In this document: piece after piece, positions 1 through 64,000 of the stretch | How the letters are laid out: each line of letters begins with the position of its first letter | How positions within the stretch are numbered: the stretch's first letter is position 1 | DNA from: Corallococcus soli | GTDB lineage: Bacteria; Myxococcota; Myxococcia; Myxococcales; Myxococcaceae | Length of the DNA: 64,000 nucleotides | Reading direction: 5' to 3' | NCBI RefSeq assembly: GCF_014930455.1 | Contig: NZ_JAAIYO010000012.1 | Span: 186,001 to 250,000 of the forward strand | Made by a program: the position numbers and the translations under genes | Notes under the pieces: generated by a model | The model's input: only the letters and a program-made list of their open reading frames with translations | Told to the model about the DNA's origin: nothing | Databases searched by the model: none

Positions 1-1
1 G

Positions 2-247
2 GAGACCAACGAGTCCGTCGCGTCCGTCATCGCGGACATCCGCATGCACGGCCTGGGGGACGACTGGGTGGAGAAGTTCCGCGACCGGCTGCGCGCGGTG
101 ACGCCGAAGGACGTGGCCCGCGTGGCGAAGAAGTACGCGTTCGCGGACAAGCCCGTCATCGTCGTGCTGGGCAAGGCGTCGGAGGTGAAGCCGCTGCTCG
201 AAGGGCTGGGCCCCATCACCGTGGTGCCTGCCTCGGACTACGAATGA
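2..247 (+). CDS. M16 family zinc peptidase, C-terminal end (partial)
   Basis: The reading frame is open from the first bases and ends at a TGA, so only the last 81 residues of a larger protein are visible. The sequence has the 'TPKDVARVAKKY' stretch and a closing 'VIVVLGKASEVKPLLEGLG' strand. That is the usual C-terminal end of insulinase-type (M16) peptidases and their inactive partners, which are typically periplasmic or lipoprotein in myxobacteria. The HxxEH zinc site would lie upstream and cannot be checked, so catalytic activity is unknown. The stop overlaps the ATG of the next gene by 4 bases (ATGA), suggesting one transcript. Confidence 0.75.
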   Translation, partial: ETNESVASVIADIRMHGLGDDWVEKFRDRLRAVTPKDVARVAKKYAFADKPVIVVLGKASEVKPLLEGLGPITVVPASDYE

Positions 248-942
248 GCGGCGGCGCCCGCATCCTCTTCGACGGCGCGGGGGTGCTCGTGGTGGACAAG
301 CCGGCCGGGGTGCTCGTCATCCCCGGCCGCGAAGGCGGCCCGTGCCTGCGCGACACGCTGGAGGCGGAGCTGGGCCGCAAGGTGTTCGTGGTGCACCGGT
401 TGGATCGCGACACGTCCGGCGTCCTCGTCTTCGCCCTGGACGCGGCCGTGCACCGCGCGCTCTCCCAGGCCTTCGAGGCGGGCAAGGTGCGCAAGCGCTA
501 CCGGGCCCTGGTGGAGGGCCGTCTGGAGGCCCCCCAGTGGGTGGACGCGCCGCTCGTGGCGGGCCGCAAGGGCCGCATGCGCGTCGCGCGCCCGGATGAG
601 CCGGACGCCAAAACGTCGCGCACCCGGGTGCGCCCGGTGGAGACCTTCGCCAACGCCTCGCTGGTGGAGGCGGAGCCGGTGACGGGGCGCACGCACCAGA
701 TCCGCGTGCACCTGCTGTCCCTGGGCCACCCCCTGCTCGTGGACCACCAGTACGGCCGCGAGGCGCCACTCACCGGGAGCGACCTGGGAGGGCAGGGGAG
801 CGGCGCGGTGCTGGCGCGCACGCCCCTACATGCCGCGCGCGTGGAGTGGCCGGCGCTGCCGGGCGTCGCGGCGCGCGCGGTGGAGGCCCCGCTGCCCCCG
901 GACATGCTGCGGGCCCTGGAGCTGCTGCGCGCGGCCGGGTGA
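244..942 (+). CDS. RluA-family RNA pseudouridine synthase
   Basis: Isomerises uridine to pseudouridine in rRNA or tRNA. The 232-residue protein carries the family signature HRLDRDTSG at residues 51-59, in which Asp54 is the expected catalytic nucleophile. It also has the later 'TGRTHQIRVHL' motif common to RluA/RluC/RluD enzymes. No S4 domain precedes the catalytic domain, so it resembles the shorter RluA/TruC-like members. The target uridine cannot be assigned from sequence. The ATG overlaps the stop of the M16 peptidase by 4 bases, implying translational coupling. The gene converges on the lipoprotein gene that ends at 955. Confidence 0.9.
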   Translation: MSGGARILFDGAGVLVVDKPAGVLVIPGREGGPCLRDTLEAELGRKVFVVHRLDRDTSGVLVFALDAAVHRALSQAFEAGKVRKRYRALVEGRLEAPQWVDAPLVAGRKGRMRVARPDEPDAKTSRTRVRPVETFANASLVEAEPVTGRTHQIRVHLLSLGHPLLVDHQYGREAPLTGSDLGGQGSGAVLARTPLHAARVEWPALPGVAARAVEAPLPPDMLRALELLRAAG

Positions 943-954
943 CGGGCGCGGAGC

Positions 955-1764
955 CTACGGGGAGGGGGCCAGCATGAAGCTGTTGGACGTGCCGCCCACG
1001 CCGTAGCCGTCCAGCACGAAGAGCTGCACGGGGCCTTCGGTGGCGTCCACGACGACGAGCTCCGTGCACACGCCGCCGTCGCAGGGACCAATCTTCTTCG
1101 GCGTCACCTTGCCGCGCGACGAGGTCAGCTCCAGGGAGCCGCCGAAGTGCGCGGCCCTCGGCCCCTCGGCGTGCACGGTGATGGAGAAGGACTGCCGGCT
1201 CGTGCGCGCGCCCTCGATGGGCTCGAAGTTGAACCCCGTGATGTCGCCTTCGAGGATGGGATCCTCCGGATGGGGGCCCGCGTCCGTCCCCGCGTCCTCG
1301 TCCATGGCCCCCGCGTCGGTCGCCATCAGGATCCCGGCGTCCTCCCCTTCGGGATCCGTCTCCTTGTCCTGTCCGGGAGGCTTCAAGGTGAGGGCGTCCT
1401 GTTGCTCCGCCTCCCGCCCGTCCTCCAGGCGCAGGCGAACGGAGTGCGCGCCCGCGCCCAGCCCCCGCGGCACCGTCACGATGACGACGCCCGAGGGATC
1501 GAAGTGCGTCACCGTCGCTTCCGTCTCATCCAGCCAGACGCGGCCCGTCTCCATGAGGTGGGCGTCCACCGTCTCCTCGCCGTAGTCCACGGACACGGCG
1601 TACCGCGCGTCGAAGCGCACGGTGAGCTCCGCGTCCTTCGCGTTGACCAGCAGCGTGTCCGGCTCCACCGACAGGATGCTCGGCTGCGGCAGCCCGGTGG
1701 AGCCTCCGGCGCAGGCCCACGCGAGCACGGCGCACCCCAGCAGCGCGAGCGCGGCCCGCTTCAC
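955..1764 (-). CDS. Lipoprotein with IPT/TIG-like beta domain, function unknown
   Basis: A 269-residue exported lipoprotein. The N-terminus has a hydrophobic signal and a lipobox-like 'LAWAC' ending at Cys18. Residues of about 30-125 ('PSILSVEPDTLLVNAKDAELTVRF') look like an IPT/TIG immunoglobulin-like fold, which often mediates surface interactions. A middle stretch rich in Asp, Ala and Gly (the 'DAG' repeats common in myxobacterial lipoproteins) links to a second beta-rich region. The GTG start overlaps the TGA of the upstream gene (GTGA), so both are probably made from one mRNA. I do not recognise a specific function. Confidence 0.7.
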   Translation of the reverse strand: MKRAALALLGCAVLAWACAGGSTGLPQPSILSVEPDTLLVNAKDAELTVRFDARYAVSVDYGEETVDAHLMETGRVWLDETEATVTHFDPSGVVIVTVPRGLGAGAHSVRLRLEDGREAEQQDALTLKPPGQDKETDPEGEDAGILMATDAGAMDEDAGTDAGPHPEDPILEGDITGFNFEPIEGARTSRQSFSITVHAEGPRAAHFGGSLELTSSRGKVTPKKIGPCDGGVCTELVVVDATEGPVQLFVLDGYGVGGTSNSFMLAPSP

Positions 1765-3182
1765 GGAACGAACCTCAGCCCCGCGGACACGGACACGCCA
1801 CCCAACTGGGCTCGCAGCGACGGCGTCTCGATGGGGGCCAGCGCGCCGCGCACCTCCGTGAGGAGGCTCCAGCGCCCGAAGTCATACGCGCCCTGCACGG
1901 ACAGGAAACCCATGGCCGCGACTCTGCGCTCATCCACCGTCGCCGGGAAGTCGTCCGGAGTGCGAGTCGCATCGTCGGTGAGGCGGTGACTGAAAGGCAG
2001 CACTCCTCCGCCTGCACGGCCGTCCAGGCGGAAGGAGCCCTGCTGGAAAACGGCAATCCGCGCGGACAGAAGGAGGGGAACACCCCACACGCGCGAGTGC
2101 ACGGGCTCCGTCCGCGCGTCGAACATCGCGTAGCGCAGCCCCGCCTCCGCCTCCGCCGCCAGCCGCCCGTGCCACACCGGCAGGGGAACGGAGACCCCCA
2201 GTGACAGCAGCGGTCCGTCGTTGGCGCCGCGCGCGAACGTGGCGCCGCCCAGGAGGAACAGCGAGAGCCGCTCGCCGGCCGCGCGCTGGGCAGCGGCCAC
2301 CGGGGACGGGGCAGGGGAGGGGAGCGCGGTGACCTCCGTTGGCGTCTGGGGCCGGGGCCGCGCGGGCAGCACGCCTGCTTCGGCCCGCACCTCCTTCAAG
2401 GGCTCCGCCGAGGGGTCCACCTGGCGCCAGCTCGCGGTGACGGACACGCGCGAGGCCCCCTCGCGCGGATGCACCGTGAAGCGGGCCCGCTTCGCGGAGG
2501 GCTCGGCCTTCAGCGTGGCGCCCTCGGCGGTGAGCTCCAGCTCCGACGCGGGCACCGTGCCGTCCAGGCCCGCGAGGATCAACCAGCCCCCATCCTCCGG
2601 GGAGAGCGGATCCGGCGTGAGCGCGACGACGAGCGGACGTTGGGCGGGCACCGCCAGCGGCGCGCTCCGGTCCGTGGTGAGCGCGCCCCGCGTCGCGAGC
2701 ACGCGCGCCTCCTTCGTGTCCGGCGGCACCTCCACGGGCACCTGCGCGCGACCGCGCGCGTCCGCGGTCACCGGGCCGAAGCGGGCGTCACCGACCGCGA
2801 CCACCACCTCCGCGCCCGGCGCGGTGGACACGTCCAGCGTCGTCCGGCCCAGCAGGGGGATGAGCACCGGGGTGACTTCCGGGGGCCGTCCGTCCTCCAC
2901 CCAGAAGGCGAGCACGGCCCACAGCGGATGGCGCACCGCCGGCGGGGTCCAGCGGAAGACGCGCTCCGCGCCGCCCTCCACCCGCGCCGCGTCCCAGGTG
3001 CCGGACGAGGCCGCCGCGCGCACGGGGCCGGCGCCCCGAGGCACCCGCACCCGCACCACCACGGCCGTGTCCTTGCCGAGCACCACGTGCCCGGGCGTCG
3101 CCTCTACCTCCGGCGGCTCCGCCCGTGCCACGGCGGCGAGCGACAGCCCGAGGAGGACGGCGATGAGGAGCGGCGGGCGCAT
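1761..3182 (-). CDS. Exported beta-rich envelope protein, function unknown
   Basis: The frame opens at a TTG (3230). I prefer the ATG at 3182 because it gives a clean signal peptide, 'MRPPLLIAVLLGLSLAAVARA', cut after ARA. The mature part has two or three Ig-like beta domains (residues of about 25-270). A Pro/Ala-rich linker follows. The last 160 residues alternate in the manner of an outer-membrane beta-barrel ('LSLFLLGGATFARG', 'AAEAEAGLRYAMFDA') and end in a beta-strand with terminal 'GLRFVP'. I infer a surface or outer-membrane protein co-expressed with the downstream lipoprotein. No enzyme motif is seen and I do not recognise a family name. Confidence 0.65.
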   Translation of the reverse strand: MRPPLLIAVLLGLSLAAVARAEPPEVEATPGHVVLGKDTAVVVRVRVPRGAGPVRAAASSGTWDAARVEGGAERVFRWTPPAVRHPLWAVLAFWVEDGRPPEVTPVLIPLLGRTTLDVSTAPGAEVVVAVGDARFGPVTADARGRAQVPVEVPPDTKEARVLATRGALTTDRSAPLAVPAQRPLVVALTPDPLSPEDGGWLILAGLDGTVPASELELTAEGATLKAEPSAKRARFTVHPREGASRVSVTASWRQVDPSAEPLKEVRAEAGVLPARPRPQTPTEVTALPSPAPSPVAAAQRAAGERLSLFLLGGATFARGANDGPLLSLGVSVPLPVWHGRLAAEAEAGLRYAMFDARTEPVHSRVWGVPLLLSARIAVFQQGSFRLDGRAGGGVLPFSHRLTDDATRTPDDFPATVDERRVAAMGFLSVQGAYDFGRWSLLTEVRGALAPIETPSLRAQLGGVSVSAGLRFVP

Positions 3183-3226
3183 ACGGGGAAACCAGCGCCC
3201 CAGTTGACCGCCGCTCCCGCCTCCGG

Positions 3227-3829
3227 TCAATCCTCGGCAGGCGCGGCGTTGTCCAGCTCCTCATCCGAGGGCAGGATCGCGACCTCGGGCAGCTCCTCGT
3301 CCATCGGCACTTCGGCCATGGGCTTGTCCGCCGGGCCCGAGTTCATCTTGGACGGCGGGCTGAAGGCAGGCCGATCCGCGGGCGCGCCGCCGCCCCGTCC
3401 GTGCACCAGCGTCTTGGTGTCGGAGCGGAAGGTGAGGTCCACCTTGTCGCCGCGCACCGCGGTCACCAGGCCGACGCCGAAGGTCGGGTGGTGGATGACC
3501 TGATCCACCCGGTAGGTGTCCTTGGGGCTGTACTTGGGCGCGCTGGCGATGTCCTTGCCCGCGAGCTGCTCGTCGAAGGAGATGACGATCTTCTCCGCGC
3601 GCGTCGTGCGCGTGGTGCCGCTGGCGGCGCGCGCGGCCTTCGCCGTGGCGGCCTTCGTGGGGCGGTCCGTGGTGCCGGGCTTGCCGCGGAACGCGTGTTC
3701 CCCGTTGCACGTGTTGCAGCGGACGCGGGCGATCTTCGGACCGACCATCGCCAGGATGGTGTGAGCGAGAGACATCTTGCAGCGGGTGCAGAGGGAATCC
3801 ACCTCGCCGCCGACCTTCAGGGTAGCCAT
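3227..3829 (-). CDS. Zinc-ribbon protein with a UvrD/CarD-like C-terminal fold
   Basis: A 200-residue cytoplasmic protein starting at an ATG at 3829 ('MATLKVGG'). The frame runs further upstream, but that part looks non-coding. Cys14, Cys17, Cys38 and Cys41 form a CxxC-x20-CxxC zinc ribbon. A basic Ala/Thr/Lys-rich linker follows. Then comes 'IHHPTFGVGLVTAV...DLTF', matching the small SH3/tudor-like module found at the C-terminus of UvrD and in CarD/TRCF-type RNA-polymerase-binding proteins. The C-terminal 50 residues are acidic. This suggests a nucleic-acid or RNA-polymerase contact role, but it is inference. The stop overlaps the alternative TTG of the downstream gene. Confidence 0.7.
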   Translation of the reverse strand: MATLKVGGEVDSLCTRCKMSLAHTILAMVGPKIARVRCNTCNGEHAFRGKPGTTDRPTKAATAKAARAASGTTRTTRAEKIVISFDEQLAGKDIASAPKYSPKDTYRVDQVIHHPTFGVGLVTAVRGDKVDLTFRSDTKTLVHGRGGGAPADRPAFSPPSKMNSGPADKPMAEVPMDEELPEVAILPSDEELDNAAPAED

Positions 3830-4021
3830 GCTGTTGTGTCGCTCTGGCCCGGCAACTCCCCAGAAGGGCGCGCCGGGCGTGGAAGGAAAAGGGTCGCGGA
3901 ACATAACGGCCTCCCCCTGGAGGAGAAAGCCCCATCGCATCCCACCTGTTCGCCACGCGGGAGGCCCCCCTGCCCACCAGCCATGGCGGAGGGGGTGGGA
4001 TAACCCGGCAAGGGAGTTCGC

Positions 4022-4049
4022 TTGTGCGCGCGTCCGGGGCACGTAGAGT
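4022..4049 (+). promoter_or_regulatory. Possible housekeeping promoter for mlaE
   Basis: TTGTGC at 4022-4027 and TAGAGT at 4044-4049 are separated by 16 bases and lie 15 bases before the ATG of the permease gene. The -10 matches the consensus at 4 of 6 positions and the -35 at 3 of 6. The short leader leaves little room for a Shine-Dalgarno sequence. The match is weak. Confidence 0.3.
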
Positions 4050-4064
4050 AGCCGGACTGAACGC

Positions 4065-4880
4065 ATGACCACCGAAACCCCCAGCAAACCGAACCGGCTC
4101 ACCGGCGCCTTCGTCCAGTCGGTGGAGGGCTTCGGCAAGGGGCTCATCGACGTCGTCGCCACCATTGGCGGCGTGGTCGCCATGGGCCTGGACATCTTCC
4201 GCTGGAGCGTCCGGCGCCCCTACCGCCTGCACAACCTGTTCACCCAGCTGGACTTCGTGGGGGTGGGCTCCATCTTCATCGTCGGGCTCACCGGCAGCTT
4301 CACCGGCATGGTGTTCGCCCTCCAGACATCCACCGCCTTCGCCCTGTTCGACGCGGAGAGCCTGGTGGGCCCCACGGTGGCGCTGACGCTCACCCGCGAG
4401 CTGTCCGCCGTGTTCGCCGCCCTGATGGTCACCATGCGCGCCGGCTCCGCCATGTGCACGGAGCTGGGCACCATGCGCGTCTCCGAACAGGTGGACGCGC
4501 TGGAGACCATGGCCGTCAACCCGGTGCAGTACCTGCTGGTGCCCCGGGTGCTGGCGGGCCTGTTCATGGTCCCGGCCCTCACCATGCTCTTCAACACCAC
4601 GGGCATGACGGGCGCGTACATCGTCGCGGTGTTCGGCCTGGGCATCTCCCCCGGCACCTTCCTGTCGCGCACCCAGCAGTGGATGTCGCCCTCGGACGTC
4701 TATGAGGGCCTCATCAAGGGCGCCATCTTCGGCCTGGCCGTGGCCCTCATCTGCTGCTTCAAGGGCTACAACGCCTCCGGCGGCGCCAAGGGCGTGGGGC
4801 AGGCCACCACGGAGGCGATGGTGGCCAGCGCCCTGTCCATCTTCATCCTCGATTTCATCGTCGGCATGATGATGCACTGA
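4065..4880 (+). CDS. mlaE: MlaE-family lipid ABC transporter permease
   Basis: Inner-membrane permease of the Mla (MCE) phospholipid transport system, which moves lipids between the inner and outer membranes. The 271-residue length is typical. Several hydrophobic segments follow an amphipathic start, including 'SIFIVGLTGSFTGMVFALQ' and the conserved 'AGSAMCTELGTMRVSEQVDALETM' region with its coupling-helix glutamates. The family motif 'VPRVLAGLFMVPALT' is present. The stop and the ATG of the ATPase gene share one base (TGATG), so the two subunits are translated together. The MCE protein gene follows 1 kb downstream. Confidence 0.93.
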   Translation: MTTETPSKPNRLTGAFVQSVEGFGKGLIDVVATIGGVVAMGLDIFRWSVRRPYRLHNLFTQLDFVGVGSIFIVGLTGSFTGMVFALQTSTAFALFDAESLVGPTVALTLTRELSAVFAALMVTMRAGSAMCTELGTMRVSEQVDALETMAVNPVQYLLVPRVLAGLFMVPALTMLFNTTGMTGAYIVAVFGLGISPGTFLSRTQQWMSPSDVYEGLIKGAIFGLAVALICCFKGYNASGGAKGVGQATTEAMVASALSIFILDFIVGMMMH

Positions 4881-5674
4881 TGGGCCCGCCGGACTCCCCC
4901 TCGGCTCCGCCCGCGTCCACCGGGTCGAAGAAGCCGATGATCGACATCGTGGACCTGCACAAGACCTTCGGTCCCAACAAGGTCCTCACCGGCATCAACC
5001 TCACCGTGCCGGCGGGCAGCACCTGCGTCATCCTGGGCGGCTCCGGCTCCGGCAAGACGGTGCTGATGAAGCACATGATCGGCCTGCTCAAGCCGGACAC
5101 CGGCAAGGTCGTCATCGACGGGGAGGACATCGTCCCCATGAGCGTGCAGGGCCTGCAGCAGGTGCGCCGCAGCTTCGGCATGGTGTTCCAGGCCGCCGCG
5201 CTCTTCGACTCCATGACCGTGTTCGAGAACGTCGCCTTCCCCCTGCGCCAGCACACCTCCCTGGGGGAGGACGCCATCCGGGAGAAGGTGCGCAAGCGCC
5301 TGGACCTGATGGGCCTCAAGCCGGAGGTGGAGGGCCGCTTCCCCGCGGACCTGTCCGGCGGCATGCGCAAGCGCGTGGGCCTGGCGCGCGCCGTCGTGCT
5401 GGACCCCAAGGTCGTCCTCTACGACGAGCCCACCACCGGCCTGGACCCCATCACCACCGACTCCGTGGACGAGATGATCCTCACCGCGCAGAAGGAATTG
5501 GGCGTCACCAGCGTGGTCATCAGCCACGACATCGCCTCCGCCTTCAACGTGGCGGATCAGATTGCCTTCCTCTCCAAGGGCGTCATCGTGGAGAACGGCC
5601 CCCCGGAGCAGCTGCGCGAGTCCTCGCAGCCGGCCGTCCAGGTCTTCCTCCAGACGTGGTTTGGCAAGAACTAG
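4880..5674 (+). CDS. mlaF: MlaF-family ABC transporter ATPase
   Basis: ATP-binding subunit that powers the MlaE permease. Walker A GGSGSGKT is at residues 53-60, followed by the Q-loop 'GMVFQAAALFDSMTVFENVAFPL', which is typical of Mla ATPases. The signature LSGGM, Walker B 'VVLYDEPTTGLDP' and the H-loop 'VVISHD' are also present. An N-terminal extension of about 19 residues rich in Pro and Ser precedes the core fold. Starting instead at Met20 would give a standard-length protein, but the ATG at 4880 is directly coupled to the mlaE stop. The permease and the MCE protein flank it. Confidence 0.93.
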   Translation: MGPPDSPSAPPASTGSKKPMIDIVDLHKTFGPNKVLTGINLTVPAGSTCVILGGSGSGKTVLMKHMIGLLKPDTGKVVIDGEDIVPMSVQGLQQVRRSFGMVFQAAALFDSMTVFENVAFPLRQHTSLGEDAIREKVRKRLDLMGLKPEVEGRFPADLSGGMRKRVGLARAVVLDPKVVLYDEPTTGLDPITTDSVDEMILTAQKELGVTSVVISHDIASAFNVADQIAFLSKGVIVENGPPEQLRESSQPAVQVFLQTWFGKN

Positions 5675-5707
5675 GGACCGCAAGGACTTCCGCATCCCAT
5701 GAAAAGC

Positions 5708-5723
5708 TGGCACCCGGCATGCA
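5708..5723 (+). promoter_or_regulatory. Sigma-54 (RpoN) promoter match upstream of mlaD
   Basis: TGGCAC at 5708-5713 and ATGCA at 5719-5723 place the GG and GC dinucleotides exactly 12 bases apart, as the -24/-12 class requires. The -24 box is perfect. The -12 box differs by one base from TTGCA. Transcription would begin near 5734, about 36 bases before the GTG of the MCE gene. This would allow mlaD to be expressed apart from mlaE and mlaF. No enhancer site was identified. Confidence 0.45.
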
Positions 5724-5769
5724 AATGGTTAGAGTCGCGCGCGGCCGGTAGCGTTCGGAGTCACATCAG

Positions 5770-7299
5770 GTGAAGAAGCTCGTCACGCCCTTCCGTGTGG
5801 GCCTGCTGGTCATCGCCGCCGGGGCCTTCCTGGTCACGTTCGTGTTGTTCGCCCGCAAGGGTGGGCTGAGCGACCGGGAGTCCACCCAGGTGTGGGCCTA
5901 TTTCCGGGACGCCTCCGGCCTCGCCGTGCGCGGCCGGGTGCAGATCGCCGGCATCCCCGTGGGGGAGATCAGCGACATCACCCTGGAGGGCACCCGCGCC
6001 AAGGTCTGGCTGAAGATCCGCAACGGCGTGGACGTGCGCCAGGACGCTGCCATCACCAAGCGCTCGGAGTCGCTGCTGGGCGACTACCTGTTGGATCTGA
6101 ACCCGGGCACGGAGCAGGCCCCCGCGCTGGAAAACGGGGGGCAGATCCGCCGCGTCATCGACACCCAGGGCATGGAGGCGGTGTTCGAGTCCCTGTCGCA
6201 GATCACCTCCGACATCCAGCAGGTGACGGGCGCGCTGCGCGAGGTGCTGGGCGGGGAGAAGGGCGCAGGCTCCCTGGAGCGCATCGTGGAGAACCTGGTC
6301 CGCCTGTCGGACTCGGTGGACGCGACGGTGCGCCGCAACACGGACCGCCTGGACACCATCATGGCGAACGTGGAGGGCGTGTCCTCCGACGTGCGCGCCA
6401 TCACCCAGAGCAACGGGGCGGAGGTGGGCCGCATCGTCACCAACGTGGAGATGATCACCAAGGACGTCCGCGAGGTGCTGGGCACCGTCAAGAACATCGT
6501 GGGCAGCGGGGAAGGGGAGCTCAAGGAGAGCGTCTCCAGCCTCAAGCAGACCCTGGGACGGCTGGACAACACGCTCGCCAACCTGGAGGACATCACCCGC
6601 AAGGTGAAGGACGGCGAGGGCGCCGCGGGCGCGCTGCTCGCCGACGAGCAGCTGGGCCAGCGCGTCAGCGAGGCCATCACCGACGTCTCCGACTTCACCA
6701 CCCGCCTCACCAACCTCCAGACGGAGGTGGGCCTGTTCAGCACGTACCTGGTGTCCCAGGGCGCGTCGAAGAACGGCCTGTCGCTGCGGCTCATCCCCAA
6801 GCCGGACAAGTACTACCTGCTGGAGATCATCGACGACCCCCGCGGCTCGGTGAGCACGCAGGTGGTGCAGACGAACCCGCCGTCGGAGGGGGACCCGGTC
6901 ATCCAGACGCAGAAGGTGACCAAGGAGTCCTTCAAGGTCAGCCTCCAGTTCGCCAAGCGCTACTACTTCACCACCCTGCGCGTGGGCCTCATCGAATCCA
7001 CCGGTGGCGTGGGCGCGGACCTGCACTTCTTCGACGACGCGCTCACCCTGCGGATGGACGCGTTCAACTTCACGGCGGACGAGCTGCGCTACCCGCGCCT
7101 GCGCGCCACGCTGCGCGCCCAGGCGTTCGACCACCTGTTCGTGGTCGCGGGCATGGACGACATCATCAACGCCCGGCAGCGTGACGCGACCACCAAGCGC
7201 CTCATCGCCGGCCGCGACTTCTTCTTCGGCGCGGGCTTCTTCTTCACCGACGACGACCTGAAGTCCCTCATTGTCACCACGGGCATCCCCGCCTTCTAG
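5770..7299 (+). CDS. mlaD: MlaD-like MCE-domain lipid transport protein
   Basis: A 509-residue inner-membrane-anchored periplasmic protein with a GTG start. One transmembrane helix (residues of about 7-27, 'VGLLVIAAGAFLVTFVLFA') is followed by the MCE domain (about 40-120), with 'FRDASGLAVRGRVQIAGIPVGEI' typical of the lipid-binding ring. Residues of about 130-320 are long alpha-helical, with many heptad-like hydrophobics, probably a needle or coiled coil. The last 170 residues are beta-rich ('ADLHFFDDALTLRMDAFNFT') and resemble an outer-membrane-type strand pattern. It is much longer than E. coli MlaD (about 180 residues), closer to the extended MCE proteins. A sigma-54 promoter match lies just upstream. 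Confidence 0.88.
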   Translation: MKKLVTPFRVGLLVIAAGAFLVTFVLFARKGGLSDRESTQVWAYFRDASGLAVRGRVQIAGIPVGEISDITLEGTRAKVWLKIRNGVDVRQDAAITKRSESLLGDYLLDLNPGTEQAPALENGGQIRRVIDTQGMEAVFESLSQITSDIQQVTGALREVLGGEKGAGSLERIVENLVRLSDSVDATVRRNTDRLDTIMANVEGVSSDVRAITQSNGAEVGRIVTNVEMITKDVREVLGTVKNIVGSGEGELKESVSSLKQTLGRLDNTLANLEDITRKVKDGEGAAGALLADEQLGQRVSEAITDVSDFTTRLTNLQTEVGLFSTYLVSQGASKNGLSLRLIPKPDKYYLLEIIDDPRGSVSTQVVQTNPPSEGDPVIQTQKVTKESFKVSLQFAKRYYFTTLRVGLIESTGGVGADLHFFDDALTLRMDAFNFTADELRYPRLRATLRAQAFDHLFVVAGMDDIINARQRDATTKRLIAGRDFFFGAGFFFTDDDLKSLIVTTGIPAF

Positions 7300-7458
7300 G
7301 CGGGTGCCGCCTGCCCCGGGGGTGCCCCCTTGGGGCGCCCTTGAACCCTTGACCTTGCGGGGCAGGTGTCGTACCCGGCACGGGCACGGGGTTTCCCTTG
7401 ATGAAGCGCCGTGCCCTGACGCCGCCGTCCGCGCCCGGTCACTCCCCAGGAAGCCCGC

Positions 7459-8385
7459 ATGTCCCTTCTCGTCGTCGGTTCAATCGCGCTGGACTCGCTG
7501 GAAACGCCCTTCGGCAAGAAGGATGACGTGCTCGGCGGTTCGGCCACCTACTTCTCCACCACGGCGTCCTTCTTCGGGCCGGTGCAGCTGGTGGCGGTGG
7601 TGGGGGAGGACTTCCCGGAGGCCCACCTCCAGTTCCTGCGCGGGCGCGGCATCGACCTGGAGGGGCTCACCCGGGAGGCCGGTCGCACCTTCCGCTGGAA
7701 GGGCAAGTACGGCTGGGAGCTCAACGAGGCGCAGACGCTGGACACCCAGCTGAACGTCTTCGAGTCCTTCTCGCCCAACCTGCCGCAGGCCTACCGGGAG
7801 ACGCCCTACGTCTTCCTGGGCAACATCCACCCGGAGCTCCAGTCGCGCGTGCTGGACCAGGTGAAGGCGCCCAGGCTGGTGGCCGCCGACACGATGAACT
7901 TCTGGATCCAGGGCAGCCGCCCCGCGCTCCTCAAGACGCTCCAGCGCGTGAACCTGCTCTTCATCAACGACGCGGAGGCGCGCCAGCTGTCCGGCGAGCA
8001 CAACGTCGTGAAGGCCGCCCGCGCCATCCTGGCCATGGGCCCCTCGCGCGTGGTCATCAAGCGCGGCGAGCACGGCGCGCTCCTCTTCGACCAGGACCAC
8101 ATCTTCGCCTGCCCGGCGTTCCCCCTGTCGGAGGTGTTCGACCCCACCGGCGCGGGTGACACCTTCGCCGGCGGCTTCATGGGCACCCTGGCCACCGCGG
8201 CCTCCGACAAGGTGGACGGGCAGCTGCTGCGCAAGGCCATGGTCATGGGCAGCGTGATGGCCTCCTTCACCGTGGAGAAGTTCAGCCTGGAGCGCCTGCG
8301 CGAGGTGCAGCGCCCGGAGATCCACGCCCGCTTCGCCGAGTTCAAGAAGCTCACCCACTTCGACGACCTGGGACCCCTGGGCTGA
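7459..8385 (+). CDS. PfkB-family carbohydrate/nucleoside kinase
   Basis: A 308-residue ribokinase-fold sugar or nucleoside kinase. The N-terminus 'LLVVGSIALDSLETPFG' and the glycine pair in 'LGGSATYFSTTA' mark the substrate site. The C-terminal signature 'DPTGAGDTFAGGFMG' supplies the catalytic Asp and the anion hole. The 'NDAEARQLSGE' segment is the usual PfkB feature before the ATP site. The substrate cannot be read from sequence. The gene starts at an ATG preceded by 'CCAGGA' and appears to stand alone, with about 160 bases upstream and 143 downstream. Confidence 0.88.
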   Translation: MSLLVVGSIALDSLETPFGKKDDVLGGSATYFSTTASFFGPVQLVAVVGEDFPEAHLQFLRGRGIDLEGLTREAGRTFRWKGKYGWELNEAQTLDTQLNVFESFSPNLPQAYRETPYVFLGNIHPELQSRVLDQVKAPRLVAADTMNFWIQGSRPALLKTLQRVNLLFINDAEARQLSGEHNVVKAARAILAMGPSRVVIKRGEHGALLFDQDHIFACPAFPLSEVFDPTGAGDTFAGGFMGTLATAASDKVDGQLLRKAMVMGSVMASFTVEKFSLERLREVQRPEIHARFAEFKKLTHFDDLGPLG

Positions 8386-8528
8386 AGCCCCTCCAGCCAG
8401 GAAGCGCGGGCGGCCCGGTGTGGAACTTGACGGGTCGCTCCCACCTTTCCTAGGCTCGCCGTAACGCAGTGGATGAATAAATCCGGCACGGCCACCCTTT
8501 TTCAGCCCGATGGTGGGCGGAGAGGCCC

Positions 8529-8882
8529 ATGCCGGGAGGTCACGGGTTGAGCGAAAACCGAAAGCACGCGCGGGTTGGCACCCACCTGCGCTGCTGGTGC
8601 GAGGGTGAGAACGTGACCCTGTATGCGCGCATCGCCAACCTGAGCGAGGGCGGACTCTTCCTGAGGACGAGCACGCCCCTGGCGCAGGGTTCGCGGGCGC
8701 AGGTGCGGCTGTCGCAGGAGGCGGACACGGCGTTGCATGCCGAGGCCACCGTGGTGTGGTTGCGCGGAGGTGAGCAGCCTGTCGGCCGGCCCCCGGGCAT
8801 GGGCCTGAGATTCGAAGCGTTGGACGCGAACGCGCTGGCGAGCCTGCGGCGCATCATCTCCCAGCAGCAGACCTCCCCATAG
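8529..8882 (+). CDS. PilZ-domain protein, probable cyclic-di-GMP receptor
   Basis: A 117-residue single-domain protein. 'RKHARVGTHLRC' with the following 'NLSEGGLFLRT' fits the RxxxR and (D/N)xSxxG motifs that bind cyclic-di-GMP in PilZ domains. The late 'GMGLRFEAL' strand is also typical. I read the first as an RKxxR-like version; one arginine is displaced compared with canonical RxxxR, so binding needs testing. The ATG at 8529 follows GGAGAGG at good spacing. The metallophosphoesterase gene begins 7 bases after the stop, suggesting an operon. A diguanylate cyclase is encoded at 23.2-24.2 kb. Confidence 0.85.
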   Translation: MPGGHGLSENRKHARVGTHLRCWCEGENVTLYARIANLSEGGLFLRTSTPLAQGSRAQVRLSQEADTALHAEATVVWLRGGEQPVGRPPGMGLRFEALDANALASLRRIISQQQTSP

Positions 8883-8889
8883 GCTCCCC

Positions 8890-9621
8890 ATGCGCATCGC
8901 CGTCATCTCCGACATCCACTCCAACATCGAGGCCCTCACGGAGGTCCTGAGGGTGGCGGAGCACCAGAAGGTGGACCGCTTCGTGTCGCTGGGGGACATC
9001 GTCGGGTATGGGGCGTCCCCCAACCCGTGCTGCGAACTGGTGCGCTCGGTGGCGGAGATCACGCTGCTGGGCAACCACGACGCCGCGGTGGCCGGGCGGA
9101 TGGACTACTCGTACTACTACGACGCCGCCCGGCACGCGCTCGACTGGAGCGCCAACGTGCTCTCCGACGAGAACCTGGCCTGGCTGCGCAGCCTGCCGTA
9201 CACCTACCGCATCGGGGAGGTGGGCTTCTGCCACGGCTCGCCCATCGATCCGAAGGCGTACGAGTACATCTTCGCGCTGGAGCAGGCGCGGGAGCTGACG
9301 CCGTACGTGGCGGAGCTGCCGGAGGTGACGTTCATCGGCCACAGCCACCTGTGCCGGGCGTTCGCCATTGGCAACGGCGAGGTGAACGACGTGGTGGCGC
9401 AGAAGTTCGTGCTGCGCAAGGGCTACAAGTACATCGTCTCCGTGGGCAGCGTGGGGCAGCCGCGCGACTACGACAACCGGGCCTGCTTCGTCATCTGCGA
9501 CACGGACGCGCGCACGGTGGAGTACCTGCGCGTGGAGTACGACATCGAGACGTCCGCCCAGAAGATCTTCGACGCGGACCTGGCGCTGAACTTCGGCAAG
9601 CGGCTGTTCCTGGGCGTCTGA
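8890..9621 (+). CDS. Calcineurin-like metallophosphoesterase (YfcE/MJ0936-type)
   Basis: A 243-residue cytoplasmic phosphoesterase. The metal-binding motifs appear in order: 'ISDIHSN' (D-x-H), 'SLGDIVGYG' (GD), 'LLGNHDAAV' (GNHD), 'CHGSP' and 'GHSHL' (GHxH). Such enzymes hydrolyse phosphodiesters or phosphomonoesters, and the substrate is not predictable. It follows the PilZ gene with 7 bases between them, so the two may act together. That would be consistent with signalling, but it is only context. No signal peptide is present. Confidence 0.88.
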   Translation: MRIAVISDIHSNIEALTEVLRVAEHQKVDRFVSLGDIVGYGASPNPCCELVRSVAEITLLGNHDAAVAGRMDYSYYYDAARHALDWSANVLSDENLAWLRSLPYTYRIGEVGFCHGSPIDPKAYEYIFALEQARELTPYVAELPEVTFIGHSHLCRAFAIGNGEVNDVVAQKFVLRKGYKYIVSVGSVGQPRDYDNRACFVICDTDARTVEYLRVEYDIETSAQKIFDADLALNFGKRLFLGV

Positions 9622-9709
9622 GCTCCTGACGCCCGGGGTACGGAAAAGCGGCGCGCCCGGACGGAAGGTGGCATAAACCGGGACCGTGCGCCCCCTGGTC
9701 CCCCGTCCG

Positions 9710-10390
9710 ATGCGGCCCGTCATGGGCCTTGGTCTCGCCGCCCTCCTGCTCATGCTCGGTGCGTCCGGGTGCCGTCGCTCGCCGGCGCCGCCGTCACCCG
9801 AGTACGAGCAGGCCACGAAGCGCTGGAGCTCGCTGTACGCGCAGAAGCTGGACGACGCGTACCTGGATCCGGCGACGGGGGAGATTGAAGCGCTGCTGCA
9901 GCGCGTGCCCGCCGACAGCGTGGACTCCGTCGCGGCGCAGGACCTGCTGCGCCGCATTGAAGAGGGCCGCACGCGGATGATGTCGGCCGCCGCGGAGCAG
10001 CAGCGCGCGGTGGAGAGCGCCCAGACGCTGCCCACCACCGACCCCTCCCAGACGGGCATCCCGCAGCAGCAGGCCCTCCCTCCTGAAGAGGACGCGGGAG
10101 TGGACGCGGGCATGGCCGGTCCCCAGGTGGGCAGCCTGGCCTCCGAGCTGGTGTCCGGCTACCGGGGCTGCTTCCAGCGCGCCATGCCCCTCCAGGTGGA
10201 AGGGCGGGGCGTGCGCGAGGGTTGGAAGCTGAGTGAGCGGCCGTCCTGCCAGCTGGAGTTCCCCAGCCATGCGGACACGATGGTGTTGATTGAAGACGGT
10301 CGCGTGCTGGCGCTGTTACCCACCAGCGCGATGCAGACCGTGCAGCGCTACGAGGATGGCGGCGTGGTTCCCCCGGACGCCGGCCTTTGA
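9710..10390 (+). CDS. Lipoprotein of unknown function
   Basis: The frame is open from a GTG at 9686, but the ATG at 9710 gives a proper lipoprotein signal: 'MRPVMGLGLAALLLMLGASGC' with lipobox GASGC. The mature protein is helical at first (residues of about 30-100, many Glu/Arg/Ala), then has a Pro/Gln-rich stretch with 'DAGVDAG'. The C-terminal beta-rich part has one disulfide-capable Cys pair ('YRGCFQRAM', 'RPSCQLEF'). I do not recognise a family. It sits between the phosphoesterase and the phosphatidylserine decarboxylase genes and may share their transcript. Confidence 0.65.
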   Translation: MRPVMGLGLAALLLMLGASGCRRSPAPPSPEYEQATKRWSSLYAQKLDDAYLDPATGEIEALLQRVPADSVDSVAAQDLLRRIEEGRTRMMSAAAEQQRAVESAQTLPTTDPSQTGIPQQQALPPEEDAGVDAGMAGPQVGSLASELVSGYRGCFQRAMPLQVEGRGVREGWKLSERPSCQLEFPSHADTMVLIEDGRVLALLPTSAMQTVQRYEDGGVVPPDAGL

Positions 10391-10423
10391 ACCCCTTTTC
10401 CCTTTCGTGACTGACGACCTTCG

Positions 10424-11266
10424 ATGAACGAACAGACCTTCATGAAGTTGATGCGTGTGCTGCCCAAGTCGGCGGTGTCCTCCGCGGTGGGCCTGGCCAC
10501 GCGCCTGCCCGCGCCGGCGCCGGTGCACCACTGGGCCATGCGCGCCTTCGCCAAGGCGTACAACGTGGACATGGCGGAGGCGGAGCACGCCTTCGAGAAC
10601 TACCCGACCTTCGCCCAGTTCTTCACCCGCGGCCTCAAGCCGGGCCTGCGCCCGGTGGACATGGGCAAGAACGTCGTCGTGTCGCCGGTGGACGGCCGGG
10701 TGTCCCAGGTGGGGTACTCGGACAACGGCCGGTGCCTGCAGGCGAAGGGCATCGAGTACACGGTGGACGAGCTGCTGGGGGACGCGCAGGCCGCGAAGCC
10801 CTTCCACGGCGGCGCCTGGACGACGCTGTACCTGTCGCCCCGGGACTACCACCGCATCCACGCCCCCCTGGGCGGCACCATCACCGGGTATGCGTACATC
10901 CCGGGTGAGTTCTGGCCGGTGAACCCCGCGTCCGTGAAGAACAAGCAGTCGCTGTTCTGCGTGAACGAGCGGCTGGTGACGTACCTGGAGACGCCCGCCG
11001 GCAAGGTGGCGGTGGTGAAGGTGGGCGCCACCTGCGTGTCGCGAATCAAGGCGTCCTACGAGGACATCACCACCCACATCGGCCAGCCGGGCAAGGTGCA
11101 CCGCTACGGCGCGGGCATCCCGGTGGAGAAGGGCGGGGAGCTGGGCCGCTTCGAGATGGGCTCCACCGTCATCCTCTGCTTCGAGCCGAAGCGGGTCCGC
11201 TGGGACGACAGCCTCCAGCCGGAAGCGGTGGTGCGAATGGGCACGCGCATCGGGGAGATCGTGTGA
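10424..11266 (+). CDS. psd: Phosphatidylserine decarboxylase proenzyme
   Basis: Makes phosphatidylethanolamine from phosphatidylserine. The 280-residue proenzyme contains the substrate-site segments 'VSPVDGRVSQVG' and 'LSPRDYHRIHAP' (catalytic His). The self-cleavage motif is MGST, with cleavage expected between Gly246 and Ser247 to give the pyruvoyl alpha chain of about 34 residues. Most family members have LGST; here Met replaces Leu. The enzyme normally associates with the inner membrane. The stop overlaps the GTG of hisS by 4 bases, an unusual pairing of lipid and tRNA functions in one transcript. Confidence 0.95.
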   Translation: MNEQTFMKLMRVLPKSAVSSAVGLATRLPAPAPVHHWAMRAFAKAYNVDMAEAEHAFENYPTFAQFFTRGLKPGLRPVDMGKNVVVSPVDGRVSQVGYSDNGRCLQAKGIEYTVDELLGDAQAAKPFHGGAWTTLYLSPRDYHRIHAPLGGTITGYAYIPGEFWPVNPASVKNKQSLFCVNERLVTYLETPAGKVAVVKVGATCVSRIKASYEDITTHIGQPGKVHRYGAGIPVEKGGELGRFEMGSTVILCFEPKRVRWDDSLQPEAVVRMGTRIGEIV

Positions 11267-12561
11267 GTCAGAAGATCAACGGCGTGAAGGGGATGAACGA
11301 CCTTCTGCCCGGCGACATTGAAGTCTGGCAGTTCGTGGAGCACACCGTGCGCACGCTGTTCGGCCGCTTCGGCTACGGCGAGGTGCGCACGCCCATGGTG
11401 GAGGACACCGCCCTCTTCGTGCGCAGCGTGGGCGAGGAGACCGACATCGTCGGCAAGGAGATGTACACCTTCGAGGACAAGGGCGGCCGCAGCCTGTCCC
11501 TGCGCCCGGAGGGCACCGCGCCCGCGGCCAGAGCGTACATCGAGCACTCGGTGAGCAACGCGGAGCCGGTGTCGCGCTGGTTCTACATGGGGCCCATGTT
11601 CCGCTACGAGCGGATGAAGACGGGCCGCTACCGCCAGTTCTCCCAGATTGGCGCGGAGGCGTACGGCGCGAAGGAGCCCGCGCAGGACGTGGAGCTGATG
11701 GACATGGTGGTGCAGTTCCTGGAGGCCCTGGGCCTCACGGACGTCACCCTGAACGTCAACTCCCTGGGCGACGACGCGTGCCGGCCCGCCTACCACGCGA
11801 AGCTGGTGGAGTACCTCAACGCGCACCGCGAGGAGCTGTGCGCGGACTGCCAGCAGCGGCTGGAGCGCAACCCGCTTCGCGTGCTCGACTGCAAGAACGA
11901 GAAGTGCCAGGCGGTGGCCGGGGCCGGGCCCAACGTCCTGGAGTTCCTGTGTGAGCCGTGCCGCACGCACTTCAGTGACTTGCAGCGCAAGCTGGGGGCG
12001 CTGGGCATCCGCTACGTGGTGAACCACCGGCTGGTGCGCGGCCTGGACTACTACACGCGCACCGTCTTCGAGTTCATCGCGGCGCATCCCGCGCTGGGCA
12101 CCGCCAGCACCGTGGGCGGTGGCGGGCGCTACGACAAGATGGTGAAGGGCCTGGGCGGGCCGGACGTGCCCGCGGTGGGCTTCGCCATGGGCCTGGACCG
12201 GCTGGTGCTCCTGTTGAAGGAGGGCGGCAGGACGTTCACCGCCCAGCCGGACCTCTTCATCGCCGTGGCGGACGCGGACGTGGCCTGCCAGGACGCGGGG
12301 CTGGCGTTGACCAGCCGCCTGCGTCGCGAGGGCTTCCACGTGGACTTCGACACGCGCGGCGGCAGCCTCAAGAGCCAGATGAAGCGCGCGGACAAGTCTG
12401 GCGCCCGCTTCACCCTGGTGCTGGGCGGCGACGAGGTCCGCAGCGGGGACGCGAAGCTCAAGCCCATGGCGGGCGGCGACCTCGTGCCCGTGAAGCTGGA
12501 CTCGGTGGGCAAGACCCTGCGCGCGCTGCCGGCGGCACCCGCAGCGGCGCCCCAGGGCTGA
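11263..12561 (+). CDS. hisS: Histidyl-tRNA synthetase
   Basis: Charges tRNA-His with histidine. The 432-residue length is normal for a bacterial class II enzyme. Motif 2 ('LRPEGTAPAARAYIEH'), the histidine-specific 'LVRGLDYYTRTVFEF' and motif 3 ('VGFAMGLDRLVLLL') are all present, followed by the anticodon-binding domain from about residue 325. The GTG start lies in the 4-base overlap with the end of psd. A 9-bp hairpin follows 36 bases after the stop. In E. coli hisS adjoins yfgM-bamB-der. Here those genes lie 42 kb away. Confidence 0.96.
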   Translation: MSQKINGVKGMNDLLPGDIEVWQFVEHTVRTLFGRFGYGEVRTPMVEDTALFVRSVGEETDIVGKEMYTFEDKGGRSLSLRPEGTAPAARAYIEHSVSNAEPVSRWFYMGPMFRYERMKTGRYRQFSQIGAEAYGAKEPAQDVELMDMVVQFLEALGLTDVTLNVNSLGDDACRPAYHAKLVEYLNAHREELCADCQQRLERNPLRVLDCKNEKCQAVAGAGPNVLEFLCEPCRTHFSDLQRKLGALGIRYVVNHRLVRGLDYYTRTVFEFIAAHPALGTASTVGGGGRYDKMVKGLGGPDVPAVGFAMGLDRLVLLLKEGGRTFTAQPDLFIAVADADVACQDAGLALTSRLRREGFHVDFDTRGGSLKSQMKRADKSGARFTLVLGGDEVRSGDAKLKPMAGGDLVPVKLDSVGKTLRALPAAPAAAPQG

Positions 12562-12597
12562 TCCAGGTGTGATCCACACCCGAGCGGCGCTGATCCT

Positions 12598-12619
12598 CCG
12601 ACCCGGTTCGCCGGGTCGG
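12598..12619 (+). terminator. Hairpin after hisS, possible terminator
   Basis: CCGACCCGG, a TTCG tetraloop and CCGGGTCGG form a perfect 9-bp stem. No T-run follows, so termination efficiency is uncertain. It separates hisS from the six-gene operon beginning at 12755. Confidence 0.5.
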
Positions 12620-12754
12620 GGGCCGCCAGCCGGCCCGTCTTCCCTGCAAATCCAGGAGTAAAGGTGTTAAGCATCGTAAGTCCCGGGAATCGCTGGGGGA
12701 TTGAGGCTCCGGGGATTCGCGACCGTTGAGAGGCTGGGGTAGATTCCGTCTCCG

Positions 12755-13165
12755 ATGGCGAGCGTTCCCCGCACCGCATCCGTGATCGATGGCCCGCGCT
12801 GGATTCCCGTGGACGGGGACAGCATGTGGCCGTCGTTGCGTGCGGGTGACGTGGCGGAGGTGGAGCCCCTGGTGGAGGCGCCGCGTCCGGGCGAGGTGGT
12901 GCTGGCGCGCTTCGAGTCGTCGCTGGTGCTGCACCGGGTGCGCTGGTGTGACGGCGACGTGTGCGCGCTTCGCGGGGACAACGGCGGGGGTGAAGATCCG
13001 CCGCTGCCTGTCTTCCGTATCCTTGGGAAGGCGCGCCGCGTGCGACGTGGGGGCGCCGTGCTGGAAGTGGATCACTGGGACGTGGGCCCGCGACGGCTGG
13101 GCCGCTGGCGCGCGACGGTGAAGCGCAGACTGGCCACCTGGCTGGGAAGGACGGGCCGCTCATGA
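12755..13165 (+). CDS. S24/S26 signal-peptidase-like protease, soluble Ser-His type
   Basis: First gene of the overlapping operon. The 136-residue protein has the protease motif 'GDSMWPSLRAGD', with Ser23 as the likely nucleophile. It also has 'LHRV' (His60) and 'LRGDN' (Asp75). That Ser-His-Asp layout is the one used by Sec11/SipW-type signal peptidases, not the Ser-Lys pair of LepB. No membrane segment is visible, and the C-terminus is basic and helical. It probably cuts a peptide or protein made by this operon; the 55-residue peptide is the obvious candidate, by inference. The stop overlaps the ATG of the PqqD-like gene (ATGA). Confidence 0.75.
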   Translation: MASVPRTASVIDGPRWIPVDGDSMWPSLRAGDVAEVEPLVEAPRPGEVVLARFESSLVLHRVRWCDGDVCALRGDNGGGEDPPLPVFRILGKARRVRRGGAVLEVDHWDVGPRRLGRWRATVKRRLATWLGRTGRS

Positions 13166-13476
13166 GTTTCGCGGAAGCCAGTGTGCCGCGCAGGCGCGCG
13201 GGGGCGTCGGGCGAGTGGTTCGGGGCGGACTTCCTGGTGCTGGACGCGGAGGGGCGCACCCTGCGGGGGCTCAACGCGACGGCGGCGCGCGTCTGGGCGC
13301 TCTGTGATGGGCAGCGCACGGCCCGCGCGGTGGCGGAGCAGGTGGCGCTCGAGTTTTCGACCGACGTGGGCCCGGTGCTGGCCGACACGCTGCGCTTCCT
13401 GACGGAGCTGCAGCGACGCGGTCTGGTGGATGAAGTGCGCGCGCCGGCCGGTGCCGCGCCTGTGGAGGTTCGATGA
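13162..13476 (+). CDS. PqqD-family peptide-binding chaperone (RRE-like)
   Basis: A 104-residue protein with the PqqD pattern: a short beta start, then 'LNATAARVWALCDGQRTARAVAEQVALEF' around residues 35-62 and a closing 'ELQRRGLV' helix. PqqD domains bind leader peptides of ribosomally made, modified peptides (the RRE function) and hand them to an enzyme. Here no radical-SAM, YcaO, cyclase or lanthipeptide enzyme is encoded nearby. The only candidate enzymes are the HprK-like kinase and the protease in the same operon. ATGA overlaps are present at the 5' end and with the lipoprotein gene at the 3' end. Confidence 0.82.
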   Translation: MSFAEASVPRRRAGASGEWFGADFLVLDAEGRTLRGLNATAARVWALCDGQRTARAVAEQVALEFSTDVGPVLADTLRFLTELQRRGLVDEVRAPAGAAPVEVR

Positions 13477-14018
13477 TGCGAGCGCTCGTGGCGGTGCTGG
13501 CGGGAGCGGTGATGGTGTCGGCGTGTTCGGAGGGCGTGTCCCCCCGGCCTCCTCCCGCGGTGACGCCGGGGCAGGGCAGCGACAGCGCGGGCCCCCTGGA
13601 GCCGACGGACGTGCTGGCCGGCGGCGGAGGCGAGGTCCAGCCTCCGCCCGAGCCCGTGGACGAAATGGAGGTGCCTCCGGTGGAGGCGCCGCCCCCGTCC
13701 GGCAGCGCGCGGGTGGTGGGCGCGGCGTCCGTGCCGGTGGCCCTGTCCCAGGTGGAGCAGGTGGACGTGGACTTCGTGGTCCAGGGCGTCCGGGGCAAGG
13801 GCGTGGTGGACGTGGAGTTCATCACCCCGAGCGGCCGGCCCTACGAGAAGCAGAGCCAGCCGGTGGAAGCGCCGCCGGAGGAGTCCCGCACGCTGCGCTT
13901 CTCGCTTCCGGTGGCGGGCACGCTGGTGACGTCGTCGCGGATGACGGGCACCTGGCAGGTGCGGTTCTTCCTGGATGGCGTGCAGCTGGCCGCCACCCCC
14001 TTCACCCTGGATCCGTGA
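13473..14018 (+). CDS. Lipoprotein of the PqqD/HprK operon
   Basis: A 181-residue lipoprotein with signal 'MMRALVAVLAGAVMVSAC', where the lipobox is VSAC. Residues of about 20-75 are a low-complexity Pro/Glu/Gly tether. The last 100 residues are a beta sandwich ('VDFVVQGVRGKGVVDVEFITPSG', 'GTWQVRFFLDG'). It has no catalytic motif. Its position between the PqqD-like gene and the large secreted propeller protein, with a 4-base overlap upstream, suggests a surface anchor or partner for the operon product. That is inference. Confidence 0.7.
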   Translation: MMRALVAVLAGAVMVSACSEGVSPRPPPAVTPGQGSDSAGPLEPTDVLAGGGGEVQPPPEPVDEMEVPPVEAPPPSGSARVVGAASVPVALSQVEQVDVDFVVQGVRGKGVVDVEFITPSGRPYEKQSQPVEAPPEESRTLRFSLPVAGTLVTSSRMTGTWQVRFFLDGVQLAATPFTLDP

Positions 14019-14031
14019 CGTGAGCGCCGCC

Positions 14032-17000
14032 ATGAACCTCCGAACCCTGACGCTCCTCACGACCGTGCTGCTGCCCGCGGTGGGCCTCGCCCAGACCTGG
14101 ACGGCCAAGTTCATCGCGGCGCCTGGCGAAGCCAGCGCGCGCGTGGTGATGGACGAGGAGTCCGACCTCGTCGTGGAGGTGACGAACACGGCCCCGGCCG
14201 AGTATGACAACTCCCGGCTGTCGGAGGTGTCCTTCGTCCTGCCGGACGGCTACCAGTTCCTGGGCGGCCTCCCCGCGGCGGAGACCCCGGGTTGGAAGAT
14301 TGAGTACTTCGACGCCAACTCGCGGCGCCTCACCTTCCAGTCCACGGTGGACTGCTCGGATGACGCGGATCGCGGGCTGGCGCGGGGACAATCCGCGCGC
14401 TTCGTGCTGAGCATGGTCGCCCCGTCGGATCGCGCGAACGACAAGACGGATGAGCAGTTGGCGGAGGGCTCCAATGGCCGCGACCAGTGCGACGGCACCG
14501 AGTACTCCCTCGACCCCGAAGCCCAGTCGTGGACGCGCTCCAGCCTGAACGCCACGGTGACGATGACGCCCCGGGGCCTCGCGACCAACGGGGCGGCCGT
14601 GGCCCGGGTCGTGGTGGAGAACCGCACCAACGCGAACACGGGGACGCTCACGGTGGAGAACCCCACGTCCACGAGCTCCGTGCCCCTGATGACCGGGACC
14701 AAGGAAGCGCCGTTCAACAAGTCGGTGCCCCGACGGGGCGCGGGCGTCTTCGTGCTCAACGTGCGGCCGACCGCCGCCGGCACGCTGTCGGCCCGGGTCC
14801 GGGCGCGTCTGAACAACAATGGCGCCACCGTCACCGCGCCGCTGGCCGACTCGCCGATGGTGAACGTGGGCGCCTTCGTCGCGGCAGCGGACATGGACGT
14901 GGCGGATGCATTCGCCGGTGAGCAGGTGACGCTGCGGCTCACGGTGCTCAACACGTCCACCACGAACACGTACGCGAACGTGCGCCCGCGCGCGCCGGTG
15001 TTGGTGGGCAACGCGACCGCGTCGCTCGTGTCGGGGCCTTCTCCGGAGGCGACGACGCAGCTGGCGCCAGGCGTCTCCGCGCAGTTCACCTGGCGCTACC
15101 AGGTGTCCGGGGCTCCCGGCGCGAGCTACCAGTTCCAGGCGCAGGCGGACGCGACGCTCAATGGTTCAGGGGTGGTGACCGGCCTGGTCACCGCGCGCAA
15201 GGGGAAGATCGTCCTGCAGCGCGTGCGGCTGAGCCACGAGGCGGTGTCCACCGCGGCGACGAACGTCATGGTCACGTACACGGTGCAGAACCGGGGTCCG
15301 CTGCCCATCATCGAGGTGAAGCTCTTCAAGCCGGCGGTGAACTACTTCGCCGTGGCCGCGGCCGGGCCGCAGTCGGTCCCTGACTGGACCCTCTACTACG
15401 ACGACGCGTACTTCCTCTGGGAGTCGAACTCCGGCGAGGGCATCCCTCCGGGCGGCGAGCTCTCCTTCCGCGTTCCCTATTCGGGCTTCTCCGCCGTCAC
15501 CGGGGACACGGCGTTCCGCCACCGCATGGAGCTGGTCCAGGGCTACAACGATCCGCGCATCCGCGTGAGCGCGACGATGACGCTGCTCGCGGTGACGAGC
15601 GCGCCGGACGTCCAGCGCGTCACCGGCGTGGCGCGCGACGGCAGCGTGACGCTGACGTGGGACAACCCGTTCAATCACGGTGGCACCCTGGTGCTGCGCT
15701 CGCAGGGGACGGCGCCGCCAAACACCGCGCCCGTCAGCGGCACGCACTACGCGGTGGGGGACGTGCTGGGCAACGCGACCGTCGTCTACTCGGACGAGTT
15801 CAGCTCCGCCTCCAGCTTCACGGACACCACCGTCACCAACGGCACGACGTACGTCTACCGCGTCTTCAACGCGGACGACGTGCGCCGGTACGGCCCGGGC
15901 ACCCAGCCCACCTCGCTGGGCCTGCTCGCCACGCCGCGAGCGCACGGGGCAGGGGAGCCGCTGTGGTGCTACTCGGTGGGCCTGTCCACGCTGTTCCAGC
16001 CCGTCACCGCGCTGGGGGCGGGCATCTTCAGCTCCTTCAACGATTCGGTGGTGGGCAGCCTCACGAACACGGCCAACCCGGTGGAGGACGGCGCGGAGCG
16101 CTTCCGGCCGGTGAAGCTGACGGCCAAGGTGGGCAGCCGCTTCCCGGTGGTTCCGCTGCTGGGCCGGCCGGGGCAGCAGTTCCTGGTCGTGGGTGATCAG
16201 GCCGGGGTCCCGGCGGTGATCAACGCGTTCACGGGCGAGTTCCTGTGGCGCAACACCGCGCTGGGCCTGGGCAACATCAGCTCGTTCCCCGTCACGCAGC
16301 TGCTGGACTACGCGAACCCGGCGTACCGGGCGAAGTACTCGAACTTGGACCTGGCCATCTTCGCGACGCGCGTGTCGTCCGCCGCGCAGAACCAGGTGGT
16401 CGCGCTGAACGCGGCCACGGGCGCGTTGATGTGGCGCTACCGCCCCGGGGATCTGGGCATGGTCAGCGGCGGCATGCTGGTGGACTACACGACGAACCGG
16501 CTCTACGTCGGGACCAAGACGGGCGTGGGCAGCACGAACACCCTGCGGGTGCTCGACAGCCTCACCGGCGTGGAGCTGGGACGCCGGGCGCTGGGGGACC
16601 TGGAGTTCGGCGTGGTGCGCAACGCGACGACCAACCAGATCCTCGTCACCGCGAACGACGGCATGGTGTACGGGCTGGATCCGGCCACGCTCGCGACGGT
16701 GTGGTCGGTGTCGCTCGCCGCGCAGCCGACGACCTCCGCGTTCACCCACTTCGTGCGCCCGCTGGGCCGGGGCTTCGTGGCCAGCCTCTCCAACGGCACG
16801 GTGGAGCGCTGGGAGATGGATGCGAACAACGTCCCCACGCGGTTGTGGACGACACCCATCGCGGGGCCCTCCGGAACCTTCACCCTCAACCAGAACGGCG
16901 TGGCGCGCATCTACGTCGGCAGCTCGGACGGCAAGGTGCACCAGCTGGAGCTGGAGACCGGCGCTGATTCGGGCCAGGTGTCGATGGGTCCCGCGCAGGA

Positions 17001-17094
17001 CATCGGCACTCCGACCATCGACCACACCGTGGGCCGGCTGCACGTCGGTTCGGCGGATGGTCGCCTCTGCGCCTTCCCGGTGCCCTTCCCATGA
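14032..17094 (+). CDS. Large secreted protein: repeat beta domains, Fn3 and beta-propeller
   Basis: A 1020-residue exported protein. The ATG at 14032 gives the signal peptide 'MNLRTLTLLTTVLLPAVGLA'; a GTG at 14020 is an alternative. Residues of about 20-540 form several Ig-like/DUF11-type domains ('DLVVEVTNTAPAEYDN', 'NRGPLPIIEVKLF'). An Fn3-like unit ('APDVQRVTGVARDGSVTLTWDN') lies at about 540-640. The last 330 residues are a PQQ-type beta-propeller with blade endings such as 'VVALNAATGALMWRY', 'VYGLDPATLATVW' and 'IYVGSSDGKVHQLELETG'. It is probably a surface or extracellular scaffold. Its stop overlaps the ATG of the 55-residue peptide gene. Confidence 0.78.
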   Translation: MNLRTLTLLTTVLLPAVGLAQTWTAKFIAAPGEASARVVMDEESDLVVEVTNTAPAEYDNSRLSEVSFVLPDGYQFLGGLPAAETPGWKIEYFDANSRRLTFQSTVDCSDDADRGLARGQSARFVLSMVAPSDRANDKTDEQLAEGSNGRDQCDGTEYSLDPEAQSWTRSSLNATVTMTPRGLATNGAAVARVVVENRTNANTGTLTVENPTSTSSVPLMTGTKEAPFNKSVPRRGAGVFVLNVRPTAAGTLSARVRARLNNNGATVTAPLADSPMVNVGAFVAAADMDVADAFAGEQVTLRLTVLNTSTTNTYANVRPRAPVLVGNATASLVSGPSPEATTQLAPGVSAQFTWRYQVSGAPGASYQFQAQADATLNGSGVVTGLVTARKGKIVLQRVRLSHEAVSTAATNVMVTYTVQNRGPLPIIEVKLFKPAVNYFAVAAAGPQSVPDWTLYYDDAYFLWESNSGEGIPPGGELSFRVPYSGFSAVTGDTAFRHRMELVQGYNDPRIRVSATMTLLAVTSAPDVQRVTGVARDGSVTLTWDNPFNHGGTLVLRSQGTAPPNTAPVSGTHYAVGDVLGNATVVYSDEFSSASSFTDTTVTNGTTYVYRVFNADDVRRYGPGTQPTSLGLLATPRAHGAGEPLWCYSVGLSTLFQPVTALGAGIFSSFNDSVVGSLTNTANPVEDGAERFRPVKLTAKVGSRFPVVPLLGRPGQQFLVVGDQAGVPAVINAFTGEFLWRNTALGLGNISSFPVTQLLDYANPAYRAKYSNLDLAIFATRVSSAAQNQVVALNAATGALMWRYRPGDLGMVSGGMLVDYTTNRLYVGTKTGVGSTNTLRVLDSLTGVELGRRALGDLEFGVVRNATTNQILVTANDGMVYGLDPATLATVWSVSLAAQPTTSAFTHFVRPLGRGFVASLSNGTVERWEMDANNVPTRLWTTPIAGPSGTFTLNQNGVARIYVGSSDGKVHQLELETGADSGQVSMGPAQDIGTPTIDHTVGRLHVGSADGRLCAFPVPFP

Positions 17095-17258
17095 GTCCTC
17101 GACCTCCGCAGCTCCAGGTCAGCCCGGTCGCGACGAAGCCCGCTCCGGCCGCGCCGACCGTGTACGTGCCGCCCGCCATCCTGTGGGAGCAGCCCTTCGT
17201 CGCGCTGGCGCAGATCTCCGCCTGCAACATCCCGGGCGAATCGGAGTGCGTGCCGTGA
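17091..17258 (+). CDS. 55-residue peptide, candidate RiPP-type precursor
   Basis: A small gene with its ATG in the stop of the propeller gene and its TGA in the GTG of the kinase gene, so it is coupled on both sides. The N-terminal half is Pro/Ala/Val-rich without a signal peptide. Then 'TVYVPPAILWE' has Tyr25-x-x-Pro28-x-Ile30, close to the YxxPxL leader motif that PqqD-type domains bind in lasso-peptide precursors. The tail has Ser43, Cys45, Ser51 and Cys53 ('ISACNIPGESECVP'), suitable for phosphorylation, disulfide or thioether chemistry. With a PqqD-like protein, a protease and an HprK-like kinase in the operon, a modified peptide is the best guess. It could also be a small structural protein. 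Confidence 0.6.
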   Translation: MSPRPPQLQVSPVATKPAPAAPTVYVPPAILWEQPFVALAQISACNIPGESECVP

Positions 17259-18130
17259 GTGGAGGGGGCCCCTTGTCGGGTCCCCGTGATGCCGCGCTCC
17301 GGGTCACCCTCGCCGGGTGGACGGTGGCGCTGGACGTGGAAGAGGCCGCGCTCGCCGCGACCTTGCGGCGTGTGTTCGGCGCGTTCCTGGCTTCGGAGGC
17401 TGGGGACGCCCCCGTCGACGCCCGGATCGTGCTGCGAGCCCCTTCGATTTCGCGACCTCCTCCCGCCGTCCGGGAGCTGCCCCGGCTGGAGGCTGGCGCT
17501 TCGGGGACGCTGCGGGTGGAGGGGGAGGACTACGCGGCGGTGCTCTCCGAGGGCCGGACCCATGCGCACGTCACCGGGGACGGACGGTTTCCCGTGGAGA
17601 CGGTGCTCAAGGTGATGCTCGCCTCGGCGCTCGCGAGGCGCGGGGGGCTGCTCATCCACGGCGTGGGGCTGGAGTGGGGAGGGCGCGCGGCGCTGTTCGT
17701 GGGCCCGTCCGGCGCGGGCAAGAGCACCCTGGGCGGACTGTGGCGTGACGCCGGTGGGACGGTGCTCGCGGATGAGCTGGTGGCGGTGTGGCCGGAGGAG
17801 GGCGGGGGATGGCGGGCCGCCGGGACGCCGTGGAACGTGCTGAGCAGCGCCACGGAGTCCGCGCTCGTCGCGGTGGGCACGCTGGCGTGGGACGCGGCTT
17901 CGCGGTGGGAAGCGCAGGGGGCGGGAGCGGTGGCTCGCGTGCTGCTGCTCAATGCCCTGTTGCCCGAACCTACCGTCGCGGGGCGGGGTGCGCTCGTGGC
18001 CTCCGCGGGGCGCGTGTTGTCGTCGGTGGAGACGGCGCGGCTCGTGTTCTCTCGCGATGCTTCCGCGGCTGCGGTGGTGCGGACGCGGCTGGAGGCGGAC
18101 TCGCGGGAGTCTGGCGGGAAGGGGCCGTAG
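17255..18130 (+). CDS. HprK-like serine kinase (HPr kinase-related P-loop protein)
   Basis: Last gene of the operon, with its GTG start inside the stop of the peptide gene (GTGA). The 291-residue protein has Walker A 'GPSGAGKST' with Lys156, preceded by 'LLIHGVGLEWGGRAALFV'. An acidic metal motif 'VLADELVAV' follows. This matches the C-terminal kinase domain of HPr kinase/phosphorylase, without the N-terminal sensory domain. Related stand-alone kinases sit in lasso-peptide and PqqD clusters and phosphorylate the precursor peptide, so the 55-residue peptide is the likely substrate by analogy. No HPr gene is nearby. The N-terminal 130 residues are of unknown fold. Confidence 0.8.
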   Translation: MSGGGPLSGPRDAALRVTLAGWTVALDVEEAALAATLRRVFGAFLASEAGDAPVDARIVLRAPSISRPPPAVRELPRLEAGASGTLRVEGEDYAAVLSEGRTHAHVTGDGRFPVETVLKVMLASALARRGGLLIHGVGLEWGGRAALFVGPSGAGKSTLGGLWRDAGGTVLADELVAVWPEEGGGWRAAGTPWNVLSSATESALVAVGTLAWDAASRWEAQGAGAVARVLLLNALLPEPTVAGRGALVASAGRVLSSVETARLVFSRDASAAAVVRTRLEADSRESGGKGP

Positions 18131-18262
18131 TGCGCTGATGGGGGAGGGCCCGCACCCAGCGGCGATGCACGGAAGCCCCTTGCGCGGTGGACCGCGATGC
18201 GGGCCCGCTTCCGGGGGCTCGCGCCAGACACGCGTCTGCGTTACAGGGGGCGTCGGAGGCGG

Positions 18263-19165
18263 ATGACGGTGGCTGAGACGCGGGTTCCCTTGACGGTGAT
18301 CGCTGGGCCCACGGCGTCGGGCAAGACGGCGCTCGCCATCGCCTGGGCTCGGGAGGCGGGCGGCGAGATTGTCAGCGCGGATTCGCAGCAGGTGTATCGC
18401 GCCTTCGACATCGGCACCGCGAAGCCCTCCCTGGAGGAGCTGTCCGCCGTGCCGCACCACCTCGTCTCGGTCGTGGATCCGCTGGAGCCCTTCTCCGCCG
18501 CCGAGTACCAGCGCCGTGCGGACGCGGCCATCGCGGACATCACGTCGCGCGGACGCCCGGTGTTCGTCGTGGGCGGCACCGGCCTGTACCTCCGCGTGCT
18601 GCTGCATGGCGTGGTGGACGCACCCGGTGCCCTGCCTGCCCTGCGCGCGGAACTGGAAGCAGTGGCGTCTGAGCAGGGGAGGGAGGCCGTGCACCGCCGG
18701 CTGGCCGAAGTGGATCCGGAGACCGCGGCGAAGCTGCCTCCCCAGGACCTGGTGCGCGTCATCCGCGCGCTGGAGATCCACGCGCAGACGGGCATCCCGG
18801 CCTCGGAGTTCCGCCGCGCCCATGCCTTCGCGCCGGATCGCTACGCCTTCCGCCTGTTCGTGCTCAACCCGCCCCGCGACGCGCTGTACGCCGCCATCAA
18901 CACGCGCGCGGAGGCGCTGTTCGCCCAGGGGCTGGTGGAGGAGACCCGGGCCCTGTTGGAGCAGGGCTATGCGGACGCCGCCCCCATGCGCAGCGTCGGC
19001 TACGTGCAGGCCCGTGCCGTGGTGGAAGGCCGGATGACCCGCGAGGAGGCCATCCTCGACACGGCCCAGGAGACCCGCCGGTACGCCAAGCGCCAGCTCA
19101 CCTGGTTCCGCCGGGAGCCCGGCGCGGTGTTCCTCACGCCGCCCTACGCCCGCCCCGAAGCCTGA
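18263..19165 (+). CDS. miaA: tRNA dimethylallyltransferase
   Basis: Adds a dimethylallyl group to A37 of tRNAs that read UNN codons. The frame is open from 18197, but the ATG at 18263 is chosen because GGAGGCGG lies just upstream and the P-loop 'VIAGPTASGKTALA' then falls near the N-terminus. 'SADSQQVYR', 'DIGTAKPS', 'VGGTGLYLRVLLHG' and the late 'SVGYVQARAVVEG' are standard MiaA motifs. At 300 residues it is full length. It follows the kinase gene by 132 bases and is probably a separate unit. The tRNA-Leu(CAA) at 25.6 kb is a possible substrate. Confidence 0.95.
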   Translation: MTVAETRVPLTVIAGPTASGKTALAIAWAREAGGEIVSADSQQVYRAFDIGTAKPSLEELSAVPHHLVSVVDPLEPFSAAEYQRRADAAIADITSRGRPVFVVGGTGLYLRVLLHGVVDAPGALPALRAELEAVASEQGREAVHRRLAEVDPETAAKLPPQDLVRVIRALEIHAQTGIPASEFRRAHAFAPDRYAFRLFVLNPPRDALYAAINTRAEALFAQGLVEETRALLEQGYADAAPMRSVGYVQARAVVEGRMTREEAILDTAQETRRYAKRQLTWFRREPGAVFLTPPYARPEA

Positions 19166-19200
19166 GCGCGGGCGCTGTCGCGGCATCCGCTCGCTGCCCC

Positions 19201-19222
19201 GTCCCTCCCTGACGGGAGGGGC
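19201..19222 (+). terminator. Hairpin after miaA, possible terminator
   Basis: GTCCCTCCC, loop TGAC, then GGGAGGGGC form a 9-bp stem including one G-T pair. It lies 36 bases after the miaA stop and is followed by the moderately T-rich 'GGATTGTT'. Confidence 0.4.
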
Positions 19223-19344
19223 GGATTGTTGCCACCTGGGGGCACGCCCATGTTCCACGGGGAAACGTCTCCAGCGTCTCCGCGCCCGGATCGGCAAGCG
19301 GCCGAGGGCGCCCGATGCAGGGAGCCACCACAGCGGAGACCGCG

Positions 19345-19938
19345 ATGGAAACGAGATACGAACGCGCGCCGGACCCTCGACCGGAGCGTCCTCCCCGAAG
19401 CACCTCGACCCTCTGGGGCGCCCCCTTCCTGCTGGGCATGCTGACGGCGGTCGCCGGCTTCGTGTTGCTGGGAGCCACGTTCTTCACCAGCGTCGTCACC
19501 ATCTACTTCGTGGGCCTGATGCTGGTGATTGGTGGCATCGCGGAGATCGTCGCCGCCGTGCGCATGCGCTCCGAAGGCGGTGGCCCGTTCTGGTCCTTCA
19601 TGCTGGGCGGGGTCCTGACCACCGTCGTCGGCGTCCTCACCGTCATGTTCCCGGGGGCCGGACTCGCCTCCCTCACGCTGCTGCTCGCCGGCTACTTCTT
19701 CGCCAGCGGCCTCTTCCACGCCATCACCTCCGTCATGGACCGCTACGCCCAGTGGGGCTGGGACCTGGCCTACGGCCTCATCTCCATCTTCCTGGGCATC
19801 AGCGTCATGGCGCGCTGGCCCACGTCCTCCGTCTGGCTGGTGGGGACCCTCGTCGGCGTCGCCGTGCTCTTCCGGGGCATCTCGATGATGTCGGGTTCGC
19901 TGGCGCTGCGCCGGGGCATCCGCCGCGTCACGGCCTGA
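19345..19938 (+). CDS. HdeD-like (DUF308) membrane protein
   Basis: A 197-residue integral membrane protein of the HdeD/DUF308 type. After a charged, Pro-rich start of about 30 residues it has six hydrophobic segments in three similar pairs, for example 'FLLGMLTAVAGFVLLGATFF' and 'LISIFLGISVMARWP'. The repeated 'GxxxxxxGxxxxxxPxxS/A' spacing is the family pattern. E. coli HdeD is linked to acid resistance at high cell density; whether that holds here is unknown. The ATG at 19345 is preferred over the one at 19315. It converges on the sugar dehydrogenase gene. Confidence 0.8.
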   Translation: METRYERAPDPRPERPPRSTSTLWGAPFLLGMLTAVAGFVLLGATFFTSVVTIYFVGLMLVIGGIAEIVAAVRMRSEGGGPFWSFMLGGVLTTVVGVLTVMFPGAGLASLTLLLAGYFFASGLFHAITSVMDRYAQWGWDLAYGLISIFLGISVMARWPTSSVWLVGTLVGVAVLFRGISMMSGSLALRRGIRRVTA

Positions 19939-20029
19939 AGGAAGCGACCGGGACCGGGCGGGGCGCCCTGGAGCACCCGCCCGGAAGTGTCATACTGGCA
20001 GTGAATTCAAAGATAGCCCTGGGTGAAGC

Positions 20030-21304
20030 TCAGCCCGCGTAGCGGATGCGGTAGATGACGCCGTTCGCATCGTCCGCGACGAGCAGCGTGCCATCGGCCG
20101 CGACCGCGGTGCCCACCAGTCGGCCGAACTGCGTGGTGCCATCCGCTCCGAGCCAGCCCGACGCGAAGTCCTCGAACGCGGTGGGGTTCCCCAGCGGGTC
20201 GAAGCGCACGCGGACGATCTTGTAGCCCGTGGGCGGGTTGCGGTTCCAGGAGCCGCGCATCGCGACGAACGCATCACCCCGGTACTCCGAAGGGAAGTTG
20301 GCGCCCGTGTAGAAGGTCAGGCTCATGGGCGCCGAGTGCGCCTGGTAGTCCAGCACCGACGGCTGTGTCTTCGCGCAGAACTCCGGCCGCGACTGCTTGT
20401 CCGGCGGCTCGCTGCTGACGAACGCGTCCACCTGCTGCGGGCCCGCGCAGAAGGGCCAGCCGTAGTCCCCGCCCTCCTGGATGCGGTTGAGCTCCTCGGG
20501 CGGGAAGTCGTTGCCGCGCGAATCCGAGCCGTGGTCCATGCCCCAGAGCTGCCCCGTCGTCGGGTTCCAGCCGAAGCCGATGGTGTTGCGCAGCCCCTTC
20601 GCGAACACCCGGCGGCCCGCGCCGTTGGTCTCGAACTGGAGCAGCGTGGCGTTCTCCGGGTTGGGCTCCACGCACGCGTTGCAGGTGCTGCCCACCGACA
20701 CGTAGAGCTTGCCGTCCGGCCCCACGGCGAGCGTGCGGTTGGCGTGCTGCCCCGCGTCCGGGAGTCGCTCCACCAGCAGGGAAGGGGTGCCCAGGGAGCT
20801 GTCCGCGCCCACCGTGGCGACGAACACCTGCCGGTCCGTGGCCATGTAGAGCCGGTCGCCGCTCAGCGCGAGCCCGTGCACGCCTTCGTTCTTCTGGCCC
20901 AGGCCGCTCGCCACCACGGCGCGCTGATCCGCGGTGCCGTCGCCGTTCAGGTCGCGCAGCAGGGTGACGCGGCCCGCCTCACGCTCGGTGACGTAGACGG
21001 AGCCATCCGGCCGCACCGCCATCATGCGCGGGTTGGTGAGGCCCTGGGCGAAGACGCTGACCTGGAAGCCCGCCGGCACGGACAGCTGCGCCAGCTTCTC
21101 CGGGCCGAAGCTCTGGAGGGCGGGCCGCACCAGGTGGTTGGCCGCGACCACCGCCCGCACCGCGTCCTCACGGTCCGGCACCTGGGGCGTGGGGATCATG
21201 CCTTCCGGCGAGGGGTTCCCACCGGAGTTCGTCCGGTCGTTGCACGCGAGCGAGAGGCAGAGCAGGGCACCTGCGAAGAGGCGGGAGGTCGTGAGCATGG
21301 GCAT
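20030..21304 (-). CDS. PQQ-dependent sugar dehydrogenase-like lipoprotein
   Basis: A 424-residue exported lipoprotein of the soluble glucose/sorbosone dehydrogenase (GSDH) family. The signal 'MLTTSRLFAGALLCLSLAC' carries a lipobox; ATGs at 21304 and 21298 are both possible. Propeller segments include 'LSVPAGFQVSVFAQGLTNPRMMAV', 'GVHGLALSGDRLYMATD', 'LAVGPDGKLYVSVGSTCNAC' and 'WGMDHGSDSRGNDFPPEELN'. Those last residues correspond to the active-site and calcium region. Oxidation of a sugar or aldose in the periplasm with PQQ is the family reaction; the substrate is unassigned. No PQQ synthesis genes are in the window. Confidence 0.85.
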   Translation of the reverse strand: MPMLTTSRLFAGALLCLSLACNDRTNSGGNPSPEGMIPTPQVPDREDAVRAVVAANHLVRPALQSFGPEKLAQLSVPAGFQVSVFAQGLTNPRMMAVRPDGSVYVTEREAGRVTLLRDLNGDGTADQRAVVASGLGQKNEGVHGLALSGDRLYMATDRQVFVATVGADSSLGTPSLLVERLPDAGQHANRTLAVGPDGKLYVSVGSTCNACVEPNPENATLLQFETNGAGRRVFAKGLRNTIGFGWNPTTGQLWGMDHGSDSRGNDFPPEELNRIQEGGDYGWPFCAGPQQVDAFVSSEPPDKQSRPEFCAKTQPSVLDYQAHSAPMSLTFYTGANFPSEYRGDAFVAMRGSWNRNPPTGYKIVRVRFDPLGNPTAFEDFASGWLGADGTTQFGRLVGTAVAADGTLLVADDANGVIYRIRYAG

Positions 21305-21469
21305 GGGTCGGCCACCGTGCGCATGGCCCGCCCGACGCGCAATCCCGTCCCCAGGTCCAATCCCAGTGTCCATCGCCGCATGAACAGAAGCGCCCGTCGT
21401 ACCCGGGTTGCTCACGCCCATCCGGCGGATGGCGGCCTGCCGTGCGCGGCATTGAACAGCGCGCGGTGC

Positions 21470-23203
21470 TCAGGACGCGTAGCGGTCCTCGCCAAACGGC
21501 TCCACGTTGGCGGGCCGCGCGGTGGCGGGCGCGCCGAGCGGATCCGGCACGCGGCCGGTGAGCTGGCAGAGCAGGCGGTCCGGGTTCACCGGCTTGGGCA
21601 GGAAGGCCTCGGCGCCCGCGTCCAGCGCGCGCTGCCGCACGTGCGGACGGTTGAGCCCGCTCATCACCAGCACGCGCGTGTCCCGGGTGAGCGGGTGCTG
21701 CTTGAGGCCCTCGCACAGGCGCAGGCCGTCCACCCAGTGCAGCACCACGTCCAGCAGGATGGCGGTGGGCGGACGCCGCGCCACCGCGCAGAACAGCGCC
21801 AGCTCGTCCGCGAAGGACACCACGCGCGCGCCGGTGCTCTCCAGCAGCAGCGTCAGCGCCTCGCGCGTGTCCGCGTCGTCGTCCACCACGTAGTACAGGT
21901 CCGGCTCCACCTCCGGCACCATCGTGGGCACGGGCTCCATGGGCGTGCGCAGCCACGAGCCCACCACCTCGCGCATCCCGGCCCACCGCGCCGCGGCCAG
22001 CAGCGCCAGGGGGGTGGGGGCGCTCAGGCCCAGCACGCCGCCGCCGTACACGCCGCCCAGGGAGTGCCTGGCCCGCGCCGCGACGAAGGCCGCCGGGGCC
22101 CGCTTGCCCGCGCGCCGCAGCCAGGTGATGGCACGCGCGCCGGCCGCCGCGTCCTCCATCAGTTCGCCCAGGCCGTCCCGCACGTACCGGCGCTCCAGCG
22201 ACGGCGCATCCAGGCCCCCGTCCAGGAGCGCCACCGCGGCGCGGCTGCACGAGGCCAGCGTCTCCGACAGGCCCACCTGCAGCGGGTGGCCGAAGGCGGC
22301 CGGGCCCACCACGAGCTGACCGGGCGCCACCAGCGTGCGGCCGGGGCCATAGGGCAGGCGCGTCGTCTCCAGCGCGGCGACCTCGAAGCCCTCCTCCAGC
22401 AGGCCGTCGCGCGCGGCCATCATCAGCACCTGGCACAGGTCCGCGGGCGTCACCGCCGCGCCGAAGGCCAGCGCGTACACGGAGCCCGCGCCGGGAATGA
22501 GGAACAGCGCATCCACCGCGGGCAGCGGCGACACCCAGAGGCGCGCCACCGGCATCAGCTCCCGGCCCACCATCGCGCCCTTGAGCCGCGCCTGCACCGC
22601 GGGCATGGACGGCGCCGGACGGAAGCCCTTGAAGAAGGCATCCCCCAACAGCGGCCCCGCGCCCGAGGCCAGCGCCACCGCGTGGAAGCGCTCGCCACTG
22701 CCCTGCGCGCGGACGACCAGCGGCCCCGCGTTGCGCACCGCCGTGGGCGCATCCGGCGCGGGCGCCTGCCGCTCCACGCGCTCCACGTTGCGGTTCACGA
22801 AGCGCGCGCCCTGGGCGCTGGCCGCCGTGGACAGCACCTGCCGCACCTGATCCAGGCCGCCTTCACCCTGCGGCCAGCCATCCACCACCCACAGGCCCCC
22901 GGGCGCGCACGGCAGCAATTCACGCTCGCCCTGGGAGATGATCTCCACGCCGCGCAGCTCGTGCGTGCGCCACTCCGGCGGGATGCGGCAGCCGAGCGCC
23001 GCCAGCCGCGAGCGGCACTCCGGGGTGAGCAGGGCAGGGGGCGCGGTGCGCTCCTCGGTGCCCCCCGCGTAGATGCGCACGTCCAGGGCCACGCCCCGGG
23101 CGCGACCATTGAAGAGCAGCGAGGCCGCGAGCCCCGCACCGGCGATCCCGCCGCCGACGATCGCCACCCTCGAACCACTCGCCAGCTTGCTGATCCCGCT
23201 CAT
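21470..23203 (-). CDS. Fusion of an FAD-dependent oxidoreductase-like domain and a response-regulator receiver domain
   Basis: A 577-residue two-part protein. Residues 12-430 form a Rossmann FAD-binding oxidoreductase: 'VAIVGGGIAGAGLAASLL' at the N-terminus and a late 'LVAPGQLVVGPAAFGHPLQVG' FAD-closing segment. Residues 440-555 form a receiver domain: 'YYVVDDDADTREAL' (acidic pocket), 'AILLDVVLHWVDGLRL' (phosphoacceptor Asp) and 'FLPKPVNPD' (Lys). No output domain follows. The GGDEF response-regulator gene is 25 bases upstream on the same strand, so the two are probably co-transcribed. A redox or flavin state gated by phosphorylation is a reasonable guess, not shown. Confidence 0.8.
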   Translation of the reverse strand: MSGISKLASGSRVAIVGGGIAGAGLAASLLFNGRARGVALDVRIYAGGTEERTAPPALLTPECRSRLAALGCRIPPEWRTHELRGVEIISQGERELLPCAPGGLWVVDGWPQGEGGLDQVRQVLSTAASAQGARFVNRNVERVERQAPAPDAPTAVRNAGPLVVRAQGSGERFHAVALASGAGPLLGDAFFKGFRPAPSMPAVQARLKGAMVGRELMPVARLWVSPLPAVDALFLIPGAGSVYALAFGAAVTPADLCQVLMMAARDGLLEEGFEVAALETTRLPYGPGRTLVAPGQLVVGPAAFGHPLQVGLSETLASCSRAAVALLDGGLDAPSLERRYVRDGLGELMEDAAAGARAITWLRRAGKRAPAAFVAARARHSLGGVYGGGVLGLSAPTPLALLAAARWAGMREVVGSWLRTPMEPVPTMVPEVEPDLYYVVDDDADTREALTLLLESTGARVVSFADELALFCAVARRPPTAILLDVVLHWVDGLRLCEGLKQHPLTRDTRVLVMSGLNRPHVRQRALDAGAEAFLPKPVNPDRLLCQLTGRVPDPLGAPATARPANVEPFGEDRYAS

Positions 23204-23228
23204 CGCGCGCCCTCGATCCTTCCCGCCA

Positions 23229-24185
23229 TCAGTGCCGCTGCGCCGGAGGGGTGTGGAGCGACTGGCCGTACACGACCACCCGGTCGCGTCCCTCCCGCTT
23301 GGCCTCGTACAGCGCGGCGTCCGCCGCCTTCAGCAATGCTTCCGTGCTCTCGCGCGGGCCTTCCGGCGTGTGGTCCGCCACGCCCACGCTGATGCTCAAC
23401 CCGAAGGGCGCGGGGCGACCGTCGCTGCGCTGCACGTTCACGCCGCGCAGCTCCGTGCGCAGCCGCTCCGCGAACACCGCCGCCTCCAGGGACGTCTGGT
23501 GGGGCAGCAGCACCACGAACTCGTCGCCGCCGAAGCGCGCCGCGAAGTCGGACTCGCGCAGGTTGCCCTGCATCAGCGTCGCCAGCGACAGGATGGCGCG
23601 GTTGCCCACGTCGTGCCCCATGCCGTCGTTGATGGCCTTGAGGTGATCCAGGTCGATGACCACCACGCTCAGCGAGTAGCCGTAGCGCAGGGCGCGCTTG
23701 AACTCGTCGTCCAGCCGGACGGACAGCGCGCGGAAGTTCGCCAGGCCCGTGAGCGCGTCCGTCTGCGCCAGCACCTGGAGCTTGCGCTGCTGCTCGCTCT
23801 GGCGCACCGCCCGGTCAATGCGGGCGAGCAGCTCGCGCGAACTCGCCGGCTTGTGGATGAAGTCCACGGCGCCCATCTCCAGACATTTCTCCAGGGTCGC
23901 TTCGTCCGCGTCCCCTGTGAGGAAGATGACGGGCACCATCTCCGTGCGCACGTCGCCCTGGAGCGTCTCCAGGACCGCCAGCCCATCCCCGGAGGGCAGG
24001 AAGCGATCCAGGAGGACCAGGTCCGGGCGGTGCTCGCGCGCCAGTTCCACGCCCGCACCCGCGTCCGCCGCGGACAGGACGTCGAAGCGCGGGGCCAGCA
24101 GGTCCATCAACCCCTCGCGCACCCCGGTGTCGTCCTCGATGATGAGGAGAAGCGCCCGCTCGCTGCTGCGGCCGTGCCGTTCCAT
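23229..24185 (-). CDS. PleD-like response regulator with GGDEF diguanylate cyclase domain
   Basis: A 318-residue protein from the ATG at 24185; the frame continues upstream but loses protein character. Residues 10-125 are a receiver domain ('LLLIIEDDTGVREGL', 'DLVLLDRFLPSGDGL', 'DFIHKPAS'). Residues of about 150-310 are a GGDEF domain with the intact active motif 'RFGGDEFVVLLP' and 'DLDHLKAINDGMGHDVG'. An RxxD inhibitory site is not obvious before GGDEF. It should make cyclic-di-GMP from GTP when phosphorylated. It precedes the flavoprotein-receiver fusion gene by 25 bases. A PilZ protein at 8.5 kb is a possible effector. Confidence 0.93.
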   Translation of the reverse strand: MERHGRSSERALLLIIEDDTGVREGLMDLLAPRFDVLSAADAGAGVELAREHRPDLVLLDRFLPSGDGLAVLETLQGDVRTEMVPVIFLTGDADEATLEKCLEMGAVDFIHKPASSRELLARIDRAVRQSEQQRKLQVLAQTDALTGLANFRALSVRLDDEFKRALRYGYSLSVVVIDLDHLKAINDGMGHDVGNRAILSLATLMQGNLRESDFAARFGGDEFVVLLPHQTSLEAAVFAERLRTELRGVNVQRSDGRPAPFGLSISVGVADHTPEGPRESTEALLKAADAALYEAKREGRDRVVVYGQSLHTPPAQRH

Positions 24186-24786
24186 GAACTGGTTCGCTCC
24201 GCTCGCCTTGCCAGAAATGGCAGGCCGAAAGTCTCGGGCGCCACGCCCCTCGAGGTGCTCCCCTCGCCCTTGCGCCCCACGCGCACCCGCCGCCGCCTCA
24301 TCCTGCAAGCACCCACCCACCCATCCAGACTTCACCCGAGACCTCCGGCTGCCAAGCCCGTCCGCCTCCGCGAGGCCCCCGGGCCTTCCTGCCCGGGCCG
24401 CCCGCGTGTACCTGCCCGAGAGCAAGTCGTGTGCCCCGGAGATCCAATCGCGGGCCGGCCTCATTTCAGGGGGTTGCGGGAGTCACGAGGCGAAGGACGC
24501 CGGGATGATCGGAAGACGTTGCAGCTAGGGAGCGAATGCGCCCGGTAGGAATTGCCGGACGGCGGGCCACGGAGGGCCTCCCCGCGAAGGGTGGCCGCGA
24601 CGTCGTGGCGCCGGTGGGGGTGGGGGGTTCGCGTCCCGGAGCGCGCTGGGGGCCCGCGCGCTCGACGGGACCGGGCATCGCTTCACGCGACGCCCGGACT
24701 CCGGGGAGGCTCCACGTCAGCGGGACGACGCGCCGACAGGGGCCCACGTTGCTTCGCCTTCGCTTCCTTCGTCCCGACGTCCGATT
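24186..24786. other. Non-coding 601-base stretch between two minus-strand genes
   Basis: This holds the promoter region of the GGDEF gene and the 3' region of the TPR-like gene. Open frames here are Arg/Pro-rich and lack motifs or ribosome sites. A short palindrome, TGCCA-GAAA-TGGCA (24209-24222), lies 24 bases upstream of the GGDEF start and could be an operator. Otherwise I see nothing recognisable. Confidence 0.5.
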
Positions 24787-25533
24787 TCAGCGTCGCTGGG
24801 TGAACTGGACGCGGCGGCCTCCGCCCATGGGCGGCATCATCGGCGGCGCTTCCAGGCCGAACTGCCACCAGAGGGGCTCGTAGGGCTTCATCTTCAGGCG
24901 CTTGTCGTTCTGCAACTGGGCGAGGCTGCCCTTGAGCTTCTCGTCCTTGGGGTTCTGCTCCACGCCCCGGGCGAGCACGCGCTGGGCGGCGTCCTTGTCC
25001 TTCTGCTGCAACAGGCACCACGCGTACACGGCCCAGACGATGGATTCCTTCTTGCCGCTCTTCACCGCGGCTTCGAAGGAGGCCTTCATGGCGTCCTTGT
25101 CGTTGAGGCGGAAGTGCAGGGCGCCTTCCATGGCCTTGGCCATGTAGTTGCGGCCGCTGGCCTTCTTGAGGTGCGGCTTCGCCCCCTCGACGTCCTTCAC
25201 CATGTACTTGAGCATGCCGATCTGGGCATGGATCTCCGGACCGATGAGGAACTGCCACTTGTCCCAGACGAGGCCCTGCTCCAGCGTCTTGACGGCCCGG
25301 TCCACGCGGCCCTGGGCCTCCTTCTGGTTGGCGGGCTGCCCCTGGAGATCATTCTGCACCGTCGTCATCAGCGCCTGGACGCGGGTGGACACCCGGCGGG
25401 CGAGCACGATGTAGGTGGCGAAGAGGGCGATGATGCCGGGCACGATGCCGGCCCACCAGGAGAAGCCGCCGACCAGCTTGACCAGCACGGCGACCGCCAG
25501 CCCGACGGCCAGGGAGATGAGAAGGTTGTACAT
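24787..25533 (-). CDS. Membrane-anchored TPR-like protein, function unknown
   Basis: A 248-residue protein from the ATG at 25533. Two hydrophobic helices at residues of about 2-40 ('MYNLLISLAVGLAVAVLVKLV', 'GIVPGIIALFATYIVL') anchor it to the inner membrane. The remaining part is helical with TPR-like pairs ('AVKTLEQGLVWDKWQFLIGPE', 'GAKPHLKKASGRNYMAKAMEGALHF', 'AAQRVLARGVEQNPKDEKLKG'). It ends with a Gly/Met/Pro-rich tail. I do not recognise a specific family; a scaffolding role is inferred. The tRNA-Leu gene lies 99 bases upstream on the other strand. Confidence 0.7.
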   Translation of the reverse strand: MYNLLISLAVGLAVAVLVKLVGGFSWWAGIVPGIIALFATYIVLARRVSTRVQALMTTVQNDLQGQPANQKEAQGRVDRAVKTLEQGLVWDKWQFLIGPEIHAQIGMLKYMVKDVEGAKPHLKKASGRNYMAKAMEGALHFRLNDKDAMKASFEAAVKSGKKESIVWAVYAWCLLQQKDKDAAQRVLARGVEQNPKDEKLKGSLAQLQNDKRLKMKPYEPLWWQFGLEAPPMMPPMGGGRRVQFTQRR

Positions 25534-25632
25534 GCGCAGCCCCTTTAGCGGTGTGCGTGGACCGCCGCAATCTTCGGATGCACACGAACCGAAGGCGCGA
25601 TATACGTTCGGCCGCCTCGCTTTCACCCAAGG

Positions 25633-25718
25633 GGCCCTCTGTCGAAATTGGTAGACGAGGCGGACTCAAAATCCGCTGCGGCTGACCCCGCGTCCCGGTT
25701 CGAGTCCGGGGAGGGCCA
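25633..25718 (+). tRNA. tRNA-Leu (anticodon CAA)
   Basis: An 86-base class II tRNA. The acceptor stem GGCCCTC (25633-25639) pairs with GAGGGCC (25711-25717), with A as discriminator. The anticodon stem GCGGA/TCCGC encloses the loop CTCAAAA, giving CAA. A long variable arm and the TTCGAGT T-loop follow. CCA is only partly encoded. It reads UUG codons and its loop (A36-A37) fits modification by MiaA. No integrase gene adjoins it. Confidence 0.95.
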
Positions 25719-25810
25719 TTCCCCCAACGCAGTTCCGGCGTCCGAGATGCCGCATCCTCCGGATGACCGACCGTGAGAGCCCACCTCTGTCCTCCGCGCT
25801 GGGAGTCGCG

Positions 25811-26476
25811 ATGAAGGTACTTCTTGTCGAGGACGACGTGAGCCTCCGGGAGGGCATGGGCGAGCTGGTCTCCGAGCTGGCGGACGTGCAGGCGGTGGGC
25901 ACCATCCCCGAAGCGATGAGCGCCCTGGAGGCCGGGCGGTTCGAGCTGGTGATGACCGACCTGCGCATCGCGGGCAAACACGACGACGGTCGGGGCATCC
26001 TGGAAGCGGCCCGCCGCCGGCTGTTTCCCGTGGCCATCGTCAGCGCCTCCGGCCCCGACGAGGTCGACCAGGCCCTGCACCCGTTCCAGCCGGACGCCCT
26101 CCTGATGAAGCCCTTCCAGGTGGACGACATCATGGGGCTGGTCGAGCGCTTCCTCGACCTGAAGCGTCAGGTGCTCGCCGCCTCGGAGGCGCCGCTGGCG
26201 GCGGACGCCCCGGGCTGGACGGACCTCGCGCCGGGCGCGCGCTCGGCCACGCCGGATCCGGATGGCTCGCGGACGTGGGTGCGGCTGACGTCCGGCGCGG
26301 ACTTCCGCTGGCTCCGCCCGTCCTGCGGCCACGGCGTCCTCCTCCTGGAGGGTGAGCTGGAGCTGGACGGGGAACGCTACGCCGCCCCCAGCTACCTGTT
26401 CCTGGCCCATGGGGCCGCTCCCCAGACGCGCACGCGGACGGGTGCGCTGGCGGTGTGCGTACCGCTGCGCGGTTAG
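25811..26476 (+). CDS. Response regulator with cupin-like output domain
   Basis: A 221-residue protein from the ATG at 25811 ('MKVLLVEDDVSLREG'); an upstream ATG at 25763 is less likely. Residues 1-118 are a receiver domain with the acidic pair, 'LVMTDLRIAG' (phosphoacceptor Asp) and 'LMKPFQVDD' (Lys). After a linker, residues of about 150-221 ('TSGADFRWLRPSCGHGVLLLEGELELDGERYAAPSYLF') look like a small cupin barrel of the ChrR/quercetinase type, with a single His rather than a full metal triad. No DNA-binding domain is present. The combination is unusual. The RNA methyltransferase gene begins 16 bases downstream. Confidence 0.8.
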   Translation: MKVLLVEDDVSLREGMGELVSELADVQAVGTIPEAMSALEAGRFELVMTDLRIAGKHDDGRGILEAARRRLFPVAIVSASGPDEVDQALHPFQPDALLMKPFQVDDIMGLVERFLDLKRQVLAASEAPLAADAPGWTDLAPGARSATPDPDGSRTWVRLTSGADFRWLRPSCGHGVLLLEGELELDGERYAAPSYLFLAHGAAPQTRTRTGALAVCVPLRG

Positions 26477-26491
26477 GCGACGAGGACCCCC

Positions 26492-27862
26492 GTGGAGATC
26501 CCCCTCTGGCCCACGCCGCATGATCCGTCGCGGCTGGGGCGTCCGTCCCGGCGCGCGGCCACCGCGGCGCTGGAGACCCACATCGCGGTGCTCAAGGGGG
26601 ATCCGCTGAAGGCGGCGCTCGCCAACGCGCTGCGGGACGCCGAAGGGCTGGGCGGCCAGGAGCGGCGGTTCGTGGCCATGGCGTCGCGCGAGCTGTCCCG
26701 GCACCAGCGACTGTTGGACCTGGCGGCGCGCCTGCTGGGCCACTCGCACGCGAAGATCGTCATGACGGAGGACCAGGCGCTGGTGCGCTACACGCTCTGG
26801 CGCCGTCTCTTCTGTGGCGAGGGTTGGACGCGCATTGGCCCGGAGGTGAAGCTGCCGGGCCCGGTGCGGCCGCGCACCCTGCATGACGCGGTGCTGGAGG
26901 GGCTCGCGACGAAGCCCCTGCCGGAGCCTCCCGCAGCGGAGTCCGTCGCGGAGCGGCTGGCCACCCGGTACTCGTTCCCTGGCTGGCTCACCCAGCGGCT
27001 GGCGGACGTCTACCCGGAGGCGACGCTGGCGGGCCTGATGGCGTCCCTGGACGAGGAGCCCGCGCTGCACTTCCGCGTGCGCCCCTCCGGGACCCGGGAC
27101 GCGGTGCTCGCGGCGCTGGCGGAGGAGGGCGTGGTGGCGGAAGCCGTGCCGTCGTCGCCGGACGCGCTGCGCGTCGCGGACGCCAGCCACCGCATCTTCG
27201 AGTCGAAGATGATGAAGTCCCGGCGGCTCCAGGTGCAGGACGTGGGCAGCCAGCTCATCGTCCAGGCGTGTGTCCCGGCGGGGGGCTCCCTGGAAGGGCT
27301 CACCGTGGCGGACGTGTGCGCGGGCGCCGGGGGCAAGACGCTGGGGCTGGCGGACGCGGTGGGCGCGAAGGGGCGGGTGCTCGCGGGAGACCGCTCCAAG
27401 CGGCGGCTCGCGGATGCGCGCGAGCGGGTGCGGGAGTTCAGCCTCAAGCAGGTGACGTTCCCGCACCCGGTGCCATTGGATGCGGTGGACGTGGTGCTGG
27501 TGGACGCGCCGTGCAGCGGCACCGGCTCACTGGCGCGCGAGCCGGATCAGAAGTGGAAGCTGACCGCCAAGGCCATCAAGGAGTTCCAGGCCACCCAGTC
27601 CGCGCTGCTGGCGGAGGTCGCCGCCCAGGTGAAGCCCGGGGCGCGCATCGTCTATGCGACGTGCTCCGTGCTGCCGGAGGAGAACGACCGGGTGGTGGAG
27701 GGGTTCCTCGCGAAGCATCCGGGCTTCGCGCTGGAGCCGGTGGGGGAGGGGTGGGCCCCGGAGCTCCAGGCGGGCGTGGACGGGCCGTACCTGCGGGCCC
27801 TGCCGCCCCGGGTCCCCGGAGGGGGCTTCTTCGCCGCGCGCCTCGTCCGCAAGCCGGGTTGA
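26492..27862 (+). CDS. RsmB/RsmF-family RNA (cytosine-5) methyltransferase
   Basis: A 456-residue SAM-dependent methyltransferase of the NOL1/NOP2/Sun family, starting at GTG. The N-terminal 190 residues are helical and resemble the NusB-like part of RsmB, though shorter and divergent. The catalytic domain has the SAM site 'VADVCAGAGGKTLGLAD'. It also has the two cysteines of the family in 'VLVDAPCSGTGSLAREPDQKW' (nucleophile-release Cys) and 'IVYATCSVLPEEN' (catalytic Cys). It probably methylates 16S rRNA; the exact cytosine is not predictable. It may be co-transcribed with the response regulator before it. Confidence 0.9.
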   Translation: MEIPLWPTPHDPSRLGRPSRRAATAALETHIAVLKGDPLKAALANALRDAEGLGGQERRFVAMASRELSRHQRLLDLAARLLGHSHAKIVMTEDQALVRYTLWRRLFCGEGWTRIGPEVKLPGPVRPRTLHDAVLEGLATKPLPEPPAAESVAERLATRYSFPGWLTQRLADVYPEATLAGLMASLDEEPALHFRVRPSGTRDAVLAALAEEGVVAEAVPSSPDALRVADASHRIFESKMMKSRRLQVQDVGSQLIVQACVPAGGSLEGLTVADVCAGAGGKTLGLADAVGAKGRVLAGDRSKRRLADARERVREFSLKQVTFPHPVPLDAVDVVLVDAPCSGTGSLAREPDQKWKLTAKAIKEFQATQSALLAEVAAQVKPGARIVYATCSVLPEENDRVVEGFLAKHPGFALEPVGEGWAPELQAGVDGPYLRALPPRVPGGGFFAARLVRKPG

Positions 27863-27888
27863 CAGTCGGCGAGTCGCCACGTTACGCA
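27859..27888 (+). promoter_or_regulatory. Possible promoter with perfect -35 box
   Basis: TTGACA at 27859-27864 overlaps the stop codon of the methyltransferase gene. TACGCA at 27883-27888 is a poor -10 at 18-base spacing. It would drive the small helical-protein gene starting at 27908. The -10 weakens the case. Confidence 0.3.
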
Positions 27889-27907
27889 CGAACGACTTCT
27901 CCTGAGG

Positions 27908-28348
27908 GTGACAGCCGTGGCAGCAGACCCGAAGCAGTCCGAAGTGATGCAGCAGATCAATGAGGCCTTCCAGGCGGCCGAGTCCAAGCTCGCCAAGCTG
28001 CGTGAGGCCGTCGAGCGCAACACCGAGCTGGCCCGGGCCAACGGCAAGGCCGCCTTCCTCAAGGACAAGAAGGAACAGACCCACCGGGAGCTGGGCGAGG
28101 CCGTCTGGCAGAGCATCCAGCAGGGGCGCCTGACGCTGCCCGCGGGCTTTGATCGGTTCCTCGCCGCCATCGCCGCGGCGGAGAAGGCGTCCCTGGACCA
28201 CGCCGCGCAGCTCACGGATCTGCTCCGGGAAGGAGAAGAGGCCGCGGAGCGGTTGAAGGTGGCGAAGCCCCCGGTCGCCAAACCCCCGGTCGCAAAAAGT
28301 GTCGCGAAGCCTCAAACAGTTGTGGCGTCTGGAGTGAAGAAGCGGTAG
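27908..28348 (+). CDS. Small helical coiled-coil protein, function unknown
   Basis: A 146-residue hydrophilic protein starting at GTG; a second GTG at 27917 is possible. Residues of about 10-115 are nearly all helix with a high content of Ala, Lys, Glu and Gln, with heptad-like spacing at 'INEAFQAAESKLAKLREAVE' and 'EGEEAAERLKV'. The C-terminal tail has the short repeat KPPVAKPPVAK and ends in 'KKR', so it is basic and disordered. No known domain is recognised. It is flanked by the RNA methyltransferase gene and tRNA-Ala. Confidence 0.65.
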   Translation: MTAVAADPKQSEVMQQINEAFQAAESKLAKLREAVERNTELARANGKAAFLKDKKEQTHRELGEAVWQSIQQGRLTLPAGFDRFLAAIAAAEKASLDHAAQLTDLLREGEEAAERLKVAKPPVAKPPVAKSVAKPQTVVASGVKKR

Positions 28349-28350
28349 AA

Positions 28351-28380
28351 GAGCGCCGCCTTCGCAGGGCGGAACCGCTC
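28351..28380 (+). terminator. Bulged hairpin, possible terminator of the coiled-coil gene
   Basis: GAGCG-CCGCC pairs with GGCGG-(AAC)-CGCTC around the loop TTCGCAG. It lies directly after the stop at 28348 and before tRNA-Ala. There is no T-run, so the role is uncertain. Confidence 0.35.
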
Positions 28381-28414
28381 CCCAAAAGCGGTGCCGGCAG
28401 CACGCAGGAAAGAA

Positions 28415-28487
28415 GGGGCCATAGCTCAGCTGGGAGAGCGCCTGAATGGCATTCAGGAGGTCACCGGTTCGATCCCGGTTGGCTCCA
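28415..28487 (+). tRNA. tRNA-Ala (anticodon GGC)
   Basis: Acceptor stem GGGGCCA pairs with TGGCTCC including one G-T pair. The D-arm GCTCAGCTGGGAGAGC is standard. The anticodon stem CCTGA/TCAGG encloses ATGGCAT, giving GGC, and the T-loop is GGTTCGATCCC. It is 73 bases including the A discriminator. CCA is not encoded. A strong terminator follows 14 bases later. Confidence 0.96.
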
Positions 28488-28501
28488 CTCTGAAATGAAG
28501 A

Positions 28502-28532
28502 GGCCCGCGAGAGAAATCTCGCGGGCCTTTTG
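28502..28532 (+). terminator. Rho-independent terminator of tRNA-Ala
   Basis: GGCCCGCGAGA, loop GAAA, TCTCGCGGGCC: a perfect 11-bp stem followed by TTTTGCTTTT. This is the best intrinsic terminator in the window. Confidence 0.9.
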
Positions 28533-28620
28533 CTTTTGGCGCGCCCTGCTCGGGCAGGCCCCCCTCCAGCGTCCAAGCTGGAAGGGGTGTGTTGTGCCGG
28601 GCGTGGGGCGGAGCCGGGGG

Positions 28621-29541
28621 CTACTTGCCGGCGAAGACGTTCATCACGTCCTTGAGCAGCTTCACGGACTCGTCGTGCGGACGCTGGAACGCGTTGCGGC
28701 CCATGATGGAGCCGAAGCCGCCACCCTGGTGGATCTGCTTGATGTCGTCCATGAGCGCCGACGTCTCCTTCGCCTCGCCGCCGGAGAAGATGACGATGCG
28801 CTTGCCGTTGAACGCGGAGCGCACGACTTCGCGCACGCGGTCCGCCAGCGTCTTGGTGGGAATGTTGGCCTTTTCGAAGGCCTTCTTCGCCTCGGCCTGC
28901 TCCAGGAAGTCCGTGGGCGGCTTCACCTTGATGACGTGCGCGCCCATCTGCGCGCTGATCTGCGCCGCGTACGCCACCACGTCGATGGCCGTCTCACCCT
29001 CCTTGGACAGGGCGCCGCGCGGGTAGGCCCACAGCACGGTGGGCAGGCCGTAGGACTTGGCCTCCGCGATGATGTCGCGCAGGTCCTCGTACTGCTCGTT
29101 GCGGGCGGCGGAGCCCGGGTAGATGGTGTAGCCGACCGCCGTGCAGCCCAGGCGCACCGCGTCCTTCACGGACGACGTCACCGCGGACATGGGCGCGGCC
29201 GTCTTGGCCAGCGAGTCGGAGTTGTTCACCTTGAGGATGAGGGGAATCTCGCCCTGGAGCTTGCCGGCGACGGCCTCCAGGAAGCCCAGCGGCGCCGCGT
29301 ACGCGTTGCAGCCCGACTCGATGGCCAGCTGCGCGTGGTAGTCCGGATCATACCCGGCCGGGTTCGGACCGAAGGAGCGCGCGGGGCCGTGCTCGAAGCC
29401 CTGATCCACCGGGAGGATGACGAGCTTGCCCGTGCCCGCCAGCGTGCCGCTGTTCAGCAGCCGCGCCAGGTTCGTCAGCGTGCCGGGGTTGTCGGAGGGG
29501 TACCAGGAGAGGATCTGCTTGACGCGGTCGGTGTGTGCCAT
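28621..29541 (-). CDS. Class I fructose-bisphosphate aldolase (FbaB/DeoC type)
   Basis: A 306-residue Schiff-base aldolase of the archaeal/FbaB class, which splits fructose-1,6-bisphosphate to triose phosphates. 'LVILPVDQGFEHGPARSF' is the family N-terminal motif. 'HVIKVKPPTD' contains the Schiff-base lysine region, and 'KRIVIFSGGEAKE' supplies the phosphate site. 'GGFGSIMGRNAFQRP' ends the barrel. The ATG at 29541 follows AAGGAAA. The same frame stays open for another 1.8 kb upstream, across the divergent tolC gene, but that part is a shadow. Confidence 0.93.
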   Translation of the reverse strand: MAHTDRVKQILSWYPSDNPGTLTNLARLLNSGTLAGTGKLVILPVDQGFEHGPARSFGPNPAGYDPDYHAQLAIESGCNAYAAPLGFLEAVAGKLQGEIPLILKVNNSDSLAKTAAPMSAVTSSVKDAVRLGCTAVGYTIYPGSAARNEQYEDLRDIIAEAKSYGLPTVLWAYPRGALSKEGETAIDVVAYAAQISAQMGAHVIKVKPPTDFLEQAEAKKAFEKANIPTKTLADRVREVVRSAFNGKRIVIFSGGEAKETSALMDDIKQIHQGGGFGSIMGRNAFQRPHDESVKLLKDVMNVFAGK

Positions 29542-29775
29542 GTGGATTTCCTTGAAGGAAGGCGTCGAACTCGGCGCGGGATTCTGCGTTCCCTGCGCGC
29601 GCCGACCAAGCTTTGTCTGAAGGGAATGTCGTGGATTGTCACGCGCGCTACGGGGGCTCCTCGTGTGGGCGGGACTGGGCGGAAGCAGACGTCTGGCACT
29701 GAGCGCCGGCACACAGAAATGCTGCACCGGCGCGGGCTTCCGGATATGCCCGCCGCACACGAGGCGGACCACAGC

Positions 29776-31656
29776 ATGGGCAGAGAAGTCGGCAGGGTCG
29801 TCGCAGTGGCAATGATGCTCACGGGCGGTATTTCGGGCGCGCAGCTCTCCCCCACGACCGCTCCCTCGAACGCACCGGGAACGGGCGCTCCGGGCACCGC
29901 GGCCCCCTCTCCCGGCAGCCTGTCTCCCGCCACCATTCCCTCGCCGGGCGCCTCGGGAAGCCAGGGCACGCCGGGCATGCCCGGGACCTCCGGAACGGGC
30001 TCCTCTTCGGGCAGCCCTGTTCCAGGCGCCGGTTCGATGTTGCCGCCCGGTCCGACGCCGGTGAACGCGGGGCAGGCGGCCGAGGCCGGCAACGCCGCGC
30101 AGAGCGCCGCCTCCTCCGCGCCGAAGACCTCCACGACGATGCAGGGCACGCCGGGCGCGGGTGCCCCACCAGGCGCGGGTGTTCCGCCCACCACGGGTGC
30201 CCCAGGCACGGGTGTCCCCGGTGTCGGCCGCACGCCGGGCGGCGGAGCCAACGCTCCGGGCGGTGGCGTCCCCGGAAGCAGTCCGCTCGGAGACAGTGCG
30301 CCCGTGACAGGAGAGGCGCCGGGCGCCGTCGCCGGCGCGAAGCCGCCCAAGGGCCCCATCACCCTGGCCCAGCTCGTGGAGCGGGCGCGCACCCAGGACG
30401 CGCGCGTGGCGGAGGCGAGCGCGGAGCTGCGCAAGTTCCAGGCGCTGCACCAGCAGGCGAAGTGGGCGTGGTTCCCCAAGTTCGAGATCACCCTGGGCGC
30501 GGGCGGCCCCGTCCCCGAGGCGCGCAACGACGGCCTGGGCGGCCCGCCCACCACGGAGGCGTCGCTGGAGGGCGACTGGAACTTCGGCAAGGTGGGCGTG
30601 ACGGTGTTCTCCACCGGCAACGCGGTGCTGCCGCTGTACACGTTCGGCAAGCTGTCCGCGCTGGAGAAGGCGGGCGAGCAGGGCCCCATCGTCGGCGCGG
30701 CGTTGCGCGAGCGTGTGCGCGCGGAGGCCGGCTTCCAGGCCGCGCAGGCGTACTACGGCTATCAGCTGGCGCGCACCGGCCTGAAGCAGCTGGAGGACGT
30801 GTCCAAGCGCCTCAAGGACGCGGGCGACCGCATCGACGCGCTGCTCAAGGAGGACTCGGATCAGGTGGCGAAGCTGGACACGTACAAGCTGGGGTACTTC
30901 CGTCAGCTCGTGGAGGGCCAGCGCGCCAGCGCCCTGCAGGGGGAGCAGTTCGCGCTCACCGCCATCCGGCTGCTGGCCAGCGCCGCCCCGGGTGAGCAGG
31001 TGGAGGTGGTGGAGGAGGAGCTGCCGCTGCGCGAGGACGTGAAGGTGCCCGACCTGGAGACCGCGCTGAAGCAAGCCAACGAGCGCCGTCCGGAGCTCAA
31101 GGCCATCTCCGCCGGCATCATCGCGCGCGAGCAGGAGGTCCTCATCCGCGAGCGCAGCTACTACCCGGACCTGGGCCTCGCGGGCTTCTACGACGTGCGC
31201 TGGACGAGCAGCGCCACGCGCCAGCGCAGCCCCTTCGCGTACGACCCGTACAACGACCGGACCGTGGGCCTGGGCCTCGTGGTGCGCGGCACCTTCGACA
31301 TCCCCATCAAGGACGCGCAGTTGGATCAGGCCCGCGCGGAGCTGGACAAGCTGCGCGCGCAGGAACAGACGCTCAGGGCCGGCATCCAACTGGAGGTCAC
31401 GCAGGTGCAGAGCCAGCTCGTCGCGGCCTATGCGCGGGCGAAGTCCTTCACGGAGGCGGAGAAGAACGCGAAGCGCTGGGCCACGGCCGCCTACGCGGCC
31501 TTCGACCTGGGCACCGGCGACACGCGCGAGCTGGTGGACTCCTTCACCGCGCTGGCCCAGGCGTCGGCGGAGCGGGGCAAGAGCTGGTTCGATGTGCGCG
31601 TGGGGATGGCCTCCCTGGCACGCGTGACGGGTGCCGTCCCGGCCGCGGATGAATAA
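29776..31656 (+). CDS. TolC-family outer-membrane protein with long Pro/Gly-rich leader
   Basis: A 626-residue protein. The ATG at 29776 gives the signal 'MGREVGRVVAVAMMLTGGISGA'. Residues of about 24-195 are low complexity (PGTGAP, PSPGAS and PGGGV repeats). The remainder is TolC-like: two repeated helical halves with 'LAQLVERARTQDARVAEASAELRKFQ', 'RAEAGFQAAQAYYGYQLARTGLKQLE' and 'SYYPDLGLAGFYDVRW'. TolC proteins form outer-membrane channels with periplasmic tunnels. Here the next gene is MlaC, so a lipid-export or retrograde-transport channel is plausible instead of drug efflux. No RND or MFP partner adjoins it. Confidence 0.85.
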   Translation: MGREVGRVVAVAMMLTGGISGAQLSPTTAPSNAPGTGAPGTAAPSPGSLSPATIPSPGASGSQGTPGMPGTSGTGSSSGSPVPGAGSMLPPGPTPVNAGQAAEAGNAAQSAASSAPKTSTTMQGTPGAGAPPGAGVPPTTGAPGTGVPGVGRTPGGGANAPGGGVPGSSPLGDSAPVTGEAPGAVAGAKPPKGPITLAQLVERARTQDARVAEASAELRKFQALHQQAKWAWFPKFEITLGAGGPVPEARNDGLGGPPTTEASLEGDWNFGKVGVTVFSTGNAVLPLYTFGKLSALEKAGEQGPIVGAALRERVRAEAGFQAAQAYYGYQLARTGLKQLEDVSKRLKDAGDRIDALLKEDSDQVAKLDTYKLGYFRQLVEGQRASALQGEQFALTAIRLLASAAPGEQVEVVEEELPLREDVKVPDLETALKQANERRPELKAISAGIIAREQEVLIRERSYYPDLGLAGFYDVRWTSSATRQRSPFAYDPYNDRTVGLGLVVRGTFDIPIKDAQLDQARAELDKLRAQEQTLRAGIQLEVTQVQSQLVAAYARAKSFTEAEKNAKRWATAAYAAFDLGTGDTRELVDSFTALAQASAERGKSWFDVRVGMASLARVTGAVPAADE

Positions 31657-31722
31657 CCCTTCCAGGCCGCCAGTCTTCCAACGCGTCGTTTCACGCGTCC
31701 TTCAACCTGGAGCTTCATCAAA

Positions 31723-32361
31723 ATGATTGCTTCCCTGCTTGCCGCCACGCTGCTTGCCGCCGCGCCCGTGACTCCGCTCAACGTCGTGAAGTCGGGCAAC
31801 GCGGACGTCCAGAAGGCCGCCAACGCGCCGGGCGCCACCGTCCAGTCGCTCGCGTCCGTCGTGGAGAAGTTCGTCGACTTCGAGGAACTCGCCAAGCGCG
31901 CCATGGGCGAGAAGGCCTGGGCGGGCCTCACGCCCACCCAGCGCAAGGACTTCACCGACACCATGACGGGCCTGCTGCGCGCCTCGTACGCCCAGAAGGC
32001 CATCGGCCAGGCGAAGGCGGAGGTGGCCTACGGCAAGGAGAGCGTGCAGGGGAACGAGGCCACGGTCGACACGAAGCTCACCGTGAAGGCTGACCAGGTG
32101 CCCGTGGACTACAAGCTCTACCGGACCTCCGCGAAGACGGACTGGCGCATCTACGACGTCATCACCGACGAGGTCTCCCTCGTGGACACCTACAGCGGCC
32201 AGTTCCGGAAGATCCTCCAGACGAAGGGCTTCGACGGCCTGATGACGACGCTCAAGTCCAAGCGCGCGCAGCTGGAGAAGGAGAACGCCAACACCAGCGC
32301 CGCGTCGGTGAAGGACACCGCGGCCGGCACGACGGGCGCCGCGCCCCAGACGGCGAAGTAG
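31723..32361 (+). CDS. mlaC: MlaC-family periplasmic lipid carrier
   Basis: A 212-residue exported protein; 'MIASLLAATLLAAAP' is the signal peptide. It has the MlaC/Ttg2D fold: helical 'VVEKFVDFEELAKRAMG', 'WAGLTPTQRKDFTDTMTGLLRASYA', then strands 'VDYKLYRTSAKTDWRIYDVI' and 'LVDTYSGQFRKILQTKGFDGLM'. It ferries phospholipids between the outer-membrane and inner-membrane Mla complexes. In E. coli it is encoded with MlaDEF; here it is 22 kb away, beside a TolC-type gene that lies 66 bases upstream. The tail is Ala/Thr-rich. Confidence 0.9.
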   Translation: MIASLLAATLLAAAPVTPLNVVKSGNADVQKAANAPGATVQSLASVVEKFVDFEELAKRAMGEKAWAGLTPTQRKDFTDTMTGLLRASYAQKAIGQAKAEVAYGKESVQGNEATVDTKLTVKADQVPVDYKLYRTSAKTDWRIYDVITDEVSLVDTYSGQFRKILQTKGFDGLMTTLKSKRAQLEKENANTSAASVKDTAAGTTGAAPQTAK

Positions 32362-32387
32362 CGGGGGAGGGGGCTCTACGTGTCTGC

Positions 32388-32414
32388 TCCGCCCGGGCCG
32401 TGAGCCCGGGCGGA
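32388..32414. terminator. Bidirectional terminator hairpin between convergent genes
   Basis: TCCGCCCGGGC and GCCCGGGCGGA form an 11-bp perfect stem with a 5-base loop. It lies between the mlaC stop (32361) and the end of the minus-strand acyltransferase gene (32437), so it can serve both. Confidence 0.65.
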
Positions 32415-32436
32415 ACGTCCCAAGGGGCCGGACAGC

Positions 32437-33618
32437 TCAGACGGGCCGCTGGAACACGCGGTACGTCTTGGAGCGCTGGCCGCCCATGGACTCGATGGCG
32501 CGGTTGACCAGGTGGTTGTCCTCCAGCGTCCAGGAGATCTCCCCACCCGTGTAGCCCAGCGCCTTCGCGGTGCGCAGCGTGTCCAGGTACAGGATGGCGT
32601 CCAGGCCGCGGCGCCGGTAGCCCTCCTTGATGCCCAGCGTGAGCAGGCGCAGCCGCTTGAGGCTGCGCGACGCCAGCACCAGCTTCATCAGGCCAATGGG
32701 CAGGCCGAACGTGGTGAGGCGCCCGTTGGCTGCCTTGAAGGCCGGGTTGGCGTCCGGCAGCGTCATGGAGAAGGCGACGGGCTCCCCCTTCACCTCCGCG
32801 ATGAGCACCAGCTCCGGCCGGACGATGGTCTTCATCTCCTTGGCCATGTGGTCGAACTCGCGCTCGGTGAACGGGATGAAGCCCCAGTTCTTCTCCCAGG
32901 CGGAGTTGTAGACCTCCTTGATGCGGGCGACCTCCGCGGGGAAGTCCTTCAGGTTCACGGGGCGCACGGTGACGCCCTCGCGCTGACGGATCTTCTCCGC
33001 GATGCGCGCCACCTTCTCCGGTGGCTCCGCGGACGAGGACAGCTCGTAGGCCCACAGGTCCTTGGCCTTGGTGAAGCCGCACGTCTCCAGCAGCCCCAGG
33101 TAGTACGTGGGGTTGTACGGCATCATCAGCGCGGGGGGCGTGTCGAAGCCCTCCACGAGCAGGCCCCAGTCCTGGTTGGAGGAGAAGTTGGCAGGCCCCA
33201 GCAGCCGGTCGATGCCGCGCGCCTTCAGCCACGCGCTGGCGGCGTCCAGCAGCCCCCGGGCGACGCCCGCGTCGTTCACGCACTCGAAGAGGCCGAAGAA
33301 GCCCTCCTTCGTGCCGTGGACCTCCATGTGGCGCGGGTTCTTGATGGCGGCCACCCGGCCCACCACGTCCGAACCACGCCGCGCGAGGAACAGCTCCACC
33401 TCCGCGTAGTCGAAGAAGGGGTTCTTCTTCGGATCCAGGAAGTCCTTGCGCTCCATCTCCAGCGGCGGCACCCAGTTCGGGTCGTCACGGTAGAGGGCGT
33501 AGGGCAGCCGGATGAAGGCCGTCCGGTCCGACGCGCCGCGCACGGGCGTCACCTGCACGTCCGAGGGCATGGGAGGGAGGGTGGGGGAGGCGACGTCGTG
33601 CTCGGCGGGGTGGGCCAT
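32437..33618 (-). CDS. GNAT-fold acyltransferase, candidate bacterial ceramide synthase
   Basis: A 393-residue cytoplasmic protein. Residues of about 55-120 and 280-385 look like GNAT acyltransferase elements, including 'VGRVAAIKNPRHMEVHG', 'LTLGIKEGYRRRGLDAILYLDTL' (a pyrophosphate-loop-like R-R-x-G-L) and 'GGEISWTLEDNHLVNRAIESMGG'. The gene begins 9 bases after the serine palmitoyltransferase stop, so the two form an operon. In Caulobacter, the ceramide synthase bCerS is a GNAT-like protein of similar size encoded close to spt. I infer the same role here, acylating the long-chain base. Homology to bCerS was not tested. Confidence 0.6.
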   Translation of the reverse strand: MAHPAEHDVASPTLPPMPSDVQVTPVRGASDRTAFIRLPYALYRDDPNWVPPLEMERKDFLDPKKNPFFDYAEVELFLARRGSDVVGRVAAIKNPRHMEVHGTKEGFFGLFECVNDAGVARGLLDAASAWLKARGIDRLLGPANFSSNQDWGLLVEGFDTPPALMMPYNPTYYLGLLETCGFTKAKDLWAYELSSSAEPPEKVARIAEKIRQREGVTVRPVNLKDFPAEVARIKEVYNSAWEKNWGFIPFTEREFDHMAKEMKTIVRPELVLIAEVKGEPVAFSMTLPDANPAFKAANGRLTTFGLPIGLMKLVLASRSLKRLRLLTLGIKEGYRRRGLDAILYLDTLRTAKALGYTGGEISWTLEDNHLVNRAIESMGGQRSKTYRVFQRPV

Positions 33619-33627
33619 GAGGGAGGC

Positions 33628-35181
33628 TCAGTTCCTTTCGGCCGGGTTGCCGTCGGAGGAGCCGTCGCCGTTGCGCATGAACAGGTGGGCGCCCTTCTCC
33701 AGCAGCAGGCCCCCCAGCTCGCTGCGCTTCTCCCAGAGCTTCTTGGGCGCGCCACCCAGCCGGCGCAGGTCCTCCGGCTGCAGGTTCGCCGCGCGCCAGG
33801 TGAGCTGCTCCACCGCGTCGAAGAACTTGCCCGCCATCTCGCGCGAGGACATGCGCGACAGCTGCTCCAGCGAGAAGCCCTTGTCCGCGAGCAGGCCCGC
33901 GGAGCCCGCGGCCCACGTCTCCGACGCCTTGTTGCCGCGCACGCCGCTGCCCGGCCGGGCGATCTGCACCGGCTCGTACACCGTGGGGCGCGTCTCCGGG
34001 ATGACGTTCAGCTTGCGGCCGATCTTCTCGAAGGTGTCCAGCACCTGGTCCAGCTGCGCGTCGGTGTGCGTGGCCATGTAGCTGGTGCGGATGAGCGCGT
34101 GGCCCGCCTCCACCGCCGGGGGGATGACGGGGTTGGCGAACACGCCCGCCTCGTGCAGCGCGCGCCAGAAGCGGAAGCACTTCACCTGATCGCCGATGTG
34201 CACCGGCACCACCGGCGTCACCGACACGCCCGTGTCGAAGCCCATGGCGCGGAAGCCATTGTGCATCTTCTCCGCGATGTCCAGCAGGCGCACGCGGCGC
34301 TCCGGCTCCGCCTCGATGATCTCCGTCGCCTTGAGCGCCGCCGCGATGGACGCGGGCGTCATGGACGCGGAGAAGATGACCGAGCGGGCCTTGTGGCGGA
34401 TGTAGTTGATGACGTCGAACGGCCCCGCGAGCACGCCGCCCAGCGACGCGAAGCTCTTGGAGAACGTCCCCATGACCAGGTCGACGTCCTTCTCCATGCC
34501 GAAGTATTCGGAGGTGCCCCGGCCCAGCTCGCCCAGCACGCCCATGGCGTGCGCGTCATCCGTCATCACGCGCGCGTTGTACTGCTTGGACAGCTCCACG
34601 ATGCGGGGCAGGTTGCAGACGTCGCCCTCCATGGAGAACACGCCGTCCGTGACGATGATCTTCCCGGCGCCCGGCTCCGCGGCGGCCAGCAGCTGCTCCA
34701 GGTGCTCCATGTCGTTGTGGCGGAACTTGCGCTCCGTCGCGAACGACAGGCGCACGCCGTCCACCAGCGAGGCATGGTTCTGCCGGTCGCTGAAGACGAT
34801 GTCGTGGCGGCCCAGGATGGATGCGAGCGCCAGGTTCGTCTGGAAGCCGGTGGAGATGACGATGGCCGACTCGCGGTTGAGGAACTTCGCCAGCCGCGCC
34901 TCCAGCTCCTCATGCAGCGCGAGCGTGCCGTTGAGCAGGCGAGACCCCGAGCACGTCGTGCCGAACTTCTCCGTCGCCTTGATGGCCGCTTCCTTGACGC
35001 GCGGATCCGCGGCCAGGCCCAGGTAGTTGTTCGAGCCCACCATGATGACCCGGCGACCTTCGATCTCCACCTCCGTGGAGCCGTGCGACGCTTCGATCGC
35101 CCGGAAGTACGGATACAGGCCGGTGGCCTTGGCGATGCGGTAGTCCTTCCAGGTACGGCACTTGTCGAACACGTCGCTCAT
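33628..35181 (-). CDS. spt: Serine palmitoyltransferase (alpha-oxoamine synthase)
   Basis: Condenses serine with an acyl-CoA to start sphingolipid synthesis. The PLP enzyme shows 'NHASLVDGVRLSF' (His136), 'TDDAHAMGVLG' (Asp209, His211) and the PLP lysine Lys242 in 'GTFSKSFASLGG'. The family also includes glycine C-acetyltransferase and KAPA synthase. The sphingolipid setting (acyltransferase, PAP2 and RND transporter) favours serine palmitoyltransferase. At 517 residues it is about 110 longer than usual: a C-terminal helical tail from about residue 400 ('FSLEQLSRMSSREMAGKFFD') is extra. A promoter match lies about 115 bases upstream. Confidence 0.85.
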   Translation of the reverse strand: MSDVFDKCRTWKDYRIAKATGLYPYFRAIEASHGSTEVEIEGRRVIMVGSNNYLGLAADPRVKEAAIKATEKFGTTCSGSRLLNGTLALHEELEARLAKFLNRESAIVISTGFQTNLALASILGRHDIVFSDRQNHASLVDGVRLSFATERKFRHNDMEHLEQLLAAAEPGAGKIIVTDGVFSMEGDVCNLPRIVELSKQYNARVMTDDAHAMGVLGELGRGTSEYFGMEKDVDLVMGTFSKSFASLGGVLAGPFDVINYIRHKARSVIFSASMTPASIAAALKATEIIEAEPERRVRLLDIAEKMHNGFRAMGFDTGVSVTPVVPVHIGDQVKCFRFWRALHEAGVFANPVIPPAVEAGHALIRTSYMATHTDAQLDQVLDTFEKIGRKLNVIPETRPTVYEPVQIARPGSGVRGNKASETWAAGSAGLLADKGFSLEQLSRMSSREMAGKFFDAVEQLTWRAANLQPEDLRRLGGAPKKLWEKRSELGGLLLEKGAHLFMRNGDGSSDGNPAERN

Positions 35182-35558
35182 GGTGGTCTTTCTTACGCGT
35201 CGGGGGGTGATCCGAGCCGGTTTCCGTATGCAGGGCTCGTTCCGGTGTCGGACCGCCCGGTGCGCGCGACCACCCAGGGGACGACGCGTGGGGGTGAATA
35301 AAGAGGGAAATCCGCACTGTCAAGGCAGCGACGTTTCCCGAGCACGCCGCATGGGACATCCATGTCAGGGCGCGCCTTGACAGTCATGCCCCATCAGTGG
35401 CACGCCGCGCCTCCTGAACGTTGTCCACCAGTGGATGCTCCAACACCCCGAGCACACACGGGTTCACACGGGGAATGGGTTCCCGGGGGCCGGCTGTTTC
35501 GGGGGCCGGGCTCGTGGCCGGCTTCTTGCTGCGCCGGCACGCATCAGAGGAGCAGACG
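35182..35558. other. Divergent intergenic region between spt and the RND transporter gene
   Basis: 377 bases without a gene, serving two divergent units. The minus strand has a promoter match at 35295-35323. The plus strand has a perfect TTGACA at 35377-35382 without a good -10 box. The block from 35295 to 35325 is AT-richer than the surroundings. I see no further feature. Confidence 0.5.
35295..35323 (-). promoter_or_regulatory. Likely housekeeping promoter for spt
   Basis: On the minus strand TTGACA (35323-35318) and TATTCA (35300-35295) are 17 bases apart. The -35 is perfect; the -10 agrees at 3 of 6 positions (TAT). The spacer and flank are AT-richer than the region around them. The start point would be near 35288, leaving a leader of about 107 bases. 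Confidence 0.5.
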
Positions 35559-38096
35559 GTGTCCCAGACGCGACGACAGCGGTGGTTCGACGGCTTCATC
35601 CGGACAGTGATGTCGCGCCCCTGGCAGGTGCTGCTCGCCGTCGCCCTGGTGACGGTCGGCGCGGGCCTCATCGCGTCGAGGCTGGAGTTCCGCGGCTCCT
35701 TCGTGGAGCTGCTACCGGAGGGTGCCCCTGAGGTCCGGGATCTGACACGCGTGTCAGAGAAGGCGGGGGGCGACGGGTACCTGGTCCTCATGGCGAAGGG
35801 CGCGACGCCGGAGGCCCTCAAGCGCTACGCCGCCGAACTTCAGGCGCGGCTGGAGGCCCTGCCGGAGGTCCGCTACGTCGAGCATCGCTATGACGTGGCC
35901 TTCTTCCGCCGCCACGCGCTGCTGCTGCTGCCCACGGAGAAGGTGGCCGCGCTCCGCCAGGATCTCCAGGCCCGGGTCCGCTACGAGAAGGAGCGCGCAA
36001 GCCCCCTGTTCGTGGACCTGGGCGCGGAGGAGGCGCCGCCCACCTTCGAGGAGATCGCCCGGAAGCATACGCCTGACACGGCGATGCCGGAGATGCTGGC
36101 CAGCAGGGACGGCTCCGAGGTCTACCTGATGATCAAGCCGTCGGGGACGGCGGGGGACCTGGACTTCGCCCGGCGCTTCGTGGCGACGGCGCTGGAGACG
36201 GGCCGCGCGCTCGCGGCGGCGAGCTATCCGGGCGTGACGCTGGAGGCGACGGGCAACTTCCAGAACCGCATTGAAGAGGACGCGGTGATGCGCCGCGACT
36301 TGTCGAACGCGGGCCTGCTGTCCGCGCTCATCGCCGTGGGGCTCATCCTGCTGGCGACGCGGCGCGTGTCGGCGCTGGCGGTGGTGGGCATGCCGGTGGT
36401 GGTGGGGCTGGTGCTGACGTTCGCGTTCGCGCAGGGCGCCATCGGGCACCTCAACATCGTGACGGGCTTCCTCGTCGCCATCCTCATCGGCCTGGGCATC
36501 GAGTACGGCGTGCACCTGGCGATGCGCTACTGGGAGGAGCGGGAGCGCCACGGAGTGCGCGAGGCGCTGACGGCCGCCGTGCGCGGCACCTTCGGGGGCG
36601 CCCTCACGTCCGCCTTCACCAACGCGGCGGCGTTCTTCGTGCTGATGCTGGCGCAGTTCCACGCCTTCCAGCAGTTCGGCCTGCTCGCGGGCCTGGGCGT
36701 GCTCATGGCGGTGCTGTCCGCTTACGCGGTGGGCCCGTCGCTGCTCGCCATCGCGGAGCGCATCCGGCCCTTCCGCAAGGAGCCCGCGCAGGGTGGGGTG
36801 CCCCAGGCCCAGGAGGCCCTGGTGTCGCCCACCCCCGCCGCGCCGGCCGCCCCGGAGAAGCCGTGGCGGCGCTGGCCCACCGGGCTCATCACCGCCATCG
36901 CGCTCCTGGTCGTGGGCTTCGCCGCGTACTCGGTGCGGGTCGCGCCCCACCTGGGCTTCGAGACGAACCTGCGCAACCTGAAGGGGGACTCTCCGGCGTC
37001 GCGGCTGGATGACCACATCACGGAGCAGATCGGCGCGCCGCTCAACCCGGCCATCCTGGCGGTGGATTCGCTGGAGCAGGTGCGGGAGGTGGAGGCCGTC
37101 ATCGCCCGGGTGAAGGCGGAGAACGGCGCGAACTCCGTGTTCCTGCGCACCGCCTCCCTGGGGGACCTGGTGCCCTCGGACACGGCGGGCCACGCGGCGG
37201 AGCTGGGCCTCATCCGCGCGCTCCTGGACGGGCTCCCGGCCTCCTCGCAGGCTGACGCGCGGGTGAAGGACTTCCGGGCCCTGGTGGACGCGAAGCCGTA
37301 TGGCCTGGAGCAGGTGCCGGTGGAGGCGCGTCGCCGCTTCGAGGCGGTGGGCGGCCAGGGCCTGTTCCTGCTGCTGTTCCCTTCGGTGTCCAACTACGAC
37401 ACGCAGGATCTGAACCGCTGGGCGGCGCAGCTGGATCAGGTGGTGGCGGGGGCGAAGCAGAAGGGCATCGACCTGGCGGTGCTGGACAGCAACCGCATCG
37501 CGGCGCGCATCTTCACGCTGGTCCAGGCGGACGGTCCGTTCATCCTCTGGGCGGCGGCCGCGGTGGTGTTCGCGGTCATCTTCATCAGCCTGCGCAGCTT
37601 CAAGAAGGCGCTGCTGGTGGCGGGCCCGCTGTTCCTGGGCATGACCTGCCTGGCGGGAGGGATGTACCTCTTCGACGTGCAGCTCAACTTCATCAACGCG
37701 GTGGTGCTGCCCAACCTGCTGGCCATCGCGGTGGACAACTCGGTGCACCTGTACCACCGGTACGAGGAAGAGGGCCCCGGGTCGCTGGGACGGGTGGTGC
37801 GCAACACCGGCTTCGCCGCGGTGATCGCGACCCTGTCCAACGCGGCGGGCTACGGAGCGCTGCTGGTCGCCAACCACCAGGGCCTGCGGAGCATCGGACA
37901 GATTGCGCTGCTGGGGGTCGTGTCCACCTTCCTGGGGACGACGGTGTTCTTCCCGGCCATGCTGGCGCTGCTGGAGCGGTGGAGGGGGCGGCGGTCCGCG
38001 GTGGTGCCCGAAGCAGGGGCGGTGGTGCGGAGCCTCAATCTCGGAGGGGCCGACGAGCTGTCGGCCGAATCGCCGGGGGAGCGCAAATCGGCGTGA
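35559..38096 (+). CDS. RND/MMPL-family lipid transporter (HpnN-like)
   Basis: An 845-residue inner-membrane protein. A GTG at 35559 follows an AGAGGAG site and gives the start 'MSQTRRQRWFDGFIRTVMSRP'. Two matching halves each have one helix, a large periplasmic domain and five helices, for example 'VVGLVLTFAFAQGAIGHLNIVTG' and 'LLAIAVDNSVHLYHRYEEEG'. 'GIEYGVHLAMRYWEER' is the MMPL/HpnN signature with the acidic proton-relay residues. Such pumps move hopanoids, glycolipids or other lipids. Its position between spt and the Aur1-like gene suggests sphingolipid or hopanoid export. The stop overlaps the next GTG by 4 bases. Confidence 0.88.
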   Translation: MSQTRRQRWFDGFIRTVMSRPWQVLLAVALVTVGAGLIASRLEFRGSFVELLPEGAPEVRDLTRVSEKAGGDGYLVLMAKGATPEALKRYAAELQARLEALPEVRYVEHRYDVAFFRRHALLLLPTEKVAALRQDLQARVRYEKERASPLFVDLGAEEAPPTFEEIARKHTPDTAMPEMLASRDGSEVYLMIKPSGTAGDLDFARRFVATALETGRALAAASYPGVTLEATGNFQNRIEEDAVMRRDLSNAGLLSALIAVGLILLATRRVSALAVVGMPVVVGLVLTFAFAQGAIGHLNIVTGFLVAILIGLGIEYGVHLAMRYWEERERHGVREALTAAVRGTFGGALTSAFTNAAAFFVLMLAQFHAFQQFGLLAGLGVLMAVLSAYAVGPSLLAIAERIRPFRKEPAQGGVPQAQEALVSPTPAAPAAPEKPWRRWPTGLITAIALLVVGFAAYSVRVAPHLGFETNLRNLKGDSPASRLDDHITEQIGAPLNPAILAVDSLEQVREVEAVIARVKAENGANSVFLRTASLGDLVPSDTAGHAAELGLIRALLDGLPASSQADARVKDFRALVDAKPYGLEQVPVEARRRFEAVGGQGLFLLLFPSVSNYDTQDLNRWAAQLDQVVAGAKQKGIDLAVLDSNRIAARIFTLVQADGPFILWAAAAVVFAVIFISLRSFKKALLVAGPLFLGMTCLAGGMYLFDVQLNFINAVVLPNLLAIAVDNSVHLYHRYEEEGPGSLGRVVRNTGFAAVIATLSNAAGYGALLVANHQGLRSIGQIALLGVVSTFLGTTVFFPAMLALLERWRGRRSAVVPEAGAVVRSLNLGGADELSAESPGERKSA

Positions 38097-39079
38097 ACAT
38101 CTGGTCTTTCAGCGGGGGGCGCGTGCTTCCCCATGTCTCAGTCCGGGGGCAGTCGGAGGGGGCGCTCGTGCGCTTCCGCCAGGTGGACCTCGTGCTGATG
38201 GCCGCCTGCTCGGTGGCGGCCCTGGTCTGCGTGGGCCCGGCCCGCTGGGCGCCCGGCTCCACCCGGAGCGCCTGCCTGTTCGGCCTGATGGCGCTGGGCG
38301 TGCCGCTGCTCCGCATGCTGGAGGCGCGCTTTCCGCGCCAGCCGCTCATCGCCATCGCGGCGGACTTCTGGCTGCTGCCCGTGTCGGCCCTGTCGCACGG
38401 GTGGCTGGGGCCCATCGTCGACTGGATGAACCCGCTGGTGAAGGACGCCCAGCTCATCGCGGTGGACGAGCGGCTCTTCGGCTTCCAGGCGGCGGTGTCG
38501 CTGTCCCACGTCGTGCCGCCGTGGGCGAACGACGTGCTGATGCTCTGCTACTACGGCCACTTCATCTGGCCGCTGCTGCTGGGCATCTTCCTGTACGCGC
38601 GCGGCCGGGGGCCCACGCCGGGCTTCGACGAATACCTGCTGGGCCTGGGGCTGCTCCTGAGCTTCAACTACGCGGCGTACTCGCTGGTGCCCGCGGTGGG
38701 CCCGCGCTACTTCCTCGTCGGCGCGTTCGACGGCGGGCTGCGCGGCTGGCTGCTCACGCCGCTGCTGGAGTCGATGATGCGCGGGCCGGTGTACACCCGG
38801 GACTGCTTCCCGTCCGGACACACCGGGGTGGCGCTGGTGGTGCTCTTCTACGCGTTCCGGTTCGCCCGGCGCTTCTTCTGGGTGATGCTGTTCCCCGGCC
38901 TGGGCCTCATCTTCGCGACGCTGTCCGGGCGCTTCCACTACACCATCGACCTGGTGTGCGCGGTGCCCCTGGTCCTCGTGGTGACGGGGCTGGCCCTGGC
39001 GCTGTCCCGGGCCGCCCGGCAGCGGGCGGTGGAACAGAACGCGCGCTCCGTGCCGGTGGACGCTATCGTCAGGCCCTGA
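38093..39079 (+). CDS. PAP2/Aur1-like membrane phosphatase or phosphotransferase
   Basis: A 328-residue membrane protein whose GTG overlaps the stop of the transporter gene (GTGA), with a GGGGGAG site before it. It has about seven hydrophobic segments. Active-site motifs are 'RDCFPSGHTGVALVV' (His) and 'SGRFHYTIDL' (His, Asp), plus 'VPAVGPRYFLVG'. This matches the PAP2_3/Aur1 group, which includes inositol-phosphorylceramide synthase. A head-group transfer step on ceramide is therefore plausible in this locus, but a plain lipid-phosphate phosphatase is equally possible. Confidence 0.82.
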   Translation: MNIWSFSGGRVLPHVSVRGQSEGALVRFRQVDLVLMAACSVAALVCVGPARWAPGSTRSACLFGLMALGVPLLRMLEARFPRQPLIAIAADFWLLPVSALSHGWLGPIVDWMNPLVKDAQLIAVDERLFGFQAAVSLSHVVPPWANDVLMLCYYGHFIWPLLLGIFLYARGRGPTPGFDEYLLGLGLLLSFNYAAYSLVPAVGPRYFLVGAFDGGLRGWLLTPLLESMMRGPVYTRDCFPSGHTGVALVVLFYAFRFARRFFWVMLFPGLGLIFATLSGRFHYTIDLVCAVPLVLVVTGLALALSRAARQRAVEQNARSVPVDAIVRP

Positions 39080-39144
39080 AGCGCCAGCCGGTCGCCCCAT
39101 GGCGGGGGTGGACGTGCGCTGGCGCCCCTCGTTGAGGCCCGTCC

Positions 39145-40353
39145 ATGTCCGCCCGGCCCGTGCTCTCGCAACGCGTCTCCCGCTTCGGCACCACCGTCTT
39201 CTCCGAGTTCAGCGCGCTGGCGCTGAAGCACCACGCCGTGAACCTGGGGCAGGGCTTCCCCGACTTCGACGGGCCGGAGGAGGTCAAGCGGGCCGCCTGG
39301 GAGGCCATCCAGGGCGGCGTCAACCAGTACGCCCCGGGCGTGGGCGCGAAGGGGCTGCGCGACGCCATCGCGGAGCACTCGCAGCGCTTCTACGGCCACG
39401 CCGTGGATCCGGACACCATGGTGTCCGTCACCAGCGGCGCGACGGAGGCCATCCTCGACGTGCTCCTGGGGCTGGTGGATCCGGGCGACGAGGTCATCGT
39501 CTTCGAGCCGTTCTACGACTCCTACGACGCCAGCATCGCCTTCGTCGGCGCCACGGCGCGCTACGTGCCCATCCGTCCGCCGGACGCGGAGCACGCCGCG
39601 TGGTGGTTTGATCGGGACGAGGTGAGGGCGGCCTTCGGCCCGCGCACGCGGCTGCTCATCCTCAACTCGCCCCACAACCCCACGGGCAAGGTCTTCACCC
39701 GCGAAGAGCTGGAGTTCCTGGGCAACCTCTGCGCCGAGCACGACGTGAAGGTGCTGTCGGATGAAGTCTACGAGCACATCGTCTTTGCCCCCGCGCGTCA
39801 CATCCGCGCCGCCACGGTGCCGGTGCTCGCGGACCGCACGGTGACGGTGAGCAGCGCGGGCAAGTCCTTCAGCCTCACCGGGTGGAAGATTGGCTGGATC
39901 ATCGCGCCGCCGCCCCTGCGGGACGCCGTGCAGCGCGCGCACCAGTTCGTCACCTTCGCCACCGCGTCCCCGTTCCAGGCGGCCATGGCCGTGGCGCTGC
40001 GGATGCCGGACGCGTACTTCCAGGGGCTGACGGCGCTCTACACCGCGAAGCGTGAGCGGCTGCTCGCGGGCCTGCGCGCGGCGGGGCTCACCGCGCATTC
40101 CCCCGAGGGCAGCTACTTCATCCTCGCGGACATCGCGGGCTACGGCTTCGAGGACGACGTGGCCTTCTGCCGGCACCTGGTGACGCAGGTGGGCGTGGCG
40201 GGCATCCCCCCCAGCGTCTTCTACGGCGCGGAGCACCGGCACCTGGGCCAGCGCTTCGCGCGCTTCGCCTTCTGCAAGACGGAAGGGGTGCTCGACGAGG
40301 CCGCGCGCCGGCTGCGCGAGAAGCTGCCCGCGCTCGCCGCGGCGAAGCGCTGA
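39145..40353 (+). CDS. Class I/II aminotransferase (kynurenine/methionine aminotransferase type)
   Basis: A 402-residue PLP enzyme. The start 'FSEFSALALKHHAVNLGQGFPDFDGPEEV' is typical of the KAT/YbdL subgroup. PLP motifs include 'SGATEAILDVLLGLV', 'LNSPHNPTGKVFTREEL' (Asn), 'LSDEVYEHIVF' (Asp, Tyr) and 'SSAGKSFSLTGWKIGW' (Schiff-base Lys). The C-terminal 'RFAFCKTEGVLDEAARRL' contains the carboxylate-binding Arg. It transaminates aromatic amino acids, glutamine or methionine. The methyltransferase gene starts 19 bases downstream. Confidence 0.9.
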   Translation: MSARPVLSQRVSRFGTTVFSEFSALALKHHAVNLGQGFPDFDGPEEVKRAAWEAIQGGVNQYAPGVGAKGLRDAIAEHSQRFYGHAVDPDTMVSVTSGATEAILDVLLGLVDPGDEVIVFEPFYDSYDASIAFVGATARYVPIRPPDAEHAAWWFDRDEVRAAFGPRTRLLILNSPHNPTGKVFTREELEFLGNLCAEHDVKVLSDEVYEHIVFAPARHIRAATVPVLADRTVTVSSAGKSFSLTGWKIGWIIAPPPLRDAVQRAHQFVTFATASPFQAAMAVALRMPDAYFQGLTALYTAKRERLLAGLRAAGLTAHSPEGSYFILADIAGYGFEDDVAFCRHLVTQVGVAGIPPSVFYGAEHRHLGQRFARFAFCKTEGVLDEAARRLREKLPALAAAKR

Positions 40354-40372
40354 AGCCCCGCCCGGCGCGCCC

Positions 40373-41101
40373 GTGTCCGACGACTTCTTCGGGGAGCTGT
40401 ACCTGCGCAGCACGCTGCCGTTCCTCTCCGAGGAGGTGACGGCCCGGGAAGGGGAGTACCTGGCCCGGGCGTTCGCGTCCGTGGACGGGCCCGTGGTGGA
40501 CCTGGGCTGTGGCCACGGGCGTCATGCGGCGCGGCTCAACGCGGAGGGCGCGCTGGCCGGGCGGGTGGTGGGCCTGGAGCGGGATCCGCTGTCGCTGCGC
40601 CTGCGCCGGCCCGGCTTCCCGGTGGTGCGGGGCGACCTGCGGGCGCTGCCCTTCCAGGCCGGGTCGCTGGGGGGCGCCTACGCCTGGTATTCGACACTCT
40701 TCGCCTTCTCCGACGAGGAGCACGTCCAGGTGCTGCGCGAGGTGGCGCGGGTGCTCAGGCCCGGGGGGCTGCTCGTCTTCCAGACGGTGCCGTACGAGCG
40801 GCTGGCGCGATCCCCGGGCGCGGCGTTCCGGGAGCGGTTACCGGATGGGAGTCTCCTGGAGGAGGAGAGCCGCTTCGACGCGATGCGTGGGAGGGACGTG
40901 GGGCAGCGCCAATTGACGCTGCCGGAGGGACGCGTGCTGCGAGCGGCGTACGCCATTCGTTACTATCCTCTTGCGGAACTCAGGGGGCTGTTGGAAAGCA
41001 CGGGCTTTTCGATGGCATGGGTGCACGGAGGCCTGGATGGCGGGCCGATGACACCCGACTCGACCGACCTCATCGTGGGAGCAGGGCTCCGGCAGGGCTG
41101 A
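40373..41101 (+). CDS. Class I SAM-dependent methyltransferase, substrate unknown
   Basis: A 242-residue cytoplasmic methyltransferase starting at GTG. The Rossmann SAM site is 'VVDLGCGHGRHAARLN', followed by 'VVGLERDPLSLRLRR' (acidic ribose residue) and 'GDLRALPFQAGSLGGAYAWYSTLF'. The substrate domain is not diagnostic. It lies between the aminotransferase and HMG-CoA lyase genes on the same strand and may be co-transcribed with them. A small-molecule substrate is likely but unproven. Confidence 0.82.
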   Translation: MSDDFFGELYLRSTLPFLSEEVTAREGEYLARAFASVDGPVVDLGCGHGRHAARLNAEGALAGRVVGLERDPLSLRLRRPGFPVVRGDLRALPFQAGSLGGAYAWYSTLFAFSDEEHVQVLREVARVLRPGGLLVFQTVPYERLARSPGAAFRERLPDGSLLEEESRFDAMRGRDVGQRQLTLPEGRVLRAAYAIRYYPLAELRGLLESTGFSMAWVHGGLDGGPMTPDSTDLIVGAGLRQG

Positions 41102-41136
41102 ACCAGGCCCGCGTACCGCGCCCAGGACACGTCCAA

Positions 41137-42111
41137 GTGGATCCGAAAGAACCAGCGCGAACGCGGGTCGGCCTGTTGGGGCAGCTGCCCCGCAAGGTCG
41201 ACGTCTATGAGGTCGGTCCCCGCGACGGCCTCCAGAACGAACTGAGGACACTGCCCACCCGGGACAAGGCGCGGCTCATCAACGCGCTGGTCGCGGCGGG
41301 GGAGAAGCGCATCGAGGTGACGTCGTTCGTGTCACCCAAGTGGATCCCCCAGCTCGCGGACGCGGAGGAGCTGTTCAAGCTGGTGGGCCGCCGTCCGGGC
41401 GTCGTCTTCTCCGCGCTGGTGCCCAACCTCAAGGGCCTGGAGCGCGCGCAGGCGGCGGGCCTGGAGGAGGCCGCGGTGTTCATCTCCGCGTCGGAGGCCC
41501 ACTCCAAGAAGAACATCAACAAGACCATCGCGGAGGCGCTGGCCGGCGCGAAGGAGGTCACCGCCGCCGCCCGCAAGGCCGGGATGCGCGTGCGCGGCTA
41601 CCTGTCCACCGTCTGGGGCTGCCCCTACGAGGGCCACGTCCCGGTGGAGCGCGTGGTGGACATCTGCCGCCAGCTCGTGGATGCGGGCATCTACCAGCTC
41701 AGCCTGGGCGACACGATCGGCGTGGGCACCCCCCGGCAGACGGAGGAGATCCTGGGCGCCCTGCTGGCGCACATGCCGGTGGACACCCTGGCCCTGCACC
41801 TGCACGACACCCGGGGCACCGCGCTGGCCAACGCGCTGGTCGGCCTGTCCGCGGGCGTCACCACGTTCGACGCGAGCATCGGGGGGCTGGGCGGCTGTCC
41901 CTACGCCCCCGGGGCCGCGGGCAACCTGGCCTCCGAGGACGCCGTGTTCATGCTGCACGGCATGGGCGTGGACACCGGCATCGACCTGGACAAGCTGGTG
42001 GAGGCCGGGGAGATCGCCCAGGAGCTGATTGGCCGCAAGCTCGCGGGCAAGTACCTCCAGGCCGCGCTGGGCGAGCGGGAGAAGAAGTCCTCCCGCCGCG
42101 CGCAGACCTGA
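41137..42111 (+). CDS. Hydroxymethylglutaryl-CoA lyase
   Basis: Cleaves HMG-CoA to acetyl-CoA and acetoacetate in leucine breakdown. The 324-residue protein starts at a GTG (41137) with a short extra N-terminus. 'VYEVGPRDGLQNE' has the metal-binding Asp. 'VSPKWIPQLADAEEL' and 'SLGDTIGVGTPRQ' are family motifs, 'LHLHDTRGTALANAL' has two metal-binding His, and 'GGLGGCPYAPGAAGN' has the catalytic Cys. An enoyl-CoA hydratase, a carboxyltransferase and an acyl-CoA dehydrogenase lie within 6 kb and fit a leucine or isovalerate pathway. Confidence 0.93.
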   Translation: MDPKEPARTRVGLLGQLPRKVDVYEVGPRDGLQNELRTLPTRDKARLINALVAAGEKRIEVTSFVSPKWIPQLADAEELFKLVGRRPGVVFSALVPNLKGLERAQAAGLEEAAVFISASEAHSKKNINKTIAEALAGAKEVTAAARKAGMRVRGYLSTVWGCPYEGHVPVERVVDICRQLVDAGIYQLSLGDTIGVGTPRQTEEILGALLAHMPVDTLALHLHDTRGTALANALVGLSAGVTTFDASIGGLGGCPYAPGAAGNLASEDAVFMLHGMGVDTGIDLDKLVEAGEIAQELIGRKLAGKYLQAALGEREKKSSRRAQT

Positions 42112-42133
42112 GCCCCCGGGGGGGCCGCGCTTC

Positions 42134-44967
<2,834 letters not shown>

Positions 44968-44982
44968 GCCGCGCGAAAGCGA

Positions 44983-45026
44983 CAGGGGCGGCAAGCCCGC
45001 GGTCGCCCGCGGACCTTCCGCCCCTG
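44983..45026. terminator. Two-tier hairpin between convergent genes
   Basis: The outer stem CAGGGGCGG (44983-44991) pairs with CCGCCCCTG (45018-45026). Inside, CCGCGG (44997-45002), a TCGC loop and CCGCGG (45007-45012) form a second stem. It lies between the stop of the enoyl-CoA hydratase gene and that of the minus-strand YtxH gene, so it probably ends both transcripts. Confidence 0.6.
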
Positions 45027-45089
45027 ACACCGCCCGTAAGGCATCCTTCAGCGCGGGGTGACGGGTGCCTCACCCGTCACGGCGTGCGC

Positions 45090-45467
45090 TCAGGCGCTCG
45101 CGGTCTTCTCACCGCCGATGTTCACGCCCTGCTTGTTGATGTAGCCCATCGCCTTGTCCTTGACGGTGGTGCGCAGCTCGGTGCCCGGACGCGGCGCCAG
45201 CAGCAGGGCCACGACGCTGCCCGCGGCGGCGCCCAGCAGGAACGCGCCCAGGCCGCCCAGGCCCGTGCTCGCCGGCTTGTACGTCGTCAACCCCACATAC
45301 CGCAGCGCGTCGTCGGGGTCGAAGCTGTCCCAGGACTTCCGGGCCCTCTTCGAGGCCTGTCCGGCGTACTCGGGAACCTGGTCAAGCAGCTGGTGCGCCA
45401 GGAACTGGCGGTAGATCTTGCTCTTGGCCAAAGCCTTCGCCTGCCACGTCTTCTTCGCTCCGAACAT
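45090..45467 (-). CDS. YtxH-like membrane-associated small protein
   Basis: A 125-residue protein from the ATG at 45467, preceded by a strong AGGAGGGA site. The N-terminal 65 residues are charged and helical. 'LGAFLLGAAAGSVVALLLAPRPGTELR' is a single transmembrane helix with the APxxGxxxR motif of the YtxH family, found in stress-related envelope proteins. The tail is basic. The same frame stays open for 1.7 kb upstream, which is a shadow of the carboxyltransferase gene. Confidence 0.8.
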   Translation of the reverse strand: MFGAKKTWQAKALAKSKIYRQFLAHQLLDQVPEYAGQASKRARKSWDSFDPDDALRYVGLTTYKPASTGLGGLGAFLLGAAAGSVVALLLAPRPGTELRTTVKDKAMGYINKQGVNIGGEKTASA

Positions 45468-45680
45468 GGGTCCCTCCTGGGCCGGATGAATCACGGGTGG
45501 GGTGGCCCGCCTGGGTGCACCCCCCTCGTGCAACATCAAGGTAGGCAGGGAAGCCCCCGGTGCCAGCCCCCAGACGTGCTTCGTCGTAGCCCCATGCGTC
45601 GTCCGGTGGACGGCATGTCCGGTGGGACCCATGGCAAGAAGGCAGCCAGGCCAGGGGCTTTTTGGTATGTGGCCCGGGCC

Positions 45681-47210
45681 ATGTCCTACGACCAGAAGCT
45701 GCTCGAGACGATCGCCCAGGTGGAGAAGGGTGGCGCGCCGAAGTACCACGCCAAGAACGCGGAGGCCGGCAAGCTCTTCGCCCGCGAGCGCATCCGCCTG
45801 CTGGTGGACGCGGACTCGTTCGTGGAGGACGGCAAGCTCGCCAACAACCTGGACGCGGATCTGCCCTCCGACGGCGTCATCACGGGGCTCGGGCGCATCG
45901 CCGGCCGCACCGTGGCCATCATGGCCAACGACTCCACGGTGAAGGCGGGAAGCTGGGGCGCCCGCACGGTGGAGAAGATCCTCCGCATCCAGGAGACGGC
46001 GAAGGCGTCCCGCTGTCCGCTGCTGTACCTGGTGGACTCCGCGGGCGCGCGCATCACCGACCAGGTGGACATGTTCCCCGGCCGCCGGGGCGCGGGCCGC
46101 ATCTTCTACAACGAAGTGCACCTGTCGGGCGTGGTGCCGCAGATCTGCCTGCTCTTCGGACCGTCCGCCGCCGGCGGCGCGTACATCCCCGCGTTCTGTG
46201 ACCTGGTCATCATGGTGGACGGCAACGCGTCCATGTACCTGGGCAGCCCGCGCATGGCGGAGATGGTCATCGGGGAGAAGGTCACGCTGGAGGAGATGGG
46301 CGGCGCGAAGATGCACTGCTCCGTGTCCGGCGTGGGCGACGTGCTGGTGAAGACGGAGCAGGAGGCCATCGCCGCGGCGAAGCGGTACCTGGCGTTCTTC
46401 CCGGAGAACTTCACGAAGCCGGCGCCGCGCGCGGAGCTGAAGGCCCCGAAGCACAGCGGCAAGCGCGTGGATGAGATCATCCCGCCGGATCAGAACAAGC
46501 CCTTCGACATGCACGCCCTCATCACGGAGCTCATCGACGAGGGCAGCTGGTTCGAGGTGAAGAAGCTCTTCGCCCAGGAGCTGATCACCGGCCTTGCGCG
46601 CATCGGCGGACAGCCGGTGGGCATCGTGGCGAACCAGCCCAAGTACAAGGGCGGCGTGCTGTTCGTGGACAGCGCGGACAAGGCGGCCCGGTTCATCTGG
46701 CTGTGCGACGCGTTCAACATCCCGCTCTTGTACCTGGCGGACGTGCCGGGGTTCATGATCGGCACCAAGGTGGAGCGGGCGGGCATCATCCGCGCGGGCG
46801 CGAAGATGATCTCCGCGGTGTCGGAGGCCAGCGTGCCGCGCATCTGCGTGGTGGTGCGCAAGGCGTACGGCGCGGGCCTCTACGCCATGAGCGGCCCCGG
46901 CTTCGCCCCGGAGGCCACCCTGGCGCTGCCCCAGGCGATGATCGCCGTGATGGGCCCGGAGGCGGCGGTGAACGCCGTCTACTTCAACAAGATTCAAGAG
47001 CTGCCGGAGGCCGAGCGGCCGGCCTACGTCCAGAAGCTGCGCGACGAGTACAAAGAGGACGTGGACATCTACAAGCTGGCCAGCGAGCTCATCATCGACG
47101 CGGTCATCCCCGGGGATTCCCTGCGCGGGGAGCTGTTGCAGCGTTATGCGCTCTACGCGGAGCGCTTCCAGCCCCGCGCCGAAAAGAAGCACGGCGTCTA
47201 TCCCGTTTGA
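45681..47210 (+). CDS. Acyl-CoA carboxylase, carboxyltransferase (beta) subunit
   Basis: A 509-residue carboxyltransferase. It has the two CoA-carboxyltransferase halves: 'LVDSAGARITDQVDMFPGRRGAGRIF' with 'GPSAAGGAYIPAFCD', then 'ANQPKYKGGVLFVDSADKAARF' with 'RKAYGAGLYAMSGPGFAPE'. The typical methylcrotonyl-CoA signature 'GNYGMCGR' is absent; 'KAYGAGLYAM' takes its place. The substrate is therefore left open between methylcrotonyl-, propionyl- and other acyl-CoAs. The biotin-carboxylase partner is not in the window. Context (HMG-CoA lyase, hydratase, acyl-CoA dehydrogenase) favours branched-chain catabolism. The ATG at 45681 starts 'MSYDQKLLE'. Confidence 0.88.
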   Translation: MSYDQKLLETIAQVEKGGAPKYHAKNAEAGKLFARERIRLLVDADSFVEDGKLANNLDADLPSDGVITGLGRIAGRTVAIMANDSTVKAGSWGARTVEKILRIQETAKASRCPLLYLVDSAGARITDQVDMFPGRRGAGRIFYNEVHLSGVVPQICLLFGPSAAGGAYIPAFCDLVIMVDGNASMYLGSPRMAEMVIGEKVTLEEMGGAKMHCSVSGVGDVLVKTEQEAIAAAKRYLAFFPENFTKPAPRAELKAPKHSGKRVDEIIPPDQNKPFDMHALITELIDEGSWFEVKKLFAQELITGLARIGGQPVGIVANQPKYKGGVLFVDSADKAARFIWLCDAFNIPLLYLADVPGFMIGTKVERAGIIRAGAKMISAVSEASVPRICVVVRKAYGAGLYAMSGPGFAPEATLALPQAMIAVMGPEAAVNAVYFNKIQELPEAERPAYVQKLRDEYKEDVDIYKLASELIIDAVIPGDSLRGELLQRYALYAERFQPRAEKKHGVYPV

Positions 47211-47245
47211 GCCGTCCCCACCTGAGCTAGATTCCCGCCCCGACC

Positions 47246-48391
47246 ATGGACTTCGAACTCCCCGACAGCCACCGCGCCCTCCAGGCCTCCCTCCGTGAAT
47301 TCTGCGAACGCCGCGTGAAGCCCTACGCGCGCGAGTGGGACAAGGACGAGAAGTTCCCCATGGAGGTGGTGAAGGAGCTGGGCCAGCTGGGCGTGCTGGG
47401 CATGCTCGTCTCCGAGGAGTACGGCGGGGCGGCCATGGACTCGCTCGCCGTGGCGGTGGCGGTGGAGGAGATCGCCCGCTACGACGGCTCGCTCGCCCTC
47501 ACGGTGGCCAGCCACAACGGCCTGGGCACCAGCCACGTGCGCGTCTTTGGCAACAAGGCGCAGCACCAGCGCTACCTGCCGAAGCTGGCCTCCGGCGAGT
47601 GGCTGGGCGCGTGGGGTCTCACCGAGCCGGGATCCGGCTCGGACGCGTCCGGCATGCGCACCACCGCGGTCCGCAAGGGCGACAAGTGGGTGCTCAACGG
47701 CGCCAAGATGTTCATCACCCAGGGCACGGTGGGTGACGTGTTCGTGGTGCTGGCGCTCACGTCGCCGGAGAAGCGCCAGAAGGGCATCACCGCCTTCGTG
47801 CTGGAGAAGGGCGTGCCGGGCTTCAGCCAGCGCGCCATCCACGGCAAGCTGGGCATGCGCTCCTCCGACACGGCGGAGCTCATCCTGGAGAACGTGGAGC
47901 TGGGTGACGACGCCATCGTGGGCGAGGTGGACCGGGGCTTCATCGACACGCTGAAGATCCTCGACAAGGGCCGCATCACCATTGGCGCGCTGTCGGTGGG
48001 CCTCCTGCGCGGGGCGCTGGAGGAGTCGGTGGCGTACTCGAAGGACCGCACCGCGTTCGGCCAGCCCATCGGCGAGTTCCAGGGCCTGCGCTGGATGATG
48101 GCGGACATGAAGACGGAGCTGGAGGCGGCGCGCCTGCTGGTGCACCGCGCGGCGCGGCTCGCGGACGCCGGCCAGCCCTATTCGGAGGAGGCCTCCATGG
48201 CGAAGCTGTTCGCCTCCGAGGCGGCCATGCGCGGCTGCAACAAGGCCGTGCAGATCCACGGCGGCTACGGCTACACGCGCGAGTTCCCCGTGGAGCGCTA
48301 CCTGCGCGACGCCAAGCTCTGTGAGATTGGCGAGGGCACGAGCGAGATCCAGCGCACCATCATCGCCCGCGAAACGTTCAAAGGGGCCTGA
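47246..48391 (+). CDS. Acyl-CoA dehydrogenase
   Basis: A 381-residue FAD enzyme of normal length. '[22 protein letters not shown]' is the first signature, and '[22 protein letters not shown]' with '[16 protein letters not shown]' is the second. The Glu in 'IGEGTSE' is the usual catalytic base position. It oxidises acyl-CoA to enoyl-CoA and passes electrons to ETF. It lies 35 bases after the carboxyltransferase stop on the same strand, so the pair probably handles the same branched-chain substrate. Chain-length specificity cannot be assigned. The stop shares a base with the next ATG. Confidence 0.93.
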
Positions 48392-49254
48392 TGGACACCG
48401 CTCGGTTACGGGAGCTGGGGCTCCAGGTGCGGGAGGAGCCCTCCGGCATCGAGGTGATGCTGGACCTGGAGGCCGCGTCCCTGGTGAACCCCATCACCCG
48501 GGACTTCATCACCGAGGTGACCTTCCAGGTGGTGGGGGACAGGCTCATCCCCATCTCGCCCGCCGCCGTGGTGGGCATGACGCCCATCCTGCTGTCCGCC
48601 ATCGACGCGGCGGAGGAGATGCAGGCGCTGCTGCTGGACACCTTCAGCGACCACGTCTTCCACCTGCAGCGCCGCTCGGAGGAGTTGCAGCTCCTGGGCC
48701 TGCCCGCGGACGTGGATCCCCAGTCCCTGGAGCTGTCCACGACGGTGAAGGAGGGCCACCTCGCGGTGAAGCTGGTGTCGGACCGGCAGGGCAACTTCCG
48801 CGTCGCGCAGGCGGTGCGCGGCGGTGAGGACCTGCCCACCGCGGCGGGCCACATCATCGAACTGTCGGAGTTCCGCGAGCGGGGCGCGCTGGCGGGCTAC
48901 CTGGCGGCGCTCTTCGGTGAGCCCACCCTCACCCGGACGCCGGTGACGGCGGGCGCGGGGCCGGTGCGCTTCGTGGAGATCGTTGAGAAGTTCGGCGCCC
49001 AGGCGCTGGTGCCGCCGCGCAGCAGCCTGGAGCTGCTGGCCCAGTTCCAGGTGGAGGGCAAGGCCTACCGCTTCGCCGCCGCGCGCATCGCCGGGCGCAC
49101 CTTCCGGGGGATGCTGGCGGGCACGCAGGGCAAGGTGTGGGCGGGCCGCTTCGAACTGGACGAGTTCCCCGGCGTCGTGCGGATGGTCGCGGACCTGTTG
49201 AAGGTCGCCCCCGAGGCCGTGCGCCTCGTGGGCCCGGACGCCCCCCAGGAGTGA
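48391..49254 (+). CDS. Unrecognised 287-residue protein, translationally coupled
   Basis: The ATG shares one base with the stop of the acyl-CoA dehydrogenase gene (TGATG), so translation is coupled. The protein is soluble, without signal or membrane segments. It mixes helices and strands ('EVMLDLEAASLVNPITRDFITEV', 'RFVEIVEKFGAQALVPPRSSLELLAQFQVEG'). It ends 'DLLKVAPEAVRLVGPDAPQE'. I do not recognise any domain. RNase III starts 7 bases downstream, so this gene links the two functional groups in one possible transcript. Confidence 0.65.
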   Translation: MDTARLRELGLQVREEPSGIEVMLDLEAASLVNPITRDFITEVTFQVVGDRLIPISPAAVVGMTPILLSAIDAAEEMQALLLDTFSDHVFHLQRRSEELQLLGLPADVDPQSLELSTTVKEGHLAVKLVSDRQGNFRVAQAVRGGEDLPTAAGHIIELSEFRERGALAGYLAALFGEPTLTRTPVTAGAGPVRFVEIVEKFGAQALVPPRSSLELLAQFQVEGKAYRFAAARIAGRTFRGMLAGTQGKVWAGRFELDEFPGVVRMVADLLKVAPEAVRLVGPDAPQE

Positions 49255-49261
49255 GACACCC

Positions 49262-50071
49262 GTGGAGAAGATGACCCTGGTGGAACGGGTGCAGGCGCTG
49301 GAGGGCCGGCTGGGCGTGACGTTCTCCCGGCGGGACCTGGCGCTGGAGGCCCTGACGCACAAGACGTACGCCAACGAGAACCGCGACCAGAACCTCAAGG
49401 ACAACCAGCGCCTGGAGTTCCTGGGTGACGCGGTGGTGGACCTGGCGGTGAGCCACCGGCTCATGGACCGCTGCCCGGGCATGCCCGAGGGCGAGCTCAC
49501 CAAGATGCGCGCCCGCATCGTCCACGAGGAGGGCCTGGCGCGCGTGGCGCGGGGCCTGCGCCTGGGCGACCTGCTGCTGCTGGGCCGGGGCGAGTCCCAG
49601 TCGGGCGGACGGGACAAGAACTCCATCCTCGCGGACGCGCTGGAGGCGGTGCTGGGCGCCGTGTACCTCAACGGCGGCCTGGAGCCGGCGCTGGCGCTGG
49701 TGGACCGGTGCTTCAGCGAGCCCCTGGAGGAGGTGGCCTCCGGCGCGGGCCGCCTGGACTACAAGACGCTGCTCCAGGAGATGTCCCACGAGCGGCTGAA
49801 GCTGTCGCCGCGCTACCGCGTGGTGGCGGAGTCCGGCCCGGAGCACTCCAAGGTCTTCGAGGTGGAGGTGTGCATCGGGGAGGTCGTGTACGCCCGCGCC
49901 TCCGGCCGCAACAAGAAGGAGGCCGAGCAGGCGGGCGCGCGCACCACGCTGGAGCGCCTGAAGACGGCGCCCGCGGCAGCCCCGGACACCGGGACAGACG
50001 TGCCACCCACGGTGGCGGTCGTCCCGGAGCTCCCGACGCCAGGGGTTCCCCCGGACGACCCTCCGGCGTGA
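49262..50071 (+). CDS. rnc: Ribonuclease III
   Basis: A 269-residue double-strand-specific endoribonuclease that matures rRNA and cuts structured mRNAs. It starts at GTG. The signature 'NQRLEFLGDAVVDL' and 'ILADALEAVLGAVYLNGG' supply the acidic metal-binding residues of the RNase III domain. Residues of about 160-230 are the dsRNA-binding domain ('DYKTLLQEMSHERLKLSPRYRV', 'SGRNKKEAEQAGARTTLERL'). A Pro/Ala-rich tail of about 35 residues is extra. era lies 1.45 kb downstream, as in many bacteria, but two cyclophilin genes intervene. Confidence 0.95.
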   Translation: MEKMTLVERVQALEGRLGVTFSRRDLALEALTHKTYANENRDQNLKDNQRLEFLGDAVVDLAVSHRLMDRCPGMPEGELTKMRARIVHEEGLARVARGLRLGDLLLLGRGESQSGGRDKNSILADALEAVLGAVYLNGGLEPALALVDRCFSEPLEEVASGAGRLDYKTLLQEMSHERLKLSPRYRVVAESGPEHSKVFEVEVCIGEVVYARASGRNKKEAEQAGARTTLERLKTAPAAAPDTGTDVPPTVAVVPELPTPGVPPDDPPA

Positions 50072-50138
50072 AAGCCCTTGGAGGGGGAGGGGGGTGGGGG
50101 GTAGGGTCCGCGCCTTCGTGCCCTGGAGGGCGTTTCGT

Positions 50139-50879
50139 ATGCACCGTCTTCTCGGTATCACCGTGGCCCTGTTCGCCGTGGGAGTCCTGGCCGCCGAGCC
50201 GGCCCCGGGCGCTTCCAGCGGCCCCTGGACCAAGAAGGTCCAGGCCGGCAAGGACCTCTACGCGACCCTGAAGACGAGCCAGGGCACGATCATCGTGCGG
50301 CTCTTCCCCAAGGAGGCGCCCAACACGGTGGCGAACTTCGTGGGGCTGGCGACGGGGGAGAAGGCCTGGACGGACCCCTCCACGGGCCAGCTGGTGACGA
50401 AGAAGCCCCTCTACGCGGGCACCGTCTTCCACCGCGTCATCCCGGGCTTCATGATCCAGGGCGGCGACCCCACCGGCACCGGCACGGGTGACCCGGGCTA
50501 CCGCTTCGAGGACGAGTTCCAGGGCGGCCGCGGCTTCGACAAGCCGGGCATCCTGGCCATGGCCAACGCGGGCCGCAACACCAACGGCAGCCAGTTCTTC
50601 ATCACCACCTCCACGCCCACGCACCTCACCGGCCGGCACACCATCTTCGGCGAGGTCGTCTCCGGCTATGACGTGGTGGAGAAGATCGGCAACGTGCCGC
50701 GCAGCGCGCAGGACCGGCCCCAGACGCCCGTCACGCTCGTCTCCGTCACGCTGAGCGACAAGGCGCCCAAGGGCGTCCCGGCGGCCAGGGCCCCGGCCGC
50801 CGCGAAGGACGCCGCCAAGGCCGCCGTGAAGAAGAAGGTCCCCGCGGACGCCCCCGTCGCCCCGAGCCCCACGCCATGA
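50139..50879 (+). CDS. Exported cyclophilin-type peptidyl-prolyl isomerase
   Basis: A 246-residue protein. The ATG at 50139 follows CTGGAGGG and gives the signal 'MHRLLGITVALFAVGVLAA', so it acts in the periplasm or at the envelope. The cyclophilin core includes 'FHRVIPGFMIQGGDPTGTGTG' (catalytic Arg, Phe and Gln region), 'GILAMANAGRNTNGSQFFIT' and 'HTIFGEVVSGYDVVEKI'. An Ala/Lys/Pro-rich tail of about 40 residues follows. The stop overlaps the ATG of a second cyclophilin gene (ATGA). A role in folding envelope proteins fits the bamB-yfgM group downstream. Confidence 0.93.
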   Translation: MHRLLGITVALFAVGVLAAEPAPGASSGPWTKKVQAGKDLYATLKTSQGTIIVRLFPKEAPNTVANFVGLATGEKAWTDPSTGQLVTKKPLYAGTVFHRVIPGFMIQGGDPTGTGTGDPGYRFEDEFQGGRGFDKPGILAMANAGRNTNGSQFFITTSTPTHLTGRHTIFGEVVSGYDVVEKIGNVPRSAQDRPQTPVTLVSVTLSDKAPKGVPAARAPAAAKDAAKAAVKKKVPADAPVAPSPTP

Positions 50880-51430
50880 GCTTCATGGCGCGGGCCCAGG
50901 CGGGCGAGGACCTGTACGGCACCCTGGACACGACCGAGGGTCGCATCGTCGTGCGCCTGTTCTCCCAGGACGCGCCGAAGACGGTGGAGAACTTCGTGGG
51001 GCTGGCGACGGGGGAAAAGGCCTGGACGCACCCCATCACCAGCCAGGCCATGCACGGCCGCCCGCTCTACGACGGCACGCTGCTCTTCCGGTGCATCAAG
51101 GACTTCATGATCCAGGGCGGGGACCCGACCAGCCGTGGCAACGGCGGCCCGGGCTTCCGGTTCGAGGATGAGTTCCAGGGCGGCCGGCGTTTCGACAAGA
51201 AGGGTGTCCTGGCCATGGGCAACACCGGCCCGAACACGAACGGCAGTCAGTTCTTCATCACCGCGGCTCCCACCCCCCACCTCAACAACCGACACACCAT
51301 CTTCGGCGAGGTGGTGGAAGGGCAGGACGTGGTGGACCGCATCGCCAACGAGCTTCCCAAGGACTCGAACGACCGTCCCCGCCGGGACGTGCGCATCCAG
51401 ACGTTGACCATCTCCACGGCGCGGCCCTAA
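50876..51430 (+). CDS. Cytoplasmic cyclophilin-type peptidyl-prolyl isomerase
   Basis: A 184-residue cyclophilin without signal peptide, a close relative of the gene it overlaps by 4 bases. Shared blocks include 'MIQGGDPTSRGNGGPGFRFEDEFQGGRRFDKKGVLAM' type segments, 'NTNGSQFFIT' and 'RHTIFGEVVEGQDVVDRI'. One position differs: 'LFRCIKDFMIQGG' has Cys-Ile in place of 'FHRVIPGFMIQGG', so the Arg is kept but His and Val change. Tandem duplication followed by a split between cell compartments is the likely history. Confidence 0.92.
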   Translation: MSFMARAQAGEDLYGTLDTTEGRIVVRLFSQDAPKTVENFVGLATGEKAWTHPITSQAMHGRPLYDGTLLFRCIKDFMIQGGDPTSRGNGGPGFRFEDEFQGGRRFDKKGVLAMGNTGPNTNGSQFFITAAPTPHLNNRHTIFGEVVEGQDVVDRIANELPKDSNDRPRRDVRIQTLTISTARP

Positions 51431-51521
51431 GCAGCCCTCGTCGCCCCGTTCATCGCGGTACCGTCGTTTCCCCGGGGCCTTCCCGCAACTGTCGGAAGGC
51501 CCACTGATCATCTCCGGAAGT

Positions 51522-52475
51522 ATGGCCTCCCAGTCCTCGCAGAAGAAAACCCGCGCCGGCTTCGCCGCGCTCATCGGCCGGCCCAACGTGGGCAAGAGCA
51601 CGCTGCTCAACGCGCTCACGGGCGAGAAGATCGCCATCGTCTCGCCCAAGCCGCAGACCACCCGCAACCGCATCCTGGGCGTGGTGACGCGTCCGGAGGG
51701 GCAGGTGGCCTTCCTCGACACGCCCGGCATCCACCAGGCCAAGGGGGAGCTCAACCGCTACATGGTGGAGGCCGCCCTCTCCGCGGCCGAGGAGGTGGAC
51801 CTGGTCCTCTTCCTCATCGAGCCTCCCGCCGGGGAGACCATCGACGTGACGCCGGGCAACCGCGCCATCCTCGAGCGGCTGCAGAAGGTGGGCAAGCCCA
51901 CCTTCCTGGTCATCAACAAGATCGACGCCATCCCGAAGGAGAAGCTCCTGCCGCTGATCTCGCTGTACGGCGAGCAGTTCCCCTTCGCGGAGGTGGTGCC
52001 CATCTCCGCCCGGGAGAAGGACGGCGTGGAGCACCTGTTCCAGGTGGTGCTGGGACACCTGCCGGAGGGTGAGCCGCTCTTCGCGGAGGACATGCTCACG
52101 GACCAGCAGGAGCGCGTGCTGGTGGCCGAGTACATCCGCGAGCAGGTGCTCCGGCACTGCCGGCAGGAGATTCCGTACTCCACCGCCGTGCTGGTGGACG
52201 TGTTCGACGAGTCCGAGCGCGAGCCGCGCCCCGGCACGCCCCCCGGGCAGCTGGGCGGCCTCATCCGCATCGCGGCGTCCATCTACGTGGAGCGCGACAG
52301 CCAGAAGGCCATCCTGATTGGCAAGCAGGGGCAGATGCTGAAGCTCATCGGCACGGACGCGCGCAAGTCGGTGCAGCGCCTGCTGGGCGCGCACGTCTAC
52401 CTGGACCTGCGCGTGCGCGTGGAGGCCCGCTGGAGCGAGCGCGCTGCGGGCTTGAGGAAGCTGGGTTACGAGTGA
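51522..52475 (+). CDS. era: GTPase Era
   Basis: A 317-residue ribosome-assembly GTPase that binds the 3' end of 16S rRNA. G1 'GRPNVGKSTLLNALTG', G3 'LDTPGIHQ' and G4 'NKID' are present, with 'PKPQTTRNRI' as the Era switch I. The C-terminal KH domain has 'ASIYVERDSQKAILIGKQGQMLKLIGTDAR'. The ATG at 51522 follows CCGGAAG. The der gene starts 73 bases downstream. Both GTPases act on ribosome maturation, and with rnc they form a group for RNA processing. Confidence 0.96.
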   Translation: MASQSSQKKTRAGFAALIGRPNVGKSTLLNALTGEKIAIVSPKPQTTRNRILGVVTRPEGQVAFLDTPGIHQAKGELNRYMVEAALSAAEEVDLVLFLIEPPAGETIDVTPGNRAILERLQKVGKPTFLVINKIDAIPKEKLLPLISLYGEQFPFAEVVPISAREKDGVEHLFQVVLGHLPEGEPLFAEDMLTDQQERVLVAEYIREQVLRHCRQEIPYSTAVLVDVFDESEREPRPGTPPGQLGGLIRIAASIYVERDSQKAILIGKQGQMLKLIGTDARKSVQRLLGAHVYLDLRVRVEARWSERAAGLRKLGYE

Positions 52476-52482
52476 TGCGCCC

Positions 52483-52541
52483 GTCGTCGTCCGAGGGCTC
52501 GCCGTTCTTGTTGTCGCCGTCGTTGCCGTCGCTGTCGAAAG
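52483..52541. repeat. Imperfect trinucleotide repeat between era and der
   Basis: The short gap between the two genes is built mostly from GTC, GTT, GCC and CGT triplets, including GTCGTCGTC and TTGTTGTCGCCGTCG runs, ending just before AAAGAGACTCC. It is a degenerate triplet repeat, able to slip during replication. The reading direction is not obvious. Confidence 0.6.
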
Positions 52542-52548
52542 AGACTCC

Positions 52549-53955
52549 ATGAAGCCGCTGGTCGCCATTGTCGGTCGCCCCAACGTGGGCAAGAGCACGC
52601 TGTTCAACCGCCTGGTGGGCCGCCGCGTCGCGCTCGTGCAGGACGAGCCGGGCGTCACCCGCGACCGGCACTACGCCGACGCGGACTGGGAAGGCCGGAT
52701 CTTCACGCTCATCGACACGGGCGGCTTCGTCCCCGGTGAGAAGGACTCGCTGCTCAAGCAGGTGCGCGAGCAGGCGCAGTTCGCCGTGGAGGAGTGCGAC
52801 GTCATCATCTTCGTCGTGGACGCCCGCGTGGGCATGTCCACCGCGGACGAGGCCGTCGCCAACTACCTGCGCAAGAGCGGCAAGCCGGTGGTCGTCGCGG
52901 CCAACAAGCTCGACAATGAGACGGGGCTGATGCAGTCGCTGGCGGGCGAGTTCTTCCGCCTGGGCCTGGGCGACGTGCAGGGCATCTCCGCCGAGCACAA
53001 CCTGGGCATGGGCAGCCTGATGGACTCCGTCGTGGCGAAGCTCGCCCCGAAGGTGGAGGGCGAGGACGCCGAGGCGCCCCCCGACGACGGGAAGATCCGT
53101 GTCGCCATCATCGGCCGGCCCAACGTGGGCAAGAGCACCCTGGTCAACGCCATCCTCAAGGAGAAGCGCGTCGTCGTCAGTGAAGTCGCTGGTACCACGC
53201 GCGACCCCATCGACTCCGAGGTCACGTACAAGGGCAACGAGCTCATCCTCACGGACACCGCGGGCATCCGGCGCAAGAAGACCATCGCGCACCAGGTGGA
53301 GCAGTACTCCGTCATCGCCGCGCTCAAGGTGCTGGAGCGCAGCGACGTGGCGGTGCTCCTGATGGACGCCACCGAGCCGGCCGTGGATCAGGACGCGAAG
53401 CTCGCGGGCCTGTCCATGGACCGCGGCCGCGCGCTGGTCATCGTGGTGAACAAGTGGGACCTCATCGCGGAGGACAAGCGCAAGCAGGACGCGTTCCGCG
53501 ACGACCTGAAGATCGCCCTGAAGTTCGTGGGCTACGCGCCGGTCATCTTCACGTCCGCCCTCCACGGCTCCAAGGTGGAGAAGGTGGTGGACGTGGCGGT
53601 GGAGCTGGCCAAGCAGTTCCGCTTCCGGGCGCCCACGCCGCAGCTCAACCGGCTGCTGGACTACATGGTGGACAACAACCCGGCGCCCATCGTGAAGAGC
53701 AAGCCGCTGCGCCTGTACTACATCGCCCAGGTGGCGGCGGCGCCGCCGACGTTCGCGCTCACGTGCAACGCGCCGGAAGGCGTGCCGGACATGTACAAGC
53801 GCTACATCACCAACCAGATCCGCAAGACGTTCGATCTGCGCGTGCCCATCCGGCTGCTCTTCCGCGAGCGTCCGGGCAAGGCCAAGCGCGAGGCGCGCAA
53901 GAACCCGAACCTGGCCAACAAGGGCAAGGGCGGGAAGCGGGCGGGGCGCGACTGA
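52549..53955 (+). CDS. der: GTPase Der (EngA)
   Basis: A 468-residue double-GTPase that helps 50S ribosome assembly. Two complete GTPase domains are present: 'IVGRPNVGKSTLFNRLVG' with 'LIDTGGF' and 'NKLD', then 'IIGRPNVGKSTLVNAILK' with 'LTDTAGIRRKK' and 'NKWD'. The C-terminal KH-like domain ends with the basic tail 'RKNPNLANKGKGGKRAGRD'. Gene order der-yfgM-bamB follows, matching the conserved group seen in many Gram-negatives, but in the opposite order to E. coli. Confidence 0.97.
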   Translation: MKPLVAIVGRPNVGKSTLFNRLVGRRVALVQDEPGVTRDRHYADADWEGRIFTLIDTGGFVPGEKDSLLKQVREQAQFAVEECDVIIFVVDARVGMSTADEAVANYLRKSGKPVVVAANKLDNETGLMQSLAGEFFRLGLGDVQGISAEHNLGMGSLMDSVVAKLAPKVEGEDAEAPPDDGKIRVAIIGRPNVGKSTLVNAILKEKRVVVSEVAGTTRDPIDSEVTYKGNELILTDTAGIRRKKTIAHQVEQYSVIAALKVLERSDVAVLLMDATEPAVDQDAKLAGLSMDRGRALVIVVNKWDLIAEDKRKQDAFRDDLKIALKFVGYAPVIFTSALHGSKVEKVVDVAVELAKQFRFRAPTPQLNRLLDYMVDNNPAPIVKSKPLRLYYIAQVAAAPPTFALTCNAPEGVPDMYKRYITNQIRKTFDLRVPIRLLFRERPGKAKREARKNPNLANKGKGGKRAGRD

Positions 53956-53968
53956 CCGCGCTCGTTCG

Positions 53969-53998
53969 TTGACACTCCCAGCGGGCGCTCTTTACAGT
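53969..53998 (+). promoter_or_regulatory. Likely promoter for the yfgM-bamB operon
   Basis: TTGACA at 53969-53974 and TACAGT at 53993-53998, 18 bases apart. The -35 is perfect and the -10 matches 4 of 6. It lies 54 bases before the GTG start at 54052 and after the der stop at 53955, so the yfgM-bamB pair can be expressed apart from der. Confidence 0.55.
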
Positions 53999-54051
53999 GC
54001 GCCGCTTTCGCAAGCGAAGAGCACCGTCGAGCCGAGAGAGGTCCCCTCATC

Positions 54052-54855
54052 GTGGCCCAGCAGAAGACCGAGAAGATTCGCCAGCAGGAGCTTCGTCAGC
54101 CGGACGCCTTCCAGAAGGCGGGGGCGGACGCGCGCGACTGGCTGATGCAGCGCCAGAAGTTCCTCGCCATCGGTGCCGGTGTCCTGGTGCTGGGCGCGGT
54201 GGGCGTCGCCATCGCCAGCGAGGTCTCCAAGCGCGGCGAGGAGACGGCCTCCATGCAGTTCGGCCAGGCGCTCACCGTGCTGGATCGCCCCGTGACGGGC
54301 GTGGACCCGGCGGACCCCTCGTCCACGGAGCCCCCGTTCGCGACGGTGCAGGCCCGGGACGAGGAGATCGTCCGGTCGCTGGAGGCGTTCCGCAAGGAGT
54401 ACGACGGCACGCGCGCGGCGACGACGGCGGCCCTGCCGCAGGCGAAGGCCGAGTTCCGGCTGGGCCGGTACGACGCCTCGCTGGCGTCCCTGGCCACGTT
54501 CCTCAAGGGCGTGCCGGAGAACGACGCCCTGCGCGCGGGCGCCCTGGAAGGCCAGGGCTACGCCTACGAGGCCAAGGGCGACTTCGCCAACGCCATCAGC
54601 TCCTTCGAGCAGATGGAGAAGGCGGACTCGGGCGAGTACCTGGCGGGCATGGGCCAGTACCACAAGGCGCGCATGCTCATCCTCCAGGGCAAGAAGGACG
54701 AGGCGGCCCAGGTCCTGTCGAAGATCCCCACGGACCACCCGAACAGCGCCGCGGCCCGTCAGGCCACGGAGCGCATGGCGGTGCTGGCCTCCGAAGGCGT
54801 GAAGGTGCCCACGCCGGCGCCGCCGCCGGCCGCCGCCACGCCGGATGCGGGGTAG
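54052..54855 (+). CDS. YfgM-like TPR protein of the SecYEG/BamB neighbourhood
   Basis: A 267-residue inner-membrane protein starting at GTG. One transmembrane helix at residues of about 37-56 ('FLAIGAGVLVLGAVGVAIA') follows a charged cytoplasmic start. The periplasmic part has TPR-like helices ('AKAEFRLGRYDASLASLATFL', 'GYAYEAKGDFANAISSFEQM', 'KARMLILQGKKDEAAQVLSKI'). YfgM in E. coli binds SecYEG and periplasmic chaperones. The neighbours der and bamB are the same as in E. coli. The tail is Pro/Ala-rich. The bamB start lies 9 bases downstream. Confidence 0.85.
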   Translation: MAQQKTEKIRQQELRQPDAFQKAGADARDWLMQRQKFLAIGAGVLVLGAVGVAIASEVSKRGEETASMQFGQALTVLDRPVTGVDPADPSSTEPPFATVQARDEEIVRSLEAFRKEYDGTRAATTAALPQAKAEFRLGRYDASLASLATFLKGVPENDALRAGALEGQGYAYEAKGDFANAISSFEQMEKADSGEYLAGMGQYHKARMLILQGKKDEAAQVLSKIPTDHPNSAAARQATERMAVLASEGVKVPTPAPPPAAATPDAG

Positions 54856-54864
54856 CCGTCCGCT

Positions 54865-56043
54865 ATGACCATGCGGCACGCTCGGTGGAAGCGGTGGGTG
54901 GGGATGTTGGCCGGGGTGGGGCTGCTGGCCGGCTGTGGCCGGGCGCAGCTCTACGGCAGCCCGGAGCTGCCCAGGGCTCCGCGTCAGCCGCCTGTGGAGT
55001 ACTTCCGGGTGGACTGGTGGAAGGGGCTGGTCGACAAGGTCCCGCTGCTCGAGTACTCGCCGCGCGAGCCGGCCTCCCCGGTGTACGAGCCGGAGAGCCG
55101 CAACGTCATCGCGCAGACGCGCGACGGGTACATCCACGCGGTGGGCCCGGACGGCACCCTGTCCTGGTCCTTCCGCACCGGGGCCCGGGCGCTCGCGGGC
55201 GCCATGACCAGCGAGGGCGTCGTCTACGCGCCGGGCGGTGACGGGACGCTGTACGCGCTCGACGGCGCCACCGGGAAGGTGAAGTGGAAGTACCCGACCC
55301 AGGAGTCGCTGGCCACGGTGCCGGTGCTGGCGGACGGGCTGGTGCTGGTGGCCTCGGACACCGACACGGTGTTCGCGGTGAAGGCGTCGGACGGGACGTG
55401 GGTCTGGCAGTACCGGCGCGACCCTCCGTCGGGCTTCACCATCCGGGGCGCCTCCGCGCCGAAGGTGGACCAGGGCACCGCGTACGTCGGCTTCTCCGAC
55501 GGCTTCCTCGTCGCGCTCAAGGTCGACGACGGCGGCGTCATCTGGGAGAAGGCCCTGTCGGGCACGGGGACGGAGTTCCTGGACGTGGACTCCACGCCCG
55601 CCATCGACTCGGCGGGGCGGCTCTACGTGGCCTCGTACAAGAACGGCCTCTACGCGCTGGAGGCGGACTCCGGCGCGGTGCTGTGGAACACCAGCGTGGG
55701 GGGCATGACGTCGGTGCTCGCCCGGGGCGAGGTGGTGTTCGCCGCCGGCGACAGCCGCGTGGACGCCTACCTGGGGGAGACGGGACGGCTCATCTGGTCG
55801 CTCCCCCTCAAGGACAAGACGGCCCTGGCTCCGGTGTTGGCTCGGGGAATGCTGCTGATCCCCAACCAGAACGCGCTGCTGTTCGTGGATCCGACGACGG
55901 GCAAGACGCGCATGGCGTGGAACCCGGGCCGGGGCATCTCCGCGCCGCCGTACGTCGTGGGCTCGCGGGTGTACGTGCTGTCCAACAACGCGTACCTGTA
56001 CTCGCTGGACATGAACAACGTGGAGAAGGGGCCGCGCGGGTGA
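54865..56043 (+). CDS. bamB: Outer-membrane assembly lipoprotein BamB-like
   Basis: A 392-residue lipoprotein with lipobox 'LLAGC' in the signal 'WVGMLAGVGLLAGC'. It is an eight-bladed PQQ-type propeller: blade endings include 'DGTLYALDGATGKVKWKYPT', 'DTVFAVKASDGTWVWQY' and 'NGLYALEADSGAVLWN'. BamB supports BamA in placing beta-barrel proteins in the outer membrane. The order der-yfgM-bamB supports the assignment. It differs from the operon propeller at 14.0-17.1 kb by its lipobox and lack of extra domains. The stop overlaps the GTG of the MutT gene. Confidence 0.85.
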   Translation: MTMRHARWKRWVGMLAGVGLLAGCGRAQLYGSPELPRAPRQPPVEYFRVDWWKGLVDKVPLLEYSPREPASPVYEPESRNVIAQTRDGYIHAVGPDGTLSWSFRTGARALAGAMTSEGVVYAPGGDGTLYALDGATGKVKWKYPTQESLATVPVLADGLVLVASDTDTVFAVKASDGTWVWQYRRDPPSGFTIRGASAPKVDQGTAYVGFSDGFLVALKVDDGGVIWEKALSGTGTEFLDVDSTPAIDSAGRLYVASYKNGLYALEADSGAVLWNTSVGGMTSVLARGEVVFAAGDSRVDAYLGETGRLIWSLPLKDKTALAPVLARGMLLIPNQNALLFVDPTTGKTRMAWNPGRGISAPPYVVGSRVYVLSNNAYLYSLDMNNVEKGPRG

Positions 56044-56489
56044 CGCGCGCCGTGCCCCGGACGGTGCGGGTGGTGGCGGCGCTGATTCCCCAGCCCTTGA
56101 GGGACGGGGGCCCGGAGGAGGGTGGGCGCCGGTTCCTCGTCCAGCAGCGGCTCCCCGGAGGCAGCCGGGCGCTCCTCTGGGAGTTCCCCGGCGGCAAGGT
56201 GGAGGCCGGCGAGACGGACGAGGCCGCCCTGGCACGCGAGTGCCGCGAGGAACTGGACGTGGAGCTGTCCGTGGGCCGTCGCCTGTGGGAGGGCCGGCAC
56301 ACGTATCCGGATCTCACCGTGGAGCTGGTGCTGTACGCGGCCACGCTGGTGTCGGGCGAACCAAAGCCCCTGGGCGCGCACACGCTGGCGTTCCACACGC
56401 CGCCGGAGATGCAGGCGCTGCCGTTCTGCGAAGCGGACGTGCCGCTCCTGGAGGACCTGCTGGCCGGAAGGATGGGTGCGCTCGATTGA
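56040..56489 (+). CDS. Nudix hydrolase, MutT-like
   Basis: A 149-residue Nudix enzyme. The GTG overlaps the bamB stop by 4 bases. The Nudix box 'GGKVEAGETDEAALARECREEL' has the required Gly, Glu, Arg and Glu-Glu pattern (GX5EX7REUXEE). 'LLWEFPGGK' and the late 'EADVPLLEDLL' resemble MutT/8-oxo-dGTP diphosphatase. Removal of oxidised nucleotides is the likely role. The stop shares bases with the next ATG (TTGATG), so the two are coupled. Confidence 0.88.
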   Translation: MTRAVPRTVRVVAALIPQPLRDGGPEEGGRRFLVQQRLPGGSRALLWEFPGGKVEAGETDEAALARECREELDVELSVGRRLWEGRHTYPDLTVELVLYAATLVSGEPKPLGAHTLAFHTPPEMQALPFCEADVPLLEDLLAGRMGALD

Positions 56490-57364
56490 TGCTGCTGCAC
56501 ACGTTCCAGCACATTCCCGGCGTGGGTCCGTGGCGGGAGAAGGACCTGTGGTCCAAGGGCATCCGCACCTGGGACGACTTCCCGGACGGCGGCATCGTCA
56601 TCAGCCGCAAGGCGGACGTGATTGCCCGCGAGCGCATCGCCGTGGCCCGCGAAGCGCTGGCCCGCAGGGACTTGAAGGAGCTGGCGCGGCTGGTGCCACC
56701 GCGCGAGCACTGGCGCCTGTTCCCGGAGTTCCAGGACGACGCCGTCTACTTCGACATCGAGACGGACGGCAGCCAGACGCAGGTGCCCACGGTGGTGAGC
56801 CTGTTCGACACCGCGGGCCTGCACGTCTTCGTCCAGGGCCGGAACATGGACGCGCTGCCGGAGGCCATGGCGGCGCGCCGGCTGTGGGTGACGTTCAACG
56901 GCTCCTGCTTCGACGTGCCGGTGCTGAAGGAGTACTTCGGCGAGAAGCGCTTCCCGGTGCCGGAGGCGCACATCGACCTGCGCTTCGTCACGCGGCGGCT
57001 GGGGTTGGGCGGCGGGCTGAAGGAGATTGAAGAGAAGCTGGGCGTGGGCCGGCCGCCGCACCTGAAGGGCGCCAACGGCTACGACGCGGTGCTGCTGTGG
57101 CGCGCGTACCTGCGCCGGGGGGACGTGGCGGCCCTGCGCTACCTGGTGGAGTACAACCTGTATGACTCGTTCCAGCTCCGGTCGCTGATGGACCTGGCCT
57201 ACAACAAGGGCGCGGACGACCTGAACCTGGACGTGCCCCGGCTGAAGGTCTTCGAGCGCGGGGACCTGCTGTACGACGTGAGCCGACTGTTGTTGGAACT
57301 GGGGCCCACCCCAAGCGACGTGGACACGCTCGCTCGGGTGCGGGCCATGGAGCAGGATTCCTGA
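56489..57364 (+). CDS. YprB-like ribonuclease H-fold exonuclease
   Basis: A 291-residue protein. The 3'-5' exonuclease-like fold has 'AVYFDIETDGSQTQVPTVVSLFD' (D-E motif), 'WVTFNGSCFDVPVLKEYFG' (N-x-x-x-F-D), 'HIDLRFVTRRL' and 'LVEYNLYDSFQLRSLMDLA' (final Asp). This is the YprB/RNase_H_2 group, often next to nucleic-acid repair genes. Its N-terminal 70 residues ('IPGVGPWREKDLWSKGIRTWDDF') resemble the region seen in those proteins. Its exact substrate is unknown. It is coupled to the MutT gene. Confidence 0.85.
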   Translation: MLLHTFQHIPGVGPWREKDLWSKGIRTWDDFPDGGIVISRKADVIARERIAVAREALARRDLKELARLVPPREHWRLFPEFQDDAVYFDIETDGSQTQVPTVVSLFDTAGLHVFVQGRNMDALPEAMAARRLWVTFNGSCFDVPVLKEYFGEKRFPVPEAHIDLRFVTRRLGLGGGLKEIEEKLGVGRPPHLKGANGYDAVLLWRAYLRRGDVAALRYLVEYNLYDSFQLRSLMDLAYNKGADDLNLDVPRLKVFERGDLLYDVSRLLLELGPTPSDVDTLARVRAMEQDS

Positions 57365-57372
57365 GCGGCCAG

Positions 57373-58434
57373 GTGGTCCCCTGGGTTGGCCGGCCGCGGC
57401 CCGGCGCCCCCTGGGGCATTCCCAGCCGCCGCGTGGAGCTCACCCGCGTCACCGCCTTGCCGGTGACGGACGCGGAGTGGGCCGGGGACGGCTTCGTCCT
57501 GAGTCCGGGCGGAGACGCGCTGGGGCTCGCGCTGAGTGCCCGCCGGCTCGCGGTGCTCCAGGCCGGCGAGGCGTGGCCACCCGAGCGTTCGCTGGAGCTG
57601 CCCCGGACCGCGCAGCTCGTCGCGCTGCACCCGTCGCTGAAGAGCGCGGCGGTGCTGGGGCCGGGGCGCATCGAGATGGTCGGCCTGGGGACGGACGGCG
57701 GCACCGCGGGCACGACGGCGCGCACCTGGACGCGGCCCACGCAGGCCATCGGGTTCGACAGCACCGGCCAGGGGCTGTGGACCAGCGACGTGGTGGACGG
57801 GCGGGCGTCCGTGCAGCTGGTGGACGCGCGGACGCTGTCCGACGTGGATGGGATGGACACGAGCCGCGACGCGCCGCTGGGCGAGGACGACGTGGACGGC
57901 CTGCACGAATGGATGCCGCACCCGAGCCTGCCGGTGATGGGCGCGGCGCTGAGCTGTGGCCAGGACGGCACCTGGCTGACGTTCCTGGAGCGCGGGGCGA
58001 CGGGGCTCGTGCGGGGCGCGGAGGTGGCGTCGGCGGACGCGCCTTTCTATCCGGCGGGCTTCTTCCCGGATGGCGCGAGCTTCATCGGCGTGGGCGGCAC
58101 CTGGGTGCGGCGCTGGTCGTACCCGGAAGGAACGATGGCGGCGGAGTTCATCCTGCCGGAGCAGGGAACGCTCGCGACGGGCTACACCGGGCTCGTGACG
58201 GCGCGCGCGGTGCTGGTGGCGGTGGAGGACCTGTTGGCGGTGGGGGAGTGGTACCTGCTCCAACTGGACCCGGTCACCCTCCGTCCGGTGTGCGCGTGGG
58301 AGCTGCCGTTGTCCACGGAGGCCGTCACGTCGCTGCACCTGTTGCCCGGGGGCTTCATCCTGTCGCCGGAGGATGGGCAGCTCTGGCGGTTGCCCGAGGA
58401 CGTGCTGGCCCCCGAGTCGGCTTCCGCCCGGTGA
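57373..58434 (+). CDS. Beta-propeller-like protein, function unknown
   Basis: A 353-residue soluble protein from a GTG. Repeated short strands with WD/YVTN-like pattern ('LALSARRLAVLQAGE', 'IGFDSTGQGLWTSDVVDGRASVQLVD', 'FFPDGASFIGVGGTWVRRWSYPEG') suggest a seven-bladed propeller, but no blade signature is clean. No signal peptide or catalytic motif is seen. It follows the exonuclease gene by 8 bases and precedes the DUF3014-type gene, perhaps as the tail of the same transcript. I do not recognise a named family. Confidence 0.6.
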   Translation: MVPWVGRPRPGAPWGIPSRRVELTRVTALPVTDAEWAGDGFVLSPGGDALGLALSARRLAVLQAGEAWPPERSLELPRTAQLVALHPSLKSAAVLGPGRIEMVGLGTDGGTAGTTARTWTRPTQAIGFDSTGQGLWTSDVVDGRASVQLVDARTLSDVDGMDTSRDAPLGEDDVDGLHEWMPHPSLPVMGAALSCGQDGTWLTFLERGATGLVRGAEVASADAPFYPAGFFPDGASFIGVGGTWVRRWSYPEGTMAAEFILPEQGTLATGYTGLVTARAVLVAVEDLLAVGEWYLLQLDPVTLRPVCAWELPLSTEAVTSLHLLPGGFILSPEDGQLWRLPEDVLAPESASAR

Positions 58435-58503
58435 ACACCGGTCGCGCGGATTGTTCACGCGCGCGTGGAATGGTCCCCGGGGCTGTCTGTAGGGTCCGGG
58501 ACC

Positions 58504-59388
58504 ATGAGCGATCCCAACTTCGTCAATCAGCCCCCAGGAGTCCCACCGCCGCCGGACGCCGAGCCACCCAAGGCGCCGTCGCGGGGGAAGGTCCTGGGAA
58601 TCCTGATCGCGGTGATGGTCCTGGGACTGGTGGGCTCGTATTTCGGGCTGAAGCGCCAGTCGGAGGCCGTGCCCGCGGCCGTGGTGCCCGCCGTGGCGGA
58701 TGCGGGCGTGGCGGCGCCTGCGCCACCGGAAGTGTCGCTGCCGGAGAGCGACGGTCGGGTCCGGGAGCTGGCGCGCAAGCTGTCGGTGGATCCGGAGCTG
58801 GCGCGATGGCTGGAGGAGCGCGACCTGACGCGCCGGTTCACGTCGTCCGTGAACAGCATCGCCGAGGGTGAGAGCCCCAGGCCGTCGCTGCTGTTCATGG
58901 CGCCGCCGGGAGGCTTCGAGGTGACCGCCCTGGGGTCCGAGGGCCGCACGGCGATCGCGCCCGCGAGCTACGCGCGCTACGACCTGGTGGCCCGGGTGCT
59001 GGGGTCGCTGGACGCCTCCGGCGCGGCGCTGGTGTACCGGGAGCTGAAGCCGCTCATCGACCAGGCGTACGGGGAAATAGCGCCGCCGGGACAGCGCTTC
59101 GAGGACACCTTCGGCCGGGCCGTCCAGCACCTGCTGGCGGTGCCGGTGTCACCGGGGCCGGTGGAGGTGGAATCCAAGGGCGCGCTGTACGTGTACACGG
59201 CGCCGGAGCTGGAGGGCCTGAGCCGGGCCCAGAAGCACCTGTTGCGCATGGGCCCGGGGAACATCCGCATCATCCAGGCGAAGCTGCGAGAGATGCGCAA
59301 GGCGCTGGGGCTGCCCAGCCCGGAGCCCACGGCAGCGGAGCCGCTGCCGGATCAGGTGGTCCCGGGCGAATCCCAGACCGGGCAGTAG
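58504..59388 (+). CDS. DUF3014-like membrane-anchored protein
   Basis: A 294-residue protein from the ATG at 58504. A Pro-rich start of about 25 residues is followed by one membrane helix ('VLGILIAVMVLGLVGSYFGL'). The periplasmic part contains 'RVRELARKLSVDPELARWLEERDLTRRF', 'YARYDLVARVLGSLDASGAALVYRELKPLID' and 'AQKHLLRMGPGNIRIIQAKLREM'. These segments match the DUF3014 pattern as I recall it; function unknown. The stop lies 3 bases from the end of the opposite-strand lipoprotein gene. Confidence 0.7.
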   Translation: MSDPNFVNQPPGVPPPPDAEPPKAPSRGKVLGILIAVMVLGLVGSYFGLKRQSEAVPAAVVPAVADAGVAAPAPPEVSLPESDGRVRELARKLSVDPELARWLEERDLTRRFTSSVNSIAEGESPRPSLLFMAPPGGFEVTALGSEGRTAIAPASYARYDLVARVLGSLDASGAALVYRELKPLIDQAYGEIAPPGQRFEDTFGRAVQHLLAVPVSPGPVEVESKGALYVYTAPELEGLSRAQKHLLRMGPGNIRIIQAKLREMRKALGLPSPEPTAAEPLPDQVVPGESQTGQ

Positions 59389-59391
59389 CGG

Positions 59392-59943
59392 CTAGTTGCG
59401 CTTCTTCTTGCCGCCCTTGGCGGGGGGCGGCTTGGGCTTCTCTTTTTCGCCGGCGATCTGGAACGCGGCGCGGAGGTCCTCGACGTCGCGGCCGCGCGAG
59501 TCCTGGAACGCCGTGCCGGTCTGGGAGTCCACGACCAGCGTGTATGAGAAGCCCGTCTTGAGCGGCTGCGGCAGGTGGATGCGGTAGACGAGCCCGTCCT
59601 CGTTTTCGGTCACGGTGTCGTCGGAGACCATGGCCCGGTCGGCTTCGTCCATGAGCCGGACCCGGTAGTTCTTCAACAGCAGCGTGCTGCGCAGCTCCAG
59701 GTCGGAGGTCTGCTCGACGAGCGGCTTTTCCTCCAGGGCCAGCGGGATGAGCGCGAGACCCGCGTCCGGGGCCTGGTACTGGAGCGTGAAGACCACCGTG
59801 TCCGGGGCCGCATCCGGGGTCACCGAGGTGCCGGTGACGCCGCCATCCAGGGGGGCCTCGGACGTCTTGTCGGGGCAGCCGGTGAGCAGGGCCGCGGTGA
59901 GGCCGCAGAGCACGGCGATGCCGGTTCGTCGGAAGAAGCGCAT
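59392..59943 (-). CDS. Small lipoprotein, function unknown
   Basis: A 183-residue lipoprotein with the signal 'MRFFRRTGIAVLCGLTAALLTGC'. The mature protein has an acidic, Asp/Ala/Pro-rich linker, then a beta domain ('TVVFTLQYQAPDAGLALIPLALEEKPLV', 'SYTLVVDSQTGTAFQDSRGRDVEDL') and a basic tail 'KGGKKKRN'. No known domain is recognised. It is transcribed away from the islet at 60 kb and converges on the DUF3014-like gene. Confidence 0.7.
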   Translation of the reverse strand: MRFFRRTGIAVLCGLTAALLTGCPDKTSEAPLDGGVTGTSVTPDAAPDTVVFTLQYQAPDAGLALIPLALEEKPLVEQTSDLELRSTLLLKNYRVRLMDEADRAMVSDDTVTENEDGLVYRIHLPQPLKTGFSYTLVVDSQTGTAFQDSRGRDVEDLRAAFQIAGEKEKPKPPPAKGGKKKRN

Positions 59944-60045
59944 GGGGCGGCAACGTATGTGCCGGACGCGGACTCGGGAAGCCCGTGAACACGGGCCAGG
60001 GAGCCCAAGGTCACTAGCGGACGGTCATCCGGGGGAGGACTCACG

Positions 60046-60065
60046 TCGACTTGCCTTTAAGTCGA
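60046..60065. repeat. Inverted repeat at the left edge of the islet
   Basis: TCGACTT (60046-60052), a 6-base loop and AAGTCGA (60059-60065) are perfect complements. The left half begins 103 bases upstream of the lipoprotein gene start at 59943. It could be an operator or a hairpin at the boundary of the low-GC block. Confidence 0.6.
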
Positions 60066-60103
60066 TGTTATCCGGTTTCGTGTGATGTTATCCGGTTTCG
60101 TGT
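60064..60103. repeat. Tandem 20-bp direct duplication
   Basis: Two identical 20-base units (60064-60083 and 60084-60103), each running GATG...CGTGT. A third GATG, at 60104, provides the ATG of the Cys-rich lipoprotein gene. Each unit contains an ATG, so the duplication adds alternative start points in front of the gene. Confidence 0.85.
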
Positions 60104-60104
60104 G

Positions 60105-60533
60105 ATGAGTGCGATTCAGTGGATTGCGACGGCTGTTGGTTTGGTACTCGGCGCCGGTTGTTCGACCGCCGCGCACGAGACGGGGCCTCGCACGACCGCT
60201 GTCTATCTGGCCCAGTCTGAGGCCACCTGCCGCCCCGGTGAGCTGAGTACCGTTTGCTGCTGGAAGAAGCACCGAAGCGCCGAAGCCTGCGGGATGACCG
60301 CAGCCGAAGCCGCCGAGGCAGCCACGCTCATGCAGGGCATCCAGGAGGCGACGAAAGGGACAAGCAAAGCCGCAGAGGACGACGGGGATGCTGGATGGAG
60401 GGAGCACTGCATCAAGGAATATGAGCGATGCCAAGCCATGCGCTGGGGTGGCGTCTGCGGCGATTGCATGGATTGGTGTAAGGGGCAAAAGCAGTGGCCA
60501 CGACACATGTGCGGACCCTCGGTGGCGAAATGA
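60105..60533 (+). CDS. Cys-rich small lipoprotein, Sit-like toxin candidate
   Basis: A 142-residue protein from the ATG at 60105; an upstream in-frame start at 60051 lies in the repeat. The signal 'IATAVGLVLGAGC' has a lipobox at Cys19. The mature part has 10 more Cys, six in the pattern 'HCIKEYERCQAMRWGGVCGDCMDWC' and 'MC'. It resembles the small lipoprotein toxins exchanged between Myxococcus cells through TraA outer-membrane exchange (SitA type), although SitA members vary greatly. DNA here is less GC-rich than nearby. The stop overlaps the ATG of a DUSAM-family gene. The toxin idea is inference. Confidence 0.5.
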   Translation: MSAIQWIATAVGLVLGAGCSTAAHETGPRTTAVYLAQSEATCRPGELSTVCCWKKHRSAEACGMTAAEAAEAATLMQGIQEATKGTSKAAEDDGDAGWREHCIKEYERCQAMRWGGVCGDCMDWCKGQKQWPRHMCGPSVAK

Positions 60534-60901
60534 ACCCGGAGGATTGGAACAAGGTGATCATCCTGGGGCGTCAACTGGCGGCGGGTGCAGAGCTGCCGCA
60601 GGACGCGGAGTTGCCGGAGCTGCTGATGCGCATGGCCCCCCAGGTGGGGATTGCTGTGGAGGATGCAGCGCCTGCGCTCGCCACGCCCGCTACCACATGT
60701 GAGCTTGCGATGGAGATCCAGCGCCGGACGCGCGACGGCTCGTATCGGCTCGGACATGCATTCGATGAGGCGGACAAACTGGTGGCGGCTGGAGACGTGG
60801 CAGGGGCGCGGACAGTTTTGGAGAGAGCTCGCGAAGTAGAAGTGGTGCCGCTCTACCGCGACCAGCTCCGCGCGTACCTGGACGACCCCCAGGACACCTG
60901 A
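60530..60901 (+). CDS. DUSAM-family protein
   Basis: A 123-residue soluble protein from the ATG at 60530, overlapping the lipoprotein stop by 4 bases. It shows the pattern of the myxobacterial DUSAM family: 'WNKVIILGRQL', 'ALATPATTCELAMEIQRRTRDGSYRLG', 'AGDVAGARTVLERAREVEVVPLYRDQLRAYL'. The '(V)EVVPLYR' tail is characteristic. DUSAM proteins are numerous in Myxococcales and of unknown function. As the partner of a Cys-rich lipoprotein it could act as an immunity or accessory protein, but this has not been shown for the family. Confidence 0.8.
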   Translation: MNPEDWNKVIILGRQLAAGAELPQDAELPELLMRMAPQVGIAVEDAAPALATPATTCELAMEIQRRTRDGSYRLGHAFDEADKLVAAGDVAGARTVLERAREVEVVPLYRDQLRAYLDDPQDT

Positions 60902-61018
60902 CTGGGGTGCCGCGAAACTGGTGCCCGGAAAGGCCGGGGGCCCGGTTTCGAGAACGTTCACGAGAACCAAGTGCCTGTAGTCGAACCTATTGGAATCCCT
61001 CAGGAACCCCCAGCGATA

Positions 61019-61046
61019 GCGTCTGATAAGAAGCGTTATGTAAACT
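61019..61046. other. dif-like XerCD recombination site
   Basis: Left arm GCGTCTGATAA (61019-61029), 6-base centre GAAGCG and right arm TTATGTAAACT (61036-61046). The right arm is identical to the XerD-type arm of the Bacillus/Staphylococcus dif site, and the left arm agrees at 7 of 11 with the Staphylococcus arm. The ATAA-N6-TTAT core is conserved. The GC-rich centre is atypical. It lies 118 bases after the DUSAM gene in an AT-richer stretch. It could be the chromosome-dimer resolution site or a Xer-exploiting element end. Confidence 0.5.
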
Positions 61047-61121
61047 AAGTGGATGGTCCGTCTCCTGGACCGCCCCTTGGCCCAATTCGGGCCTGTCCCC
61101 CGCTCCCGGTGACCCCACGTC

Positions 61122-62558
61122 TCAGCCTCGCGTGTCCAGCCGCTCGATGAGGCGCACGAAGTCCGCGAGGTGGCGCGCGGCGGTGAAATGGGCGCGGACG
61201 TGCTCCTGGGCCCGGGTGCCCAGTTGGGCGGCCCGCTCCGGATTCTCCAGGAGCGAGCGCACCGTGCTCGCGAACTCCGCCGGGTCCCCGGGGTCGCGCA
61301 CGAGCAAGCCGTTCACGCCGTGGACCACCTGGTCCTGGAGCCCGCCCACTGCGCTCGCCACCACGGGGCGGCCCTTCCACATGGCCTCGGTGATGGTGAG
61401 CCCGAAGCCCTCCTGGAGGCTCTTCTGGACGACTACGGCCGCGTGGCGCTGGAGGGCGTTGACGATGGCGGCGTTCTCCTCCAGGTCGCTCATGGGCAGG
61501 CACGCCAGGTGGACGCGCCGACGCACGAAGTGAGGCTGCTGCCGCCACAGAGAGATGACGTCCTGGAGCGTCGCCGCCGCTTCCGGATCGTCCGCCACGG
61601 ACGTGACGGCCGGACCGGCGAGCACCAGCTCCGCGCGCAGGTCGGGCGACTGCCGCAGCAACAGCGCGAACCCATTCAGCACGCCCGCCGGGTCCTTTAG
61701 CGGATCCCACCGCGACACCTGCACCACCAGGGGCGAGTCAGGCTCGGGCTCGGCGCCGAGCCGCACGATGTCCGCGCCCCGCGACACGCGCGCGGGCACC
61801 CCGTCCGAGCGGGTGAAGACGGGCTCGGGCGCGTCCGGCGTCCCGCGTAGCAGGCCGGTACGGGCGAGGATGGCGCGGGCGACCTCGGGCGACAGGGGCC
61901 GGTTCTTCACCGCGAAGATGTCGATGGAGGGCTGGATGACGAGCGCCCGGTCCGCGCACTGGGGCGGCACGTAGGCGGCACGGCTGAAGACGGTGAGCCG
62001 GGCGGCAGTCAGGCCCGGCGCGAGGAACTCCCACGCCCGCGCCACCTCGGCGTTGGGGGTGTCCCGGCCCACGTGACAGCGCCAGGCCACGCGGGCCCCC
62101 GCCGCCGCCAGCGCGGGCGCCAGCCCCGCGGTCTGTGGGTCGTGCAGGAGCACCACGTCCCCCGGCCGCACCAGGACGAGCAGCTCCTCCAGGTTGTCGC
62201 GGAGCACCTCGTCGTACCGGGCATGCTCGGCCGCGCCCAGGGGCGACCCGTCCCCGCTCGAGCCATGCAGCGCGTGATGCAGCCGCTTGGTGATGTGGAA
62301 GAACTCCGGGGTGCCGCTCAGCACCAGCCAGCGCGCGTCCACGCCCGCCCCGCGAGCGTAGGCGACCAGCCGGGGCACCATCTCCGCCACGCCGCCCCCC
62401 TGCGCCGTGGAACTCACGTTCCAGAACGCTAGGCCTGCCATGAGCGCCCGGGCCTTCGCGGCCTCTTCCTGGAGCACGCTCCAGGCGGCCGCGTCCAGCT
62501 CGGACTCGAAGTGCGTCAGAGGTTCGGCCTGGACGTGCACCTCGAAGGGCTTGAGCAT
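61122..62558 (-). CDS. treT: Trehalose synthase TreT-like (GT4 glycosyltransferase)
   Basis: A 478-residue glycosyltransferase; TreT makes trehalose from NDP-glucose and glucose. The ATG at 62558 follows AGAGGTGAA. The N-terminal domain has 'WNVSSTAQGGGVAEMVPRLVAYARG' (donor loop), 'LHDPQTAGLAPALAAAGARVAWRCHVG' and 'QPSIDIFAVKNRPL'. The C-terminal domain has 'VVQVSRWDPLKDPAGVLNGFALLL' and the EX7E nucleotide motif 'EGFGLTITEAMWKGRPVVAS'. All fit the TreT branch of GT4. Trehalose would protect spores or drying cells. The gene stands alone and faces away from the S46 peptidase. Confidence 0.85.
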   Translation of the reverse strand: MLKPFEVHVQAEPLTHFESELDAAAWSVLQEEAAKARALMAGLAFWNVSSTAQGGGVAEMVPRLVAYARGAGVDARWLVLSGTPEFFHITKRLHHALHGSSGDGSPLGAAEHARYDEVLRDNLEELLVLVRPGDVVLLHDPQTAGLAPALAAAGARVAWRCHVGRDTPNAEVARAWEFLAPGLTAARLTVFSRAAYVPPQCADRALVIQPSIDIFAVKNRPLSPEVARAILARTGLLRGTPDAPEPVFTRSDGVPARVSRGADIVRLGAEPEPDSPLVVQVSRWDPLKDPAGVLNGFALLLRQSPDLRAELVLAGPAVTSVADDPEAAATLQDVISLWRQQPHFVRRRVHLACLPMSDLEENAAIVNALQRHAAVVVQKSLQEGFGLTITEAMWKGRPVVASAVGGLQDQVVHGVNGLLVRDPGDPAEFASTVRSLLENPERAAQLGTRAQEHVRAHFTAARHLADFVRLIERLDTRG

Positions 62559-62974
62559 TTCACCTCTCGCTCGGAAGCGCGGCGCCCCTTTCACGGGCGG
62601 ATGGCGGCCTCTCCAGGCGGTGACGCCTTGAAAGTAGTCATCGTGTAGGAGCGCGCCCTCCAGGGGTTCCGCAGGGCCAAGGCGCACGGCCGGCACCACG
62701 CCAGGGGCATGGCGGCGCGGGACCCGGATTTCCTGATCCACCCTGCCCGCCCTTTCGGACGCAATGCGTCGGACTCCGGCGGCGGACCGGATCCACCCCC
62801 CACGGGAGGAAATCCGCATGCCTGGCCGGTCACCTCAGGAATCGTTCAGGCGCTCATGCGTTCAGCGTCTTGCGTGGGCGTTTTCCCAGCTTGACCGTCG
62901 CCGGGCCTTCCCTCACAAACGCCCCGTCCCCGCTGCTGGCCTTCCCGTCCAGCGGCCCGAAAGGATCCCGACTC
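62559..62974. other. Divergent intergenic region, treT and S46 peptidase
   Basis: 416 bases with no gene I can support. It must hold both promoters. On the plus strand TTGACC at 62891-62896 is a -35-like box without a convincing -10. The ribosome-binding site of the peptidase is AAGGATC just before 62975. The remaining ORFs here are Arg/Pro-rich shadows. Confidence 0.45.
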
Positions 62975-64000
62975 ATGAAGCGATTGGTCGTCATCGCCGC
63001 CCTCGTGGGGGCCGCTCCGGCGCTCGCCGATGAAGGCATGTGGACGTACAACAACTTCCCCGCCGCCAAGGTGAAGGAGAAGTACGGCTTCGAGCCGTCC
63101 CAGCAGTGGCTGGAGAAGCTTCGCCTGGGCGCGGTGCGTCTGGCCGGTGGCTGCTCCGCCAGCTTCGTGTCGCCGGACGGCCTGGTGATGACGAACCACC
63201 ACTGCGCGCGCGGCTGCATCGAGCAGCTGTCCACCGCGAAGCAGGACTACCTGGCCAACGGCTTCTACGCGAAGTCCCAGGCCGAGGAGAAGCAGTGCCC
63301 GGCGATGGAGGTGAACCAGCTCGTCGAGATCACCGACGTCACCGAAACCCTGAACAAGGCCACCCAGTCCCTGTCCGGCAAGCAGTACTCGGACACGCTG
63401 AAGTCGGAGATGGCCAAGGTGGAGAAGGCCTGCTCCGCCGGCGACGACAAGGTGCGCTGTGACGTCGTCACGCTGTACCAGGGCGGCAAGTACAACCTCT
63501 ACAAGTACCGCCGCTTCCAGGACGTGCGCCTGGTATTCGCCCCGGAGCACGCCATCGCGTTCTTCGGCGGTGACCCGGACAACTTCGAGTTCCCCCGCTA
63601 CGACCTGGACGTCACGTTCGTGCGCGTCTACCAGGACAAGCAGCCGGCGAAGACGCCGGACTACTTCAAGTGGTCCAAGGGCGGCGCCAAGGAGAACGAG
63701 CTCACGTTCATCCCCGGCAACCCGGGCCGCACGTCGCGCGCGCTGACCATGGCGGAGCTGGAGTACACCCGCGATGTGTCCATGCCCAAGACGCTCATGT
63801 ACCTGTCCGAGCTGCGCGGCATGCTCACCGAGTTCCAGAAGCGCGGCCCCGAGCAGAAGCGCGTCTCCAGCAACCTGCTGTTCGGCGTGGAGAACGCGCT
63901 GAAGGCGTCCAAGGGCCGCCACGAGGCGCTGCTGGACAAGAAGTTCTTCGGGTCCAAGGTCGCCGCGGAGCAGGAGCTGCGCAAGAAGGTCGACGCGAAC
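62975..64000 (+). CDS. S46-family dipeptidyl peptidase, N-terminal part (partial)
   Basis: The frame runs from an ATG at 62975, with AAGGATC upstream, to the window end, giving 342 residues of a protein usually about 700 long. The signal 'MKRLVVIAALVGAAPALA' directs export. The chymotrypsin-like fold of DPP7/DPP11 enzymes is visible: 'VSPDGLVMTNHHC' (catalytic His, residue 75 or 76), and 'FFGGDPDNFEFPRYDLD', which holds the Asp. The catalytic Ser ('GNSGSP') lies beyond the window. It cleaves dipeptides from peptide N-termini, useful for feeding on proteins. Confidence 0.92.
   Translation, partial: MKRLVVIAALVGAAPALADEGMWTYNNFPAAKVKEKYGFEPSQQWLEKLRLGAVRLAGGCSASFVSPDGLVMTNHHCARGCIEQLSTAKQDYLANGFYAKSQAEEKQCPAMEVNQLVEITDVTETLNKATQSLSGKQYSDTLKSEMAKVEKACSAGDDKVRCDVVTLYQGGKYNLYKYRRFQDVRLVFAPEHAIAFFGGDPDNFEFPRYDLDVTFVRVYQDKQPAKTPDYFKWSKGGAKENELTFIPGNPGRTSRALTMAELEYTRDVSMPKTLMYLSELRGMLTEFQKRGPEQKRVSSNLLFGVENALKASKGRHEALLDKKFFGSKVAAEQELRKKVDAN

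Follow-up and report, generated by a model that had tools for sequence, protein, structure and literature searches.

Described peptide systems with HprK-like kinases

The closest described relatives of the locus analysed here are the linear polyphosphorylated peptides (LPPs), which were described in May 2026 in Bacillota (Popov et al., Nat Commun 2026; PMC13381572). Their core gene set comprises a discrete RiPP recognition element (RRE), a SpI-like peptidase, an HprK-like kinase and a precursor carrying a YxxP motif, with no cyclase (PMC13381572). These authors reported the leader motif YxxPxVLxHQxIxFETxxS and the phosphorylation of S3, showed by mutation the importance of N33 and D70 in LppB, and found that the LppS triad S29/H68/D93 is required (PMC13381572). 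LPPs were said to be restricted to Bacillota, and the biological role of both LPPs and the paeninodin-type phosphorylated lasso peptides was stated to be unknown (PMC13381572). A further point of reference is Bsf, the cluster for a phosphorylated lasso peptide in Bradymonas sediminis, in which the kinase BsfK phosphorylates core Ser3, located at Tyr+19, in a reaction that is sped up by its RRE; the cluster is flanked by an FG-GAP protein that the authors regard as uninvolved (Duan et al. 2023; PMC10368454).

A conserved six-gene block between hisS and miaA

The stretch of DNA that was analysed (64,000 nucleotides, referred to here as the window) contains six open reading frames that had been listed in a first-pass annotation, and all of them were found in place between hisS and miaA, with no other gene in that interval. 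The features are as follows:

11263..12561, + strand: hisS, the constant upstream neighbour and block boundary (synteny)
12755..13165, + strand: S24/S26-type (SpI/Sec11-like) serine protease, 136 aa (Peptidase_S24)
13162..13476, + strand: PqqD-type RRE, 104 aa (Pfam PqqD)
13473..14018, + strand: lipoprotein, 181 aa, lipobox Cys18
14032..17094, + strand: secreted propeller protein, 1020 aa (PQQ_2 and AF2 model)
17091..17258, + strand: predicted precursor peptide, 55 aa (conservation and dN/dS)
17163..17210, + strand: leader motif YVPPAILWEQPFVALA (Y25-A40), with YxxPxI (RRE-binding) followed by a predicted ALA/Q cleavage box
17211..17255, + strand: predicted core QISACNIPGESECVP (Q41-P55), with Ser at the Tyr+18 spacing
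17217-17219, + strand: Ser43, the proposed phospho-acceptor, its spacing matching LPP core Ser3
17223-17225, + strand: Cys45, in the predicted core
17247-17249, + strand: Cys53, in the predicted core
17255..18130, + strand: HprK/PEPCK-fold kinase, 291 aa, GTG start (motif and fold)
18197..19165, + strand: miaA, the constant downstream neighbour and block boundary (synteny); its start codon is uncertain

As initially noted, the genes are tightly packed: successive frames overlap by 4 bases at four junctions and are separated by a 13-base gap at one. Judged from these overlaps, all six genes are likely to be translationally coupled.

The possibility that the gene set is confined to this strain can be set aside. 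Synteny from hisS to miaA was found in 25 distinct genomes, namely all 16 Corallococcus genomes and nine others examined; one of these blocks lacks the protease (G025, in which the other five genes are present) and three are broken by contig ends. The distances of every gene follow those of hisS (Spearman 0.90-0.95), indicating that the block is vertically inherited. A tenth genome, G085, from a different family, carries homologues of all six genes in a rearranged order, alongside one NTP_transf_5 and one radical SAM/SPASM gene. The six-gene block is more than a chance association, and the genus Myxococcus probably carries this locus too.

RRE, protease and kinase

The PqqD gene product matches Pfam PqqD (E 4.3e-14) and falls below the cut-off of the equivalog for PqqD of PQQ biosynthesis (28.7 of 46 bits). 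Its ungapped alignment with LppB (chain 9x8z_B) places N38 and D75 on N33 and D70 of this discrete RRE, and F79 on F74; the three residues, which bind the leader in LPP systems, are unchanged across 21 orthologues.

The protease is assigned by Pfam Peptidase_S24 (E 1.1e-7), and its Ser23, His60 and Asp81 are unchanged across 20 orthologues; its likeness to LppS is by these triad residues, not by sequence alignment. A membrane helix is not evident in its sequence, and a sequence search of solved structures gave no relative. When compared with PHROGs, it matched only phage repressor (S24) families, and neither the kinase nor the peptide had a match there. We propose this protease as a candidate leader peptidase.

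Sequence matches of the kinase are weak (HprK_rel_A, E 3e-5), and searching solved structures by sequence gave P-loop noise only. Its AF2 model (pLDDT 90) presents the HprK/PEPCK fold, aligning with PEPCK chains at Z 13.8-15.2 over 241-255 residues, and HprK/P chains are among its best Foldseek matches. The motif H-GxSGAGKS-DE is found as H135, the P-loop G150-S157 and D173-E174, all of them among 10 columns that are unchanged in 23 relatives. At the position of BsfK D187, the second active-site Asp, the window's kinase has Glu, giving DE where BsfK has DD.

The predicted precursor peptide

On the evidence of its sequence conservation, the 55-residue peptide is a real gene product. The earlier annotation had allowed for a small frame without homologues or purifying selection; homologues were found, the peptide being kept in all type-1 loci examined, and the segment Y25-A40 is strongly constrained by purifying selection, with a dN/dS of 0.07, versus 0.48 for the segment N-terminal to Y25. 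This leader motif is in the same register as the LPP motif, and the cleavage site is a prediction. YVPPAI fits YxxPx[V/L/I], and Ser43, at Tyr+18, occupies the place of Ser3 in LPPs. The 15-residue core has a dN/dS of 0.68, which means that its sequence is less constrained than that of the leader.

Within the core, Ser at Tyr+18 is present in all type-1 peptides but L044, and the two Cys are retained in distant type-1 loci. The peptide of G025 has Ser at +16/+19, and that of G085, YEPPAIAWDEAFEPLT/AAS (the slash marking the predicted cut), closely resembles an LPP precursor (core AQS...). Ser51 (within GESEC) was also considered as the phosphorylation site but discarded, since L065 and L042 lack it and keep Ser43. 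In the C25-linked peptides L071 and L108, which belong to other Myxococcota module classes, Ser/Thr near +18 is absent and Cys near +20 is present; Ser phosphorylation is thus not universal among modules, whereas a Cys near +20 is.

Secreted proteins and proposed pathway

The 1020-residue protein consists of a signal peptide, Ig-like repeats and a C-terminal BamB-like beta-propeller (PQQ_2, E 1e-13, residues 787-983), whose AF2 model (pLDDT 78) retrieves BamB chains in Foldseek at a TMt of about 0.65. In the lipoprotein, Cys18 is unchanged across 21 orthologues and the C-terminal domain is conserved and belongs to no named family; its homologue in the G085 cluster was identified by hhalign (E 2.4e-8).

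From sequence and models, a small phosphorylated peptide appears to be the product of this myxobacterial operon, and we consider it fairly likely that the operon constitutes a RiPP-type pathway resembling the LPP systems of Bacillota. In this pathway, the PqqD protein, as a discrete RRE, would bind the precursor through Y25-V-P-P-A-I30 and present it, as its conserved binding residues suggest; the HprK-like kinase would phosphorylate Ser43; and the soluble S26-type protease would cleave ALA40/Q41. The predicted product, QI(pS)ACNIPGESECVP, is linear, has some 15 residues and includes two cysteines. Our guess, from their invariant linkage, is that the propeller and the lipoprotein are the most likely site where this peptide acts or is held. 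The first-pass idea, a phosphopeptide or peptide-processing system linked with a large surface protein, finds good support, as a prediction, in this conservation and in the residue-level agreement with characterised systems. Several facts count against an LPP-like reading: the absence of an NTP transferase and of an MsbA-type exporter and the Glu in place of BsfK D187, as well as the protease-free block of G025, the peptides L071 and L108 with no Ser/Thr near +18 and the weaker constraint on the core than on the leader.

Comparison with described systems and alternative explanations

Like the LPPs, the window combines an HprK-like kinase, recognised by motif and fold, with a discrete RRE and a triad protease, and has no cyclase. 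In contrast, there is neither an NTP transferase gene (present in the G085 cluster) nor an MsbA-like exporter gene between hisS and miaA, and the locus is called LPP-like, rather than LPP, because these two components of LPP clusters are missing. The NTP transferase family PF14907 was tried as a marker and rejected, since 171 of 195 genomes contain it and it carries no information by itself; in G000 the listed matches are on a different contig. Moreover, the block is one vertically inherited locus adjoining propeller and lipoprotein genes, whereas LPPs are patchy and often lie near capsule loci. The initial claim that no such system had been described must be narrowed: the core was published as the Bacillota LPPs (PMC13381572), but neither the branch in myxobacteria nor the constant association with propeller and lipoprotein was found described. 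Indeed, the open-access literature on PqqD with FG-GAP, HprK-related kinases and myxobacterial RRE clusters yielded no report of the gene set. What is new with respect to LPPs is the phylum, the stable vertical inheritance and the linkage to giant secreted proteins.

With Bsf, the locus shares, as far as can be told from genes alone, an HprK-like kinase, an RRE and a Ser soon after a YxxPx leader (YxxPxL in Bsf); Bsf, a lasso maker, has a B2 peptidase, a cyclase, an ABC exporter and an NTP transferase, and the window block has none of the four. The pairing of an HprK-related kinase with a PqqD-family protein also recalls the HPr-rel-A cassettes (NCBIfam TIGR04352/TIGR04353), an assignment that was rejected as the window's kinase and PqqD protein fall far short of the curated cut-offs, at 23.1 of 200 and 18.7 of 35 bits. 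PADLOC returned nothing useful in support of an anti-phage system.

Three other explanations were weighed. That the peptide matures into a ligand or cofactor within the secreted propeller, with the kinase, RRE and protease as a maturation kit for that protein, we regard as unlikely, although the propeller and the lipoprotein are conserved as strongly as the enzymes and stay with the kit even in the shuffled G085, other modules join the same kit to other giant secreted proteins, and peptide-derived PQQ serving quinoprotein propellers offers a parallel. Against it, neither a binding site nor a cofactor motif was identified, the best matches of the propeller are BamB-like and not a PQQ enzyme, and the block in this genome has no maturase besides the kinase. 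Relatives of HprK have regulatory functions in carbon control, and this, with the likely translational coupling and the lack of an encoded exporter, would suit an intracellular switch: the kinase, PqqD and a phosphopeptide would control how the propeller and lipoprotein are produced or secreted, with no export. We find this improbable: the peptide is laid out as a RiPP precursor, its RRE motif and AxA cleavage box being followed by a variable core that contains Cys, and the S26 protease of the block and the radical SAM and NTP transferase genes of G085 suit biosynthesis better.

A lasso pathway with its B2 peptidase and cyclase encoded elsewhere would explain the YxxPx[L/V/I] leader, here YxxPxI, the B1-like discrete RRE and the HprK-like kinase, features common to phosphorylated lasso clusters (PMC10368454), yet it is very improbable. 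In none of the genomes examined does the hisS-miaA interval hold a B2 or cyclase gene, in line with the absence of cyclase and exporter genes initially noted here. Moreover, the penultimate leader position is Leu, where Thr is usual and Ile/Val have been reported. A B2 acting in trans was rejected for want of a convincing Transglut_core3 protein, the genome's single match being partial (26.1 bits) and far away.

Related modules in Myxococcota

With an LPP-like locus, a pathway reported only from Bacillota would be extended to a second phylum, with a concrete candidate partner protein. Enzymes of the LPP kind are found here at a stable locus, present in single copy and vertically inherited, beside defined secreted proteins, so that clean deletions in a tractable organism could test their function. 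The constant linkage to the propeller suggests a cell-surface action for such peptides, and an action of the peptide on or together with the propeller would give RiPP enzymology a structural role at the cell surface.

In related modules elsewhere in Myxococcota, large FG-GAP/Ig lipoproteins or C25 peptidases accompany genes of the same kinds. More tentatively, these could represent a widespread, vertically inherited RiPP-type class in which a short peptide containing Cys, prepared by a shared kit, works with, or attached to, a surface partner (BamB-like propellers, FG-GAP/Ig lipoproteins of about 2000-3000 aa or C25 peptidases); if so, the class would serve maturation at the cell surface, as opposed to making secreted antibiotics. 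The kit of each such module pairs a PqqD-type RRE with an HprK-type kinase, and in most cases an S26 protease is included. Of 40 distant kinases, 17 have a small frame with YxxP and Cys upstream, compared with 7 of 537 background windows.

A six-gene operon for a candidate phosphorylated peptide

The six-gene operon proposed in the first-pass annotation was borne out by the ORF coordinates of the window, where all six genes were found as given:

12755-13165, + strand: S24/S26-type protease (Pfam Peptidase_S24)
13162-13476, + strand: PqqD-type RRE protein (Pfam PqqD)
13473-14018, + strand: lipoprotein
14032-17094, + strand: propeller protein (Pfam PQQ_2)
17091-17258, + strand: 55-residue peptide
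17255-18130, + strand: HprK-like kinase (weak sequence matches; fold from predicted structure)

Four junctions are 4-base overlaps and one is a 13-base gap, so translational coupling of the genes is likely. Pfam domains could be named for three of the proteins, and sequence-based matches for the kinase were weak only; its predicted structure (pLDDT 90) matches PEPCK and HprK chains across the whole domain. The most likely product of the block is a linear phosphopeptide containing Cys, made by a route resembling that of the linear polyphosphorylated peptides (LPPs). The PqqD protein would bind the precursor, the kinase would phosphorylate Ser43 and the chain would be cut at A40|Q41; as a guess, the secreted propeller and lipoprotein might be the site of action or the target of the product. 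In the literature searched, no report was found of this myxobacterial branch or of its surface-protein link.

Comparison with known phosphopeptide pathways

LPP precursors from Paenibacillus carry the motif YxxPxVLxHQxIxFETxxS, in which the kinase targets the Ser at Tyr+18; D70 and N33 of the RRE LppB contact the precursor Tyr and Pro, and LppS, a SpI-like protease with S29/H68/D93, cleaves on the C-terminal side of the Thr at Tyr+15. The same authors state that LPPs occur in Bacillota only (PMC13381572). An ungapped alignment of the window's PqqD protein with the crystal sequence of LppB (9x8z_B) places its N38, D75 and F79 at LppB N33, D70 and F74; all 21 orthologues compared keep these three residues. 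The protease likewise keeps Ser23, His60 and Asp81 in each of 20 orthologues. From the register of the peptide relative to LPP, cleavage is predicted at ALA40|Q41, a box of the AxA signal-peptidase type, which would make Ser43 core residue 3. However, LPP clusters include an NTP transferase and an exporter, both missing from the block, which is therefore termed LPP-like rather than filed as LPP.

Among 16 Corallococcus sequences of the peptide, dN/dS was 0.07 for Y25-A40 (YVPPAILWEQPFVALA), 0.48 for the N-terminal part and 0.68 for the last 15 residues. At distant loci the peptides keep the Tyr-Pro motif, Trp, Phe and LA ahead of the predicted cut, followed by Ser and two Cys. Ser43 (Tyr+18) is kept in every peptide from loci of the window's kind (L043 included) except that of genome G025, which has Ser at +16 and +19, while Ser51 varies among loci. 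BsfK, the kinase of the phosphorylated lasso peptide cluster of Bradymonas sediminis, has the motif H-G-G-G-K-S-D-D and phosphorylates core Ser3, at Tyr+19, good activity depending on its RRE (PMC10368454). The window kinase and 22 relatives retain H135, the P-loop and D173, although the residue after D173 is Glu instead of the second Asp of BsfK.

Conservation and inheritance

With the window's block proteins as queries, the hisS-block-miaA arrangement was found in 16 of 16 Corallococcus genomes examined and in nine others, three contigs stopping within the kinase gene. The nine include four other genera of the family (G018, G022, G025 and G032) and four genomes of g41, a 27-genome genus (9-13.5 Mb) that is probably Myxococcus. 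In G025 the protease gene is missing from the block and a second lipoprotein gene is present. Pairwise identities rank as those of hisS for every block gene (Spearman 0.90-0.95), which points to vertical inheritance of the block.

In the one-contig Corallococcus genome G006, three separate segments in differing reading frames match the propeller (L062:4551-7575), suggesting a frameshifted or decayed gene; the peptide and kinase there are intact. In addition, a hisS-block-miaA locus of the usual myxobacterial form was found in BNCN01000013.1 (L037), a record assigned to Comamonas sp. KCTC 72670; the record is thus probably misnamed or contaminated.

Related modules in other Myxococcota

Of 195 genomes of the phylum, 131 contain a match to the kinase, and distant kinases lie in modules on the same plan. 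Among the matches listed, a PqqD gene lies within 12 kb of at least 81 of 126 kinase places outside Corallococcus, on the same strand in at least 78 of these pairs. Of 40 such distant kinases, 17 were preceded, at a distance of no more than 1.6 kb, by a short ORF encoding YxxP and Cys; among background windows, 7 of 537 had one. No Transglut_core3 B2 protein was found near the kinases in a positional check of 59 relatives.

The cluster of G085, a genome of another family, connects the block to ordinary RiPP clusters:

L106:2084-9465: NTP_transf_5, S26, PqqD, peptide, propeller, lipoprotein, kinase, radical SAM/SPASM, in this order

It contains homologues of all six block genes in a changed order, including the propeller (932 columns, E 8e-33) and the lipoprotein (E 2e-8). 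Because these genes were reshuffled yet stayed together, we would argue from their arrangement that propeller and lipoprotein belong to the peptide pathway. The leader of the G085 peptide ends in LT and its core starts with AAS, much like AQS in the core of LPPs. This cluster is a good candidate for heterologous expression.

Many modules consist of PqqD, a lipoprotein of about 2000 residues with Ig-like and FG-GAP domains, a YxxP peptide, kinase and S26 protease; in G022, G025 and G032 such a module occurs in addition to a block of the window's kind. Some modules include a radical SAM gene (L093). At L056, L071 and L108 a C25 (gingipain-type) peptidase, assigned at L071 by resemblance, adjoins PqqD, YxxP peptide and kinase; the L056 and L071 kinases have the classic DD motif. 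The L071 and L108 peptides have Cys near Tyr+20 without Ser/Thr near Tyr+18, so peptide chemistry may differ among module classes.

A second module was seen in other Myxococcaceae genera (L046, L047, L048, L049, L059, L099 and L100), at several loci downstream of etfBA. It comprises PqqD, a giant FG-GAP/Ig lipoprotein, a YxxP peptide having Cys and Ser/Thr at Tyr+18/19, an HprK-like kinase and an S26 protease, after which come EamA-like and MBL-exonuclease-like genes. At L047:7819-8817 (minus strand) its S26-type protease also carries a fused GNAT acetyltransferase domain; acetylation of the peptide N-terminus after release might be the role of this domain. Corallococcus also has a second PqqD gene (L088:7209-7835 in G001; also G000:C5:262510-262707). 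At L088 a small ORF with ATDKCTCSMGMGVLTTTTSAE as its C-terminus and a transporter-like gene come after it, and these genes may form a further RiPP-like cluster.

Follow-up and report, generated by a model that had tools for sequence, protein, structure and literature searches.

The Mla system of E. coli depends on a periplasmic lipid carrier of the MlaC fold, which needs a partner in the outer membrane, MlaA. Its mlaC gene is encoded with mlaFED, and its MlaD is of the short type. HpnM and HpnN form another pairing, that of an MlaC-family protein with an MMPL transporter. Tripartite pumps of the AcrAB-TolC type combine an RND-superfamily pump, an adaptor and TolC. In Veillonella, the gene order mlaEFD-tolC-tamB places TolC beside lipid-transport genes where MlaA is missing, with no MlaC reported there (Grasekamp 2023, PMC10665443). 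For sphingolipids, the proteins LptF2/LptG2/LptC2 have been proposed to serve transport in Caulobacter and its relatives, where the candidate genes lie beside spt and ceramide synthase and a bridge model is put forward; the same 2024 paper gives the path that takes sphingolipids out of the inner membrane to the outer one as presently not known (PMC11324152). The lptG/lptF genes of E. coli BL21 were found here to adjoin spt.

The locus described here lies in a stretch of 64,000 nucleotides of Corallococcus soli DNA (the window; Table 1), where a gene for a TolC-type protein is followed on the same strand, after 66 bp, by a gene for an MlaC-type carrier. A TolC-like gene with MlaC, 22 kb from mlaEFD, had been seen in an earlier note on this DNA, and the profile scores bear this out (OEP 96 bits, MlaC 121.5 bits); from the end of mlaD to the TolC gene the distance is 22.5 kb. 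The protein families are known, and their combination appears to be new. As in E. coli Mla there is an MlaC-fold carrier, but no MlaA was found in the genome, the partner is of the TolC type, mlaC lies outside mlaEFD and the MlaD is long. The association of an MlaC-family protein with an MMPL is shared with HpnM-HpnN, whereas TolC is added, the neighbours are sphingolipid/inositol genes and the window proteins score under the family cut-offs. The run MMPL-MlaC-TolC resembles the AcrAB-TolC-type pumps in having an RND-superfamily pump and TolC together, but the MlaC carrier occupies the position of the adaptor. In contrast to the reported Veillonella arrangement, MlaC is the partner here and MlaEFD, for the most part, probably is not. 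The LptF2/LptG2/LptC2 proteins are unrelated to those of the window, and their proposed bridge differs from a soluble carrier with TolC.

Table 1. Features of the window, with positions counted from its first nucleotide
Feature	Position	Strand	Evidence
mlaE-mlaF-mlaD with long MlaD	4065..7299	+	PF02405, ABC_tran, PF02470
mlaE	4065-4880		
mlaF	4880-5674		
mlaD	5770-7299		509 aa, long type
TolC-type outer-membrane protein, 626 aa	29776..31656	+	PF02321 (OEP) 96 bits, cut-off 22
Pro/Gly-rich segment of the TolC protein	29842..30351	+	43% Pro+Gly
MlaC/HpnM-type periplasmic lipid carrier, 212 aa	31723..32361	+	PF05494 121.5 bits, cut-off 26
Ceramide-synthase-like N-acyltransferase (GNAT)	32437..33618	-	PF00583; 35% identity over 376 aa to E. 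coli BL21 YghO
Serine palmitoyltransferase-like enzyme, 517 aa	33628..35181	-	best NCBIfam SPT model 510 bits, cut-off 640
MMPL (RND-type) transporter, HpnN/BstA-like	35514..38096	+	PF03176 127 bits
PAP2_3 enzyme, possible head-group transferase or phosphatase	38093..39079	+	PF14378 50.8 bits

The TolC-type protein has a likely signal peptide, a Pro/Gly-rich segment of ~170 residues (82% P/G/A/S/T) and a TolC core from about residue 193. AlphaFold2 models of this core and of the MlaC were built on 12-sequence alignments. The core model (30304-31653) is of fair quality, with a mean pLDDT of 83.3, and its Foldseek ranks 1-13 are all TolC/OprN/ST50 structures (TMq 0.71-0.77). The protein scores 33.5 bits with TIGR01844 (type I secretion TolC), under the cut-off of 225.15. 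The Pro/Gly-rich segment had been called unusual in the earlier note; it is real, but not a defining part. Among 37 TolCs compared, with start codons picked by a simple hydrophobicity rule, a Pro/Gly-rich pre-core stretch of 49-192 aa occurs in 9, the window's included and all from its own family, and the other 28 have 15-78 aa, signal peptide included. The segment is thus a fast-changing trait of one lineage and was rejected as the key feature.

The MlaC-type protein has the MlaC fold, by PF05494 and by Foldseek. Its model is also fair (mean pLDDT 78.9), and the best PDB matches are MlaC/Ttg2D-type proteins (2qgu, TMt 0.81; 8dte, 0.83; E. coli 7vr6, 0.70). Among the NCBIfam models HpnM (79.3 bits, cut-off 160.1) scores above MlaC (40 bits), both under the cut-off. 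For the window MMPL, HpnN is the best of the named families, at 246.7 bits under a cut-off of 751.85, followed by BstA, and its top PDB sequence matches are HpnN structures (6wu0/5khn). Judged by sequence, the resemblance to HpnM and HpnN is clear, though under cut-off.

MlaA (PF04333) has no match in the C. soli genome, which is 99.99% complete, in a search where E. coli and Caulobacter were positive controls. A set of 174 Myxococcota genomes, each 85% complete or more, has MlaC in 136, MlaE in 169 and MlaA in none, with two controls positive and the proviso that a very divergent MlaA could escape the profile. An MlaA overlooked in one genome can therefore be dismissed, a very divergent one aside.

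The TolC-MlaC pair is real and conserved. A profile of the TolCs from MlaC loci gave 137 matches in 126 of the 174 genomes, counted over 170 bits, with one intermediate left out (G089, 158.7 bits) and fragments included (three in G007, one each in G140 and G132). Full-length members score at least 280 bits and fragments at least 178, and the other OEPs among the matches listed reach 149 at most. At least 109 of the 137 lie within 500 bp of an MlaC among the 150 MlaC matches listed, as measured between profile matches and not gene ends. On the same strand are 108 of these, 101 in the order TolC-MlaC and 7 in the order MlaC-TolC. No MlaC lies within 3 kb of another 28, among the matches listed; for two of these a listed MlaC lies farther off, at 3.7 and 4.1 kb, and the remainder are on other contigs or undecided among the MlaC matches listed. 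By content, 125 genomes have both the TolC subfamily and MlaC, 1 has only the TolC, 11 only MlaC and 37 neither; the Fisher p value for this co-occurrence (8e-27) is overstated, since the genomes are related. MlaC and SPT without this TolC subfamily occur in three genomes of one genus (G049, G050, G052). The earlier note would have been contradicted by a normal mlaA elsewhere and an unconserved pair, and both came out the opposite way. No description of the MlaC-TolC pair of Myxococcota was met in the literature searched, as judged by titles, a scope that leaves most subscription papers and bioRxiv outside.

In a quick tree, a branch with SH-aLRT 98 separates 53 TolCs from MlaC loci, the window's included, from 12 other OEPs of the C. 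soli genome; the members had been collected with a profile whose seed was the window TolC, and the long branches of the OEPs leave the deep nodes uncertain. With 2 MlaC, 3 MCE and 25 OEP-domain matches in the genome, a chance adjacency of TolC and MlaC is unlikely; chance neighbours were rejected on the phylum-wide conservation and the separation in this tree.

The genes occur in three arrangements. The window's order, TolC-MlaC (arrangement A), is the commonest. Of 7 loci in MlaC-TolC order (arrangement B), 3 have an MMPL gene immediately upstream (L047, L055, L087). Two short peptide patterns of members with this order, scanned over contigs, matched 11 loci (five new, six already in the fetched set), and MMPL-MlaC-TolC stand in line in 8 of these 11 named contigs. 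Their labels read Myxococcota, Myxococcales, Deltaproteobacteria and once Bdellovibrionales (L147, which is G170 and belongs to Myxococcota), the scan being a weak test beyond the phylum. Arrangement C consists of mlaE, a short mlaD, tolC and mlaC, and was found in G013 and G014 (one family code); no mlaF was seen in either run, and each genome also has an A-type pair (L054 and L041, respectively). The MlaCs of the MlaC-TolC order form one clade (support 92), as do their TolCs (100), and the same is true of the MlaCs (98) and TolCs (100) of the mlaE-mlaD runs. MlaCs without an adjacent TolC are scattered over the MlaC tree. The TolCs of all three arrangements form one group, apart from the other OEPs of the genome.

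Locus L150 is a tight run on one strand, with several overlaps, of genes for MIPS, CDP-OH_P_transf/GtrA, MMPL, MlaC, TolC, a histidine phosphatase, a response regulator and a histidine kinase. None of its 9 scanned genes encodes an adaptor (membrane-fusion) protein, and neither does any of the 10 window genes at 28621-42111, though an unlinked adaptor is possible. Within 16 kb, L065 combines MMPL, TolC, MlaC, CDP-OH, GtrA, PAP2_3, MIPS, an SPT-like gene and an acyltransferase.

The neighbours of the pair were counted over ~8 kb where the contig allows, many loci stopping at contig ends. The sample is the 53 fetched loci with both genes, chosen for spread and not at random, 16 of them from the window's family. 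Left out were loci with MlaC and no TolC (L038, L044, L045, L063, L064, L069, L072, L073, L075, L077, L078, L080, L082, L085, L093, L095, L131, L137), second-MlaC loci (L121, L124-L128), the window itself and L141-L151. An MMPL gene lies near 17 of the 53 (7 family codes), PAP2 near 15 (5 codes), MIPS or CDP-OH/GtrA near 13 (5 codes), and an SPT-like or ceramide-synthase-like acyltransferase gene near 12 (2 codes), where the SPT profile also takes distant relatives such as L091, at 32% identity. At least one of these lipid or MMPL classes is found near 29 of the 53 (8 of 14 family codes); the other 24 have none, and 6 of the 14 codes fall wholly among them. The mla genes are near 3 of the 53, in one case through ABC ATPases only. 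In the control, 20 MlaE loci picked by hand without G013 and G014, each of the four lipid or MMPL classes is found at 0 of 20, a comparison that somewhat favours the pair set since the neighbour profiles were trained partly on the tested loci. MlaC is likewise at 0 of these 20, and 2 have a TolC-profile match. MIPS lies within 6 kb of TolC or MlaC at 15 places in five family codes, picked by eye, with 1-3 MIPS matches per genome and the 116 genomes that have MIPS as the sole denominator.

In the window, the SPT and N-acyltransferase that mark a bacterial ceramide cluster are both present and resemble enzymes of the sphingolipid cluster of E. coli BL21: over 369 aa the SPT is 38% identical to Spt, and the acyltransferase is 35% identical to YghO. 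From gene order YghO appears to be ECD_02850, which has been described as a possible ceramide-forming N-acyltransferase of BL21 (PMC9386255). The two genes are on the opposite strand and so do not form a single operon with tolC-mlaC. The MIPS of this genome is encoded on a contig other than the window's.

The pair may be part of a machinery that carries sphingolipids or inositol lipids to the cell surface. To the observed domains, folds, conserved pairing, co-occurrence, recurrent neighbours and lack of any MlaA found, we add a proposal to which we give an even chance: an adaptor-less MMPL-MlaC-TolC route exporting (inositol-)sphingolipids to the outer membrane. The HpnN-like MMPL (RND) transporter would lift newly made lipid out of the inner membrane. 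A soluble carrier of the MlaC type, taking the place of an adaptor protein, would then ferry this lipid through the periplasm to a TolC-type trimer, which would receive it at the outer membrane, where MlaA stands in E. coli. That TolC is the lipid-accepting outer-membrane station instead of MlaA is a tentative part of this scheme. We infer the direction, physical binding and substrate of the route, and also the window MMPL as the partner over at least three MMPL relatives in the genome. The cargo in C. soli is most likely ceramide or ceramide phosphoinositol; the latter is fitting since it has been reported in Myxococcus xanthus (Lorenzen 2014, cited by PMC9246714). Sphingolipid as the sole cargo was rejected, because 55 of the 126 genomes with this TolC lack a long SPT. 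If the export route is true, TolC proteins gain a role in lipid traffic, and a phylum with MlaC and no MlaA found gains a candidate stand-in for MlaA. The set of MMPL, MlaC, TolC and sphingolipid/inositol-lipid synthesis makes sphingolipid transport testable in Myxococcus xanthus.

The earlier note suggested that TolC may replace MlaA as the partner of MlaC. TolC in MlaA's place fits the conserved pair, the count of 0 MlaA against 136 MlaC in 174 genomes and the mlaE-mlaD-tolC-mlaC runs, and arrangement C is the best evidence for TolC taking this place in an Mla-like set; MlaEFD is probably not the usual partner. A retrograde Mla pathway, with TolC in the role of MlaA and phospholipid passing to MlaC and then to MlaEFD, is unlikely. 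The missing MlaA, the runs in G013 and G014 and the Veillonella order of mlaEFD followed by tolC and tamB (PMC10665443) would suit it, but mlaF was not seen in those runs, mla genes are near 3 of the 53 pair loci versus 29 for the MMPL/sphingolipid/inositol-lipid class, and all 20 hand-picked MlaE loci are without MlaC. The window MlaC is also nearer to HpnM (79 bits) than to MlaC (40 bits), both under cut-off. MlaE is kept in 35 of 38 MlaC-less genomes, and long MlaDs, such as the 509 aa protein of the window, have been proposed in the same report to span the envelope without MlaC (PMC10665443). The mlaEFD genes (4065..7299) therefore most likely work apart from tolC-mlaC.

It is also doubtful that MlaC and TolC form a general shuttle for ordinary phospholipids, into which MMPL or MlaED pumps plug by lineage. 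One TolC group spans the three arrangements, 24 of 53 pair loci have no lipid or MMPL gene and long SPT is absent from those 55 TolC genomes, all of which agree with such a shuttle; the repeated linkage to inositol and ceramide genes in several family codes, with 0 of 20 in the control, does not. Export of hopanoids or sterols, as by HpnM-HpnN and BstABC, is suggested by the best NCBIfam models (HpnM for the MlaC, HpnN and then BstA for the MMPL) and by HpnN as the top PDB sequence match of the MMPL, but appears improbable, as every score is under the curated cut-off, the genes nearby are of the sphingolipid/inositol kind and none of the 30 window genes scanned is a triterpene gene. The TolC fold has no unusual core and would suit an ordinary drug-efflux factor lying beside mlaC by accident. 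This is very improbable in view of the separation from 12 other OEPs in the quick tree, the phylum-wide pairing and co-occurrence with MlaC, and scanned neighbours in the window and L150 that include no adaptor gene. Against the proposed export route, long SPT and this TolC do not always go together (long SPT is lacking from 55 of 126 TolC genomes, and this TolC from 12 of 83 with long SPT), 24 of 53 loci have no lipid or MMPL neighbours, G049, G050 and G052 have MlaC and SPT without this TolC, and the SPT and acyltransferase of the window lie on the strand opposite to tolC-mlaC. The substrate may therefore vary by lineage, or the module may shuttle lipids in general.

A promoter and terminator scan gave nothing over chance level. 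In three loci FHA/T2SSE genes adjoin the pair, and gave no lead to transport. The second MlaC of the C. soli genome (contig C6) likewise has an MMPL nearby, from which a PF10136 gene separates it. On another contig of this genome (C1), MIPS, PAP2_3 and CDP-OH/GtrA genes adjoin two further MMPLs.

The second MlaC of the Corallococcus soli genome is followed by a PF10136 gene, annotated as a "SpecificRecomb" recombinase, and an MMPL transporter. Three other fetched loci (L124, L127 and L128) share this MlaC-PF10136-MMPL order, which suggests a lipid or envelope function for the supposed recombinase. An MlaC in another genome of the window's family, at L082:8002-8574 (G082:C1), has 73% identity to E. 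coli MlaC and lies far from the remaining MlaCs in the MlaC tree, pointing to either recent transfer or an assembly mix-up.

The C. soli genome has two mlaEFD-type loci besides that in the window. The one on contig C3 is adjoined by a second MlaE/MlaF set, and a different TolC lies ~4.5 kb off. The window MlaD, with its MCE domain and long C-terminal part, resembles the long MlaDs that have been proposed as envelope bridges (PMC10665443). The MIPS-containing group on contig C1 is likely an inositol-lipid cluster of this genome.

In L150, where MIPS, MMPL, MlaC and TolC genes form a tight run, the signaling genes 3' of TolC may encode a regulator of the lipid operon. The FHA gene pairs next to TolC-MlaC span three family codes (f16, f11 and f10), and one member of each pair has a T2SSE ATPase domain.

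Gene groups and their coordinates (G000, the C. soli genome; L, fetched loci)
Feature	Location	Remark
Second MlaC, PF10136 gene, MMPL transporter	L121:9501-15159 (G000:C6)	MlaC, PF05494 52 bits
Two further mlaEFD-type loci	G000:C5:449324; G000:C3:834366 (L122, L123)	
Long MlaD	window 5770-7299	509 aa
MIPS, PAP2_3, fused CDP-OH_P_transf/GtrA gene	L155:6647-17911 (G000:C1)	adjoining two divergent MMPL genes
Histidine phosphatase, response regulator, histidine kinase	L150:8272-10990	ends overlapping
Two FHA-domain genes adjoining TolC-MlaC	L041:8661-13151; L052:3834-7654; L053:3983-7849

Follow-up and report, generated by a model that had tools for sequence, protein, structure and literature searches.

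The window, by which we mean the whole 64-kb stretch of DNA that was analysed, contains at positions 61019–61046 of the forward strand a 28-bp sequence that reads GCGTCTGATAA-GAAGCG-TTATGTAAACT. The left arm (GCGTCTGATAA, 61019–61029) carries the ATAA half-site and the right arm (TTATGTAAACT, 61036–61046) the TTATGT half-site, and they are separated by the central hexamer GAAGCG (61030–61035), which is the crossover region of such sites. The 28 bases thus follow the 11-6-11 layout of a dif site exactly as was claimed in the original prediction. The left arm is the putative XerC-binding arm and the right arm the putative XerD-binding arm, an assignment made by analogy with known dif sites. Also in line with the prediction, the right arm is identical to that of the Bacillus subtilis dif quoted in PMC3025954; the B. 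subtilis site differs from that of the window in its left arm and in its AT-rich centre.

The site lies in a variable segment of an otherwise syntenic region. Chromosomal synteny with relatives extends on the left up to about position 59988 and is found again on the right from about 62690; between these points the relatives differ strongly, and the conserved right anchor (62690–64000 in the window) is found 1.7–31 kb from dif. An islet of low GC content precedes the site and holds two genes on the forward strand: a small cysteine-rich putative lipoprotein (60104–60533; no family match, signal/lipobox and start assigned by eye) and a DUSAM-domain protein (DUF2379/TIGR02267, 60530–60901), which overlap by ATGA. 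In the leader of the lipoprotein gene, just 5' of the start codon, about 20 bp are duplicated in tandem (60063–60103, forward strand) where relatives have one unit. The AACCGGATAA-like repeats at this position were considered as ends of a mobile element and rejected, as they are the leader sequence of the relatives that is merely duplicated here. The islet gene pair stops 118 bp short of dif; the approximately 110 bp that separate it from the site are common to the genomes G067 and G071, and G060 and G064 have islet-related DNA in the corresponding position. On the other side, 76 bp from dif, a glycosyltransferase with a TreT N-terminal domain is encoded on the reverse strand (61122–62819). 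This gene is the sole copy in the genome, and its orthologues are located elsewhere in the genomes of the genus where they are visible (3.1 Mb from dif in G059), so that it has probably been relocated to dif. All of these genes, and the duplication, lie outside the site itself. A search of the window with Rfam returned a tRNA and nothing else, and comparison of the dif flank with a plasmid collection gave no meaningful match. Gene types resembling those of the islet were seen on the 50-kb plasmid pYRE of M. stipitatus (L145), which encodes a TIGR02269 lipoprotein, a double-CXXCG protein and a DUSAM protein (36957–38402 and 46373–46756).

The frequency of the motif was determined in three sets of sequences. 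The pattern ATAA-N6-TTATGTAAACT matched once in the window when up to 3 mismatches were allowed, with 0.00 matches expected from shuffled sequences, and once in the whole assembly (9,437,609 bp in 68 contigs) with up to 2 mismatches. Among 624 kb of further chromosomal DNA from Myxococcaceae, searched on both strands, no position reached 12 of the 15 core positions. The site is thus far outside what chance would produce, as had been expected for such GC-rich DNA. The 9.44-Mb draft contained no second copy at up to 2 mismatches, in agreement with the single chromosomal copy of a dif site, and a better chromosomal dif elsewhere in the genome was not found.

A search across the order showed the core, at no more than 1 mismatch, in 108 of 145 genomes, mostly as a single copy. 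It occurs once in nearly all Myxococcaceae, including all 16 genomes of the genus. The central hexamer is GAAGCG in 15 of these 16 and GAATCG in the other, and the centres in other genera of the Myxococcaceae are GATGCG, CATGCG or TGAGCG. The GC-rich centre, which had been called unusual, is therefore the norm in the family. For 29 Myxococcaceae copies, the mean information content per position was 1.68 bits in the XerC arm, 1.55 bits in the centre and 1.98 bits in the XerD arm (the arm values are inflated, since the copies were chosen by the core), against 0.45–0.59 bits in the left and 0.36–0.91 bits in the right flank. The GTC in the outer XerC arm, which is outside the core used for selection, was likewise invariant. 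The information peak of 28 bp together with this unselected GTC indicates that the conserved block is the 28-mer itself. The dif site of Myxococcus xanthus DK1622 has been published as AGGTCCGATAACATGCGTTATGTAAACT, with the skew shift at a distance of 57 kb (Carnoy and Roten 2009, PMC2731167, Table 1). It shares with the site in the window the 11-6-11 layout, an identical XerD arm and GATAA, occurrence as a single copy and a position near the skew shift, and it differs only in the outer XerC arm (AGGTCC versus GCGTCT in the window) and the centre (CATGCG versus GAAGCG). As judged from this comparison, which the original prediction had proposed to make with other myxobacteria, the two sites are orthologues, and the one described here is a further instance of a known site type; the M. 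xanthus dif, with its CATGCG centre, was published in 2009.

The position relative to the replication terminus was assessed by three measures. In 20 complete or nearly complete relatives (genome sizes rounded for 11 of them) the distance between dif and dnaA was 0.47–0.54 of the chromosome; these values come from the relatives, the source genome being a draft of 68 contigs. The GC skew, calculated on stretches of the contig that carries the site, was +0.025 over the 241 kb to the left of dif and −0.017 over the 47 kb to the right, with the maximum of the cumulative skew 13 kb from dif and the switch of sign within 14 kb. The KOPS-type octamer GGGNAGGG occurred on the same contig in a ratio of 99:12 (forward:reverse) to the left of dif and 0:25 to the right, so that it aims at the site from both sides; its change point is between positions 236099 and 248741 of the contig (C12), on which dif is at 247019. 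When all 8-mers with at least 25 occurrences were ranked and no motif was chosen beforehand, GGGCAGGG was the strongest strand-switcher at dif. In the complete genome G059 (10,080,619 bp, sampled in 20 stretches) the ratio for GGGNAGGG was 67:10 in one arm and 12:53 in the other. GGGNAGGG is the KOPS consensus of Escherichia coli, and that it orients the FtsK of this host is extrapolated from E. coli. The location at the skew shift, the convergence of polar motifs and the place opposite dnaA in relatives support the proposal that the site marks the replication terminus. The strand of dif relative to dnaA was mixed among 18 Myxococcaceae (8 alike, 10 opposite, counted by eye), from which it appears that the terminus has been inverted repeatedly.

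The genome encodes XerD (359 bits versus an NCBIfam cut-off of 330) and a second recombinase whose best match is XerC. The latter scored 325 bits, which is 10 below the XerC equivalog cut-off of 335 and above the cut-off of 279 for the XerC/D subfamily, and it is taken as XerC by best match. One FtsK with a gamma domain is encoded as well. Overall, we conclude, with a probability of about 97%, that positions 61019–61046 are the chromosomal dif of a myxobacterium that belongs to the Myxococcaceae and very probably to Corallococcus; the sequence, uniqueness, conservation, position, motif convergence and gene presence are those of a dif site, and no evidence against this reading was found. Binding of XerC and XerD, activation of XerD and recombination would then proceed as in known systems. 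By analogy with the family, XerC would occupy the left and XerD the right arm, and FtsK, steered by GGGNAGGG motifs, would pair the two dif copies of a chromosome dimer at the septum and activate XerD, upon which strand exchange within the GAAGCG centre would resolve the dimer.

Two other readings of the site itself were weighed. As had also been suggested, it might be the attachment end of an element that uses the XerCD recombinases of the host; the low-GC islet would then be the cargo of such an integrative element (IMEX). The adjoining AT-richer islet is indeed absent or different in many relatives. However, an IMEX would be flanked by two dif-like sites, and a search of the genome with up to 2 mismatches gave no second one, which argues that the site is not such an end; for the same reason the islet was rejected as a Xer-integrated element. 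Moreover, the islet genes do not abut the site but stop before it at the shared spacer described above, relatives have related gene pairs in the corresponding position, and the DNA directly on either side of dif is chromosomal or old. We consider this reading very improbable. Still more improbable is a resolution site of a plasmid or phage (cer/pdif-like) in place of a chromosomal dif. Dif-like sites with other centres do occur in relatives on putative plasmids or conjugative elements, but the contig studied here is chromosomal by synteny, skew and KOPS polarity reverse at the site, and the genome contains no other site of this kind.

Four relatives (L054, G109:C2; L055, G102:C148; L056, G072:C25; L057, G115:C131) have a second dif-like site whose centre does not resemble that of the chromosomal dif, and the left flanks of these sites are similar (CGAATTTACTG-like). 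The contig of G115 carries a VirB4/TraC-like gene, and some of these sites may therefore be resolution sites of plasmids or conjugative elements. No dif-like site is present on the closed M. stipitatus plasmid pYRE, which is distantly related to the conjugative contig of G115.

Four Myxococcota genomes contain an element that encodes its own pair of tyrosine recombinases and whose start coincides exactly with the XerD edge of a dif or dif-like site (L049, G067:C831, 28–4410 bp right of dif; L107, G052:C23, 4758 onward; L070, G136:C171, 9964–16076; and L113, G193). In G067, which belongs to the same genus as the source of the window, the insert of 4.39 kb extends from the base after dif to just before the ancestral flank AAGCCTCTGGG. 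It is bounded by imperfect terminal inverted repeats (AACCGGATAATCCGCCCGC and GCGGACGGATTGTCCGGTT) and encodes two adjacent tyrosine recombinases (Pfam Phage_integrase), whose RHRY motifs look intact, and an ArsR-like gene (named by eye). The element in G052 carries RND metal-efflux-like genes (also named by eye). Seven further Myxococcota genomes encode full-length relatives of the second G067 recombinase. A perfect 15/15 core lies 53–165 bp from the 3' end of this recombinase, in the same orientation, in G067, G052, G136 and G193; it belongs to the chromosomal dif in the former two and to a dif-like site in the latter two (centres TACTGC and TTTATC). Given that 624 kb of chromosomal DNA yielded no 12/15 match, four perfect neighbouring cores are not due to chance. 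The contigs of G129, G131 and G157 stop at the predicted dif position or before it. At the expected place beside the recombinase, a dif-like site is absent in G194 (apparently the same MAG as L128), L123 and L129; L123, L128 and L129 carry more distant relatives of the recombinase, which indicates that targeting of dif is not general in this recombinase family. A third type of junction was seen in G062 (L043), where GTGCGCCAGGAAGCTGC, which by eye resembles transposase coding DNA, begins directly behind the last base of dif, and in G066 (L048, G066:C271), where it begins directly behind that of a dif-like site.

The right ends of the elements read C'-AACGG-TCAACT in G067 and C'-AAATG-TAAACT in G136, where C' is an inverted copy of the left end, and the two dif arms common in the order terminate in the six bases TAAACT and TCAACT. 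Judged from these two junctions, the ends appear to follow the 6-bp footprint rule of SEs and Tn554 (PMC10214605). Tn554-related elements and SEs further share with the elements at dif two tyrosine recombinases, short imperfect inverted terminal repeats and target specificity; unlike them, the elements described here target the XerD edge of dif, and no third or fourth essential gene was identified. IMEX such as the CTX phage, the gonococcal genomic island and LME-1 also use dif as insertion target, as is seen in relatives of the window, but they carry a dif mimic and rely on the host Xer recombinases (PMC5357621, PMC9765430), whereas the elements beside dif in G067, G052, G136 and G193 bring two tyrosine recombinases; the window has neither kind.

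Element ends of the G067 type are also found after dif in G052 and, in weaker form, in G064, G068 and G071. The right flank of dif in the window (61047–61090, forward strand, starting AAGTGGATGGTCCGTCT) could accordingly be a relic of the end of such an element, with dif being real and its AAGTGGATGGTCC flank also the scar of an insertion at the XerD edge. The 47 bases to the right of the site align with the equivalent position in G064 and G071 (z = 3.5 each), which carry ACCGGATGGTCC ends and whose flank right of dif starts with G/AACCGGATGGTCC. Against this, just about 45 bp would be left in the window, the similarity to the intact end in G067 is weak (z = 1.0), and neither two adjacent tyrosine recombinases beside the site nor any relative of the G067 recombinase in the genome was found. 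A Tn554/SE-like element is thus absent from the window save for this possible relic, and we regard the scar as tentative, at slightly less than even odds. The same restraint applies to the wider proposal, for which the chances are somewhat below one half, that the Myxococcota harbour a family of elements that encode their own two tyrosine recombinases, insert precisely at the edge of the XerD arm of chromosomal or plasmid-like dif sites, leave dif intact, have a 6-bp footprint like Tn554/SE elements and accumulate at this edge together with cargo such as genes for heavy-metal efflux, the dif of the window bearing the scar of one of them. No description of two-recombinase elements at dif was found in the open-access papers that were searched.

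The role of a dif site is to allow two joined chromosome copies to be separated before division, and the one described here locates the terminus of a draft myxobacterial chromosome. Its GC-rich centre is nearly fixed inside the genus but changes from genus to genus, whereas there is hardly any variation in the XerD arm. If confirmed, the elements at the edge of dif would represent a use of dif for insertion that possibly does not involve the host Xer recombinases; they would link elements of the Tn554/SE type to the resolution site of chromosome dimers and could offer simple test systems.
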